This document shows, in pieces, positions 1 through 64,000 of a stretch of DNA of 64,000 bases. The notes below the pieces were generated by a model. It saw only the letters and a list, made by a program, of their open reading frames with translations, was not told where the DNA came from and did not search any database. Location of the stretch: the NCBI RefSeq assembly GCF_027980145.1, contig NZ_JAMZNK010000002.1, positions 1 through 64,000 of the forward strand. The letters run 5' to 3'. This stretch comes from Flavobacterium azizsancarii. Its GTDB lineage: Bacteria > Bacteroidota > Bacteroidia > Flavobacteriales > Flavobacteriaceae. The first letter of the stretch is position 1. Each line of letters opens with the position of its first letter. A program made the translations under genes and the position numbers.

Positions 1-10
1 TTATAAAACG

Positions 11-57
11 AAAAACGCTTATAACGGATATTTTTAAATCCTGTTATAAGCGTTTTT
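11..57. terminator. Hairpin terminator, likely bidirectional
   Basis: A perfect 15-bp stem (AAAAACGCTTATAAC at 11-25 pairing with 43-57) with a 17-nt loop, A-rich on the left and T-rich on the right. It can terminate in either direction. It lies 84 bp past the stop codon of the leftward thiol-oxidoreductase gene and may also serve a gene outside the window. Confidence 0.75.
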
Positions 58-140
58 TATTGTCTAAAAAATAAACCTGATCAAAAATAAGGGATGTTTT
101 TCAGTGCCCTCGTGTGGTCTCCACGACTTTTAATTTTAGA

Positions 141-1127
141 TTATTTTCTACTATAAAGAGAACCATTTCTGATAGATTGTTTATTCAGTTCTCCTTTTTC
201 GAATAAATTTTCTAAAATAGTTATCGCCTCAGCATAAGTTTTATCCAGAATTACAGCATATTCTTTTGGAGTTAAAGTAGGATAAATTTCAAAAAGCGAT
301 AACGGATTTTGATCTTCAAATTGATTCTTTTTTGCATCTGGAAATAAAGACAATAAGGCGTTTTCATAAAAAGCATAAGGTTTAGAACCATAAACCGTTA
401 ACCGATTATTACTCCCATCATAAAAAAGCAAAGTAGGAAAGCCTCTTACGCCAAGTGTTTTTGCATAATTCAAATCTTCCTGAAATAGAATCTTCGCATT
501 ATTTTCGTAATCAATTTTTAATTTGTTCACATCAAGGCCGGTAAGTTGAGCGGCTTCTGCAATATTTTCCCATTTTGCAATATTTTTCTTTTCCAGATAC
601 AGTTTCTCACGAAGAATTCTCATAAATAAGACCGCCTTATCCTTGCTCTGCATTTGCGCTGCTTTCATCGCAATACAAGACGGATAAGAAGAATCAAGAG
701 GATCTTCAATCCACACATTTCCGTCAATTGGCATCTCATAATGCAAACTTGCTTCATCCCAATGATGGGCAACATCTGACGGTTTGCTTATCCCGCCACT
801 GTTATAAGACCAATCAGGCAATAAACCACCCATTCGATAATCAATATCAATATATTTACCATATTCTAGTTTTAGTTTTCTTAGTTGTGGCTCAATCCCC
901 CAGCATGACGAACAAATAGGATCTGTGTAATAGACTATTTTTACAGGTTTATTGTCTGTTTTAATAGAGACACTTTTACTTAATTTTTCATCGCCAGGCA
1001 TTTCGCATGTTCCGGTGACAGGATCGCATAATAACAGATTAGTTTTGTTTTCGTTCATTTTTGAAGTTATTTGCGATTGACAGCTTAAACCGAAAATCAG
1101 AATTAATAATAGTAACAACCTTTTCAT
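141..1127 (-). CDS. DsbA-family thiol-disulfide oxidoreductase lipoprotein
   Basis: 328 aa. The N-terminus is a lipoprotein signal: a hydrophobic Leu/Ile stretch followed by GLSC, with Cys16 the likely lipidated residue. A thioredoxin-type active site, ICSSCWG (Cys72/Cys75), follows a YYTDP strand, as in the FrnE/SpxH (DsbA-like, all-helical insertion) group, and a cis-Pro region (VRGFPT) lies near residue 230. An extra CDPVTGTC motif (Cys34/Cys41) before the domain could form a second redox or metal pair. The last 60 residues are a helical extension. It probably acts on the periplasmic side of a membrane as an oxidoreductase or isomerase; the substrate is unknown. It is divergent from an HxlR regulator across a 96-bp gap, so it is a natural target of that regulator. 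Confidence 0.85.
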   Translation of the reverse strand: MKRLLLLLILIFGLSCQSQITSKMNENKTNLLLCDPVTGTCEMPGDEKLSKSVSIKTDNKPVKIVYYTDPICSSCWGIEPQLRKLKLEYGKYIDIDYRMGGLLPDWSYNSGGISKPSDVAHHWDEASLHYEMPIDGNVWIEDPLDSSYPSCIAMKAAQMQSKDKAVLFMRILREKLYLEKKNIAKWENIAEAAQLTGLDVNKLKIDYENNAKILFQEDLNYAKTLGVRGFPTLLFYDGSNNRLTVYGSKPYAFYENALLSLFPDAKKNQFEDQNPLSLFEIYPTLTPKEYAVILDKTYAEAITILENLFEKGELNKQSIRNGSLYSRK

Positions 1128-1223
1128 AAATAACTGTTTTAAATTTACGCTTAGGTTTTAATTTTTATAATTTTACTGCAAAGTTCGCTCATCTTTAATC
1201 ATAAGTCAATTAGTCTAAAAAAT

Positions 1224-1574
1224 ATGACTACAGAAAATAAATTAGAAAAAGAAAATGAATGTCCTGCAGAAGGACTTCTAAAATTGCTGTCCGGAAAATG
1301 GAAACCACAGATTTTTTTATTGGCAGTAAGCGGACCTTTACGTTTCAACGGACTTTTAAGAGATATTAAAGGGGCTAATAAACAATCTATAGCAGTTGCA
1401 CTTCGTGAACTTGAGGATTTTGAAATTTTAGATAAAAATATTATCAAACTGAAACCGCTTCACATCGAATATAATTTATCTGAAAAAGGGAAATCGTTGA
1501 TTCCTGTTTTTAGGCAATTGGAGTTTTTCTCTGAGCAACAAAATATTAAGTGTGAAACTCAAACAGAACATTAA
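1224..1574 (+). CDS. HxlR-family winged-helix transcriptional regulator
   Basis: 116 aa, the normal length for single-domain HxlR regulators. The core from about residue 13 to 105 carries the family signature: CPAEGLLKLLSGKWK, then PLRFNGLLRDI and the recognition-helix region SIAVALRELEDF, and a wing ending in YNLSEKGKSL. The conserved N-terminal Cys13 is the position used as a redox or electrophile sensor in characterised HxlR proteins (HypR, YodB type). Divergent transcription from a thiol oxidoreductase gene suggests it controls that gene in response to thiol stress; this is inference. The next exported-protein gene begins 14 bp downstream, so the two may be co-transcribed. Confidence 0.88.
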   Translation: MTTENKLEKENECPAEGLLKLLSGKWKPQIFLLAVSGPLRFNGLLRDIKGANKQSIAVALRELEDFEILDKNIIKLKPLHIEYNLSEKGKSLIPVFRQLEFFSEQQNIKCETQTEH

Positions 1575-1587
1575 ACAATAAAAAATC

Positions 1588-1974
1588 ATGAAAAAACTAT
1601 TTTTAGTGATGTTATTGCTTTTGCAGATTGCTACAATCTTCGGGCAAAACCAAAATCAAGATCCTTCTTCAAAAAAAATTATTGGAACCTGGTATGTTGA
1701 TGCAAACCGAAATACAAAATGGATTTTCAGTCAGGATGGAAAAGTTTATAACTATGACAAGGATATTTTTAAGGTAATGTATCGTTATACAGTTTCGCAC
1801 AACTGTGGAAACAGTTCAGATGATACTATTGAATTTATTACTTTAATGGGCAAAGATGGAAATGAATTTTGTTTTAGAATTAATAGTATCAATGAGAATA
1901 AAAACGGCATTTTGTCTCTTACTAAAATGGATAATATGGAATCTCTGAAGTTTGTTAACAACCTAAAAACCTGA
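1588..1974 (+). CDS. Small exported protein, lipocalin-like
   Basis: 128 aa. The N-terminus is a classical signal peptide (MKKLFLVMLLLLQIATIFG, predicted cleavage near AlaGln-type residues 19-20). The mature part opens with KKIIGTWYVD and continues KWIFSQDGKVYNY, the usual first-strand GxW pattern and strand repeat of bacterial lipocalin-like proteins, and contains two Cys (HNCGN and EFCF) that may pair. It starts 14 bp after the HxlR gene. The ligand is unknown; the lipocalin call rests only on the GxW motif and the beta-rich composition. Confidence 0.6.
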   Translation: MKKLFLVMLLLLQIATIFGQNQNQDPSSKKIIGTWYVDANRNTKWIFSQDGKVYNYDKDIFKVMYRYTVSHNCGNSSDDTIEFITLMGKDGNEFCFRINSINENKNGILSLTKMDNMESLKFVNNLKT

Positions 1975-1999
1975 TTCGTAAAAATTTTTAAAATACCTT

Positions 2000-2458
2000 A
2001 TGTATAACAAAATTAAGTTATCATTCTTAATGACTCTGTTTTTGGCAATACTTAGTTCCTGTACGCAAAAAAGTGTGAATCCGATTTCCTCCATTTCATA
2101 TAGTATCGAAAATGGAGGTAAAGGCGCTGCAAGTTCAAGTATTACGATTTCAAAAGATTCAACAAAATATGTATGGGCCAATTATAAGGAAACAAAGACA
2201 CGCTCAGAAGCAACTTTACCCAAAACATGGAATAAAATAGTAGGTATTATAAATCTGGAAGATTTTGACCAAATTAGTAGTAGCGAACGCCGTATTCAAT
2301 ATGATGGTTCGGATATTGTAATTGTCATAAATGATGATAAGGAACATAAACTTATTAATGGCGAGCAGGATTCAATACATTATAGTAAAATTAAACCTTT
2401 AAAAAAAATGATAGAACAGGAGCATAAAAGGTTAGATTCTTTAGCGTTGCGTCTTTAA
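2000..2458 (+). CDS. Hypothetical lipoprotein
   Basis: 152 aa. A lipobox is visible (LAILSSC, Cys near residue 21), so the product is probably a lipid-anchored envelope protein. The mature region is polar with no motif I recognise. It contains a Ser/Gly/Ala-rich early segment (NGGKGAASSSITIS), a central ATLPKTWNKIVGIINLEDF segment resembling flavobacterial proteins of unknown function, and a helical C-terminus. It follows the lipocalin-like gene by 25 bp and precedes the YARHG gene by 17 bp, suggesting one small envelope-protein operon. No function can be assigned. Confidence 0.6.
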   Translation: MYNKIKLSFLMTLFLAILSSCTQKSVNPISSISYSIENGGKGAASSSITISKDSTKYVWANYKETKTRSEATLPKTWNKIVGIINLEDFDQISSSERRIQYDGSDIVIVINDDKEHKLINGEQDSIHYSKIKPLKKMIEQEHKRLDSLALRL

Positions 2459-2475
2459 TTTATTAATTGAGAAGA

Positions 2476-3189
2476 ATGAGACAACTACAAATAGTACTTG
2501 CAATATTAGTATTTTCCAGTACGGCACAGGCACAGTTAATTAAAAATTGTGCCACCTGTTTATCTAAAAACATCAAACCAGAACAAATCGAAAACCTAAG
2601 TATTGATGAATTGCGTTTTCTCTCAAATGATTTGTATGCCAGAAAAGGATATAGATTCAAAACGGGAGATATAGATAGTTATTATTCTAATATGAACTGG
2701 TATAGGTCTTTAGATAACAATGACAAAATTGTATTGATCACTATTGAGAAGCAAAATATACAAATGTTTCAGCAAAAAATCGCTGCACTTAAAGCAGAAC
2801 GGGACAAGTTAATAAATGAGCTTAAAGCATTTAAATCGTTTGTACTTTCTAATGATAAAACGATCCTTAAGAATAGATATTCGTTCTCTACCCAAAACGA
2901 ACAATACAAGAATATAACCGAAGCCTTGACAAAGATAAATCTTGAAGATATGAACTGGTCGAAAAATAGAGGTTTGTATTCAGTAACTATCGATAACGGA
3001 GATTATGTTATGGCGTATGAATTAAAAATTGATAAAAATAATATAACGATACAATACAGCAGTAGAGGAGGTACCGAAATTGGCGAATCCATATATCCGA
3101 GCGAATTTAGTGATGAATACTCTTTCTGGTGGGAATTTGAGTGGCAAAAAGATAAACTTAAATTTATAAAGATGAATGTGGCAGGATAG
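2476..3189 (+). CDS. Exported YARHG-domain protein
   Basis: 237 aa from the ATG at 2476. An upstream in-frame TTG (2467) would add only MRR, and I prefer the ATG because it starts directly with a signal peptide (MRQLQIVLAILVFSSTAQAQ). Residues about 30-80 form a YARHG domain: IDELRFLSNDLYARKGYRF followed by a YYSNMNWY segment, the family's core pattern. A coiled-coil-like Lys/Glu/Leu region (about 85-120) and a beta-rich C-terminal domain follow. YARHG proteins are extracellular or periplasmic in Bacteroidota and their function is unknown. It is the last gene of the three-gene envelope cluster; 257 bp without a gene follow, where I see only A/T-rich sequence. Confidence 0.75.
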   Translation: MRQLQIVLAILVFSSTAQAQLIKNCATCLSKNIKPEQIENLSIDELRFLSNDLYARKGYRFKTGDIDSYYSNMNWYRSLDNNDKIVLITIEKQNIQMFQQKIAALKAERDKLINELKAFKSFVLSNDKTILKNRYSFSTQNEQYKNITEALTKINLEDMNWSKNRGLYSVTIDNGDYVMAYELKIDKNNITIQYSSRGGTEIGESIYPSEFSDEYSFWWEFEWQKDKLKFIKMNVAG

Positions 3190-3416
3190 AACTCTGTAAT
3201 GTCGTAAAATCATAAGATTTACATGAAATCTAGATGATTAGATAATCAAAAAAATAGAAGATTAACAACAGAATATTCTGAATTTCTGATAATGTGAATT
3301 TGTAATTGGCAGCAAAAAGAAGCTATACTAAAAAATAAGCTTCGTGTCTTAGCGCCTTAATGGCTAAATTTAAATGCATTAAACTTTTATTAACAAAAAG
3401 TAACTTGTCATTAAAT

Positions 3417-3424
3417 TATATTTG
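3417..3424 (+). promoter_or_regulatory. Bacteroidota -7 promoter element (TATATTTG)
   Basis: TATATTTG matches the Bacteroidota sigma-ABfr -7 consensus TANNTTTG. A start of transcription about 7 nt downstream (near 3431) leaves a short leader before the ATG codons at 3447 and 3456. No good -33 TTTG is seen at the right spacing. The element argues against the longer reading frame opening at 3360, which would begin upstream of the promoter. Confidence 0.5.
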
Positions 3425-3446
3425 TAAGGCAAAATTAATTTTAGCA

Positions 3447-3935
3447 ATGACGAATATGAAAATCCACGCTTTTAAAATATGTACTTTATTATTCTTTGCT
3501 TTTTCGATAGCAGGATACAGTCAAAATGTAAAGTTGCTAAACATTGATCAGCTCAACGAAAGGATAAAAAACGGAAAAGACAGTACTTATGTTGTCAATT
3601 TTTGGGCAACGTGGTGTGCACCATGTATTAAGGAATTACCTCATTTTGAAAAAGTGGGCGCGGAATATAAATCAGAAAAACTGGCTGTGTTATTAGTCAG
3701 TGTTGATTTTAAATCAAAATTAAATTCGGCAGTAATTCCCTTTGTGAAGAGAAAAAACATGAAAAGCGAAGTTTTTCTGTTAAACGAAAGCAGTCCTCAG
3801 GAATATATTGACCGAATCGACAAAAACTGGTCAGGAAGTATTCCGGCAACACTCTTCATCAAAGGAGATAAAAGAAAATTTGTTGAAACTGAATTTACCT
3901 ACGAACAATTATTAACTGAATATAAAAAACTATAA
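3447..3935 (+). CDS. TlpA-like thioredoxin, exported
   Basis: 162 aa from ATG 3447 (an ATG at 3456, giving MKIHAFK, is equally plausible). The frame is open back to 3360, but a -7 promoter motif at 3417 and the position of the signal peptide favour the shorter start. A hydrophobic export signal (ICTLLFFAFSIAGYSQ) is followed by a thioredoxin fold with the active site NFWATWCAPC (Cys57/Cys60), the WCxPC motif of TlpA/ResA proteins, and the cis-Pro segment GSIPATLFI. It is probably a periplasmic disulfide reductase. The redoxin gene starts 3 bp downstream, so the two are co-transcribed and likely work in one extracytoplasmic thiol pathway. Confidence 0.85.
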   Translation: MTNMKIHAFKICTLLFFAFSIAGYSQNVKLLNIDQLNERIKNGKDSTYVVNFWATWCAPCIKELPHFEKVGAEYKSEKLAVLLVSVDFKSKLNSAVIPFVKRKNMKSEVFLLNESSPQEYIDRIDKNWSGSIPATLFIKGDKRKFVETEFTYEQLLTEYKKL

Positions 3936-3938
3936 ATT

Positions 3939-4553
3939 ATGCAAAAGTTCATTACTACAGTCACGGTACTAGTATTTAGTATCTTATTTGCTCAGGCACA
4001 AACTGCGACATTAAAAGCAGGGCAAACAGCACCGGATTTCAAATTAAAAAATGTTGATGGTAAAGAAGTATCTTTTGAAAGTTACCCAAAAGCCAAAGGA
4101 TTTATTGTTGTTTTTACTTGTAACACTTGTCCTTATGCAGTGGCTTACGAACAAAGAATAATTGAGCTAGATAAAAAATTCAAGTCACAAGGATATCCTG
4201 TAATTGCGATTAACCCGAATGATCCGGAAGCTTCGAAAGCAGATTCTTTTGATAAAATGCAAAAATTAGCAAAAGATAAAAAATATCCGTTCCCTTACTT
4301 ATTCGATCAGGGACAAGTAGTAACAGACCAATACGGAGCAAAACATACGCCGCATCTTTATATTGTTTCTAAAACAGCTAAAGGAAATATTGTAGAGTAT
4401 GTGGGAGCAATCGATAATGATCCTGAAGGAACTAAAACAGAAAAAATAAAATATGCTGAAGATGTGATTGCATCATTAAAAAGCAATCAGAAACCAGCTA
4501 TTACCGAAACAAAAGAAATTGGTTGTACCGTAAAAAGAAAAGCAAAAGCTTAA
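3939..4553 (+). CDS. Exported AhpC/TSA-type redoxin (thioredoxin family)
   Basis: 204 aa. A signal peptide (MQKFITTVTVLVFSILFAQAQ) is followed by a peroxiredoxin-like fold: APDFKLKNVDGKEVSFESY, then FTCNTCPYAVAY with CxxC at Cys61/Cys64, and the cis-Pro region AKHTPHLYIV. The TCNTCP motif is typical of the PRX_like1 group, whose members are thioredoxin-like and not proven peroxidases. A third Cys lies in the C-terminal tail (IGCTVKRK). It is the second gene of a two-gene operon with the TlpA-like protein and is followed by a strong terminator. Confidence 0.85.
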   Translation: MQKFITTVTVLVFSILFAQAQTATLKAGQTAPDFKLKNVDGKEVSFESYPKAKGFIVVFTCNTCPYAVAYEQRIIELDKKFKSQGYPVIAINPNDPEASKADSFDKMQKLAKDKKYPFPYLFDQGQVVTDQYGAKHTPHLYIVSKTAKGNIVEYVGAIDNDPEGTKTEKIKYAEDVIASLKSNQKPAITETKEIGCTVKRKAKA

Positions 4554-4575
4554 GTTGTATTCCTTTTTCAATAGT

Positions 4576-4606
4576 AAAAAATGCCTCAATATATGAGGCA
4601 TTTTTT
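4576..4606 (+). terminator. Rho-independent terminator after the redoxin operon
   Basis: A 13-bp perfect stem (AAAAATGCCTCA and its complement) with a 5-nt loop and a T run, 22 bp after the redoxin stop codon. Confidence 0.85.
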
Positions 4607-4619
4607 ATTATACAATGTT

Positions 4620-4800
4620 TTGTCATTTCGATCGAAGAGAGAAATCACAGAAGTAACTCGACAAAGATTATCGATTTTCTTTACAGGAATTAATTGTTTT
4701 GTCATTTCGATCGAAGAGAGAAATCGCACAAGTAACTCAACAAAGATTATCGATTTTCTTTACAGAATTTATAATGTGATTTCTCTCTTCGATAATGATT
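4620..4800. repeat. MITE-like dispersed repeat, double copy
   Basis: Two direct copies, about 80 bp apart, of a unit starting TGTCATTTCGATCGAAGAGA and running through AAATC, ACTC, ACAAAGATTATCGATTTTC. The right end is an inverted copy of the left terminus (GTGATTTCTCTCTTCGATAA). The same TIR-bounded design recurs at 33497-33725, 41433-41565, 44633-44755, 51407-51538 and 56891-57031. An open frame through this stretch is an artefact of the repeat. No transposase is present in the window. Confidence 0.8.
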
Positions 4801-4864
4801 AAGATTATGTTTATGAGCACAGAAAAATTCTCATTCGACTAAATGACAAGATCACGTTTATTCA

Positions 4865-5158
4865 TTACAAACTTTTCAGCTTTTTCATAAAAACAGGAAA
4901 AACTTCATTCAGTTCATCAAAAAGTGGGTTTTTACGATGCTTTAATTTCACTTCACTAAATAGTTTTAATCCAAGTGCAAATTGAGTTGCATCATTAGGA
5001 TCTTCAAAAATATTTTTATCTTTTATTTTTTCTATAATACTGAAAACTTCGTCATGATTGTCAAATTGTATTCCAAGTTCTTTTGCCGGCTCAGTTTCGC
5101 CGTTTGCGTATTCTTTTAAACTTAACGTAAGATAATATTTGTTTGATCTTTTTTCCAT
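4865..5158 (-). CDS. DUF3861-family protein
   Basis: 97 aa, full length for the family. It shows the DUF3861 pattern: N-terminal YYLTLSLKEYANGE, central FDNHDEVFSIIEKIK, and the C-terminal FALGLKLFSEVKLKHRKNP followed by an F-E-L-N-E helix. It has no signal peptide, so it is cytoplasmic. The function is unknown in the family. It lies 18 bp beyond the response-regulator stop in the same orientation and may be a third gene of that operon. Confidence 0.8.
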   Translation of the reverse strand: MEKRSNKYYLTLSLKEYANGETEPAKELGIQFDNHDEVFSIIEKIKDKNIFEDPNDATQFALGLKLFSEVKLKHRKNPLFDELNEVFPVFMKKLKSL

Positions 5159-5176
5159 GTTACTTTAATATTATAA

Positions 5177-5908
5177 TTATTTCAACCATTTTTCTACAAT
5201 GGTTTTAAAAGTCTCTTTATACTGTTCACCAACAGTTATTTCGGTTTTATTAACGAATATTGAATTTTTACTTATCGAATTTATTTTTTCTAATGCAACA
5301 ATAAAAGAACGGTTGATTCTCATGAACTTTGATGCAGGTAATTTTTCTTCCAGCGCTTTTAGAGAGATTAAGGACATTACTGATTTTTGCGAATCTTCGA
5401 GATGCACTTTTACATAATCTTTCAGGCTTTCGATATATAAAATATCTTTCAAAGAAATCCTGACCCATTGATATTCTACCTTCAAAAAGATAAATTCATC
5501 ATCTGCCGTTATAGACTGAAAGTGATTAGATGCTTCTTCAGACATTTGCAGGACTTTATTAGCCGCACGCAAAAACTCTTCGTAACTAAACGGTTTTAGA
5601 AGATAATCTACGGCATTTACTTTATAACCTTCAATAGCATAATGATTATAGGCTGTCGTAAAGATAATTTTGGGCAATGGTCCCGGCTGTTCCTGTAAAA
5701 GTCGGGCAAGTTCCATACCCGTTAAATTGGGCATATTAATGTCTAAAAAAACAATGTCCGGTTGCTGCTCTCGTATTAAACTCATAGCTTCAACGGCATT
5801 ATCACAACTGCAGGCTAATTCTAAAAAAGGAGTTTGTTCTATAAAAGTCTCCACAAGTCTCAATGCGAGTGGTTCATCATCTACTGCTATACATTTTAAT
5901 ACAATCAT
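5177..5908 (-). CDS. LytTR-family response regulator
   Basis: 243 aa. The receiver domain (about 1-125) has acidic residues DD at 10-11, phospho-acceptor Asp56 in DIVFLDINMPN, a conserved Thr in IFTTAYNHYA and Lys in LLKPFSYEEF. The C-terminal LytTR DNA-binding domain (about 140-240) includes ILYIESLKDYVKVHL, FMRINRSFIV and a final VGEQYKETF. It overlaps its cognate sensor kinase by 4 bp (ATGA), so translation is coupled. The system is divergent from the RND efflux operon, whose upstream region holds a two-repeat element with the spacing LytTR domains bind (7098-7127). Control of the efflux pump is therefore a reasoned inference. Confidence 0.93.
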   Translation of the reverse strand: MIVLKCIAVDDEPLALRLVETFIEQTPFLELACSCDNAVEAMSLIREQQPDIVFLDINMPNLTGMELARLLQEQPGPLPKIIFTTAYNHYAIEGYKVNAVDYLLKPFSYEEFLRAANKVLQMSEEASNHFQSITADDEFIFLKVEYQWVRISLKDILYIESLKDYVKVHLEDSQKSVMSLISLKALEEKLPASKFMRINRSFIVALEKINSISKNSIFVNKTEITVGEQYKETFKTIVEKWLK

Positions 5909-6954
5909 TGTTCTAAAGTTATTTGCAGATTTACTCTGTATTTGCCATTTTGATCGACACCGCAGGTCAAAATGTGTTTATGAGGATAGATTAAGTGCAA
6001 TCTTCGTTTGGTGTTTGTTAATCCAATTCCGCCTTGATCCGTAGTAGAAGTTTTCTCAAAGAAAGTGTTTTCCACTTCAAATTCAAGATTAGTTTCATTT
6101 TGTCTCAGTTTAATATGTATTTCACTCTTATCAGTAGCATGTACGCCATGTTTAAAAGCATTTTCGACTAAAGGCAATAACAACATAGGAACAATTGGAT
6201 AATCGATTATTTTTTCCGGAATGTCTGTCGTTATGGTTAATTTACTATTGGCGCGAAGCTTCATCAAAGCTATAAAATCTTTCATAAAATCTGCTTCTTT
6301 TAATAAAGTAGTTCTTTCGCCTTCTGTACTATAAAGCAAATATCGCATCATACGGCTCAAGGTGTGTAGTGCACCACGAGAATCTTCGATATTGGTATAA
6401 GTAAGTGAATAAATACTGTTAAGCGAATTAAAGAAAAAGTGAGGATTGATCTGCGCCTTTAGCATAGCAAGTTCAGCCATTGTTTTATCCTGTTCCAGTT
6501 TTTGCTTGTGTTGAGCTGCTTTTTGCCAATGATGCAACATCGCCCAACTGGTGCTAATACCTAAAACTAAGAGACTAATTGTGAAAACATAGTTGTCAAA
6601 ATAATCATTTCTATATTTTTTAAAACCTAAAATTTCCGCCAGTTTACTATGCAAATCAGTATTGTAATTGTAGATATAAGCGATAAACTGCATGGCAAAA
6701 ATGATAAAAAGTGCCCATAACAAAAACGGACTTATGTTATCTCTTATAATTGTTCTTGGAACTATAAGCTGTGCATTAGAATAAAAAATAACAATCATAA
6801 AAAACAGCACAATAGATTGCCATAACCAGAAGATTGTTGGCAGCACAATATTCCATGTTAAAGGTATGTAAAACAGTAGGGTAAACCCTAATAATAACCA
6901 GGCAAGGATATGTAATCCGGTGAATATGTATGGTTTAAAAAAGGTTGGAGACAT
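5905..6954 (-). CDS. LytS/YehU-type sensor histidine kinase
   Basis: 349 aa. Four hydrophobic segments occupy about residues 10-35, 40-60, 75-98 and 122-142, giving an integral membrane sensor with little extracytoplasmic domain. A short coiled coil (KQKLEQDKTMAELAMLKAQ) leads to the His_kinase box INPHFFFNSLNSIYSL, with phospho-acceptor His172. The ATPase domain has the N box LLLPLVENAFKHG (Asn265) and a G box GGIGLTNTKRRL. This is the standard partner of LytTR regulators in Bacteroidota. The signal is unknown; membrane or antimicrobial stress would fit the neighbouring efflux operon. Confidence 0.92.
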   Translation of the reverse strand: MSPTFFKPYIFTGLHILAWLLLGFTLLFYIPLTWNIVLPTIFWLWQSIVLFFMIVIFYSNAQLIVPRTIIRDNISPFLLWALFIIFAMQFIAYIYNYNTDLHSKLAEILGFKKYRNDYFDNYVFTISLLVLGISTSWAMLHHWQKAAQHKQKLEQDKTMAELAMLKAQINPHFFFNSLNSIYSLTYTNIEDSRGALHTLSRMMRYLLYSTEGERTTLLKEADFMKDFIALMKLRANSKLTITTDIPEKIIDYPIVPMLLLPLVENAFKHGVHATDKSEIHIKLRQNETNLEFEVENTFFEKTSTTDQGGIGLTNTKRRLHLIYPHKHILTCGVDQNGKYRVNLQITLEQ

Positions 6955-7097
6955 TTTATTTTTGGATTTTATGACAATATTACACTATATTTATAAAAGA
7001 TATAAAAGCAATCGGCAAAAATAGAATCAGAACCTTTAAAAACCAATTTAGAGCCGATGAGTTTATTTGTACGTGCCTAATTGCAATGGATTAACTT

Positions 7098-7127
7098 CTA
7101 TCGGTTCTCACGTTATATCTATCGATT
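7098..7127 (+). promoter_or_regulatory. Candidate LytTR-binding direct repeat upstream of the RND operon
   Basis: Two near-identical 9-mers, CTATCGGTT (7098-7106) and CTATCGATT (7119-7127), are separated by exactly 12 bp. LytTR domains bind pairs of 9-bp direct repeats with about a 12-bp gap. The site lies 92 bp before the efflux operon start codon in the 264-bp gap shared with the LytTR operon. A matching element occurs at 13042-13071, 93 bp before another start codon. A third weaker half-site, CTATTGGTA, is at 7144-7152. Confidence 0.55.
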
Positions 7128-7218
7128 ATCTCTAGGGCTTCGTCTATTGGTAATTTTTTGTTTGTAATATTTTAGTTCTTTTGTTTCTATATAAATTGAT
7201 AATTACACATTTTTCACA

Positions 7219-8379
7219 ATGAATAAGCAATCCTTTTTAAGCATTCTCGCAGCATCTGTTATTATCGCATCGTGTGGTAATAAAAATGACAAATCAGCTC
7301 AGGCTGGAGGTGCACCACAAGTTAAAGAGTACAAAACTGTGACTTTACAGCCACAATCAGCAACATTATATACAGACTATCCTGCAAGTATTCAGGGACA
7401 GGAAAATATAGAAATCCGCCCAAGAGTAGAAGGCTATATTGATAAGATATTTGTTGATGAAGGTGCTGTTGTAAAAGCAGGTCAGCCATTATTTAAAATC
7501 AGTGCTCCTGAATATGAACAACAAGTTCGTACTGCAGCGGCAAGTATAAAAAGTGCTCAGGCAGATTTAAGCGCAGCAAAATTAGCTGTAAATAAAGTAA
7601 AACCGCTTGTAGAGAAAGGAATTATCAGTAAATATGATCTTGAATCAGCACAGTATACATATGAATCTGCTGTGGCTACGCTTGCACAGGCAAATGCAGC
7701 TTTAGTAAATGCTAAAGTTAATTTAGGATATACTACAGTAATAAGTCCAGTTAATGGTGTTGTGGGGTCAATCCCGTTTCGTTTAGGAAGTTTAGTGAGT
7801 TCTAACACAGCTGATCCGTTAACAACAGTTTCGAGTATTGGCAACGTTTACGCGTATTTTGCCATGAATGAAAAAGTACTTTTGGAGTTTACCAAAAACA
7901 CTCCCGGAACGACATTAGCAGAAAAAATCAAAAAATTACCGGAAGTTTTATTAGTACTTTCAGATGGTTCAACTTATCCTGAAAAAGGGCGTATTGAAAC
8001 CGTAAATGGATTAATTAATACAGAAACAGGTTCGGTTAATATTAGAGCTCGTTTCGCAAATCCAAAAGGAATTATTAGAAGTGGAAGCAGCACAACGATA
8101 AGAATTCCGAATGAAGTAAAAGACGGAATATTAATTCCGCAGAGTGCTACATTTGAATTGCAGGATAAAATGTTTGCAGTTACAGTAGGGAAAGACGGTA
8201 AAACGAAAAATGTCAATATTACCGTGATGGACAATACAGCCAAAACTTATTATGTAGTAAAAAGTGGTTTAAAAGCAGGAGATCAAATCGTATTAGAAGG
8301 AGTAGCTTCTCTAAAAGACGGAAGCGAAATTAAAATTGACAATCAGAATCCAGAAACGGTTTACGCTGACTTAAAATAA
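7219..8379 (+). CDS. RND efflux periplasmic adaptor (membrane fusion) lipoprotein
   Basis: 386 aa. A lipobox (VIIASC, Cys19) anchors it in the membrane. Domains in order are: beta-barrel entry and lipoyl half (TDYPASIQGQENIEIRPRV and GYIDKIFVDEGAVVKAGQPLF), an alpha-helical hairpin rich in Ala/Gln/Ser (about 95-150), the second lipoyl half (TTVISPVNGVVG), a beta-barrel and a membrane-proximal domain. It is AcrA/MexA-like and links the inner-membrane pump to the outer-membrane channel. It is the first gene of the efflux operon; the pump gene follows after 6 bp. Confidence 0.95.
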   Translation: MNKQSFLSILAASVIIASCGNKNDKSAQAGGAPQVKEYKTVTLQPQSATLYTDYPASIQGQENIEIRPRVEGYIDKIFVDEGAVVKAGQPLFKISAPEYEQQVRTAAASIKSAQADLSAAKLAVNKVKPLVEKGIISKYDLESAQYTYESAVATLAQANAALVNAKVNLGYTTVISPVNGVVGSIPFRLGSLVSSNTADPLTTVSSIGNVYAYFAMNEKVLLEFTKNTPGTTLAEKIKKLPEVLLVLSDGSTYPEKGRIETVNGLINTETGSVNIRARFANPKGIIRSGSSTTIRIPNEVKDGILIPQSATFELQDKMFAVTVGKDGKTKNVNITVMDNTAKTYYVVKSGLKAGDQIVLEGVASLKDGSEIKIDNQNPETVYADLK

Positions 8380-8385
8380 AAAAAA

Positions 8386-11300
8386 ATGTTTAAAATATTC
8401 ATACAAAGACCTGTACTTTCGACAGTAATATCTGTTATTATTGTCATTTTAGGTGTTTTAGGCCTCGTTGAGCTGCCTATTTCTCAGTATCCCGATATTG
8501 CTCCGCCTACAGTAAACGTAGCAGCAAGTTATACAGGTGCAAATGCAGATGTTGTACTAAAAAGTATCGTAATTCCGCTTGAAGAACAAATTAACGGTGT
8601 AGAAAACATGACTTACATGACTTCTACAGCAACGAATGATGGAAATGCTTCTATTAAAATTTTCTTTAAAGTAGGAACAAATCCAGATTTAGCGGCGGTA
8701 AACGTTCAGAACAGAGTTTCCAGAGCAACAAGTTTATTGCCTGTAGAGGTAACTCAGGCTGGTGTAACAGTAACAAAGAGTCAGAGTAGTAACTTATTGA
8801 TTTTCTCTTTATATAGTGATGATCCGGCTTATGATCAGACCTTTCTTCAAAATTATGCTAAGATTAACCTTGTTCCTCAAATTCAGCGTGTAGTTGGGGT
8901 AGGAGATGTAACCGTTTTTGGTGCAAAAGATTATTCTATGAGAATCTGGTTAAAACCAGACATCATGCAACAATACAAACTGATTCCAAGTGATATTTCG
9001 GCTGTTTTAGCAGAGCAAAACATAGAAGCTGCACCTGGTAAATTTGGTGAAAATGGAGATCAGGCATTTCAATATGTAATAAAATATAAAGGTCGTTTAA
9101 CCAGTTCACAGGAATTTGGAGACATTGTTATCAAGTCTGTTGGTAACGGACAAATGTTGCGATTAAAAGATGTTGCTAAAGTTGAGTTAGGATCTTTGAG
9201 TTATTCCTCAACAATTAAAACAAACGGTGTAGAATCTGCGGCAATGGCAATTAGCCAGACTCCCGGATCAAATGCACGTGATGTAATCAACAACTCTAAA
9301 GCACTTATTGAAGACGCTGCCAAGAACTTCCCAAAAGGAGTAAAATATACTATTCTTGTTGACGTTAATGAAAACTTGGATGCTTCTATCGAAAAAGTAA
9401 TCCATACTTTGGTCGAAGCCTTTATCCTGGTTTTTATCGTAGTATTTATTTTTCTTCAAGATTTTAGATCAACATTAATTCCGGCTATCGCAGTTCCGGT
9501 AGCGATCGTAGGAACGTTCTTCTTCCTGAATTTATTCGGATTTACAATCAACTTATTAACGCTTTTCGCGATGGTTCTTGCCATTGGTATTGTGGTCGAT
9601 GATGCCATTGTCGTCGTCGAGGCGGTGCATGCTAAACTGGATCACGGTTATAAATCTTCTAAAAAAGCAACCATTGATGCAATGGATGAAATTTCCGGAG
9701 CAATTATATCCATCACACTGGTAATGTCTGCCGTATTTATTCCGGTTACTTTCATTACAGGTTCTACCGGGGTTTTCTATAAACAATTTGGTATTACATT
9801 AGCCGTGGCGATTATACTTTCGGCGATTAATGCATTGACTTTAAGTCCGGCATTGTGTGCTTTGCTTTTAAAGCCACACGCTGATGATCACAAACATAAA
9901 AGTTTTATTCAAAGATTTTATACATCGTTTAACGTTGCATTTGATAATGTTACGGGCAAATACAAACGTTCGGTTCAATTTCTTTCAGTAAAAAAATGGA
10001 TCGTATTGGCGGCGATTATAATTGCAGGTTCAGCGTTATTTTATATGATGAAAACCACACCGTCAGCTTTCGTTCCTGCGGAAGATCAAGGAGTTGTTTT
10101 TGCTAATATTAGTTTACCGCCATCAGCTTCTATGGAACGTTCTGATGTAATAGCGAAAAAAGTAGACAGTATTGCACATACCATTCCCGGGGTAAAAAAC
10201 ACACTACGTATTGTAGGACAAAACTTTACAGCCGGAGCGGGAAGCGCATACAGTATGGTAATTGTAAGACTTGAAACATGGGAAAAACGTGATTTAAGTG
10301 TAAATGATGTAATTGGTCAGCTTTTTGCCAAAACTAGTGGTATTCGTGAAGCCAATATATTCTTTATCTCACCACCAACAATTTCAGGATTTGGACAAAG
10401 TGGTGGATTCGAATTTCAGTTGCAGGACAAAGGTGGTCATACGACAGCAGAATTCTTTAAAGTAAATCAGGATTTTTTAGAAAAATTATCAAAACGTCCT
10501 GAAATACAATATGCAACAACACCTTTTAATCCAGGTTTCCCTCAATATATGATGGATATTAATTTGGCAAAAGCAAAAGATGCAGGAGTTTCTATTAATA
10601 CGATTTTGTCTACGATGCAGGGTTATTATGGAGGTTTGTATGCTTCGAATTTTAATAAATTTGGAAAACAATATCGTGTTATGATTCAGGCTTCGCCGGA
10701 ATTCCGTACCAATACAGAAGGACTAAACAAGATTTTTGTTCGAAATGTAGCAGGAAATATGGCACCAATTACTGAGTTTGTAAAAATGACCAGAGTATTT
10801 GGACCGGAATCAATTTCAAGGTTTAACCTTTTCTCTTCTATTTCGATTACAGGAGCACCAAATCCTGGTTTTAGTTCAGGAGATGCAATTAAAGCCATTC
10901 AGGAAGTTGCTGCACAAGAGCTGCCTACAGGTTATGGTTATGAGTTCTCCGGTTTAACACGTGAGGAATTAGCATCAGGAAGTGAAACTGTTTTTATCTT
11001 TATCTTATGTCTTGTCTTTGTTTACTTCTTGTTAAGTGCACAATATGAGAGTTATATTTTACCATTTGCAGTATTATTATCCATTCCGTTTGGTTTAGCA
11101 GGAGCTTATTTGTTCTCGATTATATTCAAATTAAACAGTAACATTTATTTACAGATTTCCTTAATCATGTTGATTGGATTGTTGGCGAAGAACGGTATTT
11201 TGATTGTCGAATTTGCCTTGGAAAGAAGGCGTAAAGGAATGCCAATCGTACAAGCAGCAGTCGAAGGAGCCGTAGCACGTTTGCGACCAATCTTGATGAC

Positions 11301-11553
11301 TTCTTTCGCCTTTATTTTAGGACTTGTTCCTTTAATGTTTGCGTCGGGAGCAGGAGCTGTAGGAAACAAATCAATTGGTACAGGAGCTGTCGGAGGTATG
11401 TTAATTGGAACAGTTTTAGGAGTATTTGTTATTCCGATATTGTTTATCATTTTCCAGACTTTACAGGAAAAAATTAGTGGTCCGGCAAGAGAGGGGTATG
11501 ACGATGGAGATGATGACGAGGAAGTACAGCTAATCGAAGCTCATAAAGAGTAA
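8386..11553 (+). CDS. RND multidrug efflux permease (HAE1, AcrB-like)
   Basis: 1055 aa, normal for HAE1 pumps. TM1 starts almost at the N-terminus (FIQRPVLSTVISVIIVILG), followed by a large periplasmic porter loop with the LPISQYPDIAPP motif. TM4 carries the proton-relay pair Asp405/Asp406 in GIVVDDAIVVVE. A second porter loop and six more TM segments follow, including LIGLLAKNGILIVEFA. It uses proton motive force to export hydrophobic or amphipathic compounds in a trimeric tripartite complex with the adjacent adaptor and channel. The C-terminal tail is strongly acidic (DDGDDDEE). The substrate cannot be read from the sequence. Confidence 0.96.
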   Translation: MFKIFIQRPVLSTVISVIIVILGVLGLVELPISQYPDIAPPTVNVAASYTGANADVVLKSIVIPLEEQINGVENMTYMTSTATNDGNASIKIFFKVGTNPDLAAVNVQNRVSRATSLLPVEVTQAGVTVTKSQSSNLLIFSLYSDDPAYDQTFLQNYAKINLVPQIQRVVGVGDVTVFGAKDYSMRIWLKPDIMQQYKLIPSDISAVLAEQNIEAAPGKFGENGDQAFQYVIKYKGRLTSSQEFGDIVIKSVGNGQMLRLKDVAKVELGSLSYSSTIKTNGVESAAMAISQTPGSNARDVINNSKALIEDAAKNFPKGVKYTILVDVNENLDASIEKVIHTLVEAFILVFIVVFIFLQDFRSTLIPAIAVPVAIVGTFFFLNLFGFTINLLTLFAMVLAIGIVVDDAIVVVEAVHAKLDHGYKSSKKATIDAMDEISGAIISITLVMSAVFIPVTFITGSTGVFYKQFGITLAVAIILSAINALTLSPALCALLLKPHADDHKHKSFIQRFYTSFNVAFDNVTGKYKRSVQFLSVKKWIVLAAIIIAGSALFYMMKTTPSAFVPAEDQGVVFANISLPPSASMERSDVIAKKVDSIAHTIPGVKNTLRIVGQNFTAGAGSAYSMVIVRLETWEKRDLSVNDVIGQLFAKTSGIREANIFFISPPTISGFGQSGGFEFQLQDKGGHTTAEFFKVNQDFLEKLSKRPEIQYATTPFNPGFPQYMMDINLAKAKDAGVSINTILSTMQGYYGGLYASNFNKFGKQYRVMIQASPEFRTNTEGLNKIFVRNVAGNMAPITEFVKMTRVFGPESISRFNLFSSISITGAPNPGFSSGDAIKAIQEVAAQELPTGYGYEFSGLTREELASGSETVFIFILCLVFVYFLLSAQYESYILPFAVLLSIPFGLAGAYLFSIIFKLNSNIYLQISLIMLIGLLAKNGILIVEFALERRRKGMPIVQAAVEGAVARLRPILMTSFAFILGLVPLMFASGAGAVGNKSIGTGAVGGMLIGTVLGVFVIPILFIIFQTLQEKISGPAREGYDDGDDDEEVQLIEAHKE

Positions 11554-11571
11554 TAATTTAATTAAGAAAAA

Positions 11572-12975
11572 ATGACTCATAGTACAAATAAATATATTCT
11601 AATGGTAGTCGCAGTCACACTTTTAAGTGGCTGCGTTGCTAAAAAGTACGAACGCCCCACAGCTATTTCTACAGATAAGTTGTATCGTGATCAGGTCTCT
11701 GCCGATTCGACTACGATTGCAAATATGCCTTGGCAGACAGTTTTTAAAGATCAAAAACTGAATGCTTTAATTCAAAAAGGATTAGATCAAAACCTGAATT
11801 TAAAGAATGCGATCGAAAATATTGTTCAGGCACGTGCGACCTTGCGTCAAACGAAACTGGCGTATTATCCAACTCTGGATTTTGATGCAAATGCAACACG
11901 CAATAAGCAGTCTAAAGCAGCATTAAACTTTCCGGCAGGAATTAATATCAATACACTCACAACGACCTATAAATTAGGTTTAAGTACCTCGTGGGAAGCT
12001 GATATTTGGGGAAAATTAAGTAGTTCTAAAAGAGCAGCTTTAGCAACGTATCTTTCTACAGATGCAGCCAAACAAGCGGTTCAGACACAATTGATATCAG
12101 ATATTGCAAATAATTATTTTTTATTACTTTCTTATGACAGGCAATTAGAAATTACAAAAGCAACGTTAGAAAGCCGTATTAAAAATGTTGAAGTTATAAA
12201 AGCTTTAAAAGAAGGAGCAATTGTTACAGGAGCGTCTGTTGTACAAAGTGAGGCCAACCAGCATGCAGCAGAAGTTTTGATCCCCGATTTGAAAAGAAGT
12301 ATTCGTGAAACTGAAAATGCGCTTAATATTTTATTAGGACAAGCTTCAGGACCAATTGAAAGAGGAACCATAGGAGATCAGGTAATTCCTGAAAAACTTG
12401 CGATAGGTTTACCAGCTCAATTGTTAGAAAACCGTCCGGATGTTCGTCAGGCTGAATTTGATTTCAGAACCGCTTTTGAGACTACTAATCTGGCTAAAAC
12501 TTATTTTTATCCAAGTTTAACACTTACAGCAAGTGGTGGTTTGTCGACTTTGCAATTAAGGAATTTCTTCGATCAGTCTATTTTTTATTCTATAATAGGA
12601 GGATTAACTCAGCCTATCTTTAATCAGGGACTTAATAAAGCCAGATTGACAAACGCACAATCAAGACAAGTGCAGGCTTTTAATAATTTCCAACAAAGTC
12701 TTTTGGTTGCAGGTCAGGAAGTTTCTAATGCCATGTATGCGTATGAAATGGCGGTAGCCAAAGAAGATTCCAGAGAGAAACAAATCGAAGCTTTAGAGAA
12801 AGCCGTTGATTATACACAACAGCTTTTAGAATATAGTTCTTCTACTAATTATACAGATGTATTAACATCAGAACAAAACCTTTTAGCAGCTCAATTGAGC
12901 GGTGTAAATGATAATTTACAGAAATTACAAGCTGTAGTTGATTTATACCGAGCTTTAGGGGGAGGATGGAAATAA
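11572..12975 (+). CDS. TolC-like outer-membrane efflux channel (NodT family)
   Basis: 467 aa. A lipoprotein signal (LLSGCVAKKYERP) is followed by two repeated outer-membrane-efflux halves. Motifs include WQTVFKDQKLNALIQKGLDQN at the first half (shown here only in part), WEADIWGKLSS, LLENRPDVRQAEFDFR between the halves, FYPSLTLTASGG and LTQPIFNQG. The family forms trimeric outer-membrane barrels with a long periplasmic helical tunnel. It is the third gene of the operon, 18 bp after the pump, and is followed by a terminator, so the tripartite pump is complete. Confidence 0.94.
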   Translation: MTHSTNKYILMVVAVTLLSGCVAKKYERPTAISTDKLYRDQVSADSTTIANMPWQTVFKDQKLNALIQKGLDQNLNLKNAIENIVQARATLRQTKLAYYPTLDFDANATRNKQSKAALNFPAGININTLTTTYKLGLSTSWEADIWGKLSSSKRAALATYLSTDAAKQAVQTQLISDIANNYFLLLSYDRQLEITKATLESRIKNVEVIKALKEGAIVTGASVVQSEANQHAAEVLIPDLKRSIRETENALNILLGQASGPIERGTIGDQVIPEKLAIGLPAQLLENRPDVRQAEFDFRTAFETTNLAKTYFYPSLTLTASGGLSTLQLRNFFDQSIFYSIIGGLTQPIFNQGLNKARLTNAQSRQVQAFNNFQQSLLVAGQEVSNAMYAYEMAVAKEDSREKQIEALEKAVDYTQQLLEYSSSTNYTDVLTSEQNLLAAQLSGVNDNLQKLQAVVDLYRALGGGWK

Positions 12976-12998
12976 ACAAATTAATTAATTGGTTTAGA

Positions 12999-13030
12999 GG
13001 GCTGTATGAAATTTTTATACAGCCTTTTTT
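12999..13030 (+). terminator. Rho-independent terminator of the RND operon
   Basis: The stem GGCTGTAT (13000-13007) pairs with ATACAGCC (13017-13024) and is followed by a T run, 24 bp after the channel gene. Confidence 0.85.
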
Positions 13031-13041
13031 ATTTTAACTTT

Positions 13042-13071
13042 TTATCGGTTGTGAGTTACTATTCGTCGATT
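13042..13071 (+). promoter_or_regulatory. Second copy of the LytTR-like direct-repeat element
   Basis: TTATCGGTT (13042-13050) and TCGTCGATT (13063-13071) are spaced 21 bp start to start, the same as at 7098-7127. The second unit is more diverged, but the outer blocks TATCGGTT and TCGATT are identical in both copies. It lies 93 bp before the next start codon, against 92 bp for the efflux operon, which suggests common regulation. Confidence 0.5.
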
Positions 13072-13163
13072 GGTTTTGCCCTTTCGTATAATCAATAGGA
13101 TAAAGGCTAATAAATGGCATTACTTTCGCTTTGTTTCAAATCAAATAACTTAATACTACAAAA

Positions 13164-13664
13164 ATGAAAAAATTAGGAATCGCACTAATACTTTTGATGA
13201 GTGTTTTTGCACATGCGCAAGTTTCGATCAATGTAAATATTGGTACACCGCCAAATTGGGGCCCGCAAGGTTATGACAATAGCAGATATTACTATTTACC
13301 GGATATTGATGTTTATTATGATGTAAACCAAAGTCAGTTTATTTATGATAATAACGGTAAATGGATTAGAGAGAACAGATTGCCTTCAAGATACAGAAAT
13401 TATGATCTATATGGAGGTTATAAAGTAGTGGTTAATGATTATAAGGGAGATGCTCCATATACATATCATAAAAAACACAGAAACAATTATCCAAAAGGTT
13501 ATCAGGGACCTCCTCAAAAAAATAGAGGGAATAAACCGGATAAGAGTAATAAACAAAATAACAGTCAGAAAAATTATAACGGGAATTCAAAAAATAATAA
13601 TTCAAATCACGGTAAAGGAAATTCTAATAAAGATCAGAATCATTCGCATGATAATCACCATTAA
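13164..13664 (+). CDS. Secreted protein with Asn/Lys/His-rich low-complexity tail
   Basis: 166 aa. The signal peptide MKKLGIALILLMSVFAHAQ is followed by a compact aromatic region (residues about 25-95: NIGTPPNWGPQGYD, YYYLPDIDVYYDV, QFIYDNNGKWIRENRLPSRY). This matches small flavobacterial proteins of unknown function found near envelope-stress genes. From residue about 105 the chain is low complexity: Lys/Asn/Gly repeats ending HSHDNHH, which could bind metal or nucleic acid non-specifically. A single gene with its own terminator. Its upstream element resembles the one before the efflux operon, so it may be an envelope-stress protein of the LytTR regulon. Confidence 0.75.
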   Translation: MKKLGIALILLMSVFAHAQVSINVNIGTPPNWGPQGYDNSRYYYLPDIDVYYDVNQSQFIYDNNGKWIRENRLPSRYRNYDLYGGYKVVVNDYKGDAPYTYHKKHRNNYPKGYQGPPQKNRGNKPDKSNKQNNSQKNYNGNSKNNNSNHGKGNSNKDQNHSHDNHH

Positions 13665-13680
13665 TTAAAATATGAATAAA

Positions 13681-13711
13681 CAAAAACGCCTCAAATTACG
13701 AGGCGTTTTTG
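13681..13711. terminator. Hairpin terminator
   Basis: A 12-bp perfect stem (CAAAAACGCCTC and its complement) with a 7-nt loop and flanking A and T runs. It can serve the secreted-protein gene on + and the Nudix regulator on -. Confidence 0.85.
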
Positions 13712-13796
13712 TTTTACAATAATGTACTTTATATTGAGGTCTTTACAATTGCTGAACTGCATTTGTTTAAACCTGTTATCTTGTAATAATCTTATT

Positions 13797-14543
13797 TTAC
13801 CAGTTTCCTTTTAGGCCTTCTTTTAAGGCAACATCATATTTATCTAAATCAAAACGATATAAATCCGGAGCTTTATGAGCGCCTCCTTTTCTGGATTCAT
13901 CCAGTTTAGTTAAAATATCATATCTTAGTATTTTACGATAAAAATTACCTCGATTTAGTTTTTTGCTCAAAATAGCTTCATATAATTTTTGAAGTTCCGG
14001 CATCGTAAATTTCTCAGGCAAAAGATTGTACCCAATTGGATGATTGTTTAATTGTTCGCGTAAGGTAAGCAATGCTTTATCGAAAATTGTTCTGTGATCC
14101 ATCATAAACGGAGGTAAATCTTCGATAGATTTCCACTCACAAGCCGAAGAATACTCATCGACGATCAGATTGACTTTTGAATGTTCTGCTAAAGCGTAGT
14201 AACCTATCGAAACAAAACGTTGCTTGTACCATAAATTATCATCATATTTTTCAAACGCACTTTCAGAGCGATTTAAATTTCCAAAAGTATAAAATTGCTG
14301 CAGATAGATATTTTCCGTTCCCGTTCTGTCTTTCAGGATACGAATTGCAGCATCATCGACATTTTCTTCTTTTTGAACATAACCACCCGGAAGCCCCCAT
14401 AGATCCTGATCTTTCATCTTAACGGTTAAAACCTGAAGAGTAGTTTCATGAAAACTAAAAATAACACAATCAATAGAAAGTGTCGGAATGTATGTTTTCC
14501 ACGATTCTTCAGATTGTTTTTCAAGTATTTTTTTAAATTCCAT
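13797..14543 (-). CDS. Nudix-fold transcriptional regulator (NrtR/AraR-like)
   Basis: 248 aa. The N-terminal Nudix domain (about 20-150) includes DLWGLPGGYVQKEENVDDAA. The catalytic REUXEE part of the Nudix box is replaced by RILKDRTG, so hydrolase activity is probably lost. The C-terminal domain (about 165-245) is a winged helix (FTMPELQKLYEAILSK, NRGNFYRKI, DESRKGGAHKAP), the architecture of NrtR and of the Bacteroides arabinose regulator AraR. Such proteins bind a sugar or nucleotide in the dead Nudix pocket and control nearby sugar genes. It is divergent from a GH3 beta-glucosidase gene, its likeliest target along with itself. A good promoter lies just upstream. Confidence 0.85.
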   Translation of the reverse strand: MEFKKILEKQSEESWKTYIPTLSIDCVIFSFHETTLQVLTVKMKDQDLWGLPGGYVQKEENVDDAAIRILKDRTGTENIYLQQFYTFGNLNRSESAFEKYDDNLWYKQRFVSIGYYALAEHSKVNLIVDEYSSACEWKSIEDLPPFMMDHRTIFDKALLTLREQLNNHPIGYNLLPEKFTMPELQKLYEAILSKKLNRGNFYRKILRYDILTKLDESRKGGAHKAPDLYRFDLDKYDVALKEGLKGNW

Positions 14544-14559
14544 TGCATTGATTTATTTT

Positions 14560-14592
14560 CAAATTTACAGTTTTTGTAAACTATAAATCAAA
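14560..14592 (-). promoter_or_regulatory. Promoter of the Nudix regulator gene
   Basis: On the minus strand, TTTG (14589-14592), a 21-bp spacer and TAAATTTG (14560-14567) match the Bacteroidota TTTG/TANNTTTG promoter. The start codon is about 17 bp downstream of the -7 box. Between the boxes lies TTTAC-N7-GTAAA (inverted), a possible autoregulatory operator. Confidence 0.7.
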
Positions 14593-14772
14593 TTAAAAAA
14601 TCTAAACTTCCTTTTTAACAAAAAAAAGGAATAAATCTATAAAGTACTTTTCTGTTGTCGTTCTTAATGATAAACCGTAATTATTGGGAATGACTCATTT
14701 TTAGATATTTATAATTGAGATGAACGAAATTTTAAGCTGATTTATTTGTTGATGTAAAAAAAAGTGTTTAAT

Positions 14773-14793
14773 ATTGCTTCTATATGAAGCAAT
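14773..14793. promoter_or_regulatory. Perfect inverted repeat upstream of the GH3 gene
   Basis: ATTGCTTC and GAAGCAAT are separated by TATAT, forming a 21-bp perfect inverted repeat 58 bp before the beta-glucosidase start codon. It has the size of an operator for a dimeric regulator such as the divergent Nudix/winged-helix protein, or it could form a 5'-leader hairpin. The rest of the 308-bp gap (14544-14851) shows no gene. Confidence 0.45.
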
Positions 14794-14851
14794 GAAATAT
14801 CACCAGTAAAAGCTTTACTATTTTTTCCAAAACAATTTAATATTTCTAACT

Positions 14852-17302
14852 ATGAAACCAAGCTTTACCAAAACTGCCAGAGTATCACTTTTGACTGCTT
14901 TAGTACTTTCAAATTTATCATGGAAAACCATTCCAAACGATGAAAACAACCCACCGCTTTTAACCATTAAGGGATTTACATTTGTTGATTCTAACAGAAA
15001 TGGGAAATTAGACATTTGGGAAGACACACGCCTTTCTGTTGATCAGCGAATTGATTCAATTATCAAACAAATGACCAATGCCGAAAAGGTAGAACTGCTT
15101 ATAGGAACAGGAATGCCCGGAATAGAAGTTTTGACAGGTCCTGTTGGAGATTCTAAGCAAGGTTTGGTTCCCGGAGCTGCCGGAGGAACGGCTTCTTTTG
15201 AGCGATTTGGAATTCCTGCGACTGTTGTTGCTGATGGACCTGCAGGTTTAAGAATTGAACCGACAAGAGAAAATGATTCAAAAACGTATTATGCAACCGC
15301 ATTTCCTGTAGGTACAGCTTTGGCATCGACCTGGAATAAAACGCTTTTAGAAGAGGTTGGAAAAGCAATGGGTAATGAGGTAAAAGAATATGGCGTTGAC
15401 GTTTTATTAGCACCGGCACTGAACATTCAAAGAAATCCTTTGAACGGAAGAAATTTCGAATACTATTCTGAAGATCCTTTGATTTCTGGAAAAACGGCGG
15501 CGGCAATAGTAAACGGAATTCAGTCGCAAGGCGTAGGAACTTCGATCAAACACTTTGCAGTTAATAATGAAGAAACCAACCGATTAACAATCAATGCGCA
15601 CGTTTCTGAAAGAGCTATTCGAGAGATATATTTAAAAGGTTTTGAAATCACGGTAAAAGAATCTCAGCCCTGGACGGTAATGTCCTCCTACAACAAATTG
15701 AATGGCACTTATACTTCTGAACGTAAAGATTTGCTAACCCAGGTTTTGAGAAACGAATGGGGCTTTAAAGGAATTGTGATGACGGACTGGTTTGGAGGTT
15801 TTGCAGGTTTTGAATCGATACAGAATGGTTCAAGTTCTGATGTAGTACAACAAATGATCGCCGGAAACGATCTTTTGATGCCAGGAATTCCAGTTCAGAA
15901 AAAAGCATTATTAGAAGCTTTGAACTCGGGAAAAATATCTCAGGAAGTGGCCAATACAAATGCAAAAAGAATTTTAGAATATATTTTTCGCACACCAACT
16001 TTCACAAAATATAAATACAGCGATAAACCGAACTTGACTAAGAATGCCGAGGTAACAAGAAATGCTGCGGCAGAAGGAATGGTTTTGCTTAAAAACACAA
16101 ATAAAGCATTGCCTTTTGCTGAAAAACAAAAAGAAGTTTCTTTATTTGGTGTTACTTCTTATGCCTGGATTACAGGCGGAACAGGAAGCGGAAGTGTGAA
16201 TAATAAACATACAGTTTCGCTTTTAGAAGGTTTGAATGCTGCGGGTTATAAATTAGACAAAGAAGTGGTTGATTTATACACACCTCACGCAGAAAAAGAA
16301 CTTGTTGCTGAAAAAGAGCGAAGAAAAATAAAAGGAATTTTGGCTTTGCCTGAAAGACTTCCTGAAATGAAAATGGACGATGCTTTTATTGCTAAAAAAG
16401 CAGCAAGTTCTGAAATCGCTTTTGTGACTTTAGGGAGAAACTCCGGAGAAGGAGGAGACAGAGTTGTGGACAATGATTTTAATCTCGCAAATGAAGAAAT
16501 TGAAATGCTGGATAAAATTTCAAAAGCTTTTCATGCAAAAGGAAAAAAAGTAGTGGTTATTTTAAATATAGGCGGTGTAATCGAAACAGCTTCATGGAAA
16601 GATAAAGTAGATGCTATTTTGTTAGCCTGGCAGCCAGGTCAGGAAGGCGGACACTCTGTTGCAGATGTAGTTTCGGGGAAAATAAATCCATCCGGAAAAC
16701 TTACTATGACTTTCCCAGTGAAATATTCTGATACACCTTCAGCTAAAAACTTCCCGGGATTTCCTGCTAATAATCCAAAAGAAGTGACGTATGAAGAAGG
16801 AGTTTATGTTGGGTATCGTTATTATAATACTTTTAATGTCAAACCATCTTATGAATTTGGCTTTGGAAGTTCGTATACTAATTTTGATTTTTCAGATGTG
16901 AAATTGAGTTCACCAACATTCAATGATAAATTAACGGTTTCAGTTACTGTAAAAAATACAGGAAAAACAGCCGGAAAAGAAGTAGTACAAATTTATCTTG
17001 CTGCACCATCAAAGTCTATTGATAAACCAAAAGAAGAATTGAAAGCTTTTGGTAAAACCAAAGAATTAAAACCGGGAGAAAGCGAAACACTAAAATTGAC
17101 TTTATCTGCAAAAGATCTTGCTTCATTTTTAGAAAATAAAAGTGCCTGGATTGCAGAAGCCGGAACGTATAAAGTTTTGGTTGGAGCTTCGTCATTAGAT
17201 ATCAAAAAGACAGCAGAATTTTCAGTAGCAAAAGAAATTACGGTCGAAAAAGTAAAGAAAGCTTTTGAGTTAGATTCAAAGTTTACAGAACTTAAACCGT
17301 AA
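14852..17302 (+). CDS. bglX: GH3 beta-glucosidase, exported
   Basis: 816 aa. An N-terminal hydrophobic stretch is followed by a short linker with FVDSNRNGKLDIWED, and then the GH3 TIM barrel (about 60-370). The barrel shows VVADGPAGLRIEP, RNPLNGRNFEYYSEDP, SIKHFAVNNEETNR and the nucleophile segment GIVMTDWFGG (Asp312). The alpha/beta sandwich domain (about 395-620) and a C-terminal fibronectin-III-like domain (from about 690, TVSVTVKNTGKTAGKEVVQIYL) complete the BglX-type architecture. It should hydrolyse terminal beta-linked glucose or a related sugar in the periplasm. It is a single gene with its own terminator, divergent from the Nudix regulator. The symbol reflects architecture; the substrate is not proven. 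Confidence 0.9.
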   Translation: MKPSFTKTARVSLLTALVLSNLSWKTIPNDENNPPLLTIKGFTFVDSNRNGKLDIWEDTRLSVDQRIDSIIKQMTNAEKVELLIGTGMPGIEVLTGPVGDSKQGLVPGAAGGTASFERFGIPATVVADGPAGLRIEPTRENDSKTYYATAFPVGTALASTWNKTLLEEVGKAMGNEVKEYGVDVLLAPALNIQRNPLNGRNFEYYSEDPLISGKTAAAIVNGIQSQGVGTSIKHFAVNNEETNRLTINAHVSERAIREIYLKGFEITVKESQPWTVMSSYNKLNGTYTSERKDLLTQVLRNEWGFKGIVMTDWFGGFAGFESIQNGSSSDVVQQMIAGNDLLMPGIPVQKKALLEALNSGKISQEVANTNAKRILEYIFRTPTFTKYKYSDKPNLTKNAEVTRNAAAEGMVLLKNTNKALPFAEKQKEVSLFGVTSYAWITGGTGSGSVNNKHTVSLLEGLNAAGYKLDKEVVDLYTPHAEKELVAEKERRKIKGILALPERLPEMKMDDAFIAKKAASSEIAFVTLGRNSGEGGDRVVDNDFNLANEEIEMLDKISKAFHAKGKKVVVILNIGGVIETASWKDKVDAILLAWQPGQEGGHSVADVVSGKINPSGKLTMTFPVKYSDTPSAKNFPGFPANNPKEVTYEEGVYVGYRYYNTFNVKPSYEFGFGSSYTNFDFSDVKLSSPTFNDKLTVSVTVKNTGKTAGKEVVQIYLAAPSKSIDKPKEELKAFGKTKELKPGESETLKLTLSAKDLASFLENKSAWIAEAGTYKVLVGASSLDIKKTAEFSVAKEITVEKVKKAFELDSKFTELKP

Positions 17303-17324
17303 GTTTTAGTTAATCGTTGTTTGT

Positions 17325-17370
17325 AAAAAAGCCTTCCGGAACTCATGTTTTTGGAAGGTTTTTTTTTTTG
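17325..17370 (+). terminator. Rho-independent terminator of the GH3 gene
   Basis: CCTTCC (17332-17337) and GGAAGG (17353-17358) form a stem, extended by A and T runs, followed by about 10 T, 23 bp after the stop codon. Confidence 0.85.
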
Positions 17371-17501
17371 TATTTTATATTGTTTTTTTTAATTATAGAA
17401 ACATTTTTAAATTATTGTATGGAATATAAAACATCCTTATTACTAATCGATTATTGTTTATATTAGCTAAATGTCCAGAAATTAAATCAAAAAAAGGAAA
17501 T

Positions 17502-18335
17502 ATGAAATTATTTACAAGTGCATTTATTTTATTTATTGCTGCCATTACCAATATCAATGCGCAATTTGTAGGCAGTTATTCTCTTAAAGATGGAGGAGTA
17601 GATATTCAGAGTTCCAGTTTATTTGTTTTACCGGACCATACCTTTATTGTATTTTATGCCGGCGGAACTCCGCTACAAGGAAATTGGACGGAAGAGTCAA
17701 AGGATAAGATCAAATTAGAAATTAATACGGAGAACAAATCAATTTTTAGTGTGTATGCAATTAAGGGTAATCCGACCAATAAAAATGTTCAATTTAGTCC
17801 TTCAGGTCAAATAAATCTTTATGTTTCTGTTTCAAAAAATAAATTAAAACAACCCGTTTACCAGCCTTTGTTTGATGAAAAGTGGGGTTGTTTAGATCGG
17901 GATTTCGAAACAAATATTGCGGACAAAAAGGCTGAATTAAAGTTAGTTTCTCCGGAAATAGCAATTGATTTTTCAGATAATATAAAATATCCGGTTGCGT
18001 CAAATGTCTACACTTTTCAATTATCAGACAAGTTTTCGAACTATAGAATCTTTATTGATCCAAATGTAAAAGCCCCGTTTAAAATTGAAATTATAAAACA
18101 AAACGAAAAATATATCATTCAGGACACAAAGGGAGGGAAACCAATTGTAACGGATCGGGATGATATTGCAGAGGAGATGATTACAAAAATAAAGGCTGCC
18201 TTGATGCCCTGGCAAATTAATGATCTTATGAGAAAAGGGGTAGAAGTTGAGATGCTAAATCCTGTAAAAGTCGAAAAAACAGAATTTAATAAACCAACAG
18301 AAAAACCTTTGTTTATTGCAAAGTGTGAACAATAA
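17502..18335 (+). CDS. Exported hypothetical protein
   Basis: 277 aa from the ATG at 17502. The frame is open from a TTG at 17454, but the ATG directly precedes a signal peptide (MKLFTSAFILFIAAITNINAQ). The mature part begins with a beta-rich 90-residue segment (FVGSYSLKDGGVDIQSSSLFV and a FYAGGTPLQGNWTEE loop) like small lipocalin or barrel proteins that compare a measured value with a limit. The rest has no motif I know. A 10-bp palindrome, TAATCGATTA (17444-17453), lies 48 bp upstream and could be an operator. Single gene; no function assigned. Confidence 0.6.
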   Translation: MKLFTSAFILFIAAITNINAQFVGSYSLKDGGVDIQSSSLFVLPDHTFIVFYAGGTPLQGNWTEESKDKIKLEINTENKSIFSVYAIKGNPTNKNVQFSPSGQINLYVSVSKNKLKQPVYQPLFDEKWGCLDRDFETNIADKKAELKLVSPEIAIDFSDNIKYPVASNVYTFQLSDKFSNYRIFIDPNVKAPFKIEIIKQNEKYIIQDTKGGKPIVTDRDDIAEEMITKIKAALMPWQINDLMRKGVEVEMLNPVKVEKTEFNKPTEKPLFIAKCEQ

Positions 18336-18414
18336 ACGATCTAAAACCGATGCTGTAAATAGGTTAGGAGAGGCTTTATTCTTTTAATAAATTTGTTGAA
18401 GATTTTTTCATACC

Positions 18415-19287
18415 TTAAACTAACGATTTTAAAATATCCAAAAACACCTTTACCGCTTTCTTTTCGTATACTTCTTTTATAGAAATTAGCATAGCAGTTC
18501 GTGTCATATTCTTACCCTCAATTGGAATACATACTATCTCTTTTTCATTTTTAATCGTAGTCTGGGTAAGAATCGTGTACCATTTACCGCTTTTCACGAG
18601 TTCTAATAAAGTAGGAATGTCATTGATTTCGATAGCGACTTTTGGATGCAGATTGTTTTTATTAAAAGCATCATTAATAAATTGAGTTGTGCTATACCCT
18701 TTGGCGGGAAGCGCAAGAGAGAGTTTGCTAATTTCTTTTAAAGATATCGATTTCCTGCTTTTTAAATCTGAATTTGTTGAAGTTACGAGCGTCATTGGAG
18801 ACGTAAAAAGAGTTTGATACTTAAAATGATTTTCGGTAAGAATCTCTTCAAAAGTAAGAATGATATCCAATTCAAAATGGTTTAATTTTTCTATTAATTC
18901 CTTAGAAGTTCCAAAAACAATTTCGAATTCGATTTTAGGATATTGATCATTGAATTTAACGAGGGTTTGAGTCACGATATCCCGTAATGCATAGGTAACG
19001 CCAATCGCAATTTTTCCGGTATTCAGGTTGTTCAGGTCTTTTAATAACTGAAGACCTTCATTTGCTTTACTCGTGCTTTGCAAGGCATAAACAGAGAATA
19101 ATTCTCCGGCTTCTGTTAATGTAATTCGTTTTCCTATTCGGTTAAAAAGTGGAATTTGTAATTCGTCTTCAAGTTGTTTAATTTGTTGCGATAAAGTACT
19201 TTGGCTAATATTTAAACTATTAGCCGCTTCAGTAAAGTTGAGCAATTCTTTTGCTTTTAGAAAATATCTAAGTTGTCTGAGTTCCAT
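18415..19287 (-). CDS. LysR-family transcriptional regulator
   Basis: 290 aa, standard LTTR length. The N-terminal winged helix (MELRQLRYFLKAKELLNFTEAA, SQSTLSQQIKQLEDELQIPLF, RIGKRITLTEAG) is canonical. The effector-binding domain follows from about residue 90 (GKIAIGVTYALRDI). It is divergent from a metallo-hydrolase gene with a 99-bp shared gap. As is usual for LysR proteins, it probably autorepresses and activates the neighbour in response to a small-molecule ligand, which is unknown. Confidence 0.93.
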   Translation of the reverse strand: MELRQLRYFLKAKELLNFTEAANSLNISQSTLSQQIKQLEDELQIPLFNRIGKRITLTEAGELFSVYALQSTSKANEGLQLLKDLNNLNTGKIAIGVTYALRDIVTQTLVKFNDQYPKIEFEIVFGTSKELIEKLNHFELDIILTFEEILTENHFKYQTLFTSPMTLVTSTNSDLKSRKSISLKEISKLSLALPAKGYSTTQFINDAFNKNNLHPKVAIEINDIPTLLELVKSGKWYTILTQTTIKNEKEIVCIPIEGKNMTRTAMLISIKEVYEKKAVKVFLDILKSLV

Positions 19288-19336
19288 TTTTGTAAATCGG
19301 TTTTATCGATTGATGCTATCGAAAAATAAGGTTTTA

Positions 19337-19370
19337 CAAATATAGAAATTCTTTAGACCTTTGTAACAAA
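19337..19370 (-). promoter_or_regulatory. Promoter of the LysR gene
   Basis: On the minus strand, TTTG (19367-19370), a 22-bp spacer and TATATTTG (19337-19344) form a TTTG/TANNTTTG promoter. The same 99-bp gap must hold the promoter of the divergent gene; the closest plus-strand match, GACCTTTG at 19355, is weak. An ATCGAT-rich stretch near 19300-19320 may hold the LysR site. Confidence 0.6.
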
Positions 19371-19386
19371 TAATGATTGTAGTAAA

Positions 19387-20106
19387 ATGAAAATAATACC
19401 ATTACAAGAAGGGAATTACGTTGTAAACAAGGATAAGGAGTTTAAACTTATTAATGAGTTCCCGTCAGATTCAGGACTTAAAATGGCAATTCAGCCTTTT
19501 TTGGTTGTTACTGAAAATGATTATATCCTTTTAGATCTGGGGTTAGGAGTGAATAAAAACGGAAAACCTTTGATTCATCATTTACTGGAAAGTCATAACA
19601 TTCTGCCCGAACAAATTACAAAAGTCCTGATTTCGCATTTCCATAAAGATCATATCGAAGGAATTGGTTATTTTGACGGAGAAACTTTTATTCAAAATTT
19701 TCCAGATGCAACCATTTATCTGCAAAAAAGAGAGCTTGAATTTGCTCTCGAACAACAACATCCCTCTTATAATTTAAGTATATTAAATCAAATAAAACAA
19801 TTTTCTAATGTTGAAATGCTGCAATACGATAAAGGGCAAATAACGGACGAAATTTTCTATAAAGTTTCTGCCGGACATTCACCATTTCATCAGGTTTTCT
19901 GGATTAGGGAAAACAATGAGATTACTTTTTACGGCGCTGATGATTTGCCACAAGAAGCTTATTTAAAACTTCATGTTGCTTACAAAACAGATTACAATGG
20001 TAAACGTGCTATGGAATCGAGAAAAAAATGGGAACAGGAAGCCAAAGAACAGCATTGGAAAGTGCTTTTGTATCATGATATGAAAGTGCCGGTGTTGGAG
20101 TTTTAG
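19387..20106 (+). CDS. Metallo-beta-lactamase-fold hydrolase
   Basis: 239 aa, cytoplasmic (no signal). The MBL metal motif HxHxDH is visible as ISHFHKDHIEG, with a following Asp/His set (YKVSAGHSPFHQVFW, FYGADDLP). The C-terminal DYNGKRAMESRKKWEQEA helix is shared with lactonase-like MBL proteins (quorum-quenching lactonase or glyoxalase II-like). It hydrolyses an ester, lactone or thioester bond; the substrate is unknown. It is paired divergently with a LysR regulator, as in detoxification or catabolic units. A long heptamer repeat begins 5 bp after the stop codon. Confidence 0.85.
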   Translation: MKIIPLQEGNYVVNKDKEFKLINEFPSDSGLKMAIQPFLVVTENDYILLDLGLGVNKNGKPLIHHLLESHNILPEQITKVLISHFHKDHIEGIGYFDGETFIQNFPDATIYLQKRELEFALEQQHPSYNLSILNQIKQFSNVEMLQYDKGQITDEIFYKVSAGHSPFHQVFWIRENNEITFYGADDLPQEAYLKLHVAYKTDYNGKRAMESRKKWEQEAKEQHWKVLLYHDMKVPVLEF

Positions 20107-20111
20107 TTTTG

Positions 20112-20345
20112 TAGAGTATAGAGTATAGAGTATAGAGTATAGAGTATAGAGTATAGAGTATAGAGTATAGAGTATAGAGTATAGAGTATAGAGTATAGAG
20201 TATAGAGTATAGAGTATAGAGTATAGAATAAAGAGTATAGAATAAAGAGTATAGAATAAAGAGTATAGAATAAAGAGTATAGAATAAAGAGTATAGAATA
20301 AAGAATAAAGAATAAAGAATAAAGAGTATAGAGTATAGAAGAAAG
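20112..20345 (+). repeat. Heptanucleotide tandem repeat (AGAGTAT)n and derivatives
   Basis: About 16 nearly perfect copies of AGAGTAT (20112-20227), then about five copies of the 14-mer AGAATAAAGAGTAT, then short AGAATAA runs. It begins immediately after the metallo-hydrolase stop codon. The same heptamer in the opposite orientation fills 33784-33896, so the two tracts form a large inverted pair around the catabolic island. The period is 7 and there is no coding sense. Confidence 0.95.
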
Positions 20346-20472
20346 AGGATAAATTTAGAGTGGATTGAAGAATAAATAAACGCGTTTATTGCACATCGCT
20401 ATGTGAATTAATATAAAGTGAAACGCCTTTTTTAAGAAAAGGAAATCTATGTTTCTATGTGTTTAAAAAAAA

Positions 20473-20592
20473 ACTCCACTAATCAAACATTTGTATGATT
20501 TTGAAGAAGATTATTACAAACGTATTCAGATACAATTTCAATTTAAAAAGGGGGAAATTGTTACGGGATACATTTATGCTTTAAGCCAGTAA
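20473..20592 (+). pseudogene. C-terminal remnant, gamma-glutamylcyclotransferase-like
   Basis: A 39-codon open stretch without a start codon, preceded by a stop, ends in a normal TAA at 20590. Its translation includes YDFEEDYYKRIQIQFQF and KKGEIVTGYIYALSQ. This resembles the last strands of AIG2/GGCT-fold proteins (the Y-x-R-x-x-V and G-x-x-x-x-A-x-V-Y pattern). A perfect terminator lies 26 bp downstream, as for a real gene. I read it as the 3' end of a gene whose 5' part was lost, possibly when the neighbouring repeat expanded. The family call is from pattern memory. Confidence 0.45.
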
Positions 20593-20617
20593 AACTGCAA
20601 ATAGAAGTAAAATTGAC

Positions 20618-20653
20618 AAAGGTTTGAATCAGATGTTTTTGATTCAAACCTTT
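20618..20653. terminator. Hairpin terminator, bidirectional
   Basis: AAAGGTTTGAATCA (20618-20631) pairs perfectly with 20640-20653 (8-nt loop) and is followed by T. It lies 10 bp past the stop codon of the leftward fucP-like gene and also downstream of the rightward gene remnant. Confidence 0.85.
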
Positions 20654-20662
20654 TTTATAAAA

Positions 20663-21964
20663 TTATTTCAAAGCTTTTACTTTATGTCCGTAGATTCCAA
20701 ATGATAGAATGATAACAAAACACAACAAGGGAATAATATATCCGGATTGAATATCATCATGTTTCATATCGATTAGAGTTCCCATTCCGTATGGCAGGAT
20801 TGCTCCGCCAACAATCGACATTACTAACCATGAAGAACCTGTTTCTGTATTTGATTTTAAGCCCACAATACCCAAAGAGAATATCGTTGGAAACATAATC
20901 GACATAAAGAATCCGATTCCGCCAAGCGCATAAATTACATATATTCCTGTTCCGTAAATGGCTACCATACACAATAAAATACTGCAAACGCAATAGATCG
21001 AAAGCAAGACATAATCTTTAACGAATTTTAGAAAGAATGTCCCAATAAAACGTCCTGCCATAAACAGAAAACCATAAATACCAAGGTAATATCCCGCTGT
21101 TTTTTCGTCTAATCCTGCGCCTTGCTGCGCAATTCTAATAAAGAAACTTGTGATACAAACTTGTGCTCCAACATAGAAAAACTGAGCTACAACTGCCCAG
21201 CTTAAATGACGAAATTTTAATACAGAGAAGAATCCCGGTTTTACTTCAACCTCTGCATGTTGTGCTTTCATCGAAGGCAAATGCATGAAATAGAATAAGA
21301 TTGCCACCAAAACAAGTACAGTTCCCAAAATAATATAAGGTAACTTTACAGATGAAGCTTCTTCTAATAAATAAGCAGCCTTTGTTGCATCTGGCATTGC
21401 AGCCATTTGTTCCGGTGTATGATTGGTTCCCGAAAGAATAAATAAAGAACCCACAATTGGTGCGACCATCGCAGCCAAACCATTAAAAGAAGCTGCTAAG
21501 TTCAATCGTTTTGATGAGGATTCCGGAGGTCCTAAAATCGCAGCATACGGATTTGCGCTGGTTTCCAGAATAGTTAGCCCGCAGCCAATTACAAATAAAG
21601 CAAACAAAAACAATTCGTAAGTTCTGGTGTTTGCTGCAGGAACAAATAGAAAAGCGCCTGCCGCGAAAACCAATAAGCCGGTAATAATACTGTTTTTGTA
21701 ACCAAAGCGTTTGATTAACATTCCGGCAGGAATTGCCATAATAAAATAGGCGAAAAATACTGCCGTATCAATCAAAGTCGATTGACGATTGTTTAATTCA
21801 CAAGCCTTTTTTAAGTGCGGAATTAAAATAGAATCCAGATTGTGAGCCATTCCCCAAAGGAAAAATAAACTTGTAATTAATATAAAAGGCAAAAGGTATT
21901 TTGTTCCTGTTCCTTTTTCTGTAGCGACTTCGTGTTGGTCGCCAGTTTGGTTGGTTATTTGCAT
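20663..21964 (-). CDS. fucP: L-fucose:H+ symporter-like MFS permease
   Basis: 433 aa, 12 predicted TM segments. Family marks are LFFLWGMAHNLDSILIPHLKK in TM1 (first 20 shown in part), AYFIMAIPAGMLIKRFGYK, and ETSANPYAAILGP, the FucP/FGHS signature. FucP carries L-fucose, and relatives carry other hexoses or L-rhamnose-like sugars, into the cytoplasm with protons. It is the last gene of the leftward operon that begins at 28392. The neighbouring fuconolactonase-type and FAH-type genes support a deoxy-sugar substrate. The symbol is given by family; substrate is inferred. Confidence 0.85.
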   Translation of the reverse strand: MQITNQTGDQHEVATEKGTGTKYLLPFILITSLFFLWGMAHNLDSILIPHLKKACELNNRQSTLIDTAVFFAYFIMAIPAGMLIKRFGYKNSIITGLLVFAAGAFLFVPAANTRTYELFLFALFVIGCGLTILETSANPYAAILGPPESSSKRLNLAASFNGLAAMVAPIVGSLFILSGTNHTPEQMAAMPDATKAAYLLEEASSVKLPYIILGTVLVLVAILFYFMHLPSMKAQHAEVEVKPGFFSVLKFRHLSWAVVAQFFYVGAQVCITSFFIRIAQQGAGLDEKTAGYYLGIYGFLFMAGRFIGTFFLKFVKDYVLLSIYCVCSILLCMVAIYGTGIYVIYALGGIGFFMSIMFPTIFSLGIVGLKSNTETGSSWLVMSIVGGAILPYGMGTLIDMKHDDIQSGYIIPLLCFVIILSFGIYGHKVKALK

Positions 21965-22053
21965 AGTTTTTTTTAGTTAATAGGTTCAAAGAGGCAAGAG
22001 ACAGAGGTCCAAAGGTTTTCGTTTTATATTCAAAGTATAGAAACCTTTCTACC

Positions 22054-22500
22054 TCATAAAATATTTTTTTTCACCAATAATAGGTGATCACAAACGAGAA
22101 CGACTTCACCTTTTTGATTGAGAATTTCTACGTGTTCAGTTACAGTTCCCATATCCGGTTTTTTGGCTTCGCCTTTTTCTGAGATCGTGATTTCAGAATG
22201 GATGGTATCGCCAATGTGCACAGGTTTTACAAATCGCATTCTGTCATATCCTTTAGAAAAAGCTTCCGGATTAATTTCAGATGCGGTCAGGCCAATGCCA
22301 ATGCTAAAAACCATAGTTCCGTGCGCGATACGTTGACCAAAAGGTTGTGTTTTGCACCATTCCTCATCCATATGATGCGGGAAAAAGTCGCCTGTATGAC
22401 CCGCGTGAACCACAAAATCGGTTTCGGTAATCGTTCTGCCAAAAGTGACGCGTTTATCGCCAATGTGATAATCTTCGAAAAATGTTGATTTGAAATACAT
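22054..22500 (-). CDS. MaoC-like hot-dog dehydratase/hydratase
   Basis: 148 aa from the ATG at 22500. The frame extends to a TTG at 22545, but the ATG starts the domain directly ([16 protein letters not shown]). It is a single hot-dog fold with the hydratase-2 motif region [14 protein letters not shown] (the Asp/His pair of MaoC enzymes) and [15 protein letters not shown]. Characterised relatives add or remove water on CoA thioesters. Position in an operon with two CoA-transferases suggests its substrate is the CoA ester they produce. It lies 75 bp after the Gfo/Idh gene and 89 bp before the FucP gene. Confidence 0.85.
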
Positions 22501-22575
22501 ATATTTTTTGTTTGAAAGTTTCAAAGTGATAAAGTCAAAAGTCAATCACTTTTGATTTTATGACTTTCGATTAAT

Positions 22576-23643
22576 TTATAATTCGCTAAGAGCAACCCCT
22601 CCATTTTTGTTACTGATATAACAGGCTTCAACTACCTTCATCGTGTCGAGAACATCCTGAACACTGGTTAAAAGTTTAGTATCAGAACCTTCTTTAAAAC
22701 GCATTAGGTTGGACATTGTTCCTATGAAAGCTTCGGGAAACCACGAACCCTCGAGTTCGATTTTTTTCCATTCGTATTGCCCTTTTTCGTTTGCTAAAGC
22801 ATATTCAAATTCATCAGGCAAACCATCGGGATAATTCATTAATAATCCCATTTTAGCTTTTATCGCACCTTTTGTTCCTTCCCATTTGATGTAGCTTTCC
22901 TCATGTTTAGGGCCAAAATGATGATCGTGATTTGTATTAATCACAACATGTTTGTCTTCTCCATAATCTAAAATGATGGTAGAACGAGAAGAGGATAGTT
23001 TTTTTAGCGGATGTTTGGCCGTTTTTGCCATGACACTCTTCGGATTTCCCAAAAACGATCTGATGCAATCGATATAGTGAACACTATGAAAAAGAATTTC
23101 TAATCTGGGATGTTCCTTAATCAGCGGAAACAACTCCCAAGGTGTGTTTACAGTAACTTTAAATTCAAAATCATACAAGTCGCCAATAATTCCTTCGTTG
23201 ATTAAATGTCTTGCAGTGCTTACGAATGACGCAAAACGCAATTGAAAATTAATTGCCGCGACCAGATTTTTTCGTTCGCAAACCGCAACAATTTCACGTG
23301 CCTGAGCGAGATCATTTCCCATAGGTTTCTGAATCAAAACTGCAGCGCCATCAGGTAATTGTTCTAATATTTCGATGTATTGATCAGGCAGGACTGTAAT
23401 GTCATAAACAGCATTTGATGGCGCGTTTTTAACTGCATCAGCTACATTTTCAAAAACATGGCTAATCTTAAATTGTTTCGCCAGATCATGCGCTTTAGAA
23501 ATCGTTCTGTTGGTAATACCAAAAACAGTAAAACCGGCCATTTCATAAGCAGGTAAATGCGCATCTTTAACGATTCCGCTTGCTCCGATGATGATAATCG
23601 GTTGGTTCGTTTCAGGTAATTTTGGTTGATATGGAATATTCAT
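22576..23643 (-). CDS. Gfo/Idh/MocA-family oxidoreductase
   Basis: 355 aa. The N-terminal Rossmann domain has IIIGASGIVKDAHLPAY. The usual EKP motif is present as LIQKPMGNDLAQA, with Gln in place of Glu. The C-terminal alpha/beta domain contains FHSVHYIDCIRSFLG, which supplies the catalytic His/Asp region. Family members oxidise or reduce sugars, sugar acids or inositols with NAD(P). It is cytoplasmic and sits 93 bp after the binding-protein gene in the leftward operon. The gap holds CTAAG-type repeats. The substrate is unknown; a sugar acid or lactone intermediate is plausible. Confidence 0.85.
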   Translation of the reverse strand: MNIPYQPKLPETNQPIIIIGASGIVKDAHLPAYEMAGFTVFGITNRTISKAHDLAKQFKISHVFENVADAVKNAPSNAVYDITVLPDQYIEILEQLPDGAAVLIQKPMGNDLAQAREIVAVCERKNLVAAINFQLRFASFVSTARHLINEGIIGDLYDFEFKVTVNTPWELFPLIKEHPRLEILFHSVHYIDCIRSFLGNPKSVMAKTAKHPLKKLSSSRSTIILDYGEDKHVVINTNHDHHFGPKHEESYIKWEGTKGAIKAKMGLLMNYPDGLPDEFEYALANEKGQYEWKKIELEGSWFPEAFIGTMSNLMRFKEGSDTKLLTSVQDVLDTMKVVEACYISNKNGGVALSEL

Positions 23644-23736
23644 AATTTTTAATTTAAAGGTTCTAAGCTGCTAAGGGACTGAGTTGCTAAGATTTTAGCA
23701 TCCTTGTTAACCTTTGTCAAAGTTGTAGCAACGTAT

Positions 23737-24963
23737 TCAATGCGTTAATTTTTCAATCATATGCTGAGTTTCTTCTAATAGTTTTTCTGAGGAAATATCA
23801 CTTTCAATCGCTTTCAAAACCATTTGATCTATTAACCCGGTTACTTTAGGCCAAATAGGGGTTTGAGGTAAAGTCAAAGCATTTTCATGTAACATCTCAA
23901 GCTTATGATAAAACGGAATGATATTGTTGATTTCAGGGTCATTCCATGTTGATTTTCTACAGCCAATTCCGCCTTCTATAGTCAATAGTTTATCACTTTC
24001 CGGTGAAGTAGCAAATCTCAAAAAGTCGTAAGCCAGTTTTTGATGTTTACTTCCGGAACCAATGGTATACAACCAATACACATTCAAAGAAGCCGTTTTA
24101 TGGTTAAGGTCAGAAGGTAATTCCGTAATATCAACTTTGCCTTTTACTTTCGATTCATCGATCACTTCACACATCGAAGCAAATCCAAACCAGTTGATGG
24201 CCATTGCGGCTTGCCCTTCGGCGAAAGCCATTCCTGCTTCAACCGAGCCAAATTCTTTCGACTTGGGATGAACGGCATTTTTATTGTTTACAATTTTTCG
24301 ATAAAAATCTAAAGCTTCAATTGCCACCGGATTATTGATGTTAATTTGATTTTGATCGTTTAATAAAGATTCGCCACGAGTCCACAACTGCAGGCAGAAA
24401 TCAAAAACCATATTGTGACCGTCTGGATAATTGGCAAAAATACAGCCGTACAGATTTTGTTCGGGACGGTTAAAAAACGTGGCTATTTCTACAAATTGTT
24501 GCCATGTTTTGGGTGGATTTAATTCATAACCCAATTGCTTTTTGAAGTTTTCTTTCTCAATATTATTTTCGAATAGATCTTTTCTAAAAATCAAACATTC
24601 AGGACCGTCATGAAATGGTAAACCGTAAATTCCGTTATTAACTTGCTGTAAATTCAATAAAGATTGCGACCAGCCTTCAGGATAATCCTGAGGTGGGTTG
24701 TGATTGATAGAGGAAGTTAAATCCAGAACCGCTTTTTCATTGGCAGCATCAAAAATCCAATCAGTATTCAGGTGCGCAATATCCCATTTTCCGTTTTTCA
24801 GACCTTGATTTGTAATGGTTTCTTCATAAATATCATGCAATTCCAGTGGAATCATTTCAGCTTCAATCTGAACATTATTTTTGATGCAAAACAAATCCCA
24901 TAGTTTTTGCAGCGTACTTTCGAAAGGATCAAATTTGCGGACAGCGATTCTTATTTTCTCCAT
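23737..24963 (-). CDS. Substrate-binding-protein fold without signal peptide (family 1 SBP)
   Basis: 408 aa. The sequence has the family-1 extracellular solute-binding architecture: an N-terminal strand [29 protein letters not shown], the hinge-region INHNPPQDYPEGW, YGLPFHDGPECLIFRKDLF, PPKTWQQFVEIATFF, and MAFAEGQAAMAINWFGF. Yet it starts directly at the first beta strand with no signal peptide or lipobox, and no ABC permease or ATPase is nearby. Its start codon overlaps the preceding CoA-transferase stop by 1 nt (TAATG), so it is translated with it. It is therefore probably a cytoplasmic ligand-binding protein or enzyme built on an SBP fold. A similar protein opens the operon. Confidence 0.85.
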   Translation of the reverse strand: MEKIRIAVRKFDPFESTLQKLWDLFCIKNNVQIEAEMIPLELHDIYEETITNQGLKNGKWDIAHLNTDWIFDAANEKAVLDLTSSINHNPPQDYPEGWSQSLLNLQQVNNGIYGLPFHDGPECLIFRKDLFENNIEKENFKKQLGYELNPPKTWQQFVEIATFFNRPEQNLYGCIFANYPDGHNMVFDFCLQLWTRGESLLNDQNQININNPVAIEALDFYRKIVNNKNAVHPKSKEFGSVEAGMAFAEGQAAMAINWFGFASMCEVIDESKVKGKVDITELPSDLNHKTASLNVYWLYTIGSGSKHQKLAYDFLRFATSPESDKLLTIEGGIGCRKSTWNDPEINNIIPFYHKLEMLHENALTLPQTPIWPKVTGLIDQMVLKAIESDISSEKLLEETQHMIEKLTH

Positions 24964-26102
24964 TATATTGCTATAAATTCTTTAATAATTTGTTCGTTAT
25001 CCTGTCCTAATTTTGGAGAACCTTTGCCTGAAACTAAATACTCTCCGTCAATTTTAATAGGACATCTTGTCGTTTCATACGAATAACCGTCGAGCATTGT
25101 TACTTTTTGCGTAAAGTCTAAAACCTTAAATCCTTCTTCTGCAAAAAGCTCCTGATAATTTAAAACTCCGGCACACCAAATATCTGCTGGTTCTAAAATA
25201 TTCAACCAAAAATTAGTATCCTGAGTTTGTAAATGTGTTGCGAGAATATTTTTTATTTCATCTCTTAAAGTGAATTTATTTTCAGGAAATGCCAAAAGCG
25301 CATCGCATTTTAAAAGTGAAGCGAGAACCGGAATAGATCCCATTGCCAATGCCAGAAAGCCATTATTGGTTTTGTAAATTCCATAAGGTGCGCCTAAATA
25401 AGCGTGAGCATTATTCGTTTTAGTTCGAACAGGTAATTCACCGCCATCATTAAAATAAGTAGTAATCGTTTCAAACTGAAAATCAAAAGCCGATTCTAAC
25501 ATGCTGACCTGAACCGAAGCGCCAATAGTATGAGTTGCTTTTCTATACAAAGCCGCCAAAATTCCCTGAGCCAAATGTGCACCTGCCAACATATCGACAA
25601 TCGATAAACCCATTGGTACGGGACCATCATCCTGATTGCCGCTTAGCCACGTTAAAGCCGTTAAGGATTGTAATAGCAAATCCTGTCCTGGTAAATCTTT
25701 TAAATCCGGATGATCGCCAAAACCTGAAATTGAGGCATAAATTACATTCGGATTTATCGCTTTAACATCGTCATAACTTAAACCAATGCGTTCCATAACT
25801 CCGGGTCTGAAATTATGCATCACGACATCGGCTTTAGCCAATAGTTTTTTTAATTTTTCAAGTTCCTCAGGTTCTTTGAAATCAATGGTAAACGACTCTT
25901 TGTTCCTGTTAATGGTATGAAAAACAGAAGATTCACCGTTCATGATCAAGTCTGATGTGTATAAGGTTCTGCAAATATCGCCTGTTCCCGGTTTTTCAAT
26001 TTTTATCACGCGTGCACCCAGATCAGCCAACCGCAAACTTGCAGAAGGACCAGATAGAAACTGGCTAAAATCTACTATTAAATAATCTTCTAATGGTTTC
26101 AT
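24963..26102 (-). CDS. CaiB/BaiF family (class III) CoA-transferase, copy 1
   Basis: 379 aa. The N-terminal [23 protein letters not shown] and [11 protein letters not shown] are the family's nucleotide/CoA part. [24 protein letters not shown] and SISGFGD follow. The catalytic Asp is present at position 170 in [14 protein letters not shown], matching Asp169 of formyl-CoA and CaiB transferases. Such enzymes move CoA between carboxylic acids and form interlocked dimers. It overlaps copy 2 by 4 bp (ATGA), and both are similar over their whole length, so a heteromeric pair is possible. The substrate is unknown; an organic or sugar acid is expected from context. Confidence 0.92.
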
Positions 26103-27247
26103 GCGTTGTGTAAAAATTGTTCGTGTATTTTTAAATTGTCTTCTCCAACTTTTGGAGCTGCTTTTGAGCTTACTAAAATTTTTCCGTCAAGCTGAATTGG
26201 ACTTCTTGTTGTGACCATAGTTTCTCCATCTGAATTTTTTACGGTTTGTTTCAATTTCAATTCCTTTACAAAAGGCTGACTGTCGAGTTCTTCATAATTG
26301 AATACTTTTCCGCACCAGATTCCTTCTTTTTGAAGTACTTTCAGCCAATAATCAGCTGTTTGAGTGGCTAATTTTTCACTTAATAAAGTTCTGATTTCAT
26401 CCCTATGTGTAAACCAATGTGGTTTGTCTGCGTACTTATTTAAGTCTAATCCTAACGCATTTCCAATAAAAAGCAAATCGCCCATGGCCAAAGAAAGAAA
26501 ACCGTCCTGAGTTTGATAGACACCATAAGGAGCACTGAGAAATGCATGTGCACTTCCTTTGATATCGCCTCTTTCCGGTAATTGTCCGCCATCATTCATG
26601 AAAGAAGTAATGGCTTCAAACTGTACATCCAAAACCGATTCTAACAAACTTACTTCGACCAAAACCCCTTTTCCGGTTTTGGCTCTTTTAAGTAATGCTG
26701 CCAAAATTCCCTGTACAAAATGATTACCGCACATCAAATCTGCTACAGCCAAACCAAACGGAACAGGTTCCTGACTTTTTCGACCGCTTAACCAACTCAA
26801 TCCGGATAAGGATTGCAATAATAAATCTTGTCCCGGTTTTTTTGCCCACGGACCAATATTCCCATAACCCGTTATAGTTCCGTAAATTATTTTTGGGTTG
26901 ATTGCTAATGTTTCAGTAAAGTCCAATCCAATTTTCTCCATCACGCCAGGTCTGAAATTATGTGTCATAATATCAGCCTGGGCGATCAGTTTTTTGATTA
27001 AAGTTAAATCTTCAGGGTTTTTAAGATCTGCTGCAAAAGATTCTTTATTTCGGTTAATGGTATGAAATAACAAACTGCTATCATCAACAAAAAGATCTTT
27101 GATACTTAATTGTCTGCAAGCTTCGCCTTTTACAGGACGTTCGATTTTGATGACTCTTGCACCTAAATCGGCCAATTTTAATCCCGCTGAAGGCCCTGCC
27201 AAAAACTGGCAGAATTCCAATACAACTAATCCTTCAAGTGGTCTCAT
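26099..27247 (-). CDS. CaiB/BaiF family (class III) CoA-transferase, copy 2
   Basis: 382 aa, a paralog of the adjacent copy with the same landmarks: [82 protein letters not shown] and catalytic Asp170 in [14 protein letters not shown]. Both copies keep the nucleophile, so both could be active. The start overlaps the preceding SBP-fold gene by 4 bp (ATGA). Tandem retained copies suggest an obligate pair or two related substrates. Confidence 0.92.
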
Positions 27248-28392
27248 GTTGTTTGCAGGTTTAAAGATTTTGTATAAAGCGAATTCATGACTTCTAAAAC
27301 CAATTCTTCATCTCCGCCATTCATCAGATAATCACGAACGACATCGCCTGCATGATCTTGAAAATACATATGTCCGGAATATCTTGGGCGTAAAAAAGCA
27401 CGTTCTAAAGCAGGTAAAGTATTCTTGAAATAATCATGCGTTACAGCATTAATTCGGTCACTTTTCCAGGCTTGTAAATGTCCCGGTTGTCCGCCATTAT
27501 CAGCAAATATGTTTTGTTGAACGTACGACGATCCGGTAAATTCAGCATAGGCAATTGCTTCCGGAATATGTTTGCTAAAAGAAGAAACGGCTAAACCGGT
27601 TCCGCCCAGCGAACTAATCATCGGGTTATTATTCAAACGAACCAAATCATAAAAATGAAGTAAATTTTTGCTGTAACCCGTTCTCGAATAATTCGAATAT
27701 CCGTAAGCAAAAGGGCAGTACGCAATCTCATCAGAATTGACCATAGCTTCGTAAACCTGAATTGGATTTCTGTTAAAATTCGCCGGATCGATTAATTGTG
27801 CTAATTCACGAAACATCTGCAAAGCCTTTTTTCCTATTTCTACTGAGATTACTTTTTCATCAGACTGAAACGGAGCTTCACCCAAACTACAGCAATACAT
27901 ATAAAAACTCATTAAAACATCAACCGGAATTCCTGCGAAAGCGACCAATCCTTTTTTTGCCAAAGCCAATACATCATCATAAGTCTGTGGTACTTTTAGA
28001 CCTTGTTTTTCAAGAATATCCAGACGGGCAGCTGCAACCGGAGTCGCTGCATCAATAGGTAAAGCCCATAATTTATGGCCAAAAACATAACTTCCGTAAG
28101 AACGTCCGACGGTATTAAGTTCCTGATCTTTTATATAGTCAGCAGAAAGGTGATCGGAGAGAGGTAGGATAGCGTTTGTGTGCGCTCCAAAACCTGTCCA
28201 GGGATGATCGATAACCAATAAGTCGAATCTTTTTGCCAAATCTTCAATCGAAGCATCAGCAAATTCTTGTAGACTTCTTTTCTTCCACGTAATTTCAATA
28301 TTCGGATGTAGTTCTGTAAAACGTTGTGCTGTAGCAACCATTGGTAATAAACCTCTCGTGTGATTCCAGGTTATCCCTTTTAGTATCGTCAT
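27244..28392 (-). CDS. Substrate-binding-protein fold without signal peptide, operon leader
   Basis: 382 aa. SBP-like features are GITWNHTRGLLPMVATAQRF, FDLLVIDHPWTGFGAHT, FGHKLWALPIDAATPVAAAR, LKVPQTYDDVLALAKK, IAYCPFAYGYSNYSR and SSLGGTGLAVSSFSKH. There is no signal peptide: the fold begins at residue 3, and the upstream in-frame codons are hydrophilic (KSSPLNYNK). It is distantly similar to the second SBP-fold protein of the operon, which it brackets together with the two CoA-transferases. It is first in the operon with a good promoter about 65-90 bp upstream. A cytoplasmic sugar-acid-binding role is inferred; an enzyme activity is not excluded. Confidence 0.82.
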   Translation of the reverse strand: MTILKGITWNHTRGLLPMVATAQRFTELHPNIEITWKKRSLQEFADASIEDLAKRFDLLVIDHPWTGFGAHTNAILPLSDHLSADYIKDQELNTVGRSYGSYVFGHKLWALPIDAATPVAAARLDILEKQGLKVPQTYDDVLALAKKGLVAFAGIPVDVLMSFYMYCCSLGEAPFQSDEKVISVEIGKKALQMFRELAQLIDPANFNRNPIQVYEAMVNSDEIAYCPFAYGYSNYSRTGYSKNLLHFYDLVRLNNNPMISSLGGTGLAVSSFSKHIPEAIAYAEFTGSSYVQQNIFADNGGQPGHLQAWKSDRINAVTHDYFKNTLPALERAFLRPRYSGHMYFQDHAGDVVRDYLMNGGDEELVLEVMNSLYTKSLNLQTT

Positions 28393-28454
28393 TTTGTTAT
28401 AATTTAATGGTGATGATTTTGATTGAAGAATAATAAATGTAAAAAATACAATTA

Positions 28455-28484
28455 CAAAAATAGAAATAAGATTGAATTGCGCAA
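28455..28484 (-). promoter_or_regulatory. Promoter of the SBP/CoA-transferase operon
   Basis: On the minus strand, TTG (28482-28484), a 19-bp spacer and TATTTTTG (28455-28462) fit the Bacteroidota promoter. Transcription would start near 28448, giving a leader of about 55 nt. Confidence 0.65.
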
Positions 28485-28639
28485 TGAATGATGCATTTAT
28501 TAACAGTCGTTTTTTGCAGTATGTGAATCTGTTGCCTTATTTTTTTACAAATCAGATAAAAAATGTTATAATATCTTAGACTATGATCATTTTTTGAGGA
28601 ATTAAAGAAAATATTTATCAGAATATTGAGATTAAAAAT

Positions 28640-28695
28640 TACATTTGTAATTGTGTTTTTTACATTTATTAATTTTAGAACACTATATCGATATA
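28640..28695 (+). promoter_or_regulatory. -7 element and ATCGAT palindrome before the catabolic SDR operon
   Basis: TACATTTG (28640-28647) matches TANNTTTG; no clear -33 box is seen. A perfect 12-bp palindrome, TATATCGATATA (28684-28695), lies between the inferred start site and the ATG at 28721 and could be a repressor site. The full 328-bp divergent gap (28393-28720) holds no gene. Confidence 0.5.
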
Positions 28696-28720
28696 AATAA
28701 GGACTTAATACGAATAAAAC

Positions 28721-29485
28721 ATGTTTTCATTACAAAATAAAAAAGCTGTAGTAACAGGAGGAGGTAGCGGAATTGGCAGAGCCATAGCAACCCTTTTTGC
28801 TAAACAAGGAGCAGAAGTACATATCATAGATCTCACGATCGAAAGTGCTCAGGAAGCAGTTGATGACATCAGGAATTTAGGTGGTAATATTTTTTCGCAT
28901 GCTTGTAATGTGGCGAGTCAAAAAGAAGTTCTGGCAACATTTGAAGCCATTGGCAATATTCATATTCTGATCAATAATGCCGGAATTGCTCATGTTGGTA
29001 AAGTTGACACAACATCAGAAGCTGATTTTGATCGTGTGATGGAGGTCAATGTAAAAGGAGTTTACAATTGTTTGTTCGCAGCTATTCCACAATTCAGGCT
29101 TTCAAAAGGCGGAGTTATTATCAATATGGCATCAATTGCCGCGTGGGTGGGTATTCCGGATCGATTTGCTTATTCTACCGCTAAAGGCGCTGTTATGGCC
29201 ATGACTTTATCTGTTGCAAAAGATTATATCAAAGATAATATTCGTTGCAATTCTATTTCGCCTGCAAGGGTTCATACGCCATTTGTAGATGGTTTTATCT
29301 CGAAAAACTACGCTGGAAAAGAAGCCGAAATGTTCGAAAAATTATCGCAATCACAGCCTATTGGACGTATGGGAAAACCGGACGAAATTGCCGCTTTGGC
29401 TTTGTATTTATGCAGTGACGAAGCAGGATTTATAACAGGAAGCGATTACCCAATCGACGGAGGATTTATTAAATTAAATAACTAG
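28721..29485 (+). CDS. SDR oxidoreductase, 2-keto-3-deoxy-sugar-acid dehydrogenase-like
   Basis: 254 aa, classical SDR. Cofactor motif TGGGSGIGRA near residue 12, NNAGIAHVG, and active-site YSTAKGAV (YxxxK) with upstream Ser in MASIAAW. The C-terminus has GRMGKPDEIAALALYL and GSDYPIDGGF. It is close in layout to 2-keto-3-deoxy-L-fuconate/L-rhamnonate 4-dehydrogenases, which make the diketo acid that FAH-family hydrolases cleave. The FAH gene is next, which supports that role. It is the first gene of the rightward operon; the exact substrate is not provable from sequence. Confidence 0.85.
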   Translation: MFSLQNKKAVVTGGGSGIGRAIATLFAKQGAEVHIIDLTIESAQEAVDDIRNLGGNIFSHACNVASQKEVLATFEAIGNIHILINNAGIAHVGKVDTTSEADFDRVMEVNVKGVYNCLFAAIPQFRLSKGGVIINMASIAAWVGIPDRFAYSTAKGAVMAMTLSVAKDYIKDNIRCNSISPARVHTPFVDGFISKNYAGKEAEMFEKLSQSQPIGRMGKPDEIAALALYLCSDEAGFITGSDYPIDGGFIKLNN

Positions 29486-29675
29486 GTAAGGTGCTAAGGT
29501 TCTGAGATGCTAAGTTGCTAAGGTTTTTATTTTTAGTAGATTAGTTCATAAATAACCAGACAGCAAGTTAACAACTTTAAAATAAATAATTAACAAAGCA
29601 GCTAGATGCTAAGTCTCTAAGACTCTAAAAAAACTCAGAAACTTAACGACTTTGTGCCTTAGCGGCTAAAAAAAA
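29486..29675. repeat. CTAAG-rich short-period repeats between catabolic genes
   Basis: Repeated 7-9-bp units such as GTGCTAAGGTTCTGAGATGC and GATGCTAAGTCTCTAAGACT, followed by CTTAACGACTTTGTGCCTTA (29642-29661). Related CTAAG strings occur at 23655-23695, and related TTAGCG/CCTT strings at 3343-3360 and 46581-46606. Non-coding; it occupies most of the 196-bp gap before the FAH gene. Confidence 0.7.
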
Positions 29676-29681
29676 AAAAAT

Positions 29682-30536
29682 ATGAAATTAATACGTTTTG
29701 GAGAAATCGGAAAAGAAAAACCTGGAGTTTTAATTGGTGAAAAAAGATATGATGTTTCGTCGATTGTTTCAGACTTTAACGAAAGTTTTTTTGAAGAAAA
29801 CGGTTTAGAAAAATTACAAAAAGCATTAGACAGCAATCCAACTTTACCAGAAGTGGATGCGAATGTACGTTTAGGATCTCCGGTGGCAAGACCATCAAAA
29901 ATAATATGTATTGGTTTAAATTATGTAGATCACTGCGTAGAAACCGGCGCACCAATTCCAACAGAACCTATCATCTTTTTTAAATCAACCACTTCTTTAT
30001 GCGGTCCTGATGATGATGTTATTATTCCTAAAAATAGTGTAAAAACAGATTGGGAAGTAGAGTTAGCATTTGTTGTAGGTAAAAAAGCAAGTTATGTCGA
30101 AGAAGCTGATGCTCTTGACTATGTTGCCGGATATGCTGTGTTGAATGATTATAGCGAAAGAGAATTTCAGATTGAGCGTGGCGGACAATGGGCTAAAGGA
30201 AAAGGCTGTGATACATTTGCGCCTCTTGGACCCTTTTTGGCAACAAAAGACGAAGTAAAAGATGTCGATAATTTGTCGATGTGGCTGAGCGTAAACGGTA
30301 AAAAGTTTCAGGATAGTAACACGTTAAATCTGGTTTTCAAAATCCCTTATTTATTACATTATTTAAGCCAGTTTATGACCTTGCTTCCCGGCGATATCAT
30401 CAGTACAGGAACGCCTCCGGGAGTTGGATTAGGAATTAAACCGGATCCTGTTTACCTTAAACCGGGTGATGTTGTCGAGCTTGGAATCGAAGGATTGGGA
30501 AGTAGTAAACAAACTGCTGTGGCATACAAAAAGTAA
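29682..30536 (+). CDS. FAH-family hydrolase, likely 2,4-diketo-3-deoxy-sugar-acid hydrolase
   Basis: 284 aa. The fumarylacetoacetase-like fold is recognised by KIICIGLNYVDHCVETG, the metal-binding DWEVELAFVVGKKA (Glu cluster), GYAVLNDYSEREFQ, and STGTPPGVGLGIKP. Family members with this neighbourhood split 2,4-diketo-3-deoxy-L-fuconate or -rhamnonate into pyruvate and lactate, the last step of oxidative deoxy-sugar catabolism. The start is the ATG at 29682 after an A-run leader. The Zn-dehydrogenase gene follows after 19 bp. Confidence 0.87.
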   Translation: MKLIRFGEIGKEKPGVLIGEKRYDVSSIVSDFNESFFEENGLEKLQKALDSNPTLPEVDANVRLGSPVARPSKIICIGLNYVDHCVETGAPIPTEPIIFFKSTTSLCGPDDDVIIPKNSVKTDWEVELAFVVGKKASYVEEADALDYVAGYAVLNDYSEREFQIERGGQWAKGKGCDTFAPLGPFLATKDEVKDVDNLSMWLSVNGKKFQDSNTLNLVFKIPYLLHYLSQFMTLLPGDIISTGTPPGVGLGIKPDPVYLKPGDVVELGIEGLGSSKQTAVAYKK

Positions 30537-30555
30537 TCTAAAAACAAAATTGAAG

Positions 30556-31569
30556 ATGAAATTTATTGTATGTGAGAAACCACAGGAATTCAAATTAAAA
30601 GAGAAAGAAATACCCGAACCAAAAGAAGGCGAAGTATTATTAAAAATAAAAAGAATAGGGATTTGCGGAACTGATATTCATGCTTTTGGCGGAACCCAGC
30701 CTTATTTTGAATATCCAAGAATTTTAGGTCATGAACTGGCTGCAGAATACATTAAAGGAAATGCCAAAGGTTTTGAACCAGGTGATAAAGTTACTTTTAT
30801 CCCATATTTCAATTGTGGGAAATGTGTGGCTTGCAGAAATGGCTTAACCAATTGTTGTGTCAACATTAAAGTATTTGGAGTACATATTGATGGCGGAATG
30901 GCCGAATATGTGACAATTCCGGAGCAGTATTTATTGCACGGTCAGGGATTAGATTACGATCAGTTGGCTTTGGTTGAACCCTTGGCAATTGCGGCACACG
31001 GAGTTCGAAGAGCGGCCGTAGGACACAATGATACTGTTTTGGTAATGGGCGCGGGACCAATTGGAATTGGATTGATTCAGTTTGCTAAAATTGCAGGAGC
31101 AAAAGTGATCGTAATGGATATCAACGAATACCGATTGGGTTTTTGTAAAAATGAACTAAATGCCGATGCAACGATAAATCCGTTAAACGAAAATGTTACT
31201 GCAAAACTGGCCGAAATTACCAATGGCGATATGGCCAATGTGGTTATTGATGCCACAGGAAACAGGAATGTCATGAATGATGCTTTCAATTACATTTCGC
31301 ATGGTGGAAGATTTGTTTTGGTTGGACTTCAAAAAGGCGAATTAACGTTCAGTCATCCTGATTTTCATAAAAGAGAATCGACTTTGATGAGCAGCAGAAA
31401 TGCAACGATTCAGGATTTTGAATATGTAATGGAATGTCTTAAAAATGGCAAAATAGATCCTAAAAAGTACATTACTCATAGAACCAGTTTTAGTGATATG
31501 ATTGAAAATTTTGGACAATTAATTGACACGAAAAATAATGTCATTAAAGCATTAATAGAAATAGATTAA
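30556..31569 (+). CDS. Zn-dependent medium-chain alcohol/polyol dehydrogenase
   Basis: 337 aa from the ATG at 30556. The open frame extends back to 30466 inside the FAH gene, but the ATG fits the domain start (MKFIVCEKP). Catalytic zinc ligands lie in IGICGTDIHAFGG and ILGHELAAE; the structural zinc lobe is CGKCVACRNGLTNCC. The Rossmann motif is VMGAGPIGIGLIQFAK. It groups with threonine/L-gulonate/sugar-alcohol dehydrogenases (COG1063). It could oxidise L-fucose, L-rhamnose, L-galactonate or a similar polyol. It is the third gene of the rightward operon. Confidence 0.88.
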   Translation: MKFIVCEKPQEFKLKEKEIPEPKEGEVLLKIKRIGICGTDIHAFGGTQPYFEYPRILGHELAAEYIKGNAKGFEPGDKVTFIPYFNCGKCVACRNGLTNCCVNIKVFGVHIDGGMAEYVTIPEQYLLHGQGLDYDQLALVEPLAIAAHGVRRAAVGHNDTVLVMGAGPIGIGLIQFAKIAGAKVIVMDINEYRLGFCKNELNADATINPLNENVTAKLAEITNGDMANVVIDATGNRNVMNDAFNYISHGGRFVLVGLQKGELTFSHPDFHKRESTLMSSRNATIQDFEYVMECLKNGKIDPKKYITHRTSFSDMIENFGQLIDTKNNVIKALIEID

Positions 31570-31588
31570 TTCTTTACGGATATTATTT

Positions 31589-31730
31589 AAACACATAGAG
31601 ATATAGATTTTAAAATTATTAGTTAAGATATTTTTTAGAAAATCGAGCTTTTTTCACCTGGCGAAATCTATGAGATTTATTTGAAGGAAACGACTTTTCT
31701 AGACTATGAAAGCTATGTTTCTATGTGTTT
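31589..31730. repeat. 142-bp element with 10-bp terminal inverted repeats
   Basis: Ends AAACACATAG (31589-31598) and CTATGTGTTT (31721-31730) are perfect inverted repeats, extended to 15 of 18 positions. A copy of the right end (CTATGTTTCTATGTGTTT) is at 20447-20464. There is no coding sequence inside; it is probably a small non-autonomous element. Confidence 0.6.
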
Positions 31731-31772
31731 TAAAATTTATAACTACTGATAAACCTCAAATAACCGCAAAAA

Positions 31773-32570
31773 ATGGATTTAAATTTAAAAGGTAAAATTG
31801 TTGTCGTGTCCGGTTCGGCGGGCAAAGAAGGAAGTATAGGAGAAACGATTATCAAGAGATTGGCAGATGAAGGTGCAATTCCGGTACTTGTTGATAGAAA
31901 TGACAGAGGTTTTGGTTATGCCGAAGAACTTCAAAAAAGAAATATAGATTCATTATTCGTCAAAACAGATGTTACCGATCCTGTTGAAATGGAAAATGCT
32001 GTTAAAAAAATCGTTGCAAAATACGGTAGAATTGATGTTGTTATCAATAACGTGGGCGTGAATGACGGAGCTGGTTTAGATTCGAGTTATGATGATTTCA
32101 TGAATTCGTTGAAACTGAATGTGGTGAGTTATTTTTTATTGACAAAATATGCGCTTCCATACCTAAAAGAATCGAGAGGAAATATCTTAAATATTGGTTC
32201 AAAAGTAGCTTTAACAGGACAGGGCGGAACTTCTGGTTACGCTGCTGCCAAAGGTGGAGTTTTAGGATTAACCAGAGAATGGGCAGTCGATTTGATCGAA
32301 TTTGGAATTCGTTCGAATGCCATTATTATAGCAGAAAGTTTTACGCCGGCTTATGATGATTGGTTGAAAACACTTCCGGATGGCGAAACTGTTTTGAATA
32401 AAATCAACAAAAGTATTCCGTTTGAAAGCCGAATGACCAAGACAGAAGAAATTGCAGATACAGCACTTTTTATCATTTCAGATCGTTCGTCGCATACTAC
32501 AGGACAATTTGTTTTTGTTGATGGTGGCTACGTTCATTTAGATCGTGCACTAATTAGCGATGTAAATTAG
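31773..32570 (+). CDS. SDR oxidoreductase, sugar dehydrogenase-like
   Basis: 265 aa. The cofactor loop is divergent, VSGSAGKEGSIGETI, followed by LVDRNDRGFGYAEEL, NNVGVNDGAG, the catalytic Ser in NIGSKVALTG and Tyr/Lys in YAAAKGGVLG, and FVFVDGGYVH near the end. Its place directly before a fuconolactonase-type gene (6-bp gap) suggests an L-fucose or L-rhamnose 1-dehydrogenase giving the lactone. That is inference; an enzyme of similar fold earlier in the operon probably works later in the same path. Confidence 0.85.
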   Translation: MDLNLKGKIVVVSGSAGKEGSIGETIIKRLADEGAIPVLVDRNDRGFGYAEELQKRNIDSLFVKTDVTDPVEMENAVKKIVAKYGRIDVVINNVGVNDGAGLDSSYDDFMNSLKLNVVSYFLLTKYALPYLKESRGNILNIGSKVALTGQGGTSGYAAAKGGVLGLTREWAVDLIEFGIRSNAIIIAESFTPAYDDWLKTLPDGETVLNKINKSIPFESRMTKTEEIADTALFIISDRSSHTTGQFVFVDGGYVHLDRALISDVN

Positions 32571-32576
32571 TATAAG

Positions 32577-33407
32577 ATGGGAAACCGAATTGATTCACAT
32601 CAGCATTTTTGGAAATTTGATCCCGTAAGAGACAGCTGGATTGACGATTCGATGCAAAAGATCCAAAGAGATTTTTTGCCTGAAGATCTTTTGCCTTTAT
32701 TGCAACAAAATCAATTTTCAGGTTGCGTAGCCGTTCATGCCAGTCAGTCTGAAGAGGAAACTGAGTTTCTTTTAGATTTAGCTTCAAAAAATGATTTTAT
32801 AAAAGGAATCGTGGGTTGGGTTGATTTAAGAGCTTCAAATATCGAAGAACGACTAAATTATTTTTCTTCTTTTAAAAACATAAAAGGATTTCGTCATGTT
32901 GTTCAGGGCGAAGCCGATGATTTTATGTTTAGAGAAGATTTTCGTAACGGAATTTCAGCTTTAAAAATGTTCAATTATACCTACGATATTTTAATTTTTC
33001 ATCGTCAATTATCCGCTGCAATAAATTTGGTAAAACATTTTCCCGATCAGCCTTTTGTAATCGATCATATCGCAAAACCGGATATAAAATCAGGTGATAT
33101 TGCATCATGGAAGAAAGGAATTGAGGAAATTGTAAAATACGAAAATGTAAGCTGTAAAATCTCAGGAATGGTCACAGAAGCTCATTGGAACTCCTGGAAA
33201 CCATCTGATCTAAAACCGTATCTAGATGTTATTTTCGAAAATTTCACTGCCAATAAATTAATGTTCGGATCAGATTGGCCAGTTTTGAATGTCGCCTCCG
33301 ATTATTCTGAAGTAGTACAAACCTTAGAAGATTATATGTCACAACTTTCTACAGAAGATCAGAATAAGATTTGGTTTGAGAATGCGAGTTCTTTTTATAA
33401 GTTATAA
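32577..33407 (+). CDS. Amidohydrolase-family lactonase, L-fuconolactonase-like
   Basis: 276 aa (COG3618). The metal motif HxH is DSHQHFWKF at the N-terminus. Further marks are VAVHASQSEEETEFLLDLA, GIVGWVDLR, FVIDHIAKPDI, SCKISGMVTEA and MFGSDWPVLN (catalytic Asp). Characterised relatives open L-fucono-1,5-lactone or L-rhamnono-1,4-lactone. It is the last gene of the rightward operon. With the preceding SDR it gives the first two steps of oxidative deoxy-hexose catabolism. Confidence 0.9.
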   Translation: MGNRIDSHQHFWKFDPVRDSWIDDSMQKIQRDFLPEDLLPLLQQNQFSGCVAVHASQSEEETEFLLDLASKNDFIKGIVGWVDLRASNIEERLNYFSSFKNIKGFRHVVQGEADDFMFREDFRNGISALKMFNYTYDILIFHRQLSAAINLVKHFPDQPFVIDHIAKPDIKSGDIASWKKGIEEIVKYENVSCKISGMVTEAHWNSWKPSDLKPYLDVIFENFTANKLMFGSDWPVLNVASDYSEVVQTLEDYMSQLSTEDQNKIWFENASSFYKL

Positions 33408-33450
33408 ATAACCGCACAATATTTCATCCTGATTTTACACAAAGAAACGC

Positions 33451-33471
33451 GACAGGTTTTTAAAACCTGTC
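33451..33471. repeat. Dispersed palindrome (CCTGTCAGG type)
   Basis: GACAGGTTTT and AAAACCTGTC form a 21-bp near-perfect palindrome. Relatives lie at 38513, 38651, 51343, 51565 and 57094. They occur only between genes. Confidence 0.7.
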
Positions 33472-33496
33472 AGGTTTGATGTTGTATATCATAATC

Positions 33497-33725
33497 TTGT
33501 CACCTCTGCGAAAGAGAAATCTCCGCAGGAAACTCCACAAAGGATTATAAAATACGTTGTCGATTCACGAGCGTGATCCTTCGTTCCTCAGGATGACAAG
33601 ATTGCGAATAAAATAGCAGTAAATGACCATAAAGTTTGTCATTTCGAAGAATGAGAAATCACACAAGAAATTCCGCAAAGATCTAGATCGATTGTCGAGG
33701 TACGTACGAAGATTTTTATTTCGAA
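33497..33725. repeat. Two MITE-like copies in tandem
   Basis: The first copy (33497-33600) has inverted ends CTTGTCA and TGACAAG. The second (33636-33725) starts TTGTCATTTCGAAGAATGAG and is truncated or degenerate on the right. It belongs to the same family as 4620-4800 and 41433-41565. Non-coding. Confidence 0.65.
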
Positions 33726-33743
33726 ATCAAAAAGAAATTCAAT

Positions 33744-33780
33744 AAAAAAGCAGGCTTTCCATCGGAAAGCCTGCTTTTTT
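33744..33780. terminator. Strong bidirectional hairpin terminator
   Basis: A perfect 17-bp stem (AAAAAAGCAGGCTTTCC and its complement) with a 3-nt loop. It separates the converging lactonase operon and the leftward GH28 gene. Confidence 0.88.
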
Positions 33781-33783
33781 ATT

Positions 33784-33896
33784 ACTCTATACTCTATACT
33801 CTATACTCTATACTCTATACTCTATACTCTATACTCTATACTCTATACTCTATACTCTATACTCTATACTCTATACTCTATACTCTATACTCTATA
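33784..33896 (-). repeat. Heptanucleotide tandem repeat, inverted copy of 20112 tract
   Basis: About 16 nearly perfect copies of ATACTCT on + (AGAGTAT on -). Read in the direction of the GH28 gene it begins 1 bp after the stop codon, the same 3'-end placement and same sense as the tract after the metallo-hydrolase gene at 20106. Confidence 0.95.
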
Positions 33897-33897
33897 A

Positions 33898-35586
33898 TTA
33901 AAACTTCACAGCCCCTTTAGGAACAGTCTCCCCAATAGTAGTTTTCTTTGCAAAATTAAAATTAGTTGATGAAGTAAATTCAATATTCTGAGAAGCTTCT
34001 CCATTAATGGAAATTGCTTTTGCTGATGTCGAATTGAATTCCACATTTTTCAAAGACAAATTTTTAGCATTGTAAATTTCGAAAATAGTACTGTCTGCGA
34101 TATCCAGCTTTGCATTAGTGATTTTGATTCCGTTAGCATCAATAATCGAAAAACCTTTTTCTGCCGTAGCGATTAAGTTCGAGATTTCGATATTCTCTAA
34201 ATTCATTTCAGGCAAACCTTGTAAAAATACTGCTTGCTGAGCACCTTTAATCGTTACATTTTTGATCGAAATGTTTTTAAATTGTGGCGTTTCAACATTC
34301 ACAGGCATTGCTTTATTGATGATTTTATCTCCACCTTCTTCTAATGTTTCTGCTATTGATTTTCCTCCGTAATAAAGGTTGAAAGAAATCGCCTGAGAAG
34401 GAATATCAGTCATAAAAATATCTGAGATATAAATGTTTTCAACCACACCGCCACGTCCGCGGTTACTTTTAAAACGTAATCCAACATCAGTTCCCATAAA
34501 AGTGCAGTTTGAAACATGCATGTTTTTTACACCACCGGACATTTCGCTTCCTACGGTTACACCTCCGTGTCCGTGATATACGATATTGTTTTTTATGATG
34601 ATATTCTCGCAAGGAACACCACGATCACGTCCATCTTTATCTTTTCCTGATTTAATACAAATCGCATCGTCACCCACATCAAAACTAGAATTTTCGATGA
34701 TCACATTTTTGCACGATTCTACATCAAGGCCATCTCCATTTTGAGAATACCAAGGATTACGAACCGTTATATTGCGCACAATCAAATCTTCAACCATTAA
34801 AGGGTGAATGTTCCATGCTGGAGAATTCTGAAACACAGGTCCGTCAAATAAAACTCTTTTACTGTTTTGAATACTTACCAGTACCGGACGCAAAAAGTCA
34901 TGAATTTTTTCAAAATCCTCTTTCGTTTTTAAGTCAGGACGTACATTTTGATCCGCACCTTTAGAAGCATTCATAAAAACTTCTGAAGGATACCAGCTCG
35001 TTTTGTCTTTATTAAGAACGCCGCCTGAAGCAACAAATTTTTTCCATTGCCCCTCAGTTAATTTACTCTTTTTAACCTGTCTCCAAACTTCACCTGAACC
35101 ATCCCAGACACCATTGCCGGTAAAAGCAATGTTTTCAAGGTTTTTGCCATAAATAGGAGAGATGCAACGCCATGTATTAAGCCCTTCAAAACTCGTTTCG
35201 ATAATGGGATACAAACTCTTATCAGGAGAAAATTTGATCAGTGCTCCGGTTTCAGCGTGCAATTCGAGATTGCTTTTTAAAATAATAGGGCCAGTAAGCC
35301 AGATTCCCGGAGGGATAATTACCTTTCCACCGCCTTTTTTTGAAACCGCGTCTATAGCATCTGCGAAAGCCTTTGTGTTTAAAACATACCCGCCATTTAC
35401 AGCGCCAAAGTCTTTTATGTTTACACTGTTTTTTGGAATTACAGGTTCTTTGACCTTTGCCATTTTAAACTCAATGTTCTTGTAAGTGTCGTAAGATTGC
35501 GAATTCTGGGAGACAATGTTCTGCGAACAACTTGCAATCATAATTGCCAAAGCAATACGTAAAAAGTTAATTGGGTTAGTTTTCAT
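33898..35586 (-). CDS. GH28 polygalacturonase-type lipoprotein
   Basis: 562 aa. The lipobox IASC gives Cys20 as the lipidated residue. A short linker leads to the pectate-fold beta helix: SVNIKDFGAVNGG, VIIPPGIWLTGPI. The GH28 catalytic set is visible: Asp285 in QNGDGLD, Asp306/Asp307 in VGDDAIC, His340 in YHGHGG, and a RFKSNRGRGG element in the RIK position. It should cleave alpha-galacturonosyl linkages (exo-polygalacturonase or related GalA-ase) at the cell surface or in the periplasm. It is transcribed away from the GH141 gene and shares a 403-bp regulatory region with it, where a LacI-type operator is seen. Confidence 0.92.
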   Translation of the reverse strand: MKTNPINFLRIALAIMIASCSQNIVSQNSQSYDTYKNIEFKMAKVKEPVIPKNSVNIKDFGAVNGGYVLNTKAFADAIDAVSKKGGGKVIIPPGIWLTGPIILKSNLELHAETGALIKFSPDKSLYPIIETSFEGLNTWRCISPIYGKNLENIAFTGNGVWDGSGEVWRQVKKSKLTEGQWKKFVASGGVLNKDKTSWYPSEVFMNASKGADQNVRPDLKTKEDFEKIHDFLRPVLVSIQNSKRVLFDGPVFQNSPAWNIHPLMVEDLIVRNITVRNPWYSQNGDGLDVESCKNVIIENSSFDVGDDAICIKSGKDKDGRDRGVPCENIIIKNNIVYHGHGGVTVGSEMSGGVKNMHVSNCTFMGTDVGLRFKSNRGRGGVVENIYISDIFMTDIPSQAISFNLYYGGKSIAETLEEGGDKIINKAMPVNVETPQFKNISIKNVTIKGAQQAVFLQGLPEMNLENIEISNLIATAEKGFSIIDANGIKITNAKLDIADSTIFEIYNAKNLSLKNVEFNSTSAKAISINGEASQNIEFTSSTNFNFAKKTTIGETVPKGAVKF

Positions 35587-35711
35587 TGATAATGTATTAT
35601 GGTTAAAATTTAAATCTGAGTCGAAAGCGTTTATTTGCTAAATCTGTTTAATGACCTTTGTTTTTTTATTGATATAGAAAAAATGGAATACTATTAATCA
35701 TAAAACTTAAA

Positions 35712-35733
35712 TGTAATCGATTACACAAATCTA
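35712..35733 (-). promoter_or_regulatory. -7 box TAGATTTG next to LacI-type palindrome TGTAATCGATTACA
   Basis: On the minus strand, TAGATTTG (35726-35733) fits TANNTTTG. Directly downstream is the perfect 14-bp palindrome TGTAATCGATTACA (35712-35725), overlapping the predicted start of transcription. A CG-centred palindrome of this form is typical of LacI-family operators. No -33 TTTG is clear. The site is about 126 bp before the GH28 start codon and 264 bp before the divergent GH141-like gene. No other feature is seen in the 403-bp gap. Confidence 0.55.
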
Positions 35734-35989
35734 TAAAAAATTATTCTAAATATTCTCTTTAATCGAAAGATTGCCACAAAAGAAATAGTAAAAGTTAAGA
35801 AAATATCTTTTCACTGTCTTAATTTCAATAATAGCAGGAGTGTACAGGATACTTATATTTTTATGTTCTTTTAAATTGTGCCATATATTTAAGGTAAATG
35901 TTAAAATATCTACTGATGTAAAGTTTTTATTACTTTAAATTATTTCCCCAATAATTTTAATACCAAAAAAAGTTTAAAAATTCAAAATA

Positions 35990-38497
35990 ATGCATTCAAA
36001 TTCCTTTCGTAAAATTTTCATTGTTTTTTTTATTTTCTGTACCGTCTTTTCAGTCAACGCTGCTGAGATTTGGGTTGCTCCAAACGGAAAAGATACCAAT
36101 GCAGGCACAAAAGCAAATCCTGTGGCAACGGTACAAATGGCAATGCGAAAAGCCAGAGAACTACGCCGATTAAATGATCCATCTATAAAAGGCGGGATTC
36201 AGATTATCGTAATGAACGGTACGTATTATTTAAACGAACCATTGTTTGTAAGACCTGAAGATTCAGGAACTCCGGAAAGTCCAACAACAATTGTAGCAGA
36301 TCTAAATGCAAAACCAATAATAAGTGGTGGATTTGAAATTAAAAACTGGAAAAAAGCCACAACAATAAACGGCATAAAAAAAGCCAATGTCTGGGTCGCC
36401 GATGCGCCTAAAATTGCAGGTGAAATTATTAATTACCGTCAGTTATGGGTAAATGATAAAAAAGCAGTCAGGGCTAAGAGCACTTCCGGAAACACTATGG
36501 ACCGTATTTTGTCCTGGGATCATGAATCGCAAACGTGTTGGATTCCGTTTAAAGACAAGTCTGTTAAGTTTGAAGCGGGAATGGAAATGTTTATCACACA
36601 ATGGTGGTCTGTTGCCAATCTTCGAATCAAAAATATCGAAGTTCAAAAAGACAGCGCAAGACTTTCGTTTGAACAGCCGGAAAGCCGTATTCAAAGCGAA
36701 CATCCGTGGCCAGCACCATGGATTTCGAAAAACAACGGAAATTCAGCTTTCTTTTTAAACAACGGAATTTCGATGCTGAATGAAGCCGGAGAATGGTATT
36801 TGGATAAGAAAAATGCCAAAGTCTATTATATCCCAAGAGCCGGAGAAAATATGAATTCGGCTAAAGTAACGATTCCTGTTTTAGAAAATTTACTAGAAGT
36901 AAAAGGAACTATCGATGCTCCGGTACACGATTTTAGATTTAAAGGAATATCGTTTCAATACAGCAATTGGCTTCGTCCTTCGCAGCAAGGTCACGTTCCG
37001 TTGCAATCTGGTTTGTATTTGCTTGATGCTTATAAATTAAAAATTCCGGGAACTCCCAATCAGGCCAGTTTAGAAAATCAGGCGTGGGTAGGAAGACCAA
37101 GAGCGGCGGTAGAAGTAAATTATGCTAATAATATTCAGTTTGAATCCTGTCGTTTTGAGCATTTGGCCTCAACAGGATTAGATTTAAATAAAGGTACAAA
37201 TCATAATATCGTAAAAGGAAATTTATTCAAAGACATTGGCGGAAGCGCTATAAACGTTGGAGTATTTTCTGAAGAAGCTTTTGAAGCCCATTTACCATTG
37301 AATGTAAAAGACGAAAGAGAAATTTGCTCTGATGAATTAATTGCGGATAATTTGATTACAAACGTTACCACTGAAGATTGGGGAACGCTGGGAATCAGCG
37401 CTGGTTTTGTTCGCAATATTACGATTGAACACAACGAAATTTCAGATGTATCCTACTCCGGAATTGCAATGGGCTGGGGTTGGACACACACGGCAAATGT
37501 GATGAAAAACAATAAAATCCTTGGAAATAAAATTCATCATTACGCCAAACATCTCCATGATGTTTCGGGCATTTATACCCTTTCATCACAACCAAACAGC
37601 AGAATCGAAGAGAATTATATCGATAAAGTTTACAACAGTCCTTATTCTCATGATCCGTTTTTATGGTTGTATTTGTATACTGATGAAGGAAGTCAGGGAT
37701 TTACGATCAAAAATAATTGGATTGCAACGGAGAAAATCCTAAAAAACAATAACGGTCCTGAAGGCAATATTTGGCAGGATAATAATCCTTATGTAATTAC
37801 TAAAATCAAAGATGCCGCCGGAATCAGAGCACCCTATACGGATTTAACAAAAGAGGTTTTTATTGATGAAAGCTGGGGATTACAAGAATTGCCAAAATCA
37901 GTTGCGATAGAATTAACAGGATCTGATTTTGATATCGAAAAAATAAAATCAACTATAAAAGGATTTCGAATTGTAGGCGAATCGTTGTACCAATGGAAAA
38001 ATCATTTGGTGATTTATGGCAAGATGAATCAGCCCGAAAGAACCAAACGAAAGTTGGCTTTGGCTTTTCCATCTATTCAAATTAAAATCTATGAAAATCC
38101 GATTTATGATTTCCAAAATTTTGACAGATGCAAAGATTCAAAACCGGCATCAGAATGGGAGAATATTGTTTTGACAGCCAATTTGGTCGATGATTCAAAA
38201 ATGCAAAAGGAGTATGTTGATTATCATACGACGCAATTCGAAAAATGGCCTGAAATCGCAAAAGGTTTCTGTAATGCCGATTTCCAGCAATTGCAGGTTT
38301 TCAAAAACGAAAAACAACTCATGCTAATTATCAGTATTCCTAAAGGAGAAAATTTGGATAAACTGAATCCAAAAACAACCCAAAATAATCCGCGTGTTGA
38401 CGAATGGAATACTTTAATGAAAAAATACCAAACCGGAATCGAAGGAGCAAAACCAGACGAAACCTGGATCTTTCTAAATAAAGTAGAATCGAAATAA
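35990..38497 (+). CDS. GH141-like right-handed beta-helix enzyme, exported
   Basis: 835 aa. A signal peptide (FIVFFIFCTVFSVNAAE) is followed by EIWVAPNGKDTNAGTKANP, the usual opening of exported beta-helix carbohydrate enzymes. Repeated beta-helix motifs run to about residue 600: PIISGGFEIKNW, NIQFESCRFEHLASTG, NIVKGNLFKDIGGSAINVG, NITIEHNEISDVSYSGIAMG, ENYIDKVYNSPYSHDP. GH141 includes an alpha-L-fucosidase of the Bacteroides RG-II system, and the layout matches that family. A C-terminal domain of about 200 residues has no motif I recognise. Likely role: removing L-fucose (or a similar sugar) from pectin side chains. Family call moderately sure, activity less so. Confidence 0.75.
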   Translation: MHSNSFRKIFIVFFIFCTVFSVNAAEIWVAPNGKDTNAGTKANPVATVQMAMRKARELRRLNDPSIKGGIQIIVMNGTYYLNEPLFVRPEDSGTPESPTTIVADLNAKPIISGGFEIKNWKKATTINGIKKANVWVADAPKIAGEIINYRQLWVNDKKAVRAKSTSGNTMDRILSWDHESQTCWIPFKDKSVKFEAGMEMFITQWWSVANLRIKNIEVQKDSARLSFEQPESRIQSEHPWPAPWISKNNGNSAFFLNNGISMLNEAGEWYLDKKNAKVYYIPRAGENMNSAKVTIPVLENLLEVKGTIDAPVHDFRFKGISFQYSNWLRPSQQGHVPLQSGLYLLDAYKLKIPGTPNQASLENQAWVGRPRAAVEVNYANNIQFESCRFEHLASTGLDLNKGTNHNIVKGNLFKDIGGSAINVGVFSEEAFEAHLPLNVKDEREICSDELIADNLITNVTTEDWGTLGISAGFVRNITIEHNEISDVSYSGIAMGWGWTHTANVMKNNKILGNKIHHYAKHLHDVSGIYTLSSQPNSRIEENYIDKVYNSPYSHDPFLWLYLYTDEGSQGFTIKNNWIATEKILKNNNGPEGNIWQDNNPYVITKIKDAAGIRAPYTDLTKEVFIDESWGLQELPKSVAIELTGSDFDIEKIKSTIKGFRIVGESLYQWKNHLVIYGKMNQPERTKRKLALAFPSIQIKIYENPIYDFQNFDRCKDSKPASEWENIVLTANLVDDSKMQKEYVDYHTTQFEKWPEIAKGFCNADFQQLQVFKNEKQLMLIISIPKGENLDKLNPKTTQNNPRVDEWNTLMKKYQTGIEGAKPDETWIFLNKVESK

Positions 38498-38512
38498 TAA
38501 CACATTATTTAT

Positions 38513-38675
38513 CCTAACAGGTTTCCAAAACCTGTTAGGTATGTTTAGCCAATAAGAAAGTAAGCTACTTCCGATAGCTATCGGGATAAAAAGATTAGAC
38601 AGATTAAAATCATTTGAATCTTTTTAATCTGTGAAAAAAAAATGATGATACCTAACAGGTTTTAAAAACCTGTCA
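38513..38675. repeat. Two dispersed palindromes with intervening repeat
   Basis: Palindromes at 38513-38539 and 38651-38675 share the core CCTAACAGGTTT and the reverse AAACCTGTTAGG/AAACCTGTCAG. Between them lie a 14-bp palindrome CCGATAGCTATCGG and a Bacteroidota-type AATCTTTTTAATCTGTGAAA string. The 213-bp gap contains no gene. Confidence 0.7.
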
Positions 38676-38710
38676 GTATACTTTACAAACTATAGAAAAC
38701 CAAAAAACCA

Positions 38711-39775
38711 ATGTTAAAAATAGCCATTTTAGGACTCGGAGAAGGCCGAAGCACCATGTCTGCAGCTTTAGGAAGTTCAAAATTAGAACTCGTAAAAGTA
38801 TGCGACAGAAACGAAGAATTGTGTAAAAAGAGAGCAAGGGAATTTGATTTCCATTCCTACACAACCAATTATGATGATTTACTAAAAGATGATTCCATTG
38901 ATATCATCGCCATTTATACACCTGATCATTTGCATGCTGAACATATAAAACAAGCTTTATTACACGGGAAACATGTAGTTTGTACCAAACCTTTTATTGA
39001 TGATCTTTCTGATGCTGCAGCACTTTTAGAACTCAGTAAAAAAACAGGTAAAAAGGTTTTTATAGGTCAGAGTTCAAGATTTTTTGAACCTGCAAAAAGA
39101 CAGCGAAAAGATTATGAAGAAGGATTAATAGGAGATTTAATTACTATCGAAGCGCAGTATCACGCTGATCACAGATGGTTTTTAGAGAAAGAATGGTCGT
39201 TGTTGCAGTCTTTCAGATGGCTGTACGGTGGTTTAAGTCATCCAGTAGATTTTATCAGATGGTATTTACCTAATATCGAAGAAGTAATGGGTTATGGAAT
39301 GATCAGCAGTAACGGAAGTGCTGCGGGTTTGAAAAATGAAGATACGATGCATTTTATATTTAAAGCCACAGACGGAAGAATTGCCAGAGTAAGTGGTGTG
39401 TATACTTCGCCAACACAACCTGCGCAACGTGATAGCGGAATGAGTACGATTTTAAGAGCAACTGAAGGCGCAAGTCAGGCAGATTACCATGAATTGCGTT
39501 ATGCTGTTACAGACAAAACCGGCGAAGAAAAAGTAATTACGTGGGGAGATTCAACCTTAAAACATTATTTCCGTTTTGAAGGGCAAAGCCATCACGCAGG
39601 AGAATATCAAAATTATCTGGAATATTTTGTAGACAGCATCGAGCTCAAATTTACGGCGTATCCGGATATGGAAGAAGGCATAGGAACCGTAGCTTTACTA
39701 CAAGCGATGGATAAATCACTACAAACCGGATTGCCAGTAAAATTAGCTGACGTTCTTAATGAATACGGGCTATGA
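38711..39775 (+). CDS. Gfo/Idh/MocA-family oxidoreductase
   Basis: 354 aa. It has the N-terminal Rossmann motif ILGLGEGRSTMSAALG and DIIAIYTPDHLHAEHI, and the EKP position appears as VVCTKPFIDD (Glu replaced by Thr). The C-terminal domain has RWLYGGLSHPVDFIRWYLP with the catalytic His/Asp. It is cytoplasmic. The next gene, an SSS transporter, starts within its last codons (4-bp overlap), so uptake and oxidation of one sugar or sugar acid are probably coupled. Similar pairs occur in sialic-acid and uronate loci of Bacteroidota. Confidence 0.87.
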   Translation: MLKIAILGLGEGRSTMSAALGSSKLELVKVCDRNEELCKKRAREFDFHSYTTNYDDLLKDDSIDIIAIYTPDHLHAEHIKQALLHGKHVVCTKPFIDDLSDAAALLELSKKTGKKVFIGQSSRFFEPAKRQRKDYEEGLIGDLITIEAQYHADHRWFLEKEWSLLQSFRWLYGGLSHPVDFIRWYLPNIEEVMGYGMISSNGSAAGLKNEDTMHFIFKATDGRIARVSGVYTSPTQPAQRDSGMSTILRATEGASQADYHELRYAVTDKTGEEKVITWGDSTLKHYFRFEGQSHHAGEYQNYLEYFVDSIELKFTAYPDMEEGIGTVALLQAMDKSLQTGLPVKLADVLNEYGL

Positions 39776-41352
39776 ACAGCATCTACGATAAATTAACAAC
39801 GCTCGATTTTATAATTGTTGCCGTTTATCTGGTAGCTTTATTAATTATTGGCTGGGTTGTTAGCGTCAAGCAAAGCAAGAAAAACGAAACCCTTTTTCTG
39901 GCTGGAAATTCATTAAACTGGTACAGCATTGGGTTCAATATGTGGGGAACAAATGTTGGTCCGTCTTCGTTATTGGCGTTTGCGAGTATTGGTTACGCAA
40001 CCGGAATTGTAGCAGGAAATTTTGAGTGGTACGCCTTTGTTTTTTTACTGCTTTTGGCAATGGTTTTTGCACCGCGTTATATTGCGAGCAAAGTAAGTAC
40101 AATGCCGGAATATATGGGAAAACGCTATGGAGACAGCACACAAAATATCTTAGCTTGGTATGCTTTAGTCAAAATTTTGGTAAGTTGGTTATCATTAGGA
40201 TTATTCAGCGGAGGTGTTTTAGTACGTCAGATTCTTGGAATCCCAATGTGGCAAAGTGTGACAGTTTTAGTAATTTTTTCAGGAATTTTTACTTTTGCCG
40301 GAGGATTAAAAGCCATTGCGAAAGTCAATGTTTTTCAGATGATTTTATTGATTGTCGTTTCATTAACCTTATCTTATTTAGGTTTACAAAAATTGGGAGG
40401 AATTGATGTTTTAATTGCAAAAACACCTTCTAATTTCTGGAATTTAGTACAGCCGGCAAACGATGCGCATTATCCATGGCCCGCCATTTTATTAGGATAT
40501 CCTGTTGCTGCTGTGGCTTTCTTTTGTACAGATCAATCAATGGTGCAGAGTGTTTTAGGAGCCAAAAATCTGGAACAGGGACAATTGGGAGTAAATTTCA
40601 TTGGCTGGCTAAAAGTTATGGCGTTGCCTTTGTTTATTTTACCGGGAATCCTTTGTTACGCCTTATATCCTGAATTAGGCAAAAACTCTGATTTGGCTTA
40701 TATGACAATGGTCACAAATCTGTTCCCAAGCGGAATGAACGGTTTGGTTATTTGTGTGATGATTGCCGTTTTGGTAGGAACAATTGGTTCGTCGCTAAAT
40801 GCGTTAAGTACCGTTTTTACGAATGATATTTATGTCAAGAAAATCAACCCGACAGCTACTATAAAAGAACAGATTAAGATTGGAAGAATCACCATTGCAG
40901 CCGGATGTTTGTTTGCAATTCTGATTGCCATTGCAATCGATAATATAAAAGGACAAAATTTATTCAATATATTTCAAGCGGTTTTGGGCTTTTTAGCACC
41001 TTCATTATCTGTCGTTTTTCTGTTAAGTATTTTTTGGAAACCAACTACAAAAAAAGCTGTAAACGTTACATTATCCTGGGGTTCTGCATTTAGTTTATTT
41101 GTGGGAGTTTTATATCTATGGATATTTCCTGCCGATAAATATGCAATTTGGCCACACTTTTTATTGATTTCATTTTACATTTTTGCCGTATTATTAGTCG
41201 CAGCAGTTATAATTTCATTATTAGATAAAAGCCCTGAAACCAATTTTTCAGTTGAAGTTGATATTCCTAAAACTAGTATGAAAGTTAAGCTGTTGTTTGG
41301 TTTGTTGGGATTAACTATTTTGGCTTTGTATTTTGTTTTTAATGGGAATTGA
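39772..41352 (+). CDS. Sodium:solute symporter (SSS family)
   Basis: 526 aa with about 14 hydrophobic segments. Family marks are the N-terminal LDFIIVAVYLVALLIIGW, NWYSIGFNMWGTNVGPSSLLA, MPEYMGKRYG (the SSS FLGKRF-like motif) and GTIGSSLNALSTVFTNDIY, which holds the conserved sodium-site Ser/Asn. It brings a sugar, uronate or similar molecule in with sodium. It is coupled by a 4-bp overlap to the preceding oxidoreductase and followed by a terminator. Which pectin product it carries is not visible. Confidence 0.93.
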   Translation: MNSIYDKLTTLDFIIVAVYLVALLIIGWVVSVKQSKKNETLFLAGNSLNWYSIGFNMWGTNVGPSSLLAFASIGYATGIVAGNFEWYAFVFLLLLAMVFAPRYIASKVSTMPEYMGKRYGDSTQNILAWYALVKILVSWLSLGLFSGGVLVRQILGIPMWQSVTVLVIFSGIFTFAGGLKAIAKVNVFQMILLIVVSLTLSYLGLQKLGGIDVLIAKTPSNFWNLVQPANDAHYPWPAILLGYPVAAVAFFCTDQSMVQSVLGAKNLEQGQLGVNFIGWLKVMALPLFILPGILCYALYPELGKNSDLAYMTMVTNLFPSGMNGLVICVMIAVLVGTIGSSLNALSTVFTNDIYVKKINPTATIKEQIKIGRITIAAGCLFAILIAIAIDNIKGQNLFNIFQAVLGFLAPSLSVVFLLSIFWKPTTKKAVNVTLSWGSAFSLFVGVLYLWIFPADKYAIWPHFLLISFYIFAVLLVAAVIISLLDKSPETNFSVEVDIPKTSMKVKLLFGLLGLTILALYFVFNGN

Positions 41353-41385
41353 AACTATATAAAAACAAACTTCTAATAAAAACGA

Positions 41386-41417
41386 AAGACTGTCTCAAAA
41401 AGGCAGTCTTTTTTTGT
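41386..41417 (+). terminator. Rho-independent terminator after the symporter gene
   Basis: AAAGACTG (41386-41393) pairs with CAGTCTTT (41404-41411) and a T run follows, 34 bp after the stop codon. Confidence 0.8.
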
Positions 41418-41432
41418 TTTTTTGCGTACTAT

Positions 41433-41565
41433 TTGTCATTTCGACCAAAGGGAGACTCGAGCGATAGCGAACAGACGAAGTAAATCGCATTCAATTTTCG
41501 ATAAAGATTGACTAATTTCTATGCGGAGTTTCTTGTGTGATTTCTCCCTTTTGTCTAAATGACAA
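41433..41565. repeat. MITE-like element, complete copy
   Basis: A 133-bp element with inverted ends TTGTCATTTCGACCAAAGGG and the complement of that near TGACAA at 41565 (about 18 of 22 positions). The interior is CTCGAGCGATAGCGAACAGA then GACGAAGTAAATC and CAAAGATT. It is the most regular copy of the family in the window. Confidence 0.75.
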
Positions 41566-41605
41566 TATTGCGATTGTTGTACTGGTTAAAAAGATTTTTT
41601 ATATT

Positions 41606-41818
41606 TTATTTTGGTAGAGTAGAAACCAACAACTCTCGAACATCAACTTTCAAAAATTTAGAAATTTCATAAAGTGTTTCAATAGAAGGCTGATATTCAT
41701 TAGTACACCAGCGAGAAACAGTGGATACAGTTTTACCTAAATGTTTAGCTAATTCCTTATTACTTCTATTGTTTTCAACTAAAACAACTTTTATTTTATT
41801 TAACTTAAGTTTCGACAT
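41606..41818 (-). CDS. Small XRE-family helix-turn-helix protein
   Basis: 70 aa, a bare HTH domain: IKVVLVENNRSNKELAKHLG (helices 1-2), KTVSTVSRWCTNEYQPS (recognition helix), LYEISKFLKVDVRELL. The length and layout match regulators that accompany toxin or mobile genes. It is divergent from a decayed SymE-like gene 148 bp away, so it may be a leftover antitoxin-like or lone regulator. It has no other obvious partner. Confidence 0.85.
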   Translation of the reverse strand: MSKLKLNKIKVVLVENNRSNKELAKHLGKTVSTVSRWCTNEYQPSIETLYEISKFLKVDVRELLVSTLPK

Positions 41819-41965
41819 AATGTTGATTTATTGCTTTTTTATGCAAATATGATGTATTTTAAATATAATGAAAAGTATAATAAAATTATTCAAAAGTGCT
41901 GTAAAATTATAATTTTAATATATTTAGTTATTGTTTTTAATAAAATTTTTACTATATTTTCTTTA

Positions 41966-42115
41966 ATGAAAGTAAAAACTTAAATAAAGCGATCAGGAAA
42001 ACGACAATTAAAAGATATCGGTTTCGAATACGGGCGATCTGTAACAGTTCGACATGAAAAAGATATAATTATCATCATGGCAAATACTAAGATTGAAAAG
42101 ATCACAAAGTATTGA
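41966..42115 (+). pseudogene. SymE-like toxin gene interrupted by an in-frame stop
   Basis: ATG at 41966 opens MKVKT, then TAA at 41981-41983, and the same frame continues open to the stop at 42113: IKRSGKRQLKDIGFEYGRSV followed by TVRHEKDIIIIM. The segment GKxxLxxxGFxxGxxVxV matches the SymE toxin core, whose usual GKWL Trp is Arg here. A terminator lies 60 bp downstream. It looks like a type I toxin gene inactivated by one nonsense codon, unless a downstream non-ATG start or readthrough is used. Family assignment is from the motif only. Confidence 0.5.
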
Positions 42116-42166
42116 TTATTTATATTTTTAATGGATATTAAACTCAGATCAACTTTAAAGAATAAT

Positions 42167-42204
42167 AAAAAAAGTGCTTCAGAATCCCTGAAGCATTTTT
42201 TTTT
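42167..42204 (+). terminator. Hairpin terminator
   Basis: TGCTTCAG (42175-42182) and CTGAAGCA (42188-42195) with flanking A and T runs, downstream of the SymE-like remnant. The rest of the gap to 42413 shows A/T-rich sequence and a weak -7 match TATCTTTA at 42388. Confidence 0.8.
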
Positions 42205-42413
42205 ATGATAGTTTTTAAGAAGCCTGAGTGATAAATCTCACAACCCATTATCTATTTGAAAAAAAATCAAATAAAATTTAAAGAATTAAATAAAAAAAAG
42301 GGACTAAAATTACGGTCATGGTATAAAAAAGGTTAATTATTCCGCGTAAACAGGACAGTGCAGGGTATGAAATGTAAAAATAACGTTTATCTTTAGCCTT
42401 AAATTATTGTTAT

Positions 42414-44606
42414 ATGCAGAACCAATTTTCAATTTCCAGATTTTTGCTTGTTTGTCTTATTTTTTGTCCTTCGGTTTTTCTGTTTGCGCAGGAAAAATCA
42501 AAAGAAGCGACATGGATCTGGTATCCAGGAGATTTTGAAGTTTGGTTAAGCAATAAAATGCAGGTAAAACGTACAGAACGCGAAGCGGTATTTCCGCCGC
42601 TTTGGCAATATTATAGTCCTTATGCGCTGGTAACTTTTCAAACAGAAGTAGATATTCCAACACCAGACGAAGTAAAAATTTATTCAGAAGGACCTTTCCA
42701 ATTACTTTTAGATGGTATTCAGGTTTATGGGCAGCCAAAATCAATAACTATTCCCGCCGGAAAACACAAAATTTCCTTCAAAGTTTATAATCAGGAAGTA
42801 TTGCCGACAATTTATATCGATGGTAAATATGTTAAATCTGACGCCTCCTGGAAAGTGACCAACGAAGATAAACTTTGGATTGATGAAACAGGAAAAGCAC
42901 AACAATCCGGTACACCATGGGTGCCTGTTGGTTCCTGGAATTTTGATGCACCAGAGAATAAACCTTCAGGATTTAAACTGACTACCAAGCCTATGAATGC
43001 TAAAAAAGCAGAAAAAATAGGGACTGGTCAATTAGTAGATTTCGGTAAAGAAACTTTTGGTTACATTAAAATTCATGGTTTAAAGGGAAAAGGTAAAGTA
43101 GCACTTTATTATGGTGAATCTCGTGAAGAAGCGCTAGATTCTGCAAGATGCGAAACCTTAGATCATTTATCTTTTGATGGAAATCAGCCTGCAACATACA
43201 CACATAATGGATCCAAAGCGTTCCGCTACGTTCAGGTTCAAGCAGATGCAACGGTAAAATATGATTCTATTTCGATGCTTTATGAATATTTGCCATTAGA
43301 CTATCGTGGTGCATTCAGATCTTCAGACCAATTATTGAATCAAATTTGGGATGTGTCCGCTTACACAATGCATCTAACGTCCCGCGAATTTTTTATAGAC
43401 GGAATTAAACGCGACCGTTGGATTTGGTCTGGCGACGCATATCAAAGTTATTTAATGAATTATTATTTATTCTTTGATTCGGCTTCTGTAGAACGAACGA
43501 TGTTAGCGCTTCGTGGAAAAGAACCTGTGACGGCTCACGTTAATATCATAATGGATTATTCGCTCTATTGGTTTGTGGGTGTTTACGATTATTACTTACA
43601 CACAGGCGATACAAAATTTATCACAACTTTTTATCCGCGAATGAAGTCACTTATGGAATTCTGTTTAAAAAGAAGAAACACAAGCGGATTCCTGGAACCA
43701 CTAGAAGGCGATTGGGTTTTTATTGATTGGGCAGACGGATTACCAAAAACAGGCGAGGTTAGTTTTGAGCAAATGCTTTTAGCAAGAAGTTTAGAAGCGA
43801 TGGCGGTTAGTGCTGAAATTGCAGGTGAAAAGGAAGACCAAAAAGAGTATAAAAAATTAGCTGATGATTTAAAGACAAAATTATTTGATGTGTTTTGGGA
43901 TAAAAAACAAAACGTTATGAAGCATCAGCGTATAAACGGCAAAGTAGAAGATATTGTAACGAGATACGCTAATATGTTCGGTATTTTTTTCAATTACTTT
44001 AATGAAGAGCAAAAACAAAGTATAAAAAATAAGGTACTGCTCAATAATGATATTCTTAAAATCACAACGCCATACATGCGTTTTTACGAGTTAGAAGCTT
44101 TGTGTGCTATGGGCGAACAGGATTACGTATTAAAAGAAATGAAAGATTATTGGGGCGGAATGCTAAAAGAGGGCGCAACATCTTTCTGGGAAGAGTATAA
44201 CCCAAACAAAAAAGGAGCAGAACATTTAACCATGTACGGACGCCCTTACGGTAAAAGCCTTTGCCACGCTTGGGGAGCAAGCCCAATTTATTTGTTAGGG
44301 AAATATTATTTGGGCGTAAAACCAACTTTACCAGGATATTCAGAATACGAAATCAAACCTAATTTAGGAGGTTTAAAATGGATACAGGGAAAAGTACCAA
44401 CGCAAAACGGAGAAGTAGAATTGTATTGCAGTACCAAAGAAATCACAGTAAAAGCGGCTGAAGGCGAAGGGAAATTGATTTTTGAAAGTTCAGCTAAGCC
44501 TAAAACAAATTCAGGAATAATTACAGCATTAGCTAAAAATAAATATCAATTGATTGTAAAACCTAATATTGAATATAAAGTGAGTTATAAAGCAATTAGT
44601 TTTTAG
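42414..44606 (+). CDS. GH78 alpha-L-rhamnosidase, exported
   Basis: 730 aa. Signal peptide (FLLVCLIFCPSVFLFAQ), beta-sandwich domains (about 30-290), then the (alpha/alpha)6 barrel. The GH78 signature DGIKRDRWIWSGD spans residues 329-341, with acidic residues 329, 334 and 341; the second catalytic acid lies in TSFWEEYNP (Glu593/594). A C-terminal beta domain (about 640-730) follows. It removes terminal alpha-L-rhamnose, consistent with rhamnogalacturonan or RG-II breakdown. L-rhamnose released here is a candidate substrate for the oxidative operon at 28.7-33.4 kb. Confidence 0.9.
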   Translation: MQNQFSISRFLLVCLIFCPSVFLFAQEKSKEATWIWYPGDFEVWLSNKMQVKRTEREAVFPPLWQYYSPYALVTFQTEVDIPTPDEVKIYSEGPFQLLLDGIQVYGQPKSITIPAGKHKISFKVYNQEVLPTIYIDGKYVKSDASWKVTNEDKLWIDETGKAQQSGTPWVPVGSWNFDAPENKPSGFKLTTKPMNAKKAEKIGTGQLVDFGKETFGYIKIHGLKGKGKVALYYGESREEALDSARCETLDHLSFDGNQPATYTHNGSKAFRYVQVQADATVKYDSISMLYEYLPLDYRGAFRSSDQLLNQIWDVSAYTMHLTSREFFIDGIKRDRWIWSGDAYQSYLMNYYLFFDSASVERTMLALRGKEPVTAHVNIIMDYSLYWFVGVYDYYLHTGDTKFITTFYPRMKSLMEFCLKRRNTSGFLEPLEGDWVFIDWADGLPKTGEVSFEQMLLARSLEAMAVSAEIAGEKEDQKEYKKLADDLKTKLFDVFWDKKQNVMKHQRINGKVEDIVTRYANMFGIFFNYFNEEQKQSIKNKVLLNNDILKITTPYMRFYELEALCAMGEQDYVLKEMKDYWGGMLKEGATSFWEEYNPNKKGAEHLTMYGRPYGKSLCHAWGASPIYLLGKYYLGVKPTLPGYSEYEIKPNLGGLKWIQGKVPTQNGEVELYCSTKEITVKAAEGEGKLIFESSAKPKTNSGIITALAKNKYQLIVKPNIEYKVSYKAISF

Positions 44607-44632
44607 TCCACAGTTTGTAAACGTCTAGTGCG

Positions 44633-44755
44633 TCATTTCGACGAAGGAGAAATCACACGCGTAACCACAAAGATTGTCGATTATAAGTAGGGAATTTCTA
44701 ATGCGATTTACTGCGTCTGTCCGCTATCGCTCGGGCTCCTTCATTGGAATGACAA
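44633..44755. repeat. MITE-like element copy
   Basis: Left end GTCATTTCGACGAAGGAGAA, right end the partial complement ending GAATGAC, with interior CAAAGATTGTCGATTA and a TCCGCTATCGCTCGGGCTCC segment. It fills most of the gap before the next gene. Confidence 0.7.
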
Positions 44756-44779
44756 AAAAACTCAAAAAATAAAAAAACA

Positions 44780-46462
44780 ATGTTTTCAAAAAATACAAAA
44801 TACAATTTCAAATTAAATACAGTTTTTCTGGTATTGTTTTCAGTTTGTCTTCAATTTTCAGTTCTGGCACAGAGCCAGAGATTAAAACCCGCTTCTTTTG
44901 AAGTTATAAAATCAAACTACAAAACATTCAAAACAACACAGTACGCACACGTATTTTCAGGAAGCAAACATAATATTGTTCGTTTAGCCCCGGAATTGAA
45001 AGGTTTGCAAGGTGTAGAACTTCCTTTAGAAGCATATAAAAAAGGAACAAACACTCCTTTGCAATTAAAATTCAAAGAACCGGTTCAGGTTTTGATTGGG
45101 GTTTTTCAAGAAAATAATCAGGAATATCTTCAATTAAATAATAATGCAAATTCAAAATTAGTTTTAGAAAATGCAGTAACCATTACAGGTTTACCGCCAA
45201 TAAATATTTATGCGATTTCTTATCCTAAAGGAACCCAGACTATAAATCCGGGAAAAGGATTGTTCGCCCTTTTGGGTGTTGTGAAAAGCAGTCAAAAATT
45301 AACCTTAAGAAACGCAGAACTTCCGAACGGTAAATTATGGAATCCAACGTTTATCGTTGAAGGATTTTCAGACGAGAAACCCCTTTTCGAAATTATTGGA
45401 GGAGAAAATAAACCTGTTGTAGAAGAAGGAATGCCCGGAACCGAAGGAATTCAAGGCGGTTTTGAAGGCGGACGCGTGGTAAAAGTAGGCGATACGTATC
45501 ATATGTTTCCAACCGAAAGAGCCGGAGAAAAAGGAGTAGATTATTATTATGATCGCGTAAAAACAAGAATCGGACACTGGAGCAGTAAAGATGCTATTCA
45601 CTGGAAAAGAGAATCTACTATATATCAGGCAAGCGGTACATACGCCTTAACCGAAGACGATAACCCAATGAATGATCGCCGTGCCGCAATTTGGTCGTAT
45701 ATGCCGGTTTTTAACGAAAAGGCAAACAAATGGTACGGCTATTATTTAGCCTATACAGTGAGTAAAGAAATAGAACCAAATCATTCATTTGGAAGAATTT
45801 GGAGATGTGAATCGACAGTAGACGGTATCAACGGAATTGGTGGTCCGTACAAGGATATGGGAATCATTATGGAACCGGGATTAGACTCAGAACCTTGGGA
45901 GGGGCGTCAGGGCGTGGCTTCATTTTTTCCTTATAAAGTAGGCGATAAGTATTTTGGTTTTTACAGCGGAGCATATCCTTTTAATTCCTGGGCAGATTAT
46001 CCAAAGAAATCAGGAAAAGGCTGGTTTGTGGCTTTAGCCGAATCAAAAAGTTTAGAAGGTCCATGGTCAAGAATAAAAGAGGGCAATAATCCGATAAAGA
46101 CAATGCATCCGTTTTTTGTAGAAAATCCAATTGTGAGTCAGCTACCAAACGGTTTATATATTGCCATTTTTGATGGAGGACCGGACGGTTGGGGACATCA
46201 TTTGCCTAATATGATCGCCTATTCAGTATCAAAAGATGGTAAAAATTGGGGAGAAGCAAGATATCTTCCCATAGAAACAAAAGTCGATAAATGGTGGGAT
46301 ATTATGAGAACGCCATTATGTCTAATTCCAGAAGGAAATGACGTTTACACCATTGTTTACGCCGCAATCGACCTAAAAAGAAGATTTCACCCAATGGGAA
46401 TGGTTAAAGTAAAATTAAACAAAGACGTAATGGAATCCCGTTTAGAAGAATTGAAGAAATAG
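44780..46462 (+). CDS. Exported beta-propeller glycosidase-like protein
   Basis: 560 aa. A signal peptide (TVFLVLFSVCLQFSVLAQ) is followed by a beta-sandwich-like N-terminal part (about 25-200) and a five-bladed propeller region (about 215-550). Propeller marks are GFEGGRVVKVGDTYHMFPTE, RIGHWSSKDAIHWKRES, WYGYYLAYTVSKE, KYFGFYSGAYPFN and FFVENPIVSQLPNGLYIAIF. This resembles GH43/GH32/GH117-type folds, but I cannot place it in a named family. It lies between GH78 and another propeller protein in a run of pectin-degrading genes, so a role on arabinosyl or other side chains is inferred. Confidence 0.6.
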   Translation: MFSKNTKYNFKLNTVFLVLFSVCLQFSVLAQSQRLKPASFEVIKSNYKTFKTTQYAHVFSGSKHNIVRLAPELKGLQGVELPLEAYKKGTNTPLQLKFKEPVQVLIGVFQENNQEYLQLNNNANSKLVLENAVTITGLPPINIYAISYPKGTQTINPGKGLFALLGVVKSSQKLTLRNAELPNGKLWNPTFIVEGFSDEKPLFEIIGGENKPVVEEGMPGTEGIQGGFEGGRVVKVGDTYHMFPTERAGEKGVDYYYDRVKTRIGHWSSKDAIHWKRESTIYQASGTYALTEDDNPMNDRRAAIWSYMPVFNEKANKWYGYYLAYTVSKEIEPNHSFGRIWRCESTVDGINGIGGPYKDMGIIMEPGLDSEPWEGRQGVASFFPYKVGDKYFGFYSGAYPFNSWADYPKKSGKGWFVALAESKSLEGPWSRIKEGNNPIKTMHPFFVENPIVSQLPNGLYIAIFDGGPDGWGHHLPNMIAYSVSKDGKNWGEARYLPIETKVDKWWDIMRTPLCLIPEGNDVYTIVYAAIDLKRRFHPMGMVKVKLNKDVMESRLEELKK

Positions 46463-46489
46463 AAAAAAGATATAAGAAACAAGATTTTA

Positions 46490-46612
46490 AAGAATAGAAT
46501 ATAGAGTATAGAGTAAAGAATATAGAAACTTTGCGACTCTGCGTCTTTGCGAGATTAAATTGTTCGCAAACAAATAAAAAACTTAGCGACTTAGCGCCTT
46601 CGTGGCAAAAAT
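46490..46612. repeat. Heptamer fragment and TTAGCG-type repeat
   Basis: Shortly after the preceding stop codon lie two AGAGTAT-type units (46500-46514), again in the sense of the gene. Then come TTTGCGACTCTGCGTCTTTG (46530-46549) and ACTTAGCGACTTAGCGCCTT (46581-46600). Related strings are found at 3343, 23655 and 29642. It fills the 158-bp gap; there is no gene. Confidence 0.65.
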
Positions 46613-46620
46613 AACATAAA

Positions 46621-47730
46621 ATGAAAATTAAATATTTATTAATCGCCTTAACAGTACTTGCCATAACAAGTTGTGCAACAAAATACAAGAAAAGAGAAAT
46701 CAACGAAACCGTAATGCAGGAGATTTACAACGAGATCAAAACGCCTTACAAATATGGTTTGGTCATGGTTCCCACAGACAACTCCTATAAAATGGATTGT
46801 CCGAGTGTGTTTAGAAAAGACGGAAAATGGTTCATGACGTATTTAATCTATGGCGGAAGAGGTTACGAAACCTGGCTGGCAGAAAGTGATGATTTATTGC
46901 ATTGGAAACATTTAGGAAAAGTAATGTCTTTTTCTGAAAATGAACAACATTGGGATGTCAACCAAAAAGCAGGATATATTTCGTTGCAGGATCCAACATG
47001 GGGAGGAAGTTACGAATGGGAAAAATACGATGACAAATACTGGATGAGTTATTTTGGCGGAGACAGCAAAGGTTACGAAGCCGGAGTATTGTCTATTGGA
47101 ATGGCTTATACCAAAGAATCACCAACAAAAGCGCATGAATTTGATCGTCTGGACAAACCTGTTCTGACTCCAAAAGATAAGGACGTAAGCTGGTGGGATA
47201 ACAGCACGATGTATAAAAATACCGTAATCAGAGATACAGAAAAACAAACCGGACATAATTTCATCATGTATTACAATGCCCGTGGCGATAGTTTGAAACC
47301 AGCAAAAGGAGCAGAAAGAATTGGAATGGCAGTCTCTAACGATATGAAAAGCTGGAAACGTTTTGGTAAAGATCCAATATTGAACAATCATAAAGGAATT
47401 ACAGGCGATCCATACATTCAGAGAATTAACGATACCTGGGTGATGTTTTATTTTGGTGCTTTCTGGAAACCCGGAGCTTTTAACCGTTTTGCGGTTTCGA
47501 ATGATTTGATTCACTGGAACGATTGGAAAGGCGAAGATTTAATCAAATCATCTGAACCTTATGACGATTTGTTTGCACACAAATCATTTGTAGTAAAACA
47601 CAACGGAATAGTATATCATTTTTATTGCGCCGTAAATAAAGCAGAACAAAGAGGAATTGCAGTAGCAACTTCTAAAGATTTAGGCAAAAGCGAAACGAAT
47701 TTTGTGGCGCCGCCAGAGAAGAAGAAATAG
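46621..47730 (+). CDS. Beta-propeller glycosidase-like lipoprotein
   Basis: 369 aa. The lipobox ITSC places the lipid on Cys20. The five-bladed propeller is read from YKMDCPSVFRKDGKWFMTYL, ETWLAESDDLLHWKHLGKV, YDDKYWMSYFGGDSKG, FIMYYNARGD, GITGDPYIQRINDTWVMFYF and FYCAVNKAEQRGIAVATS. The Asp in MDCPSVF and acidic residues in later blades match the GH43/GH130-type pattern. No close family can be assigned. It is anchored in the envelope next to other pectin-active enzymes and shares the propeller fold with the preceding protein, though they are not close paralogs. Confidence 0.6.
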   Translation: MKIKYLLIALTVLAITSCATKYKKREINETVMQEIYNEIKTPYKYGLVMVPTDNSYKMDCPSVFRKDGKWFMTYLIYGGRGYETWLAESDDLLHWKHLGKVMSFSENEQHWDVNQKAGYISLQDPTWGGSYEWEKYDDKYWMSYFGGDSKGYEAGVLSIGMAYTKESPTKAHEFDRLDKPVLTPKDKDVSWWDNSTMYKNTVIRDTEKQTGHNFIMYYNARGDSLKPAKGAERIGMAVSNDMKSWKRFGKDPILNNHKGITGDPYIQRINDTWVMFYFGAFWKPGAFNRFAVSNDLIHWNDWKGEDLIKSSEPYDDLFAHKSFVVKHNGIVYHFYCAVNKAEQRGIAVATSKDLGKSETNFVAPPEKKK

Positions 47731-47763
47731 TTTTCAGTCTCAGTTTGAATTGCCAATAGGTAT

Positions 47764-47964
47764 AGTCCCTACGGGACATTTTTACATTAGCTGCCGATGT
47801 TGCTATCAATATTTAATCACTACTAGATATTCCGTTAGGAATTTAATATTGGTAGTATTAAGAAGGTAGAAATCAATATTTAATATCTGCGAAATATTAC
47901 GTTAGGAATTAAATGTTGGAAGCAAAAAAAAACATTTGCAAATAAGTTTTGTCCCGTAGGGACT
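47764..47964. mobile_element. 201-bp non-autonomous element with 14-bp TIRs
   Basis: AGTCCCTACGGGAC (47764-47777) and GTCCCGTAGGGACT (47951-47964) are perfect inverted repeats, each itself nearly palindromic. Inside, two about 50-bp direct units begin ATCAATATTTAAT (47805 and 47872) and contain CGTTAGGAATT. There is no transposase or open frame. MITE-like; it lies 22 bp before the GH2 start codon. Confidence 0.6.
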
Positions 47965-47970
47965 ACATAA

Positions 47971-51330
<3,360 letters not shown>

Positions 51331-51342
51331 GTTATGATCTAT

Positions 51343-51369
51343 CCTAACAGGTTTCTAAAACCTGTTAGG
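51343..51369. repeat. Dispersed palindrome
   Basis: A 27-bp near-perfect palindrome beginning CCTAACAGGTTT and ending AACCTGTTAGG, 12 bp after the GH2 stop codon; close to the copy at 38513. Confidence 0.75.
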
Positions 51370-51406
51370 TATTTCTGTTTAGAAGCTTAGAGATTAAAGA
51401 TATATT

Positions 51407-51538
51407 TTGTTATTTCCATCGAAAAGATACTCGAGCCGATAGCGAACAGACGAAGTAAATCACACTAGTAGCTCGACAAAGATTATCGAAGTTCTTTACG
51501 GAATTTCGCGTGTGATTTCTCCTTCGTCGAAATGACAA
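51407..51538. repeat. MITE-like element copy
   Basis: Left end TTGTTATTTCCATCGAAAAG and right end TTCTCCTTCGTCGAAATGAC plus AA. Interior has CTCGAGCCGATAGCGAACAG and CAAAGATTATCGA, as in 41433-41565. A short open frame here follows the repeat and is not a gene. Confidence 0.75.
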
Positions 51539-51564
51539 AAATGTGAATAAAATAGTATGTATTG

Positions 51565-51595
51565 AACCCGACAAGTTTTTAAAACCTGTCGGGTT
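51565..51595. repeat. Dispersed palindrome, CCCGAC variant
   Basis: A 31-bp palindrome, AACCCGACAAGTTT on the left and AAACCTGTCGGGTT on the right, one mismatch, ending 10 bp before the GH106 start codon. It could form a hairpin in the leader. Confidence 0.75.
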
Positions 51596-51605
51596 TGCCA
51601 AACGA

Positions 51606-54600
51606 ATGAAAAAAACAATAATAATGTTCCAAAAAACAATCTTCTTTTATGTATTATTTTTCACGGGACTCATTTCCGCGCAGCAAATCCATAAAAAAGA
51701 AAATAATCCGTTTCAGCCCACAATCGAATCCTCAAGACCTTGGGTATATTGGTATTGGATGCAAAGTGCTTACTCAAAAGAGGGGATCACAGCTGATCTC
51801 GAAGCGATGAAACAAGCCGGAATTGGGGGTGCCTATTTAATGACCATTAAAGGACCGGCAAGTCCGCCATTGATCAATCCGCCGGTTTTACAACTAAGTC
51901 CTGAATTCTGGACTTTGGTACGTTGGGCTTTGACAGAAGCAGACCGTTTAGGCGTAAAAATCGCTTTTCATCCCGCTGATGGTTTTGCCGTTGCCGGAGG
52001 TCCCTGGATTACACCCGAAATGTCGATGCAAAAAGTAGTTTGGGCTGATATTACGGTAAACGGCTATAGTTTCAAAAAACTGCAATTACCAACGCCAAAT
52101 CATTACAAAGACTATTATAAAGATATTGCCACATTTGCTGTTCCGGTTAAAGAAGCATATACAACATCAAATCAAAATCGCCCAAGAATTACATCTACTG
52201 TTCCTAATTTCGATGCATCATTTTTAAGTGATAGTAGTAAAGACGATCAATTTAGGTTAAAGGAAAAAGGCTGGATACAATATGAATTTAATGAGCCGTT
52301 TTTATGCAAATCGATTCAGATAGAAACCAAAGGAAATAATTATCAGGCGCATCGTTTAATCATTGAATTTAGTGATGATGGCAAAAACTTTAAAAGCCTT
52401 GGTCGATTGATAACCCCGCGTCACGGCTGGCAGGATGTTGATGCTTTTTACACCCATAGTATTGTACCAACAAAAGCCAAATATTTCAGGTTCATTTATG
52501 ATCCGGAAGGAACAGAACCAGGCGCAGAAGATCTTGATCCCGCAAAATGGAATCAGGGTTTGAAAGTCGCAAAAATACTCTTGTCGAATGAACCCTTGAT
52601 CGATAATTATCAGGGAAAGTCGGGAGCCATTTGGCGTTTGAGTCCACAAATAACAGACAAAGAAATCAGTAGAGCTGATTGTATTGATCCATCAAAAATG
52701 ATTAATATCTCGAAGTTTGTGGATCAGAAAGGAATTCTAAACTGGAAAGCTGCATCAAAAGAAAATTGGCGAATTATCCGTTTTGGATATACATCGACAG
52801 GGCATGAAAACGCGACGGCAGGAGCAGGAAGAGGTCTGGAAGTAGATAAGTTTAATCCTGAAGCCATTCGTTTTCAATTGGATCATTGGTTTGGCGAAAT
52901 GCTTAGAACTGCGGGTCCTGAATTAGCTTCAAAAGTGGTCAAAATATTACATATTGATAGCTGGGAATGCGGCAGCCAGAACTGGTCGCCCGTTTTTAGA
53001 GAGGAGTTTAAAAAGAGAAGAGGTTATGATATAGTAGATTATTTGCCGGTTATGGCGGGAATTCCAGTGAAAGATATTCAGACTTCAGAGAAAGTGTTGT
53101 ACGATGTTAGAAAGACGATTTCAGAATTGGTTGCGGATAACTTTTTTGCAACATTAGCTGATGAAGCTAAAAAAGCAAACGTGAAATTCAGTTCAGAGAA
53201 TGTGGCACCAACGATGATGAGCGACGGACTTTTACATTTTAAACATATCGATTATCCTAGTGGTGAATTTTGGTTAAAAAGCCCAACACATGATAAACCA
53301 AACGATATGCTGGATGCTATTTCGGGCGGACATATTTACGGAAAAGACATTATTCAGGCAGAAGCTTTTACAGCGTTACGAATGGATTGGGACGAACATC
53401 CGGGAAATTTAAAAACTTTAGCAGATCGAAATTACGCTCTTGGAATTAACCGTCTTTTCTATCATGTTTTCGTTCATAATCCGTGGATAGATCGTAAACC
53501 GGGAATGACTTTAAACGATATAGGAACTTATTTTCAGAGAGACCAAACGTGGTGGAAACCCGGAAAAGCCTGGTTTGATTATTGTCAGAGAGTTCAGTTT
53601 CAATTGCAAAAAGGAAAACCTGTTGTTGATTTGGCCATTTTTATTGGTGAAGATTTGCCATCGCGTTCAGTACTTCCGGATCGATTGGTACCTTTTATTC
53701 CGAATGTTTTTGGCGCAGCAAGAGTTGAAAGTGAAACCATTAGATTAAAAAATGAAGGTCAGCCAAGTATTAAAATCCCAAAAGAAGTAACGTCTACTAA
53801 AAATTCTACGGATTTATCGCAATGGATCAATGCCATGAATGGTTATCAATATGATTCGTTCAACTCCGATGTTTTATTGAATAATACGAAAGTAGAAAAC
53901 GGAAAAGTAATCTTTAGTAATAGTATCGAGTACGGCGCTTTATTGTTTCCGGGAAGTCATAAAATGGCTCCAAATAAATTGATTTCTTTGGCTGTAGCCG
54001 AAAAAATGCTTCAGTTGATAAAAGAAGGAGCAACCGTTTTTATTCATGAAAAACCAGATTTGCAACCCGGAATACAATCCAAAGAGAATCATCAAAAATG
54101 GCAGAGTGTTTTAGATGAAATCTGGAATAATAAACAGAATGTTTCTTCATGGAAAATAGGAAAAGGAACAGTAATTAAATTGCCTTATCAAGGAAAGGAC
54201 TTCACTTCAATTGGAATTGAGCAGGATATTTATTTTCCAAAATTAAATAGAGATGATTCCCAAACGATTGCCTGGACACATCGAAAATCTTCAACGGAAG
54301 ATATTTACTTTATATCCAATCAGAAAGAAGAAAAAAGAGAGTTTGAAGCTTCATTTCGTGTTGCCGGAAAAAGACCGGAATGGTACAATCCTGTAACAGA
54401 TAAAACTTCATCTTTAGTAAATTGGAAAATCGAAAACGGACGTACAATTGTGCTTTTGACTTTAGATAAAAACGAGTCCGGTTTTGTGATTTTTAAAGAA
54501 AACACAAAAGAAGTCGTTGCAAAGGATTATAATAAAGCAGCCGAATTTGAAACGGTTCAGACTTTAGATGAAAAGTGGGAATTGCAATTTGATCCTGAAT

Positions 54601-55031
54601 TTAAAGGTCCGAAAGAAGTGGTAAAAACGAACAAACTTTTTGACTGGAGTACATCTCAAAATGATCAGATTAAATATTATTCCGGAACAGTAATTTATAA
54701 AAAGGAGGTTAACTGGAAAGGAAAAAATACTTATAAAATCTGGTTGGATCTGGGGACAATTGCTAATCTCGCAGAAGTAACCATTAACGGAAAAGAGTGT
54801 GGGACAATTTGGACTTTCCCTTATAAAGTTGCTATTTCTGAAGCCTTGAAAAAAGGAAAAAATACAATCGAAATCAAAATTACCAATACATGGGCAAACC
54901 GACTAATTGGTGATGAGAAATTACCAAAAGAAGAAAGATTAACCTGGACAACAGCGCCTTTTAGATTGGAGGGAGAGCCTTTATTAAAAGCAGGGTTGTT
55001 AGGGCCGGTTGTGATTTTGAAAGAAAAATAA
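51606..55031 (+). CDS. GH106 alpha-L-rhamnosidase-family protein, exported
   Basis: 1141 aa from the ATG at 51606; the frame is open to 51543, but that part runs through a palindromic repeat. Signal peptide (TIFFYVLFFTGLISAQQ). GH106 marks: RPWVYWYWMQSAYSKEGITA, MKQAGIGGAYLMTIKGP, EADRLGVKIAFHPADGFAVA with GGPWITPEMSMQKVVW, and HIDSWECGSQNWSPVF, where the acidic pair is likely catalytic. A C-terminal beta-sandwich (about 1010-1140, LWLDLGTIANLAEVTINGKE type) is seen. GH106 enzymes remove L-rhamnose from RG-I/RG-II backbones and side chains. With GH78 the locus has two rhamnosidase families. Confidence 0.9.
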   Translation: MKKTIIMFQKTIFFYVLFFTGLISAQQIHKKENNPFQPTIESSRPWVYWYWMQSAYSKEGITADLEAMKQAGIGGAYLMTIKGPASPPLINPPVLQLSPEFWTLVRWALTEADRLGVKIAFHPADGFAVAGGPWITPEMSMQKVVWADITVNGYSFKKLQLPTPNHYKDYYKDIATFAVPVKEAYTTSNQNRPRITSTVPNFDASFLSDSSKDDQFRLKEKGWIQYEFNEPFLCKSIQIETKGNNYQAHRLIIEFSDDGKNFKSLGRLITPRHGWQDVDAFYTHSIVPTKAKYFRFIYDPEGTEPGAEDLDPAKWNQGLKVAKILLSNEPLIDNYQGKSGAIWRLSPQITDKEISRADCIDPSKMINISKFVDQKGILNWKAASKENWRIIRFGYTSTGHENATAGAGRGLEVDKFNPEAIRFQLDHWFGEMLRTAGPELASKVVKILHIDSWECGSQNWSPVFREEFKKRRGYDIVDYLPVMAGIPVKDIQTSEKVLYDVRKTISELVADNFFATLADEAKKANVKFSSENVAPTMMSDGLLHFKHIDYPSGEFWLKSPTHDKPNDMLDAISGGHIYGKDIIQAEAFTALRMDWDEHPGNLKTLADRNYALGINRLFYHVFVHNPWIDRKPGMTLNDIGTYFQRDQTWWKPGKAWFDYCQRVQFQLQKGKPVVDLAIFIGEDLPSRSVLPDRLVPFIPNVFGAARVESETIRLKNEGQPSIKIPKEVTSTKNSTDLSQWINAMNGYQYDSFNSDVLLNNTKVENGKVIFSNSIEYGALLFPGSHKMAPNKLISLAVAEKMLQLIKEGATVFIHEKPDLQPGIQSKENHQKWQSVLDEIWNNKQNVSSWKIGKGTVIKLPYQGKDFTSIGIEQDIYFPKLNRDDSQTIAWTHRKSSTEDIYFISNQKEEKREFEASFRVAGKRPEWYNPVTDKTSSLVNWKIENGRTIVLLTLDKNESGFVIFKENTKEVVAKDYNKAAEFETVQTLDEKWELQFDPEFKGPKEVVKTNKLFDWSTSQNDQIKYYSGTVIYKKEVNWKGKNTYKIWLDLGTIANLAEVTINGKECGTIWTFPYKVAISEALKKGKNTIEIKITNTWANRLIGDEKLPKEERLTWTTAPFRLEGEPLLKAGLLGPVVILKEK

Positions 55032-55048
55032 ATGTTTTTGCCTTGTAG

Positions 55049-55270
55049 ACTGGACTAAAGTCCAGCCCTATAATATGTTTCGAGCCGATGGCTCTTTTGC
55101 GTAACGTAAAAGTTTTGAGGAACGATTTACATTATAGCGTGGGGTTTTTAACCCTATGGACTGGACTAAAGTCCAGCTCTATAATATGTTTTGAACCGAT
55201 GGCTCTTTTGCGTAACTTAAAAGTTCCGGAGGAACGATTCATATTGTAGCGTCGGGTTTTAACCCGATGG
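55049..55270 (+). repeat. Tandem duplication of a 111-bp unit
   Basis: Unit 1 (55049-55159) and unit 2 (55160-55270) have identical length and about 85-90% identity by eye. Each contains the palindrome CTGGACTAAAGTCCAG, CGATGGCTCTTTTGCGTAAC and a terminal near-palindrome around GGGTTTTTAACCC. It fills part of the 361-bp gap between the GH106 and esterase genes. The remainder is A/T-rich with no gene. Confidence 0.85.
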
Positions 55271-55392
55271 ACGATCAGATTGGAACAACGGATTTTAATG
55301 CGTTGTAATTTAAAATAAAAAAAGCCTCGAAATTCACGAATGATTGTAGAAAGATTATAATATAAAATTCGTGGCTAAAAAAAACTTAAGAA

Positions 55393-56826
55393 ATGATACA
55401 TTTTAAAAATTTAATTATTGCACTTCTATTGCTTTTTGCAAGCTTTCAAATCCATGCAAAAATCAAATTACCTGCATTGTTTTCGGACAATATGATGCTG
55501 CAGCAAAAGTCGAATGCACCAATGTGGGGGTGGGCAGAAAAGAATGGAAACATTACCATAAAAACATCCTGGAATTCCAAGATTTACAAAGCAAAAGCAG
55601 ACAATCTGGGCAAATGGAAAGTGGCCTTGCAAACCCCAATTGCGGGAGGGCCTTTTACGATAGAAGTGACGGAAGGAACTGAAAAAGTAATCGTAAAAAA
55701 CGTATTGATTGGTGAAGTCTGGCTATGCTCAGGACAATCGAATATGGAAATGCCTTTGAAAGGTTTTCAAGGGCAACCTGTGAAAAACGGAAATGAAATC
55801 ATTGTAAGATCAACCAAGAAAAACATTCGTTTGATTACGATTCCAAGAGCAACAGTTCTCGAACCATTGGATAATTTTGAAGGTCAATGGGAAGTTGCTT
55901 CTCCAAAATCAACAGCTAATTTTAGTGCAACAGCCTGGTATTTTGGTTCACTTTTGCAAGAAGTTTTAGATGTTCCTGTTGGTTTAATTCACGTTTCTTA
56001 CGGAGGATCAAGCATGGAAGCGTGGATGAATCAGGAAATGCTGAAAGATTTCGCAAGCGCTAAAATCCCAACAAAAAAAGAAGAATTAGCGAAAGATCCA
56101 AATCGTGTTCCGACAACTTTGTTTAACGGAATGCTTTCGCCTGTTATTGGCTACGGAATCAAAGGCTGTATCTGGTATCAGGGCGAATCGAATTATGAAA
56201 AAGCTAATGAATACGCAGCATTAATGAAGAAAATGGTGAGCAGTTGGAGAACGTTATGGAAACAAGGCGATTTCCCTTTTTATTACGCTCAGATCGCACC
56301 ATTTAATTATGCTACATTTCATCCAAAAGACTATCTGGAAAAATACAATTCGGCTTATTTAAGAGAAGCACAATTGAAAGCGACAAAGGAAATCCCGAAT
56401 TCAGGAATGGTAGTTTTAATGGATATTGGAGAAGAAAATAGTATTCACCCAATGGACAAGGAAAAAGGCGGAAACCGACTGGCTTTTCAGGCTTTGGCCA
56501 GAACTTACGGAATTGAAGGTTTCGAATTCGAAAGTCCGAAATACAAATCGATGGAAATAAAAGACGGTTCGGTTACAGTTTCTTTTGATGATGTCGCCAA
56601 CGGAATTACAGCATATGATAAAGAAGTTACCGGTTTTGAATTGGCAGGAGAAGACAAAGTGTTTTATCCCGCAAAAACCGTAGTAAGAAGAAAATCAGTG
56701 GTTTTGACTTCTGATAAAGTAGCGAAACCAGTTGCAGTAAGATATTTGTTTAAAGATTTTGCCAAAGCAGAATTGTTTAGTGCAGGAGGTTTGCCTGTTT
56801 CGTCTTTCAGAACAGATGAGTGGTAG
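55393..56826 (+). CDS. Sialate O-acetylesterase-type SGNH esterase, exported
   Basis: 477 aa. Signal peptide (LIIALLLLFASFQIHAK), then LPALFSDNMMLQQKSNAPMWGWAE, the usual N-terminal beta domain of SASA/DUF303 enzymes. The SGNH-type core has the nucleophile Ser116 in WLCSGQSNMEMP, HVSYGGSSMEAWM, GCIWYQGESNYE and the catalytic His in NSIHPMDKEKGG. These enzymes remove O-acetyl groups from sugars, and RG-I and RG-II carry many. It probably deacetylates pectin fragments so that glycosidases can act. Confidence 0.9.
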   Translation: MIHFKNLIIALLLLFASFQIHAKIKLPALFSDNMMLQQKSNAPMWGWAEKNGNITIKTSWNSKIYKAKADNLGKWKVALQTPIAGGPFTIEVTEGTEKVIVKNVLIGEVWLCSGQSNMEMPLKGFQGQPVKNGNEIIVRSTKKNIRLITIPRATVLEPLDNFEGQWEVASPKSTANFSATAWYFGSLLQEVLDVPVGLIHVSYGGSSMEAWMNQEMLKDFASAKIPTKKEELAKDPNRVPTTLFNGMLSPVIGYGIKGCIWYQGESNYEKANEYAALMKKMVSSWRTLWKQGDFPFYYAQIAPFNYATFHPKDYLEKYNSAYLREAQLKATKEIPNSGMVVLMDIGEENSIHPMDKEKGGNRLAFQALARTYGIEGFEFESPKYKSMEIKDGSVTVSFDDVANGITAYDKEVTGFELAGEDKVFYPAKTVVRRKSVVLTSDKVAKPVAVRYLFKDFAKAELFSAGGLPVSSFRTDEW

Positions 56827-56830
56827 GATT

Positions 56831-57119
56831 TTAGTTAAGAGTTAAGAGTTAAGAGTTATGAGGTATAGGTTAAGAGTTCGACGCCTGGTTTATCATTTCG
56901 ACCGAAGGGAGACTCGAGCCATAGCGAACAGACGAAGTAAATCACACTCGTAATTCGACAAAGATTGAAAATATTCTGAATGGAGCATCTAGTATTATTT
57001 CTCTCGCGAAGTTTCGAGCGAGAAATGACAAGAAATGAAAAAAATATAAGAATTAATCTGCTCAATCTGCGATAGAAAATTAAAATTTAGATACCTACAA
57101 GGTTTTTGAAACCTTTCAG
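56831..57119. repeat. Heptamer (GTTAAGA)3, MITE-like copy and degenerate palindrome
   Basis: Three perfect GTTAAGA units plus a variant (56834-56861) follow the stop codon at 8 bp. A MITE-like copy with ends TATCATTTCGACCGAAGGGA and AAATGACAAG occupies 56891-57031. A degenerate palindrome CCTACAAGGTTT...AAACCTTTCAG is at 57094-57119. No gene in the 304-bp gap. Confidence 0.7.
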
Positions 57120-57130
57120 AAAAGAAAACG

Positions 57131-59461
57131 ATGAGAAATAATATACTATTTATACTTTTCTTTATAACGCTTTTTAGTAAAGCGCAAATTCCCGCGCTCA
57201 ATAACTACAATCAAATCTGGAATACGCAAAGCAATAATGCGTCAGAATCAATGCCCTTAGGCGGTGGTGATATTGGCTTGAATGTTTGGGTAGAAAAAGG
57301 AGATTTGTATTTTTATTTTTCGCGCAGCGGAACTTTTGATGAACATAATACTTTATTGAAATTAGGTCGCGTAAAAGTGACTTTAACACCAAATCCGTTC
57401 AAGGATGATAAAGGTTTTTATCAGGAATTGGTATTGAAAGACGGTTATGTTCTGATTGCTCAAAATAGTACCAAAATCAAGGTTTGGGTAGATGTCTTTA
57501 AACCTGTAATTCATCTGGATTTAGAAAGTAAAATGCCCCTCAAAATGACCGCTTCTTATGAAAGCTGGCGTTATAAAAACAGAGATTCGAAAGGAAAAGC
57601 AAATAATGCCAATTCTTATAAATGGGCACCTCAGGGAGATATTATCACGTACAAAGATTCTGTTTCATTTGAAAATAATGGCGTAAAATTCTATCACAGA
57701 AATCGAGAACAAACTATTTTTGATGTTGCGGTAAAACAACAAAAAATGGAATCCGTAAAGGATCAAATGCTGAATCCTTTGGCGAATCTTACTTTTGGCG
57801 GATTCATGACCGGAAATAATTTAAAACCGGACGGAAGTTATACCGGAATGTATCAAAATACAGATTTTAAAGGATTTAGTCTTTCAAGTATAAAACCTTC
57901 AAAAAAGCATTCGCTAGCACTTTATTTAAATACAAGCCAAAAAGATATTCAGACTTGGAATACGGATTTAAAAAATCAAATTTCATCAAATAAAAATACT
58001 GTAAAACAAGCAGAAAAAAACACGATCAAATGGTGGAATAATTTCTGGAACAGAAGCTTTATTTATACACAAAAAAGCAATTCTATAGCAAAGGATTCTG
58101 TCTATCAGATTGGGCAAAACTATCAATTATTTCGCTATATGTTAGGCTGCAATGCGTACGGAAAATATCCAACGAAATTCAATGGCGGACTTTTTACGGT
58201 TGATCCTGTTTTTACAAATCCCGATTTGAATTTTACACCTGATTTTAGGAATTGGGGTGGTGGAACGATGACAGCACAGAATCAAAGATTGGTTTATTTT
58301 CCGATGATAAAAAGCGGTGATTTTGATATGATGAAATCGCAGTTGGATTATTACCTGAGCCTGCAAAAAAATGCCGAATTAAGAAGTCAGGTTTATTGGA
58401 AACATAACGGTGCATCTTTTACAGAGCAATTAGAAAATTTTGGTTTGCCAAATCCTGCTGAATACGATTGGAAACGCCCCGCAGATTACGATCCAGGAAT
58501 GGAATATAACGCGTGGTTAGAATACGAATGGGACACGGTTTTTGAGTTTTGCCAAATGATGTTGCAACAAAAAGAATATGCAGGAGAAGACATTCAGAAG
58601 TACAATCAATTTATTATTAGTTGTCTTCGTTTTTTTGATGAACACTATCAATATTTAGCCAAACAAAGAGGTCGAAAAGCGTTGGATGGTAATGGACATT
58701 TGGTTCTTTATCCCGGTTCAGCAGCAGAAACGTATAAGATGACGTATAATGCCAATAGCACGATTTCGGCTTTGCAAGTAATTACAGAGCAGCTTTTAAA
58801 CCTTTCACAAAAAGAATTACCCAAAGAAGATCTAGAATACCTGAAAGGATTTCAAACCAGGATTCCGCCTTTGAATTTCGGAGAGATAAACAATAAAAAA
58901 GTATTAGTTCCTGCAAAAACATGGGAGCGAATTAACAATTCTGAAGTTCCACAATTATATCCGGTTTATCCGTGGGGAATTTACGGAATCGGGAAACCGG
59001 ATTTAGAAACAGCCTTAAATACATGGAAATATGATACTGATGCGGTAAAATTCAGAAGTCATGTGGGCTGGAAACAGGATAATATTTTTGCAGCAAGATT
59101 AGGATTAACCAATGAAGCAGCAAAATATAATGTGTTTAAAATGGCCAATTCAGACCGAAGATTTCCGGCATTTTGGGGTCCGGGTTTCGATTGGGTTCCG
59201 GATCATAATTGGGGCGGATCAGGAATGATAGGAATGCAGGAAATGTTGTTGCAGGAAAACAACGGGAAGATTTATCTTTTTCCGGCCTGGCCAAAAGAGT
59301 GGAACGTTCATTTCAAACTACATGCAAAACAAAATACAACTGTTGAAGCTGAACTTATAAATGGCGAATTAAAAGTTTTAAAAGTGATTCCGGAAGAAAG
59401 AAAAAAAGATGTGATAAATCTGCTGGACAAAACGGTAGAAGAAAAAATAAAAATAAATTAA
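57131..59461 (+). CDS. DUF5703/GH95-like glycosidase, exported
   Basis: 776 aa. Signal peptide (ILFILFFITLFSKAQ), then IWNTQSNNASESMPLGGGDI with GLNVWVEKGDLYFYFSRSG, the hallmark of the DUF5703 N-terminal domain, related to the GH95 N-domain. A helical (alpha/alpha)6-type barrel (about 300-700) has RYMLGCNAYGKYPTKFNGGL, DPDFRNWGGG-like DFRNWGGGTMTAQNQR, WLEYEWDTVFEFCQMML and GWKQDNIFAARLGL. The C-terminal small beta domain includes NNGKIYLFPAWPKEWNVHF. GH95 enzymes act on alpha-L-fucose or alpha-L-galactose, both present in RG-II. The PL1 gene follows after 6 bp, so the two are co-transcribed. The activity remains unproven. Confidence 0.75.
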   Translation: MRNNILFILFFITLFSKAQIPALNNYNQIWNTQSNNASESMPLGGGDIGLNVWVEKGDLYFYFSRSGTFDEHNTLLKLGRVKVTLTPNPFKDDKGFYQELVLKDGYVLIAQNSTKIKVWVDVFKPVIHLDLESKMPLKMTASYESWRYKNRDSKGKANNANSYKWAPQGDIITYKDSVSFENNGVKFYHRNREQTIFDVAVKQQKMESVKDQMLNPLANLTFGGFMTGNNLKPDGSYTGMYQNTDFKGFSLSSIKPSKKHSLALYLNTSQKDIQTWNTDLKNQISSNKNTVKQAEKNTIKWWNNFWNRSFIYTQKSNSIAKDSVYQIGQNYQLFRYMLGCNAYGKYPTKFNGGLFTVDPVFTNPDLNFTPDFRNWGGGTMTAQNQRLVYFPMIKSGDFDMMKSQLDYYLSLQKNAELRSQVYWKHNGASFTEQLENFGLPNPAEYDWKRPADYDPGMEYNAWLEYEWDTVFEFCQMMLQQKEYAGEDIQKYNQFIISCLRFFDEHYQYLAKQRGRKALDGNGHLVLYPGSAAETYKMTYNANSTISALQVITEQLLNLSQKELPKEDLEYLKGFQTRIPPLNFGEINNKKVLVPAKTWERINNSEVPQLYPVYPWGIYGIGKPDLETALNTWKYDTDAVKFRSHVGWKQDNIFAARLGLTNEAAKYNVFKMANSDRRFPAFWGPGFDWVPDHNWGGSGMIGMQEMLLQENNGKIYLFPAWPKEWNVHFKLHAKQNTTVEAELINGELKVLKVIPEERKKDVINLLDKTVEEKIKIN

Positions 59462-59467
59462 AAAAAC

Positions 59468-61915
59468 ATGATACAAAAATTAGTTAGTTCCTTTGCTTTA
59501 GCATTACTTTTTGCTGCAAACGGACAAGCACAATCTGAAAAACAAATCGTTAAAGTCGATTTTGATTTTTTTCAAAGAAGATTAGAAGAAGTTCACGATC
59601 CCAGTTATGATTCCTGGGTAATCACCGATGCAAAAGAAGCGGAGAAATCCTTTAATAATGTAACCTTTAAACTAAAAGGAAACTTTACATCAAAATGGTA
59701 TAAAGTAGGTATGAATGCGCCTTTTTATAACAGATTAGGAAGTGACGGTCTGGTTACTGCTGAAAATTTAGAACTAAAAATAAGCGGATTAAAAGAAGGG
59801 AAACATACTATGCTGACTTTTCATAACGCTTTTGATGTGATTACAGGAAAGACTTTTTCACCCATCAAAATTTATGTAAACGGAAAATTAGCAGAAACTG
59901 TCAATGCAAGTCAAAGAGCGAATGCTAAGATTGATGCTGCAATGGTATATCTTATTTTTAATGCTGAGAAATCTAAGGATGTGATCATTCGATTTGGAAT
60001 AGATCCAACCACAAATCCTGATGTGGTAAAACAAATTGTGATCAATGGTTTTGAGATTGACACACCAAATTTAATGAATCAAGCGCGTACTCCGGAACCT
60101 AAAAACAGAGACGAGCATGTTGAAGTAACTAAAACTCTGATCTTAAAATGGGATGCTCCAAAAAGCGTTGCAGCCCATAAATTGTATTTCGGAGAAGATG
60201 AAACTGGTGTGAGCAATGCGACAGAATCTTCAAAAGAATTTAAAGGAAAATTAACTGATAAATCTTTTTCAGTTTCTGATTTATACAGCGGTACAACCTA
60301 TTACTGGAGAGTTGATGAAGTAGATCATAAAGGAGAAGTGACTTTGGGAAATGTATGGTCATTTAAACCGGCACAATTGGCTTTCCGCGGAGCTGAAGGA
60401 TACGGACGTTATGCAGTAGGAGGAAGAGGTGGAAAAGTGGTAGAAGTTACCAATTTAAATGACGATGGTCCCGGAAGTTTACGTGATGCTGTAAATCAGG
60501 AAATTGGTCCAAGAACGATTGTTTTTAATGTATCCGGAAATATAAAACTGGCATCAAGATTAGTAGTAAATCAGCCTTATATTACAATCGCAGGACAAAC
60601 TGCTCCTGGTGAAGGAATTACATTGAGCAGAGCTCCAATTGGGCTTACCGGAAATGACGGTATTGTTCGATTTTTGAAAGTGAGAATTGGCGGAGGTACA
60701 ACTTTTGACGGAATGGGATTAACGGGTGCAAATTATAGTATTATTGATCATTGCTCGATTAGCTGGACAATTGACGAATCGTTTAGTTCTCGTGGTGCGC
60801 ATCACATTACGTTACAAAGAACACTAATTTCTGAAGCATTAAATGTGGCAGGACACGATAAATACGAAGCTGGAAAAATGCACGGTTATGCAGCAACAAT
60901 TGGCGGTGATATAGGTAGTTTTCATCACAATTTATTGGCGCACAATTACGGTCGTAACTGGAGTATTGGCGGAGGCTTAAACGGAGATGGTTTCTATTCC
61001 GGCAGGTTAGATATCACCAATAATGTAGTATACAACTGGGGACATCGTACAACTGATGGCGGTGCAAATGAAGTTAATTTTGTCAATAATTTTTACAAGC
61101 CCGGAGCTTCAACGAATATTTTTGTAGCGTTAAATGCGCAGCATGAGGGAGTTGGAAAAGGAATGCAGCGTTATTATTTTAATGGGAATGTGATGCCGGG
61201 TTATTTCGATGAGAAATCTCAGGAAAAAGGAAGAAAAATGACCGTATCAAATAGAGAGATGGTCAATTATGAAACTTTCGTCGATAAGCCATTTTTTCCA
61301 TCATTTGTGACTACTCAGTCGGCTAGAGCGGCTTATAAAGATGTACTTTCAGATGTGGGTGCGAATCAGCCTTTCTTTGACAAACACGATAACCGAATTG
61401 TCGATGAAACTTTAAAAGGAACTTATACTTATAAAGGCAGCAAAAGTGGTTTAGGCGGAATGATCGATAATGAAGCGGATGCCGGAGGATGGCCCAATTT
61501 TGCCACAGAAACCCGCCCAGCTGATTTTGATACCGATCATGACGGATTACCAAATTGGTGGGAAAAAGCATTTGGCTTAAACGAAAATTCTAAAGCAGGA
61601 GATTTTTCGGATGCCAATTCAGACACAGATAAAGATGGTTTTACGCAATTAGAAAATTATTTAGATTGGCTGGCAACGCCTCATTATTTTATTAATTCCG
61701 GAGGAAAAGTGGCTTTTTCAGTGCAGGATTATTTCAAAGGATATGAGAAGAAACCGGTTTATACATTCTCTGAAGTAAAAAATGGGAAAGTTACTTTAAA
61801 AGGAAAAGAAGTTCAGTTTACTGCAACCAATAAAGGTTTTGCATCTTTCATCATTTCAGTAAAAGATGCTGATGGAGACTCAATGAGCCGTGTGATTAAT
61901 TTCTTTGTCAAATAA
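59468..61915 (+). CDS. PL1-family pectate lyase-like protein, exported
   Basis: 815 aa. Signal peptide (LVSSFALALLFAANGQAQ). An N-terminal malectin-like sugar-binding region (about 25-200: KVDFDFFQRRLEEVHDP, LTFHNAFDVITGKTFSP) and a fibronectin-III-like domain (about 215-300) precede the PL1 beta helix (about 305-600). The helix opens with AFRGAEGYGRYAVGGRGGKV and has NDDGPGSLRDAVNQEIGPRT, FLKVRIGGG, NYSIIDHCSISWTIDESFS and NEVNFVNNFYKPG. A calcium-type DTDHDGLPNWWEKAFGLN segment and a terminal beta region follow. It cleaves polygalacturonate or RG backbone by beta-elimination. Related exported PL1 proteins occur in RG-II loci. Confidence 0.88.
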   Translation: MIQKLVSSFALALLFAANGQAQSEKQIVKVDFDFFQRRLEEVHDPSYDSWVITDAKEAEKSFNNVTFKLKGNFTSKWYKVGMNAPFYNRLGSDGLVTAENLELKISGLKEGKHTMLTFHNAFDVITGKTFSPIKIYVNGKLAETVNASQRANAKIDAAMVYLIFNAEKSKDVIIRFGIDPTTNPDVVKQIVINGFEIDTPNLMNQARTPEPKNRDEHVEVTKTLILKWDAPKSVAAHKLYFGEDETGVSNATESSKEFKGKLTDKSFSVSDLYSGTTYYWRVDEVDHKGEVTLGNVWSFKPAQLAFRGAEGYGRYAVGGRGGKVVEVTNLNDDGPGSLRDAVNQEIGPRTIVFNVSGNIKLASRLVVNQPYITIAGQTAPGEGITLSRAPIGLTGNDGIVRFLKVRIGGGTTFDGMGLTGANYSIIDHCSISWTIDESFSSRGAHHITLQRTLISEALNVAGHDKYEAGKMHGYAATIGGDIGSFHHNLLAHNYGRNWSIGGGLNGDGFYSGRLDITNNVVYNWGHRTTDGGANEVNFVNNFYKPGASTNIFVALNAQHEGVGKGMQRYYFNGNVMPGYFDEKSQEKGRKMTVSNREMVNYETFVDKPFFPSFVTTQSARAAYKDVLSDVGANQPFFDKHDNRIVDETLKGTYTYKGSKSGLGGMIDNEADAGGWPNFATETRPADFDTDHDGLPNWWEKAFGLNENSKAGDFSDANSDTDKDGFTQLENYLDWLATPHYFINSGGKVAFSVQDYFKGYEKKPVYTFSEVKNGKVTLKGKEVQFTATNKGFASFIISVKDADGDSMSRVINFFVK

Positions 61916-62217
61916 AAAAGTTTGCCACTAATTACACTAATTTCCACGAATTAATTATCAAAAAAATTAGTGCTAATTTGTGGAATTCGTGGCGAAAAAA
62001 CAGCACACAGATGAAGCAGATCTAAACGGATTCACGCAGATTTTTTTAATAATACAATTAAAATATAATCTGCTCAAATCTTTTTAAATCTGCGTGAAAA
62101 AACAGCACACAGATTTTACTTATATGAGCGGATAAAAAAAATCCGTAATAATCCGTGTTTTGCTTTAGCAATCCGTGTCATCAGCGTTACAACCACAATA
62201 CCAAGAACATATTCAAA
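61916..62217. repeat. Intergenic dispersed-repeat region
   Basis: No gene is seen in these 302 bp. Short Bacteroidota-type repeats fill it: GCCACTAATTACACTAATTT and an inverted partner ending GTGGAATTCGTGGC (61924-61993), then AATCTGCTCAAATC/AATCTGCGTGAAAA with two AACAGCACACAGAT copies (62000 and 62101), and AATAATCCGTGTTTT/AGCAATCCGTGTCAT. Similar strings occur at 57057 and 38600. The stretch 62160-62217 forms the leader of the GH127 gene. Confidence 0.65.
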
Positions 62218-64000
62218 ATGAAAAAGCATATAATCTTATTATCGACAATACTTTTTTCTACTTCCTTTTTGGCACAGAACAAAGGATTAGTAGCCAATTC
62301 TGAAAGCCCATATTCTAAATTACAAAGTGTTGGTCTTCAAGATGTAAAATGGACAAACGGTTTCTGGAAAGAACAATTTGATGTAGAAACTAAAAATACG
62401 TTGCCATATATGTGGAATTTGTATCATAACGATTCGGTTTCACATGCTTATAAAAACTTCGAAATTGCAGCAGGATTGATGAAAGGAAAATTCAGCGGAC
62501 CTTCTTTCCATGATGGAGATTTTTATAAAATTTTTGAAGGAATGGCGGCCACTTATGCGGTAACAAAAGATAAAAAACTGGATCAGCAGATGGATAAAGC
62601 GATTGCACTTTTTGCAAAAGTACAGCGCAAAGACGGTTACATTCATACTCCGGTTTTAATCGATGAACGTTGGGGAACTTTAGGTCCGGAAGAAGTAAAA
62701 AAACAATTGGGTTTTGAGAAATACAATATGGGACATTTGATGACGGCTGCCTGTATTCATTATCGTGCTACCGGAAAAATAAATTTTCTGAATATAGCAA
62801 AAGGAGTTGCTGATTATTTATATGATTTTTATAAAAAAGCATCACCGGAATTGGCGCGAAATGCTATTTGTCCATCACATTATATGGGAATTGTCGAAAT
62901 GTACCGAACCACCAAAAATCCAAAATATTTAGAGCTTGCCAATAATTTAATAGATATTAGAGGAACGACAGAAGACGGAACTGATGACAATCAGGACAGA
63001 GTTCCGTTCAGGCAGCAAACTACTGCAACGGGGCATGCTGTAAGAGCCAATTATCTTTACGCTGGCGTTGCTGATTTGTATGCAGAGACCGGAGAAAAGA
63101 AATTACTGGACAATCTCGAATCGATTTGGGATGATGTTACCTATCGAAAAATGTATATTACCGGAGCATGTGGGGCTTTATACGATGGAGTTTCGCCAGA
63201 CGGAACTTCTTATGATCCTACTGTCGTTCAAAAAATTCATCAGGCTTATGGACGACCATTTCAATTGCCAAATGCTACGGCGCATACAGAAACTTGTGCC
63301 AATATTGGAAATGTCCTTTGGAATTGGAGAATGCTGCAAATTACAGGAGAAGCAAAATATGCTGACATTGTCGAGTTAGCACTATACAACAGCGTTTTAT
63401 CAGGCGTTAATCTCGAAGGAGATAAATTCTGTTACAACAATCCGTTGAATGTTTCTGATGATTTACCATTTCATCAAAGATGGGGAAATGAACGCGAAGG
63501 CTACATTAAATTATCCAATTGCTGCGCACCAAATGTCACAAGAACCATTGCTGAAGTTGGAAATTACGCTTATAATCTTTCGAAAGAAGGTTTAATTGTA
63601 AATTTATACGGAAGCAATACTTTAAATACAAAAACATTAAGCGGAGAATCATTAGAAATAGAACAGCAAACTAATTATCCATGGGACGGAAAAATAACAT
63701 TGAAAATTGTAAAAGCACCAAAGGATAAGTATACTTTCTTTTTAAGAATTCCGGGTTGGAGCAGTGGTGCTGAAGTTGCTGTAAACAATTCTAAAATTCA
63801 GGATAAAATTATTTCAGGCACCTATTTCAAAGTAAATCAAAAATGGAAAAAAGGAGATGTAATCGAATTAAATCTGCCTATGCCAGTAGAGTTGATGGAA
63901 GCCAATCCTTTAGTAGAAGAAGTTAAAAATCAGGTCGCTGTAAAAAGAGGACCTTTAGTATATTGCTTAGAATCAGATCAGCTTCCTGTGAATTCGAGTG
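62218..64000 (+). CDS. GH127 beta-L-arabinofuranosidase, exported (3' end beyond window)
   Basis: At least 594 codons are read; the gene continues past the window end. Signal peptide (HIILLSTILFSTSFLAQ). The (alpha/alpha)6 barrel (about 35-440) has NGFWKEQFDVETKNTLPYMW, FHDGDFYKIFEGMAATY, MGHLMTAACIHY and TATGHAVRANYLYAG. The zinc/catalytic set known for HypBA1 is visible: Glu358 and Cys360 in HTETCANIGNVLWNW, and Cys435/Cys436 in SNCCAPNVTR. Beta-sandwich domains follow. It hydrolyses beta-L-arabinofuranosyl (or, in related families, other L-furanosyl) bonds, a linkage found in RG-II side chains. It has its own leader after the repeat region and probably continues the pectin locus. Confidence 0.92.
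   Translation, partial: MKKHIILLSTILFSTSFLAQNKGLVANSESPYSKLQSVGLQDVKWTNGFWKEQFDVETKNTLPYMWNLYHNDSVSHAYKNFEIAAGLMKGKFSGPSFHDGDFYKIFEGMAATYAVTKDKKLDQQMDKAIALFAKVQRKDGYIHTPVLIDERWGTLGPEEVKKQLGFEKYNMGHLMTAACIHYRATGKINFLNIAKGVADYLYDFYKKASPELARNAICPSHYMGIVEMYRTTKNPKYLELANNLIDIRGTTEDGTDDNQDRVPFRQQTTATGHAVRANYLYAGVADLYAETGEKKLLDNLESIWDDVTYRKMYITGACGALYDGVSPDGTSYDPTVVQKIHQAYGRPFQLPNATAHTETCANIGNVLWNWRMLQITGEAKYADIVELALYNSVLSGVNLEGDKFCYNNPLNVSDDLPFHQRWGNEREGYIKLSNCCAPNVTRTIAEVGNYAYNLSKEGLIVNLYGSNTLNTKTLSGESLEIEQQTNYPWDGKITLKIVKAPKDKYTFFLRIPGWSSGAEVAVNNSKIQDKIISGTYFKVNQKWKKGDVIELNLPMPVELMEANPLVEEVKNQVAVKRGPLVYCLESDQLPVNSS

Follow-up and report, generated by a model that had tools for sequence, protein, structure and literature searches.

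The window, a stretch of 64,000 nucleotides from Flavobacterium azizsancarii, carries a compact run of four genes in the order SBPa, CaiBa, CaiBb and SBPb, with overlaps of 4, 4 and 1 bases (Table 1). An earlier note on this DNA had described the same coupled order, two proteins of solute-binding protein (SBP) fold placed around two CoA-transferases. Downstream of SBPb follow, in this order, genes for a Gfo/Idh protein, MaoC and FucP.

Table 1. Genes of the SBP-CaiB block and of the divergent operon beside it
Feature	Position	Strand	Basis
SBPa, SBP_bac_1 family, no export signal, 382 aa	28392-27244	-	Pfam, hydropathy measure, AF2 fold
CaiBa, class III CoA-transferase, 382 aa, Asp170 kept	27247-26099	-	Pfam, NCBIfam, alignment
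CaiBb, class III CoA-transferase and paralogue of CaiBa, 379 aa, retains Asp170	26102-24963	-	Pfam, NCBIfam, alignment
SBPb, second member of the SBP_bac_1 family, no export signal, 408 aa	24963-23737	-	Pfam, hydropathy measure, AF2 fold
Gfo/Idh/MocA oxidoreductase, same block	22576..23643	-	Profile match, block conservation
MaoC-type (R)-specific hydratase/dehydratase of 148 aa, inherited together with SBPa	22054..22500	-	Profile, genome co-occurrence
FucP-type MFS symporter, likely monosaccharide importer of the operon	20663..21964	-	TIGR00885, 365.7 bits (cut-off 280.4); conserved in block
SDR1, probable 2-keto-3-deoxy-6-deoxyaldonate dehydrogenase, divergent operon	28721..29485	+	Role assigned from context
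FAH-family hydrolase	29682..30536	+	Best NCBIfam match 2,4-didehydro-3-deoxy-L-rhamnonate hydrolase, 378 bits (below cut-off 500)
Zinc alcohol dehydrogenase	30529..31569	+	Profile match
L-fucose dehydrogenase (SDR2)	31773..32570	+	NCBIfam, 351.9 bits (above cut-off 300)
Amidohydrolase, probable L-fuconolactonase	32577..33407	+	255.9 bits (below cut-off 400)

Both outer proteins belong to the Pfam family SBP_bac_1 (37.4 bits for SBPa and 97.5 bits for SBPb; cut-off 26 bits) and have the two-lobed SBP fold in their AF2 models. The model of SBPa (pLDDT 76.8) resembles sugar-binding SBPs (Z 25.8, 341 residues, rmsd 4.5), and that of SBPb (pLDDT 91.5) matches the trehalose/maltose-binding protein 1eu8 (Z 45.2, 392 residues, rmsd 2.1). 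Fold searches with the two models listed only transport SBPs, a result that is compatible with SBP-fold enzymes too. When aligned with sugar-binding SBPs, SBPa keeps their Asp and Arg-Pro. The Arg-Pro motif is lost in SBPb, which may therefore not bind sugar in the usual way. Across 23 SBPa sequences with 30-65% identity to the window protein 39 columns are invariant, among them H11, R13, D62, H63, D114, Q302, R335 and R337.

The N-termini of both SBPs were examined with a measure of hydropathy and uncharged runs, which is not a trained signal predictor; nine conventional ABC binding proteins encoded in related loci served as controls. Near the N-terminus, the highest hydropathy over 11 residues was at most 1.44 in 104 SBPa reading frames and 1.41 in 87 SBPb reading frames, against 1.65-3.22 in the controls. 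The longest N-terminal run without charged or polar residues was at most 9 in SBPa and 12 in SBPb, against 14-21 in the controls. A loose lipobox pattern occurred in two of the 104 SBPa frames, one of which (L120) has no long hydrophobic run. By this simple measure SBPa and SBPb carry neither an export signal nor a lipobox, as the earlier note had claimed. The note had also reasoned that an in-frame export signal further upstream would contradict its reading, but the window SBPs have no upstream ATG, GTG or TTG start in frame and a hidden signal can be dismissed. We infer from their sequences that both proteins are located in the cytosol. The lack of an ABC permease, originally noticed within the 64 kb, extends to the whole genome: no cognate sugar permease was found in the 5.8 Mb assembly, its sole BPD_transp_1 permease is MetI, and it holds no SBP_bac_1 gene besides SBPa and SBPb. 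Since export signal, further SBP_bac_1 proteins and sugar permease are all missing, a role in import was rejected for this genome.

The association of the SBPs with the CoA-transferases is widely conserved, and none of the results that the earlier note had named as refuting its reading turned up. A search for the four-gene order in Bacteroidota, which the earlier note had proposed, was evaluated on 80 related loci, the best kept of 100 found. The order was recovered in 79 of them, and the remaining one is a contig that is cut off; chance gene order is thereby excluded. Two loci on cut contigs, L078 and L110, were counted neither for nor against linkage. SBPa homologues extend to Alphaproteobacteria, Variovorax and Streptomyces. 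Of about 145 plasmid records, a set heavily weighted to Sinorhizobium (90), 141 have SBPa and CaiB in one place, adjacent or nearly adjacent. Streptomyces ITFR-6 falls outside the 141, yet its CaiB is less than 3 kb from SBPa. In Alphaproteobacteria the order is the opposite, CaiB then SBPa, and the genes usually still overlap.

SBPa was present in 19 of 395 Bacteroidota genomes. All 19 had two CoA_transf_3 matches, compared with only 5 of the other 376 (E <=1e-20, up to four candidates scored per genome). Scoring every candidate in six genomes, five of the 19 together with G025, again gave two each. A strict four-protein complex is disfavoured because no SBPb was found in 6 of the 19 genomes, because SBPa lies away from the CaiB pair in G025 (about 11 kb) and G342 (about 60 kb), and because in Microvirga SBPa is coupled to a UxuA-type (mannonate) dehydratase with no CaiB within the 19-kb stretch. 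At one further locus, L128, SBPa stands without CaiB among genes which, from reading their sequences, we take to be RhaI/RhaB/RhaD-like.

CaiBa and CaiBb match CoA_transf_3 over their full length (311 and 292 bits), and all NCBIfam specificity models that they matched scored far below their cut-offs. The catalytic Asp170 which the earlier note had seen in both enzymes is aligned with an Asp in all 38 CaiBs compared. In a midpoint-rooted tree of 38 sequences the two proteins, products of adjacent paralogous genes, come out as sister clades; they may form one heteromer. A fusion of SBP with CaiB was not seen: open frames matching SBPa were no longer than 443 aa, and an 860-aa frame of Azospirillum contains a CoA_transf_3 domain only.

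The protein encoded further downstream has a MaoC_dehydratas domain (75.3 bits, cut-off 27). Among 56 genomes, hand-chosen rather than random, MaoC was present in 18 of the 20 with SBPa and in none of the 36 without, a co-inheritance which supports a role for MaoC, as the earlier note had proposed. The two SBPa genomes without MaoC (G164 and G239) have a crotonase in the locus. In G263 FucP, Gfo/Idh and the fucose operon are kept while SBPa, CaiBa, CaiBb, SBPb and MaoC are absent together.

Judged by sequence, the flanking genes point to oxidation of L-fucose. FucP and L-fucose dehydrogenase are the fucose genes of the neighbourhood that exceed their cut-offs. The divergent fucose operon lies upstream of the module in 52 of 67 loci with enough flank and is missing in 15, including all four of Pedobacter/Desertivirga. 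Four acids had been suggested as ligands; the pointer to L-fucose leaves aceric acid and galactonate, listed beside rhamnonate and fuconate, as less fitting. A search for an L-fuconate dehydratase in the genome gave two MR_MLE_C matches above the cut-off, which resemble MenC and Ala-Glu epimerase and each score under the NCBIfam cut-off, and a third weak match; one IlvD-type and one UxaA-type gene lie elsewhere in the genome. S. meliloti carries, some 10 kb away from its CaiB-SBPa pair, a complete fucose-type cluster with an annotated L-fuconate dehydratase, and in Pararhizobium such a dehydratase and the pair belong to the same cluster.

The reading that we tentatively prefer, with confidence a little short of even, is that cytosolic SBPs bind an acid derived from a 6-deoxyhexose and partner a class III CoA-transferase, with MaoC or a crotonase acting on the resulting thioester. 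FucP would import the sugar. SBPa and SBPb would stay in the cytosol, bind a carboxylated product of the breakdown of a 6-deoxyhexose, most likely L-fucose, and work with the CoA-transferase encoded next to them, most simply as its substrate-binding partner. CaiBa/CaiBb would load CoA onto the sugar acid by an aspartyl-CoA route through Asp170, after which MaoC, replaced by crotonase in some lineages, would add or remove water on the CoA thioester. The direct basis of this proposal is the linkage, the lack of export signals and of a sugar ABC importer, the joint inheritance of SBPa with CaiB and MaoC, and the fucose neighbours; from these we infer the ligand, the physical contact, the reaction and the order of reactions. 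Several observations count against it. To our knowledge the canonical L-fucose pathway needs no CoA, and S. meliloti has the full pathway in the same cluster; furthermore, G263 lacks the module although it has the fucose operon, and 15 of the 67 loci show the reverse, a module but no operon. The SBPa genes that are unlinked from CaiB (G025, G342) or have none nearby (Microvirga), the 6 genomes in which SBPb was not found, and the loss of Arg-Pro in SBPb weigh against it as well.

A serious but less probable explanation is that SBPa (and SBPb) are themselves enzymes acting on the 6-deoxyhexose or its acid, CaiB and MaoC belonging to the pathway without SBP being their subunit. Cytosolic enzymes with an SBP fold exist, for example thiaminase I and MqnA. 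The invariant SBPa columns could be catalytic, and SBPa occurs without CaiB at L128 and beside the dehydratase gene of Microvirga. However, invariant residues in the cleft are equally expected of a protein that binds a single ligand, and the CaiB pair accompanies SBPa in every one of the 19 genomes, including G342, and also in G025, even where the genes are unlinked.

Quite unlikely, in our judgement, is a more specific proposal in which SBP, CaiB and MaoC together make up a CoA-dependent dehydratase for 6-deoxy-sugar acids, a substitute for a sugar-acid dehydratase of the enolase or UxaA type. SBP would capture L-fuconate or a relative, CaiB would make the CoA thioester, MaoC or crotonase would eliminate water across carbons 2 and 3, and CaiB would then hand on the CoA, whose role would be catalytic. 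The surroundings of SDR1 favour this idea: at 32 SDR1 places in 30 genomes a UxaA-type gene lies within 4 kb in 16 and SBPa within 10 kb in 6, and the two sets do not overlap. Counting against it are the other ten places, which have neither neighbour, namely those of G263, G239, G138, G195, G325, G207, G443, G183, G342 and G447, the last with a UxaA-type gene about 7 kb from SDR1. Moreover, a single genus supplies five of the six module places, and for this reason the lack of overlap does not count as independent evidence. S. meliloti and Pararhizobium, which have both the pair and an annotated L-fuconate dehydratase, also speak against the proposal, and together with G263 they weaken the simpler idea of a module that merely stands in for a missing L-fuconate dehydratase.

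It is more doubtful again that the SBPs are cytosolic sensors or buffers, which would keep the free 6-deoxyhexose or the acid made from it bound and would regulate or protect the pathway without catalysing a step. SBP-type folds do serve as ligand sensors, as in the effector domain of LysR regulators, and a sugar-binding fold without an export signal would suit such a task. Pfam profiles, however, detected no DNA-binding or signalling domain on SBPa or SBPb, and the tight coupling of SBPa to CaiB in either gene order and in several phyla is better explained by a partner subunit than by a buffer. Very improbable is an ordinary importer part, exported without a recognisable signal or serving a permease elsewhere. 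SBP_bac_1 membership and the sugar ABC importers of the alphaproteobacterial clusters would agree with it, but those importers have signal-bearing SBPs of their own; MetI is the only permease of its type found here, and most Bacteroidota loci have FucP or RhaT symporters. Hardly credible, finally, is the view that the SBPs are left over from an ABC importer operon gained by horizontal transfer and lie beside CaiB by chance. It is conceivable because Bacteroidota rarely use sugar ABC importers, but relics would decay, whereas SBPa is 82-95% identical across 76 Flavobacterium-type loci and has CaiB as its neighbour in several phyla, with either gene coming first.

The whole module or some of its parts are found in Bacteroidota, Proteobacteria, Streptomyces and haloarchaea. 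The database records consulted here label proteins of this family as 'extracellular solute-binding protein' or 'ABC transporter substrate-binding protein'; if one conserved branch instead acts in the cytosol alongside a CoA-transferase, these labels are wrong. If the preferred reading, a cytosolic SBP partnered with a CoA-transferase, is true, sugar acids would enter CoA metabolism by a new route, which could be tested in soil bacteria that are easy to grow.

No description of an SBP-CaiB pair was found in the open-licence papers searched. The joint inheritance of these genes beside those for L-fucose use points to an apparently undescribed metabolic module. We know of no solute-binding partner in described class III CoA-transferase systems, nor of a CoA-transferase, MaoC or cytosolic SBP in the described oxidative (non-phosphorylating) L-fucose pathway. 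The first three enzymes of that pathway are named in PMC11378808; what the flanks here share with it are genes for a fucose dehydrogenase, a lactonase-like amidohydrolase, an SDR and an FAH hydrolase. PMC8407117 on S. meliloti concerns other CoA-transferases.

With the SBPs of ABC importers of the trehalose/maltose type (1eu8, T. maritima MalE3, SmoF) the present proteins share fold and sequence family, SBPa also the Asp and Arg-Pro, the latter missing in SBPb. They differ in having no signal peptide by the measure used and no sugar permease that we could find, and in being co-inherited with CoA-transferases. CaiBa and CaiBb share the CoA_transf_3 family and the catalytic Asp with class III CoA-transferases such as YfdE and succinate-hydroxymethylglutarate CoA-transferase. 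Two-subunit members of the class, the benzylsuccinate and succinyl-CoA:L-malate CoA-transferases, likewise have two paralogous adjacent genes, and precedents for heteromers are named in PMC5592240. The same paper describes the methylaspartate cycle of haloarchaea, in which a mesaconate CoA-transferase is followed by a MaoC-family mesaconyl-CoA hydratase acting on the thioester. This system resembles the present one in combining a class III CoA-transferase with a MaoC-family hydratase, but substrate and pathway are different, the transferase is homodimeric and no SBP is mentioned in the passages of PMC5592240 consulted. Phenyllactate CoA-transferase, again according to PMC5592240, works in a complex with a dehydratase that acts on the CoA ester; there the partner is a (de)hydratase, whereas the candidate partner here is a solute-binding protein.

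The four genes described in the earlier note, which encode two solute-binding proteins of the SBP_bac_1 family (SBPa and SBPb) and, between them, two class III CoA-transferases (CaiBa and CaiBb), were present with the coordinates and overlaps claimed for them. The overlaps at the SBPa/CaiBa, CaiBa/CaiBb and CaiBb/SBPb junctions comprise 4, 4 and 1 bases. A Gfo/Idh oxidoreductase, a MaoC-type hydratase and a FucP-type symporter follow in this order 3' of SBPb. The divergent plus-strand operon (fucose operon) encodes an SDR, an FAH hydrolase, a zinc dehydrogenase, an L-fucose dehydrogenase scoring above the NCBIfam cut-off and a fuconolactonase-like amidohydrolase scoring below it.

Coordinates of features in the window and in compared loci (L numbers)
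Feature	Coordinates	Strand	Remarks
SBPa	28392-27244	minus	
CaiBa	27247-26099	minus	
CaiBb	26102-24963	minus	
SBPb	24963-23737	minus	
SDR1	28721-29485	plus	in the fucose operon
Nudix-related regulator	13797-14543		NrtR/AraR-type winged helix domain
Large ORF	14852-17302		divergent from the regulator gene; glycoside hydrolase by appearance
Polysaccharide-utilisation region	33898-61915		rhamnogalacturonan-type by the label given in this analysis; GH28-like and beta-helix proteins (both named from sequence), second Gfo/Idh, SSF symporter, rhamnosidase 6-hairpin, GH130-like, GH2, GH106, SASA esterase, DUF5703
Beta-helix protein	35990-38497		weak similarity (42-48 bits) to short ORFs (~110-133 aa) that other genomes carry close to SDR1; C-terminal end perhaps a fused mutarotase-like part
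SBPa homologue, Microvirga ossetica plasmid	L147:7988-10173		
Second SBPa paralogue of S. meliloti, on another plasmid	L148:7796-10915		with CaiB, crotonase and ABC importer
Locus of G263, a genome of the same genus	L182:5286-12916		

Among the best 80 of 100 relatives located in genome contigs (76 loci of Flavobacterium type and four from Pedobacter or Desertivirga) the order SBPa-CaiBa-CaiBb-SBPb was kept in 79, and the contig of the 80th stops early. One of the 79, from Flavobacteriaceae bacterium CRH (L016), has SBPb in two pieces, which a frameshift or faulty sequencing might explain. All seven genes recurred in the same order in two more genomes (L124, L125); three loci (L112, L123, L126) showed the same order with MaoC and no FucP match. 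SBPa homologues occurred in 146 plasmid records with the window protein as query and in 145 with the S. meliloti protein, 90 being from Sinorhizobium. A joined CaiB-SBPa query was at least 80% covered by one place in 141 plasmid records, so that the two genes are adjacent or nearly so in these. In the alphaproteobacteria CaiB lies upstream of SBPa, mostly with a 4-base overlap; adjacency is thus known in both orders. The conserved linkage of SBP and CaiB genes on which the earlier note depended therefore exists in other genomes. The SBPb relatives topping the plasmid list came from five records (38-54% identity), one of them haloarchaeal.

In a set of 395 Bacteroidota genomes SBPa was found in 19, CoA_transf_3 in 87 and SBPb in 13, every SBPb genome also carrying SBPa. 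With at most four candidates scored per genome, two CoA_transf_3 matches (E up to 1e-20) were present in all 19 SBPa genomes and in only five others; six genomes in which every candidate was scored again gave two each. Scored by presence, the association of SBPa with CoA_transf_3 had a Fisher p of 6e-14, uncorrected for relatedness. The role proposed for the downstream MaoC gained support, since its orthologue (E up to 1e-30) tracked SBPa in 18 of 20 SBPa genomes versus none of 36 others, all hand-picked. The two SBPa genomes without it (G164, G239) encoded a crotonase at the locus, together with an aldehyde dehydrogenase. Genes of these two kinds adjoin SBPa in place of MaoC and Gfo/Idh in L127, L130 and L109. 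G263 retained FucP, Gfo/Idh and the fucose operon, and lacked SBPa, CaiBa, CaiBb, SBPb and MaoC altogether. From this joint presence and absence the five genes behave as one unit, from which Gfo/Idh and FucP are separable.

Both binding proteins appear to remain inside the cell. By a simple hydropathy measure no export signal was seen in 104 SBPa ORFs (at most 1.44) or 87 SBPb ORFs (at most 1.41), versus 1.65-3.22 in a control set of nine conventional binding proteins encoded in related loci. The longest uncharged run separated them further (at most 9 and 12 residues versus 14-21). The signal-less character claimed previously is thus borne out, and the reported lack of an ABC permease in 64 kb extends to the genome: the sole BPD_transp_1 permease of the 5.8 Mb assembly is MetI, and a third SBP_bac_1 protein was not found there. 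Alphaproteobacterial relatives do have sugar ABC importers in the cluster, accompanied by a separate signal-bearing SBP.

The gene neighbourhood points to fucose. The fucose operon lay upstream of SBPa in 52 of 67 loci with enough flank and was missing in 15, including all four from Pedobacter and Desertivirga. On S. meliloti pSymB the CaiB-SBPa pair is about 10 kb from a fucose-type cluster (amidohydrolase, ABC importer, rhamnose mutarotase-family protein, Gfo/Idh, MaoC, SDR, FAH, annotated L-fuconate dehydratase), and in Pararhizobium pair and cluster are contiguous. In Persicobacter, Croceibacterium and Halostagnicola, genes of the module have annotated alpha-L-fucosidases close by. In a second branch (a Sinorhizobium paralogue and Variovorax) their place is taken by crotonase, aldose epimerase and further genes for sugar oxidation. 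Fucose can also be broken down by a pathway that needs no CoA.

We infer that a cytosolic binding protein would serve a class III CoA-transferase whose substrate would be an acid formed when a 6-deoxyhexose is broken down, and that MaoC or crotonase would act on the resulting thioester. A serious rival is that SBPa is a stand-alone SBP-fold enzyme. SBPa lies about 11 kb (G025) and 60 kb (G342) from the CaiB pair, its G342 neighbours resembling rhamnose isomerase, kinase and aldolase (named by reading sequences alone). The Microvirga homologue overlaps a UxuA-type mannonate dehydratase gene, a second such gene is annotated upstream, and translated search revealed no CaiB in the 19-kb stretch. 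Six of the 19 SBPa genomes gave no SBPb match, and G263 keeps a fucose operon without the module. These observations together keep the rival alive.

The component families of the module are all known already. In full-text searches of an open-access library we found no description of signal-less SBPs co-inherited with CoA-transferases and a hydratase. CaiBa and CaiBb reached no known specificity cut-off; the catalytic Asp noted earlier in both is kept in 38 of 38 aligned CaiBs. When 38 sequences were placed in a midpoint-rooted tree, read here for its topology alone, the two came out as sister clades, as a duplication inside Bacteroidota would give. The AF2 model of SBPa (pLDDT 76.8) matched sugar-binding SBPs (Z 25.8, 341 residues, rmsd 4.5) and that of SBPb (pLDDT 91.5) matched 1eu8 (Z 45.2, 392 residues, rmsd 2.1). 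SBPa has 39 invariant columns in 23 diverse sequences, and in a profile alignment its D62 and R335-P336 align with the Asp and Arg-Pro of sugar binders; the Arg-Pro motif is absent from SBPb. According to PMC5592240, class III transferases occur both as heteromers and together with dehydratases, and the order of reactions proposed for the module, CaiB then MaoC, is already characterised in the methylaspartate cycle.
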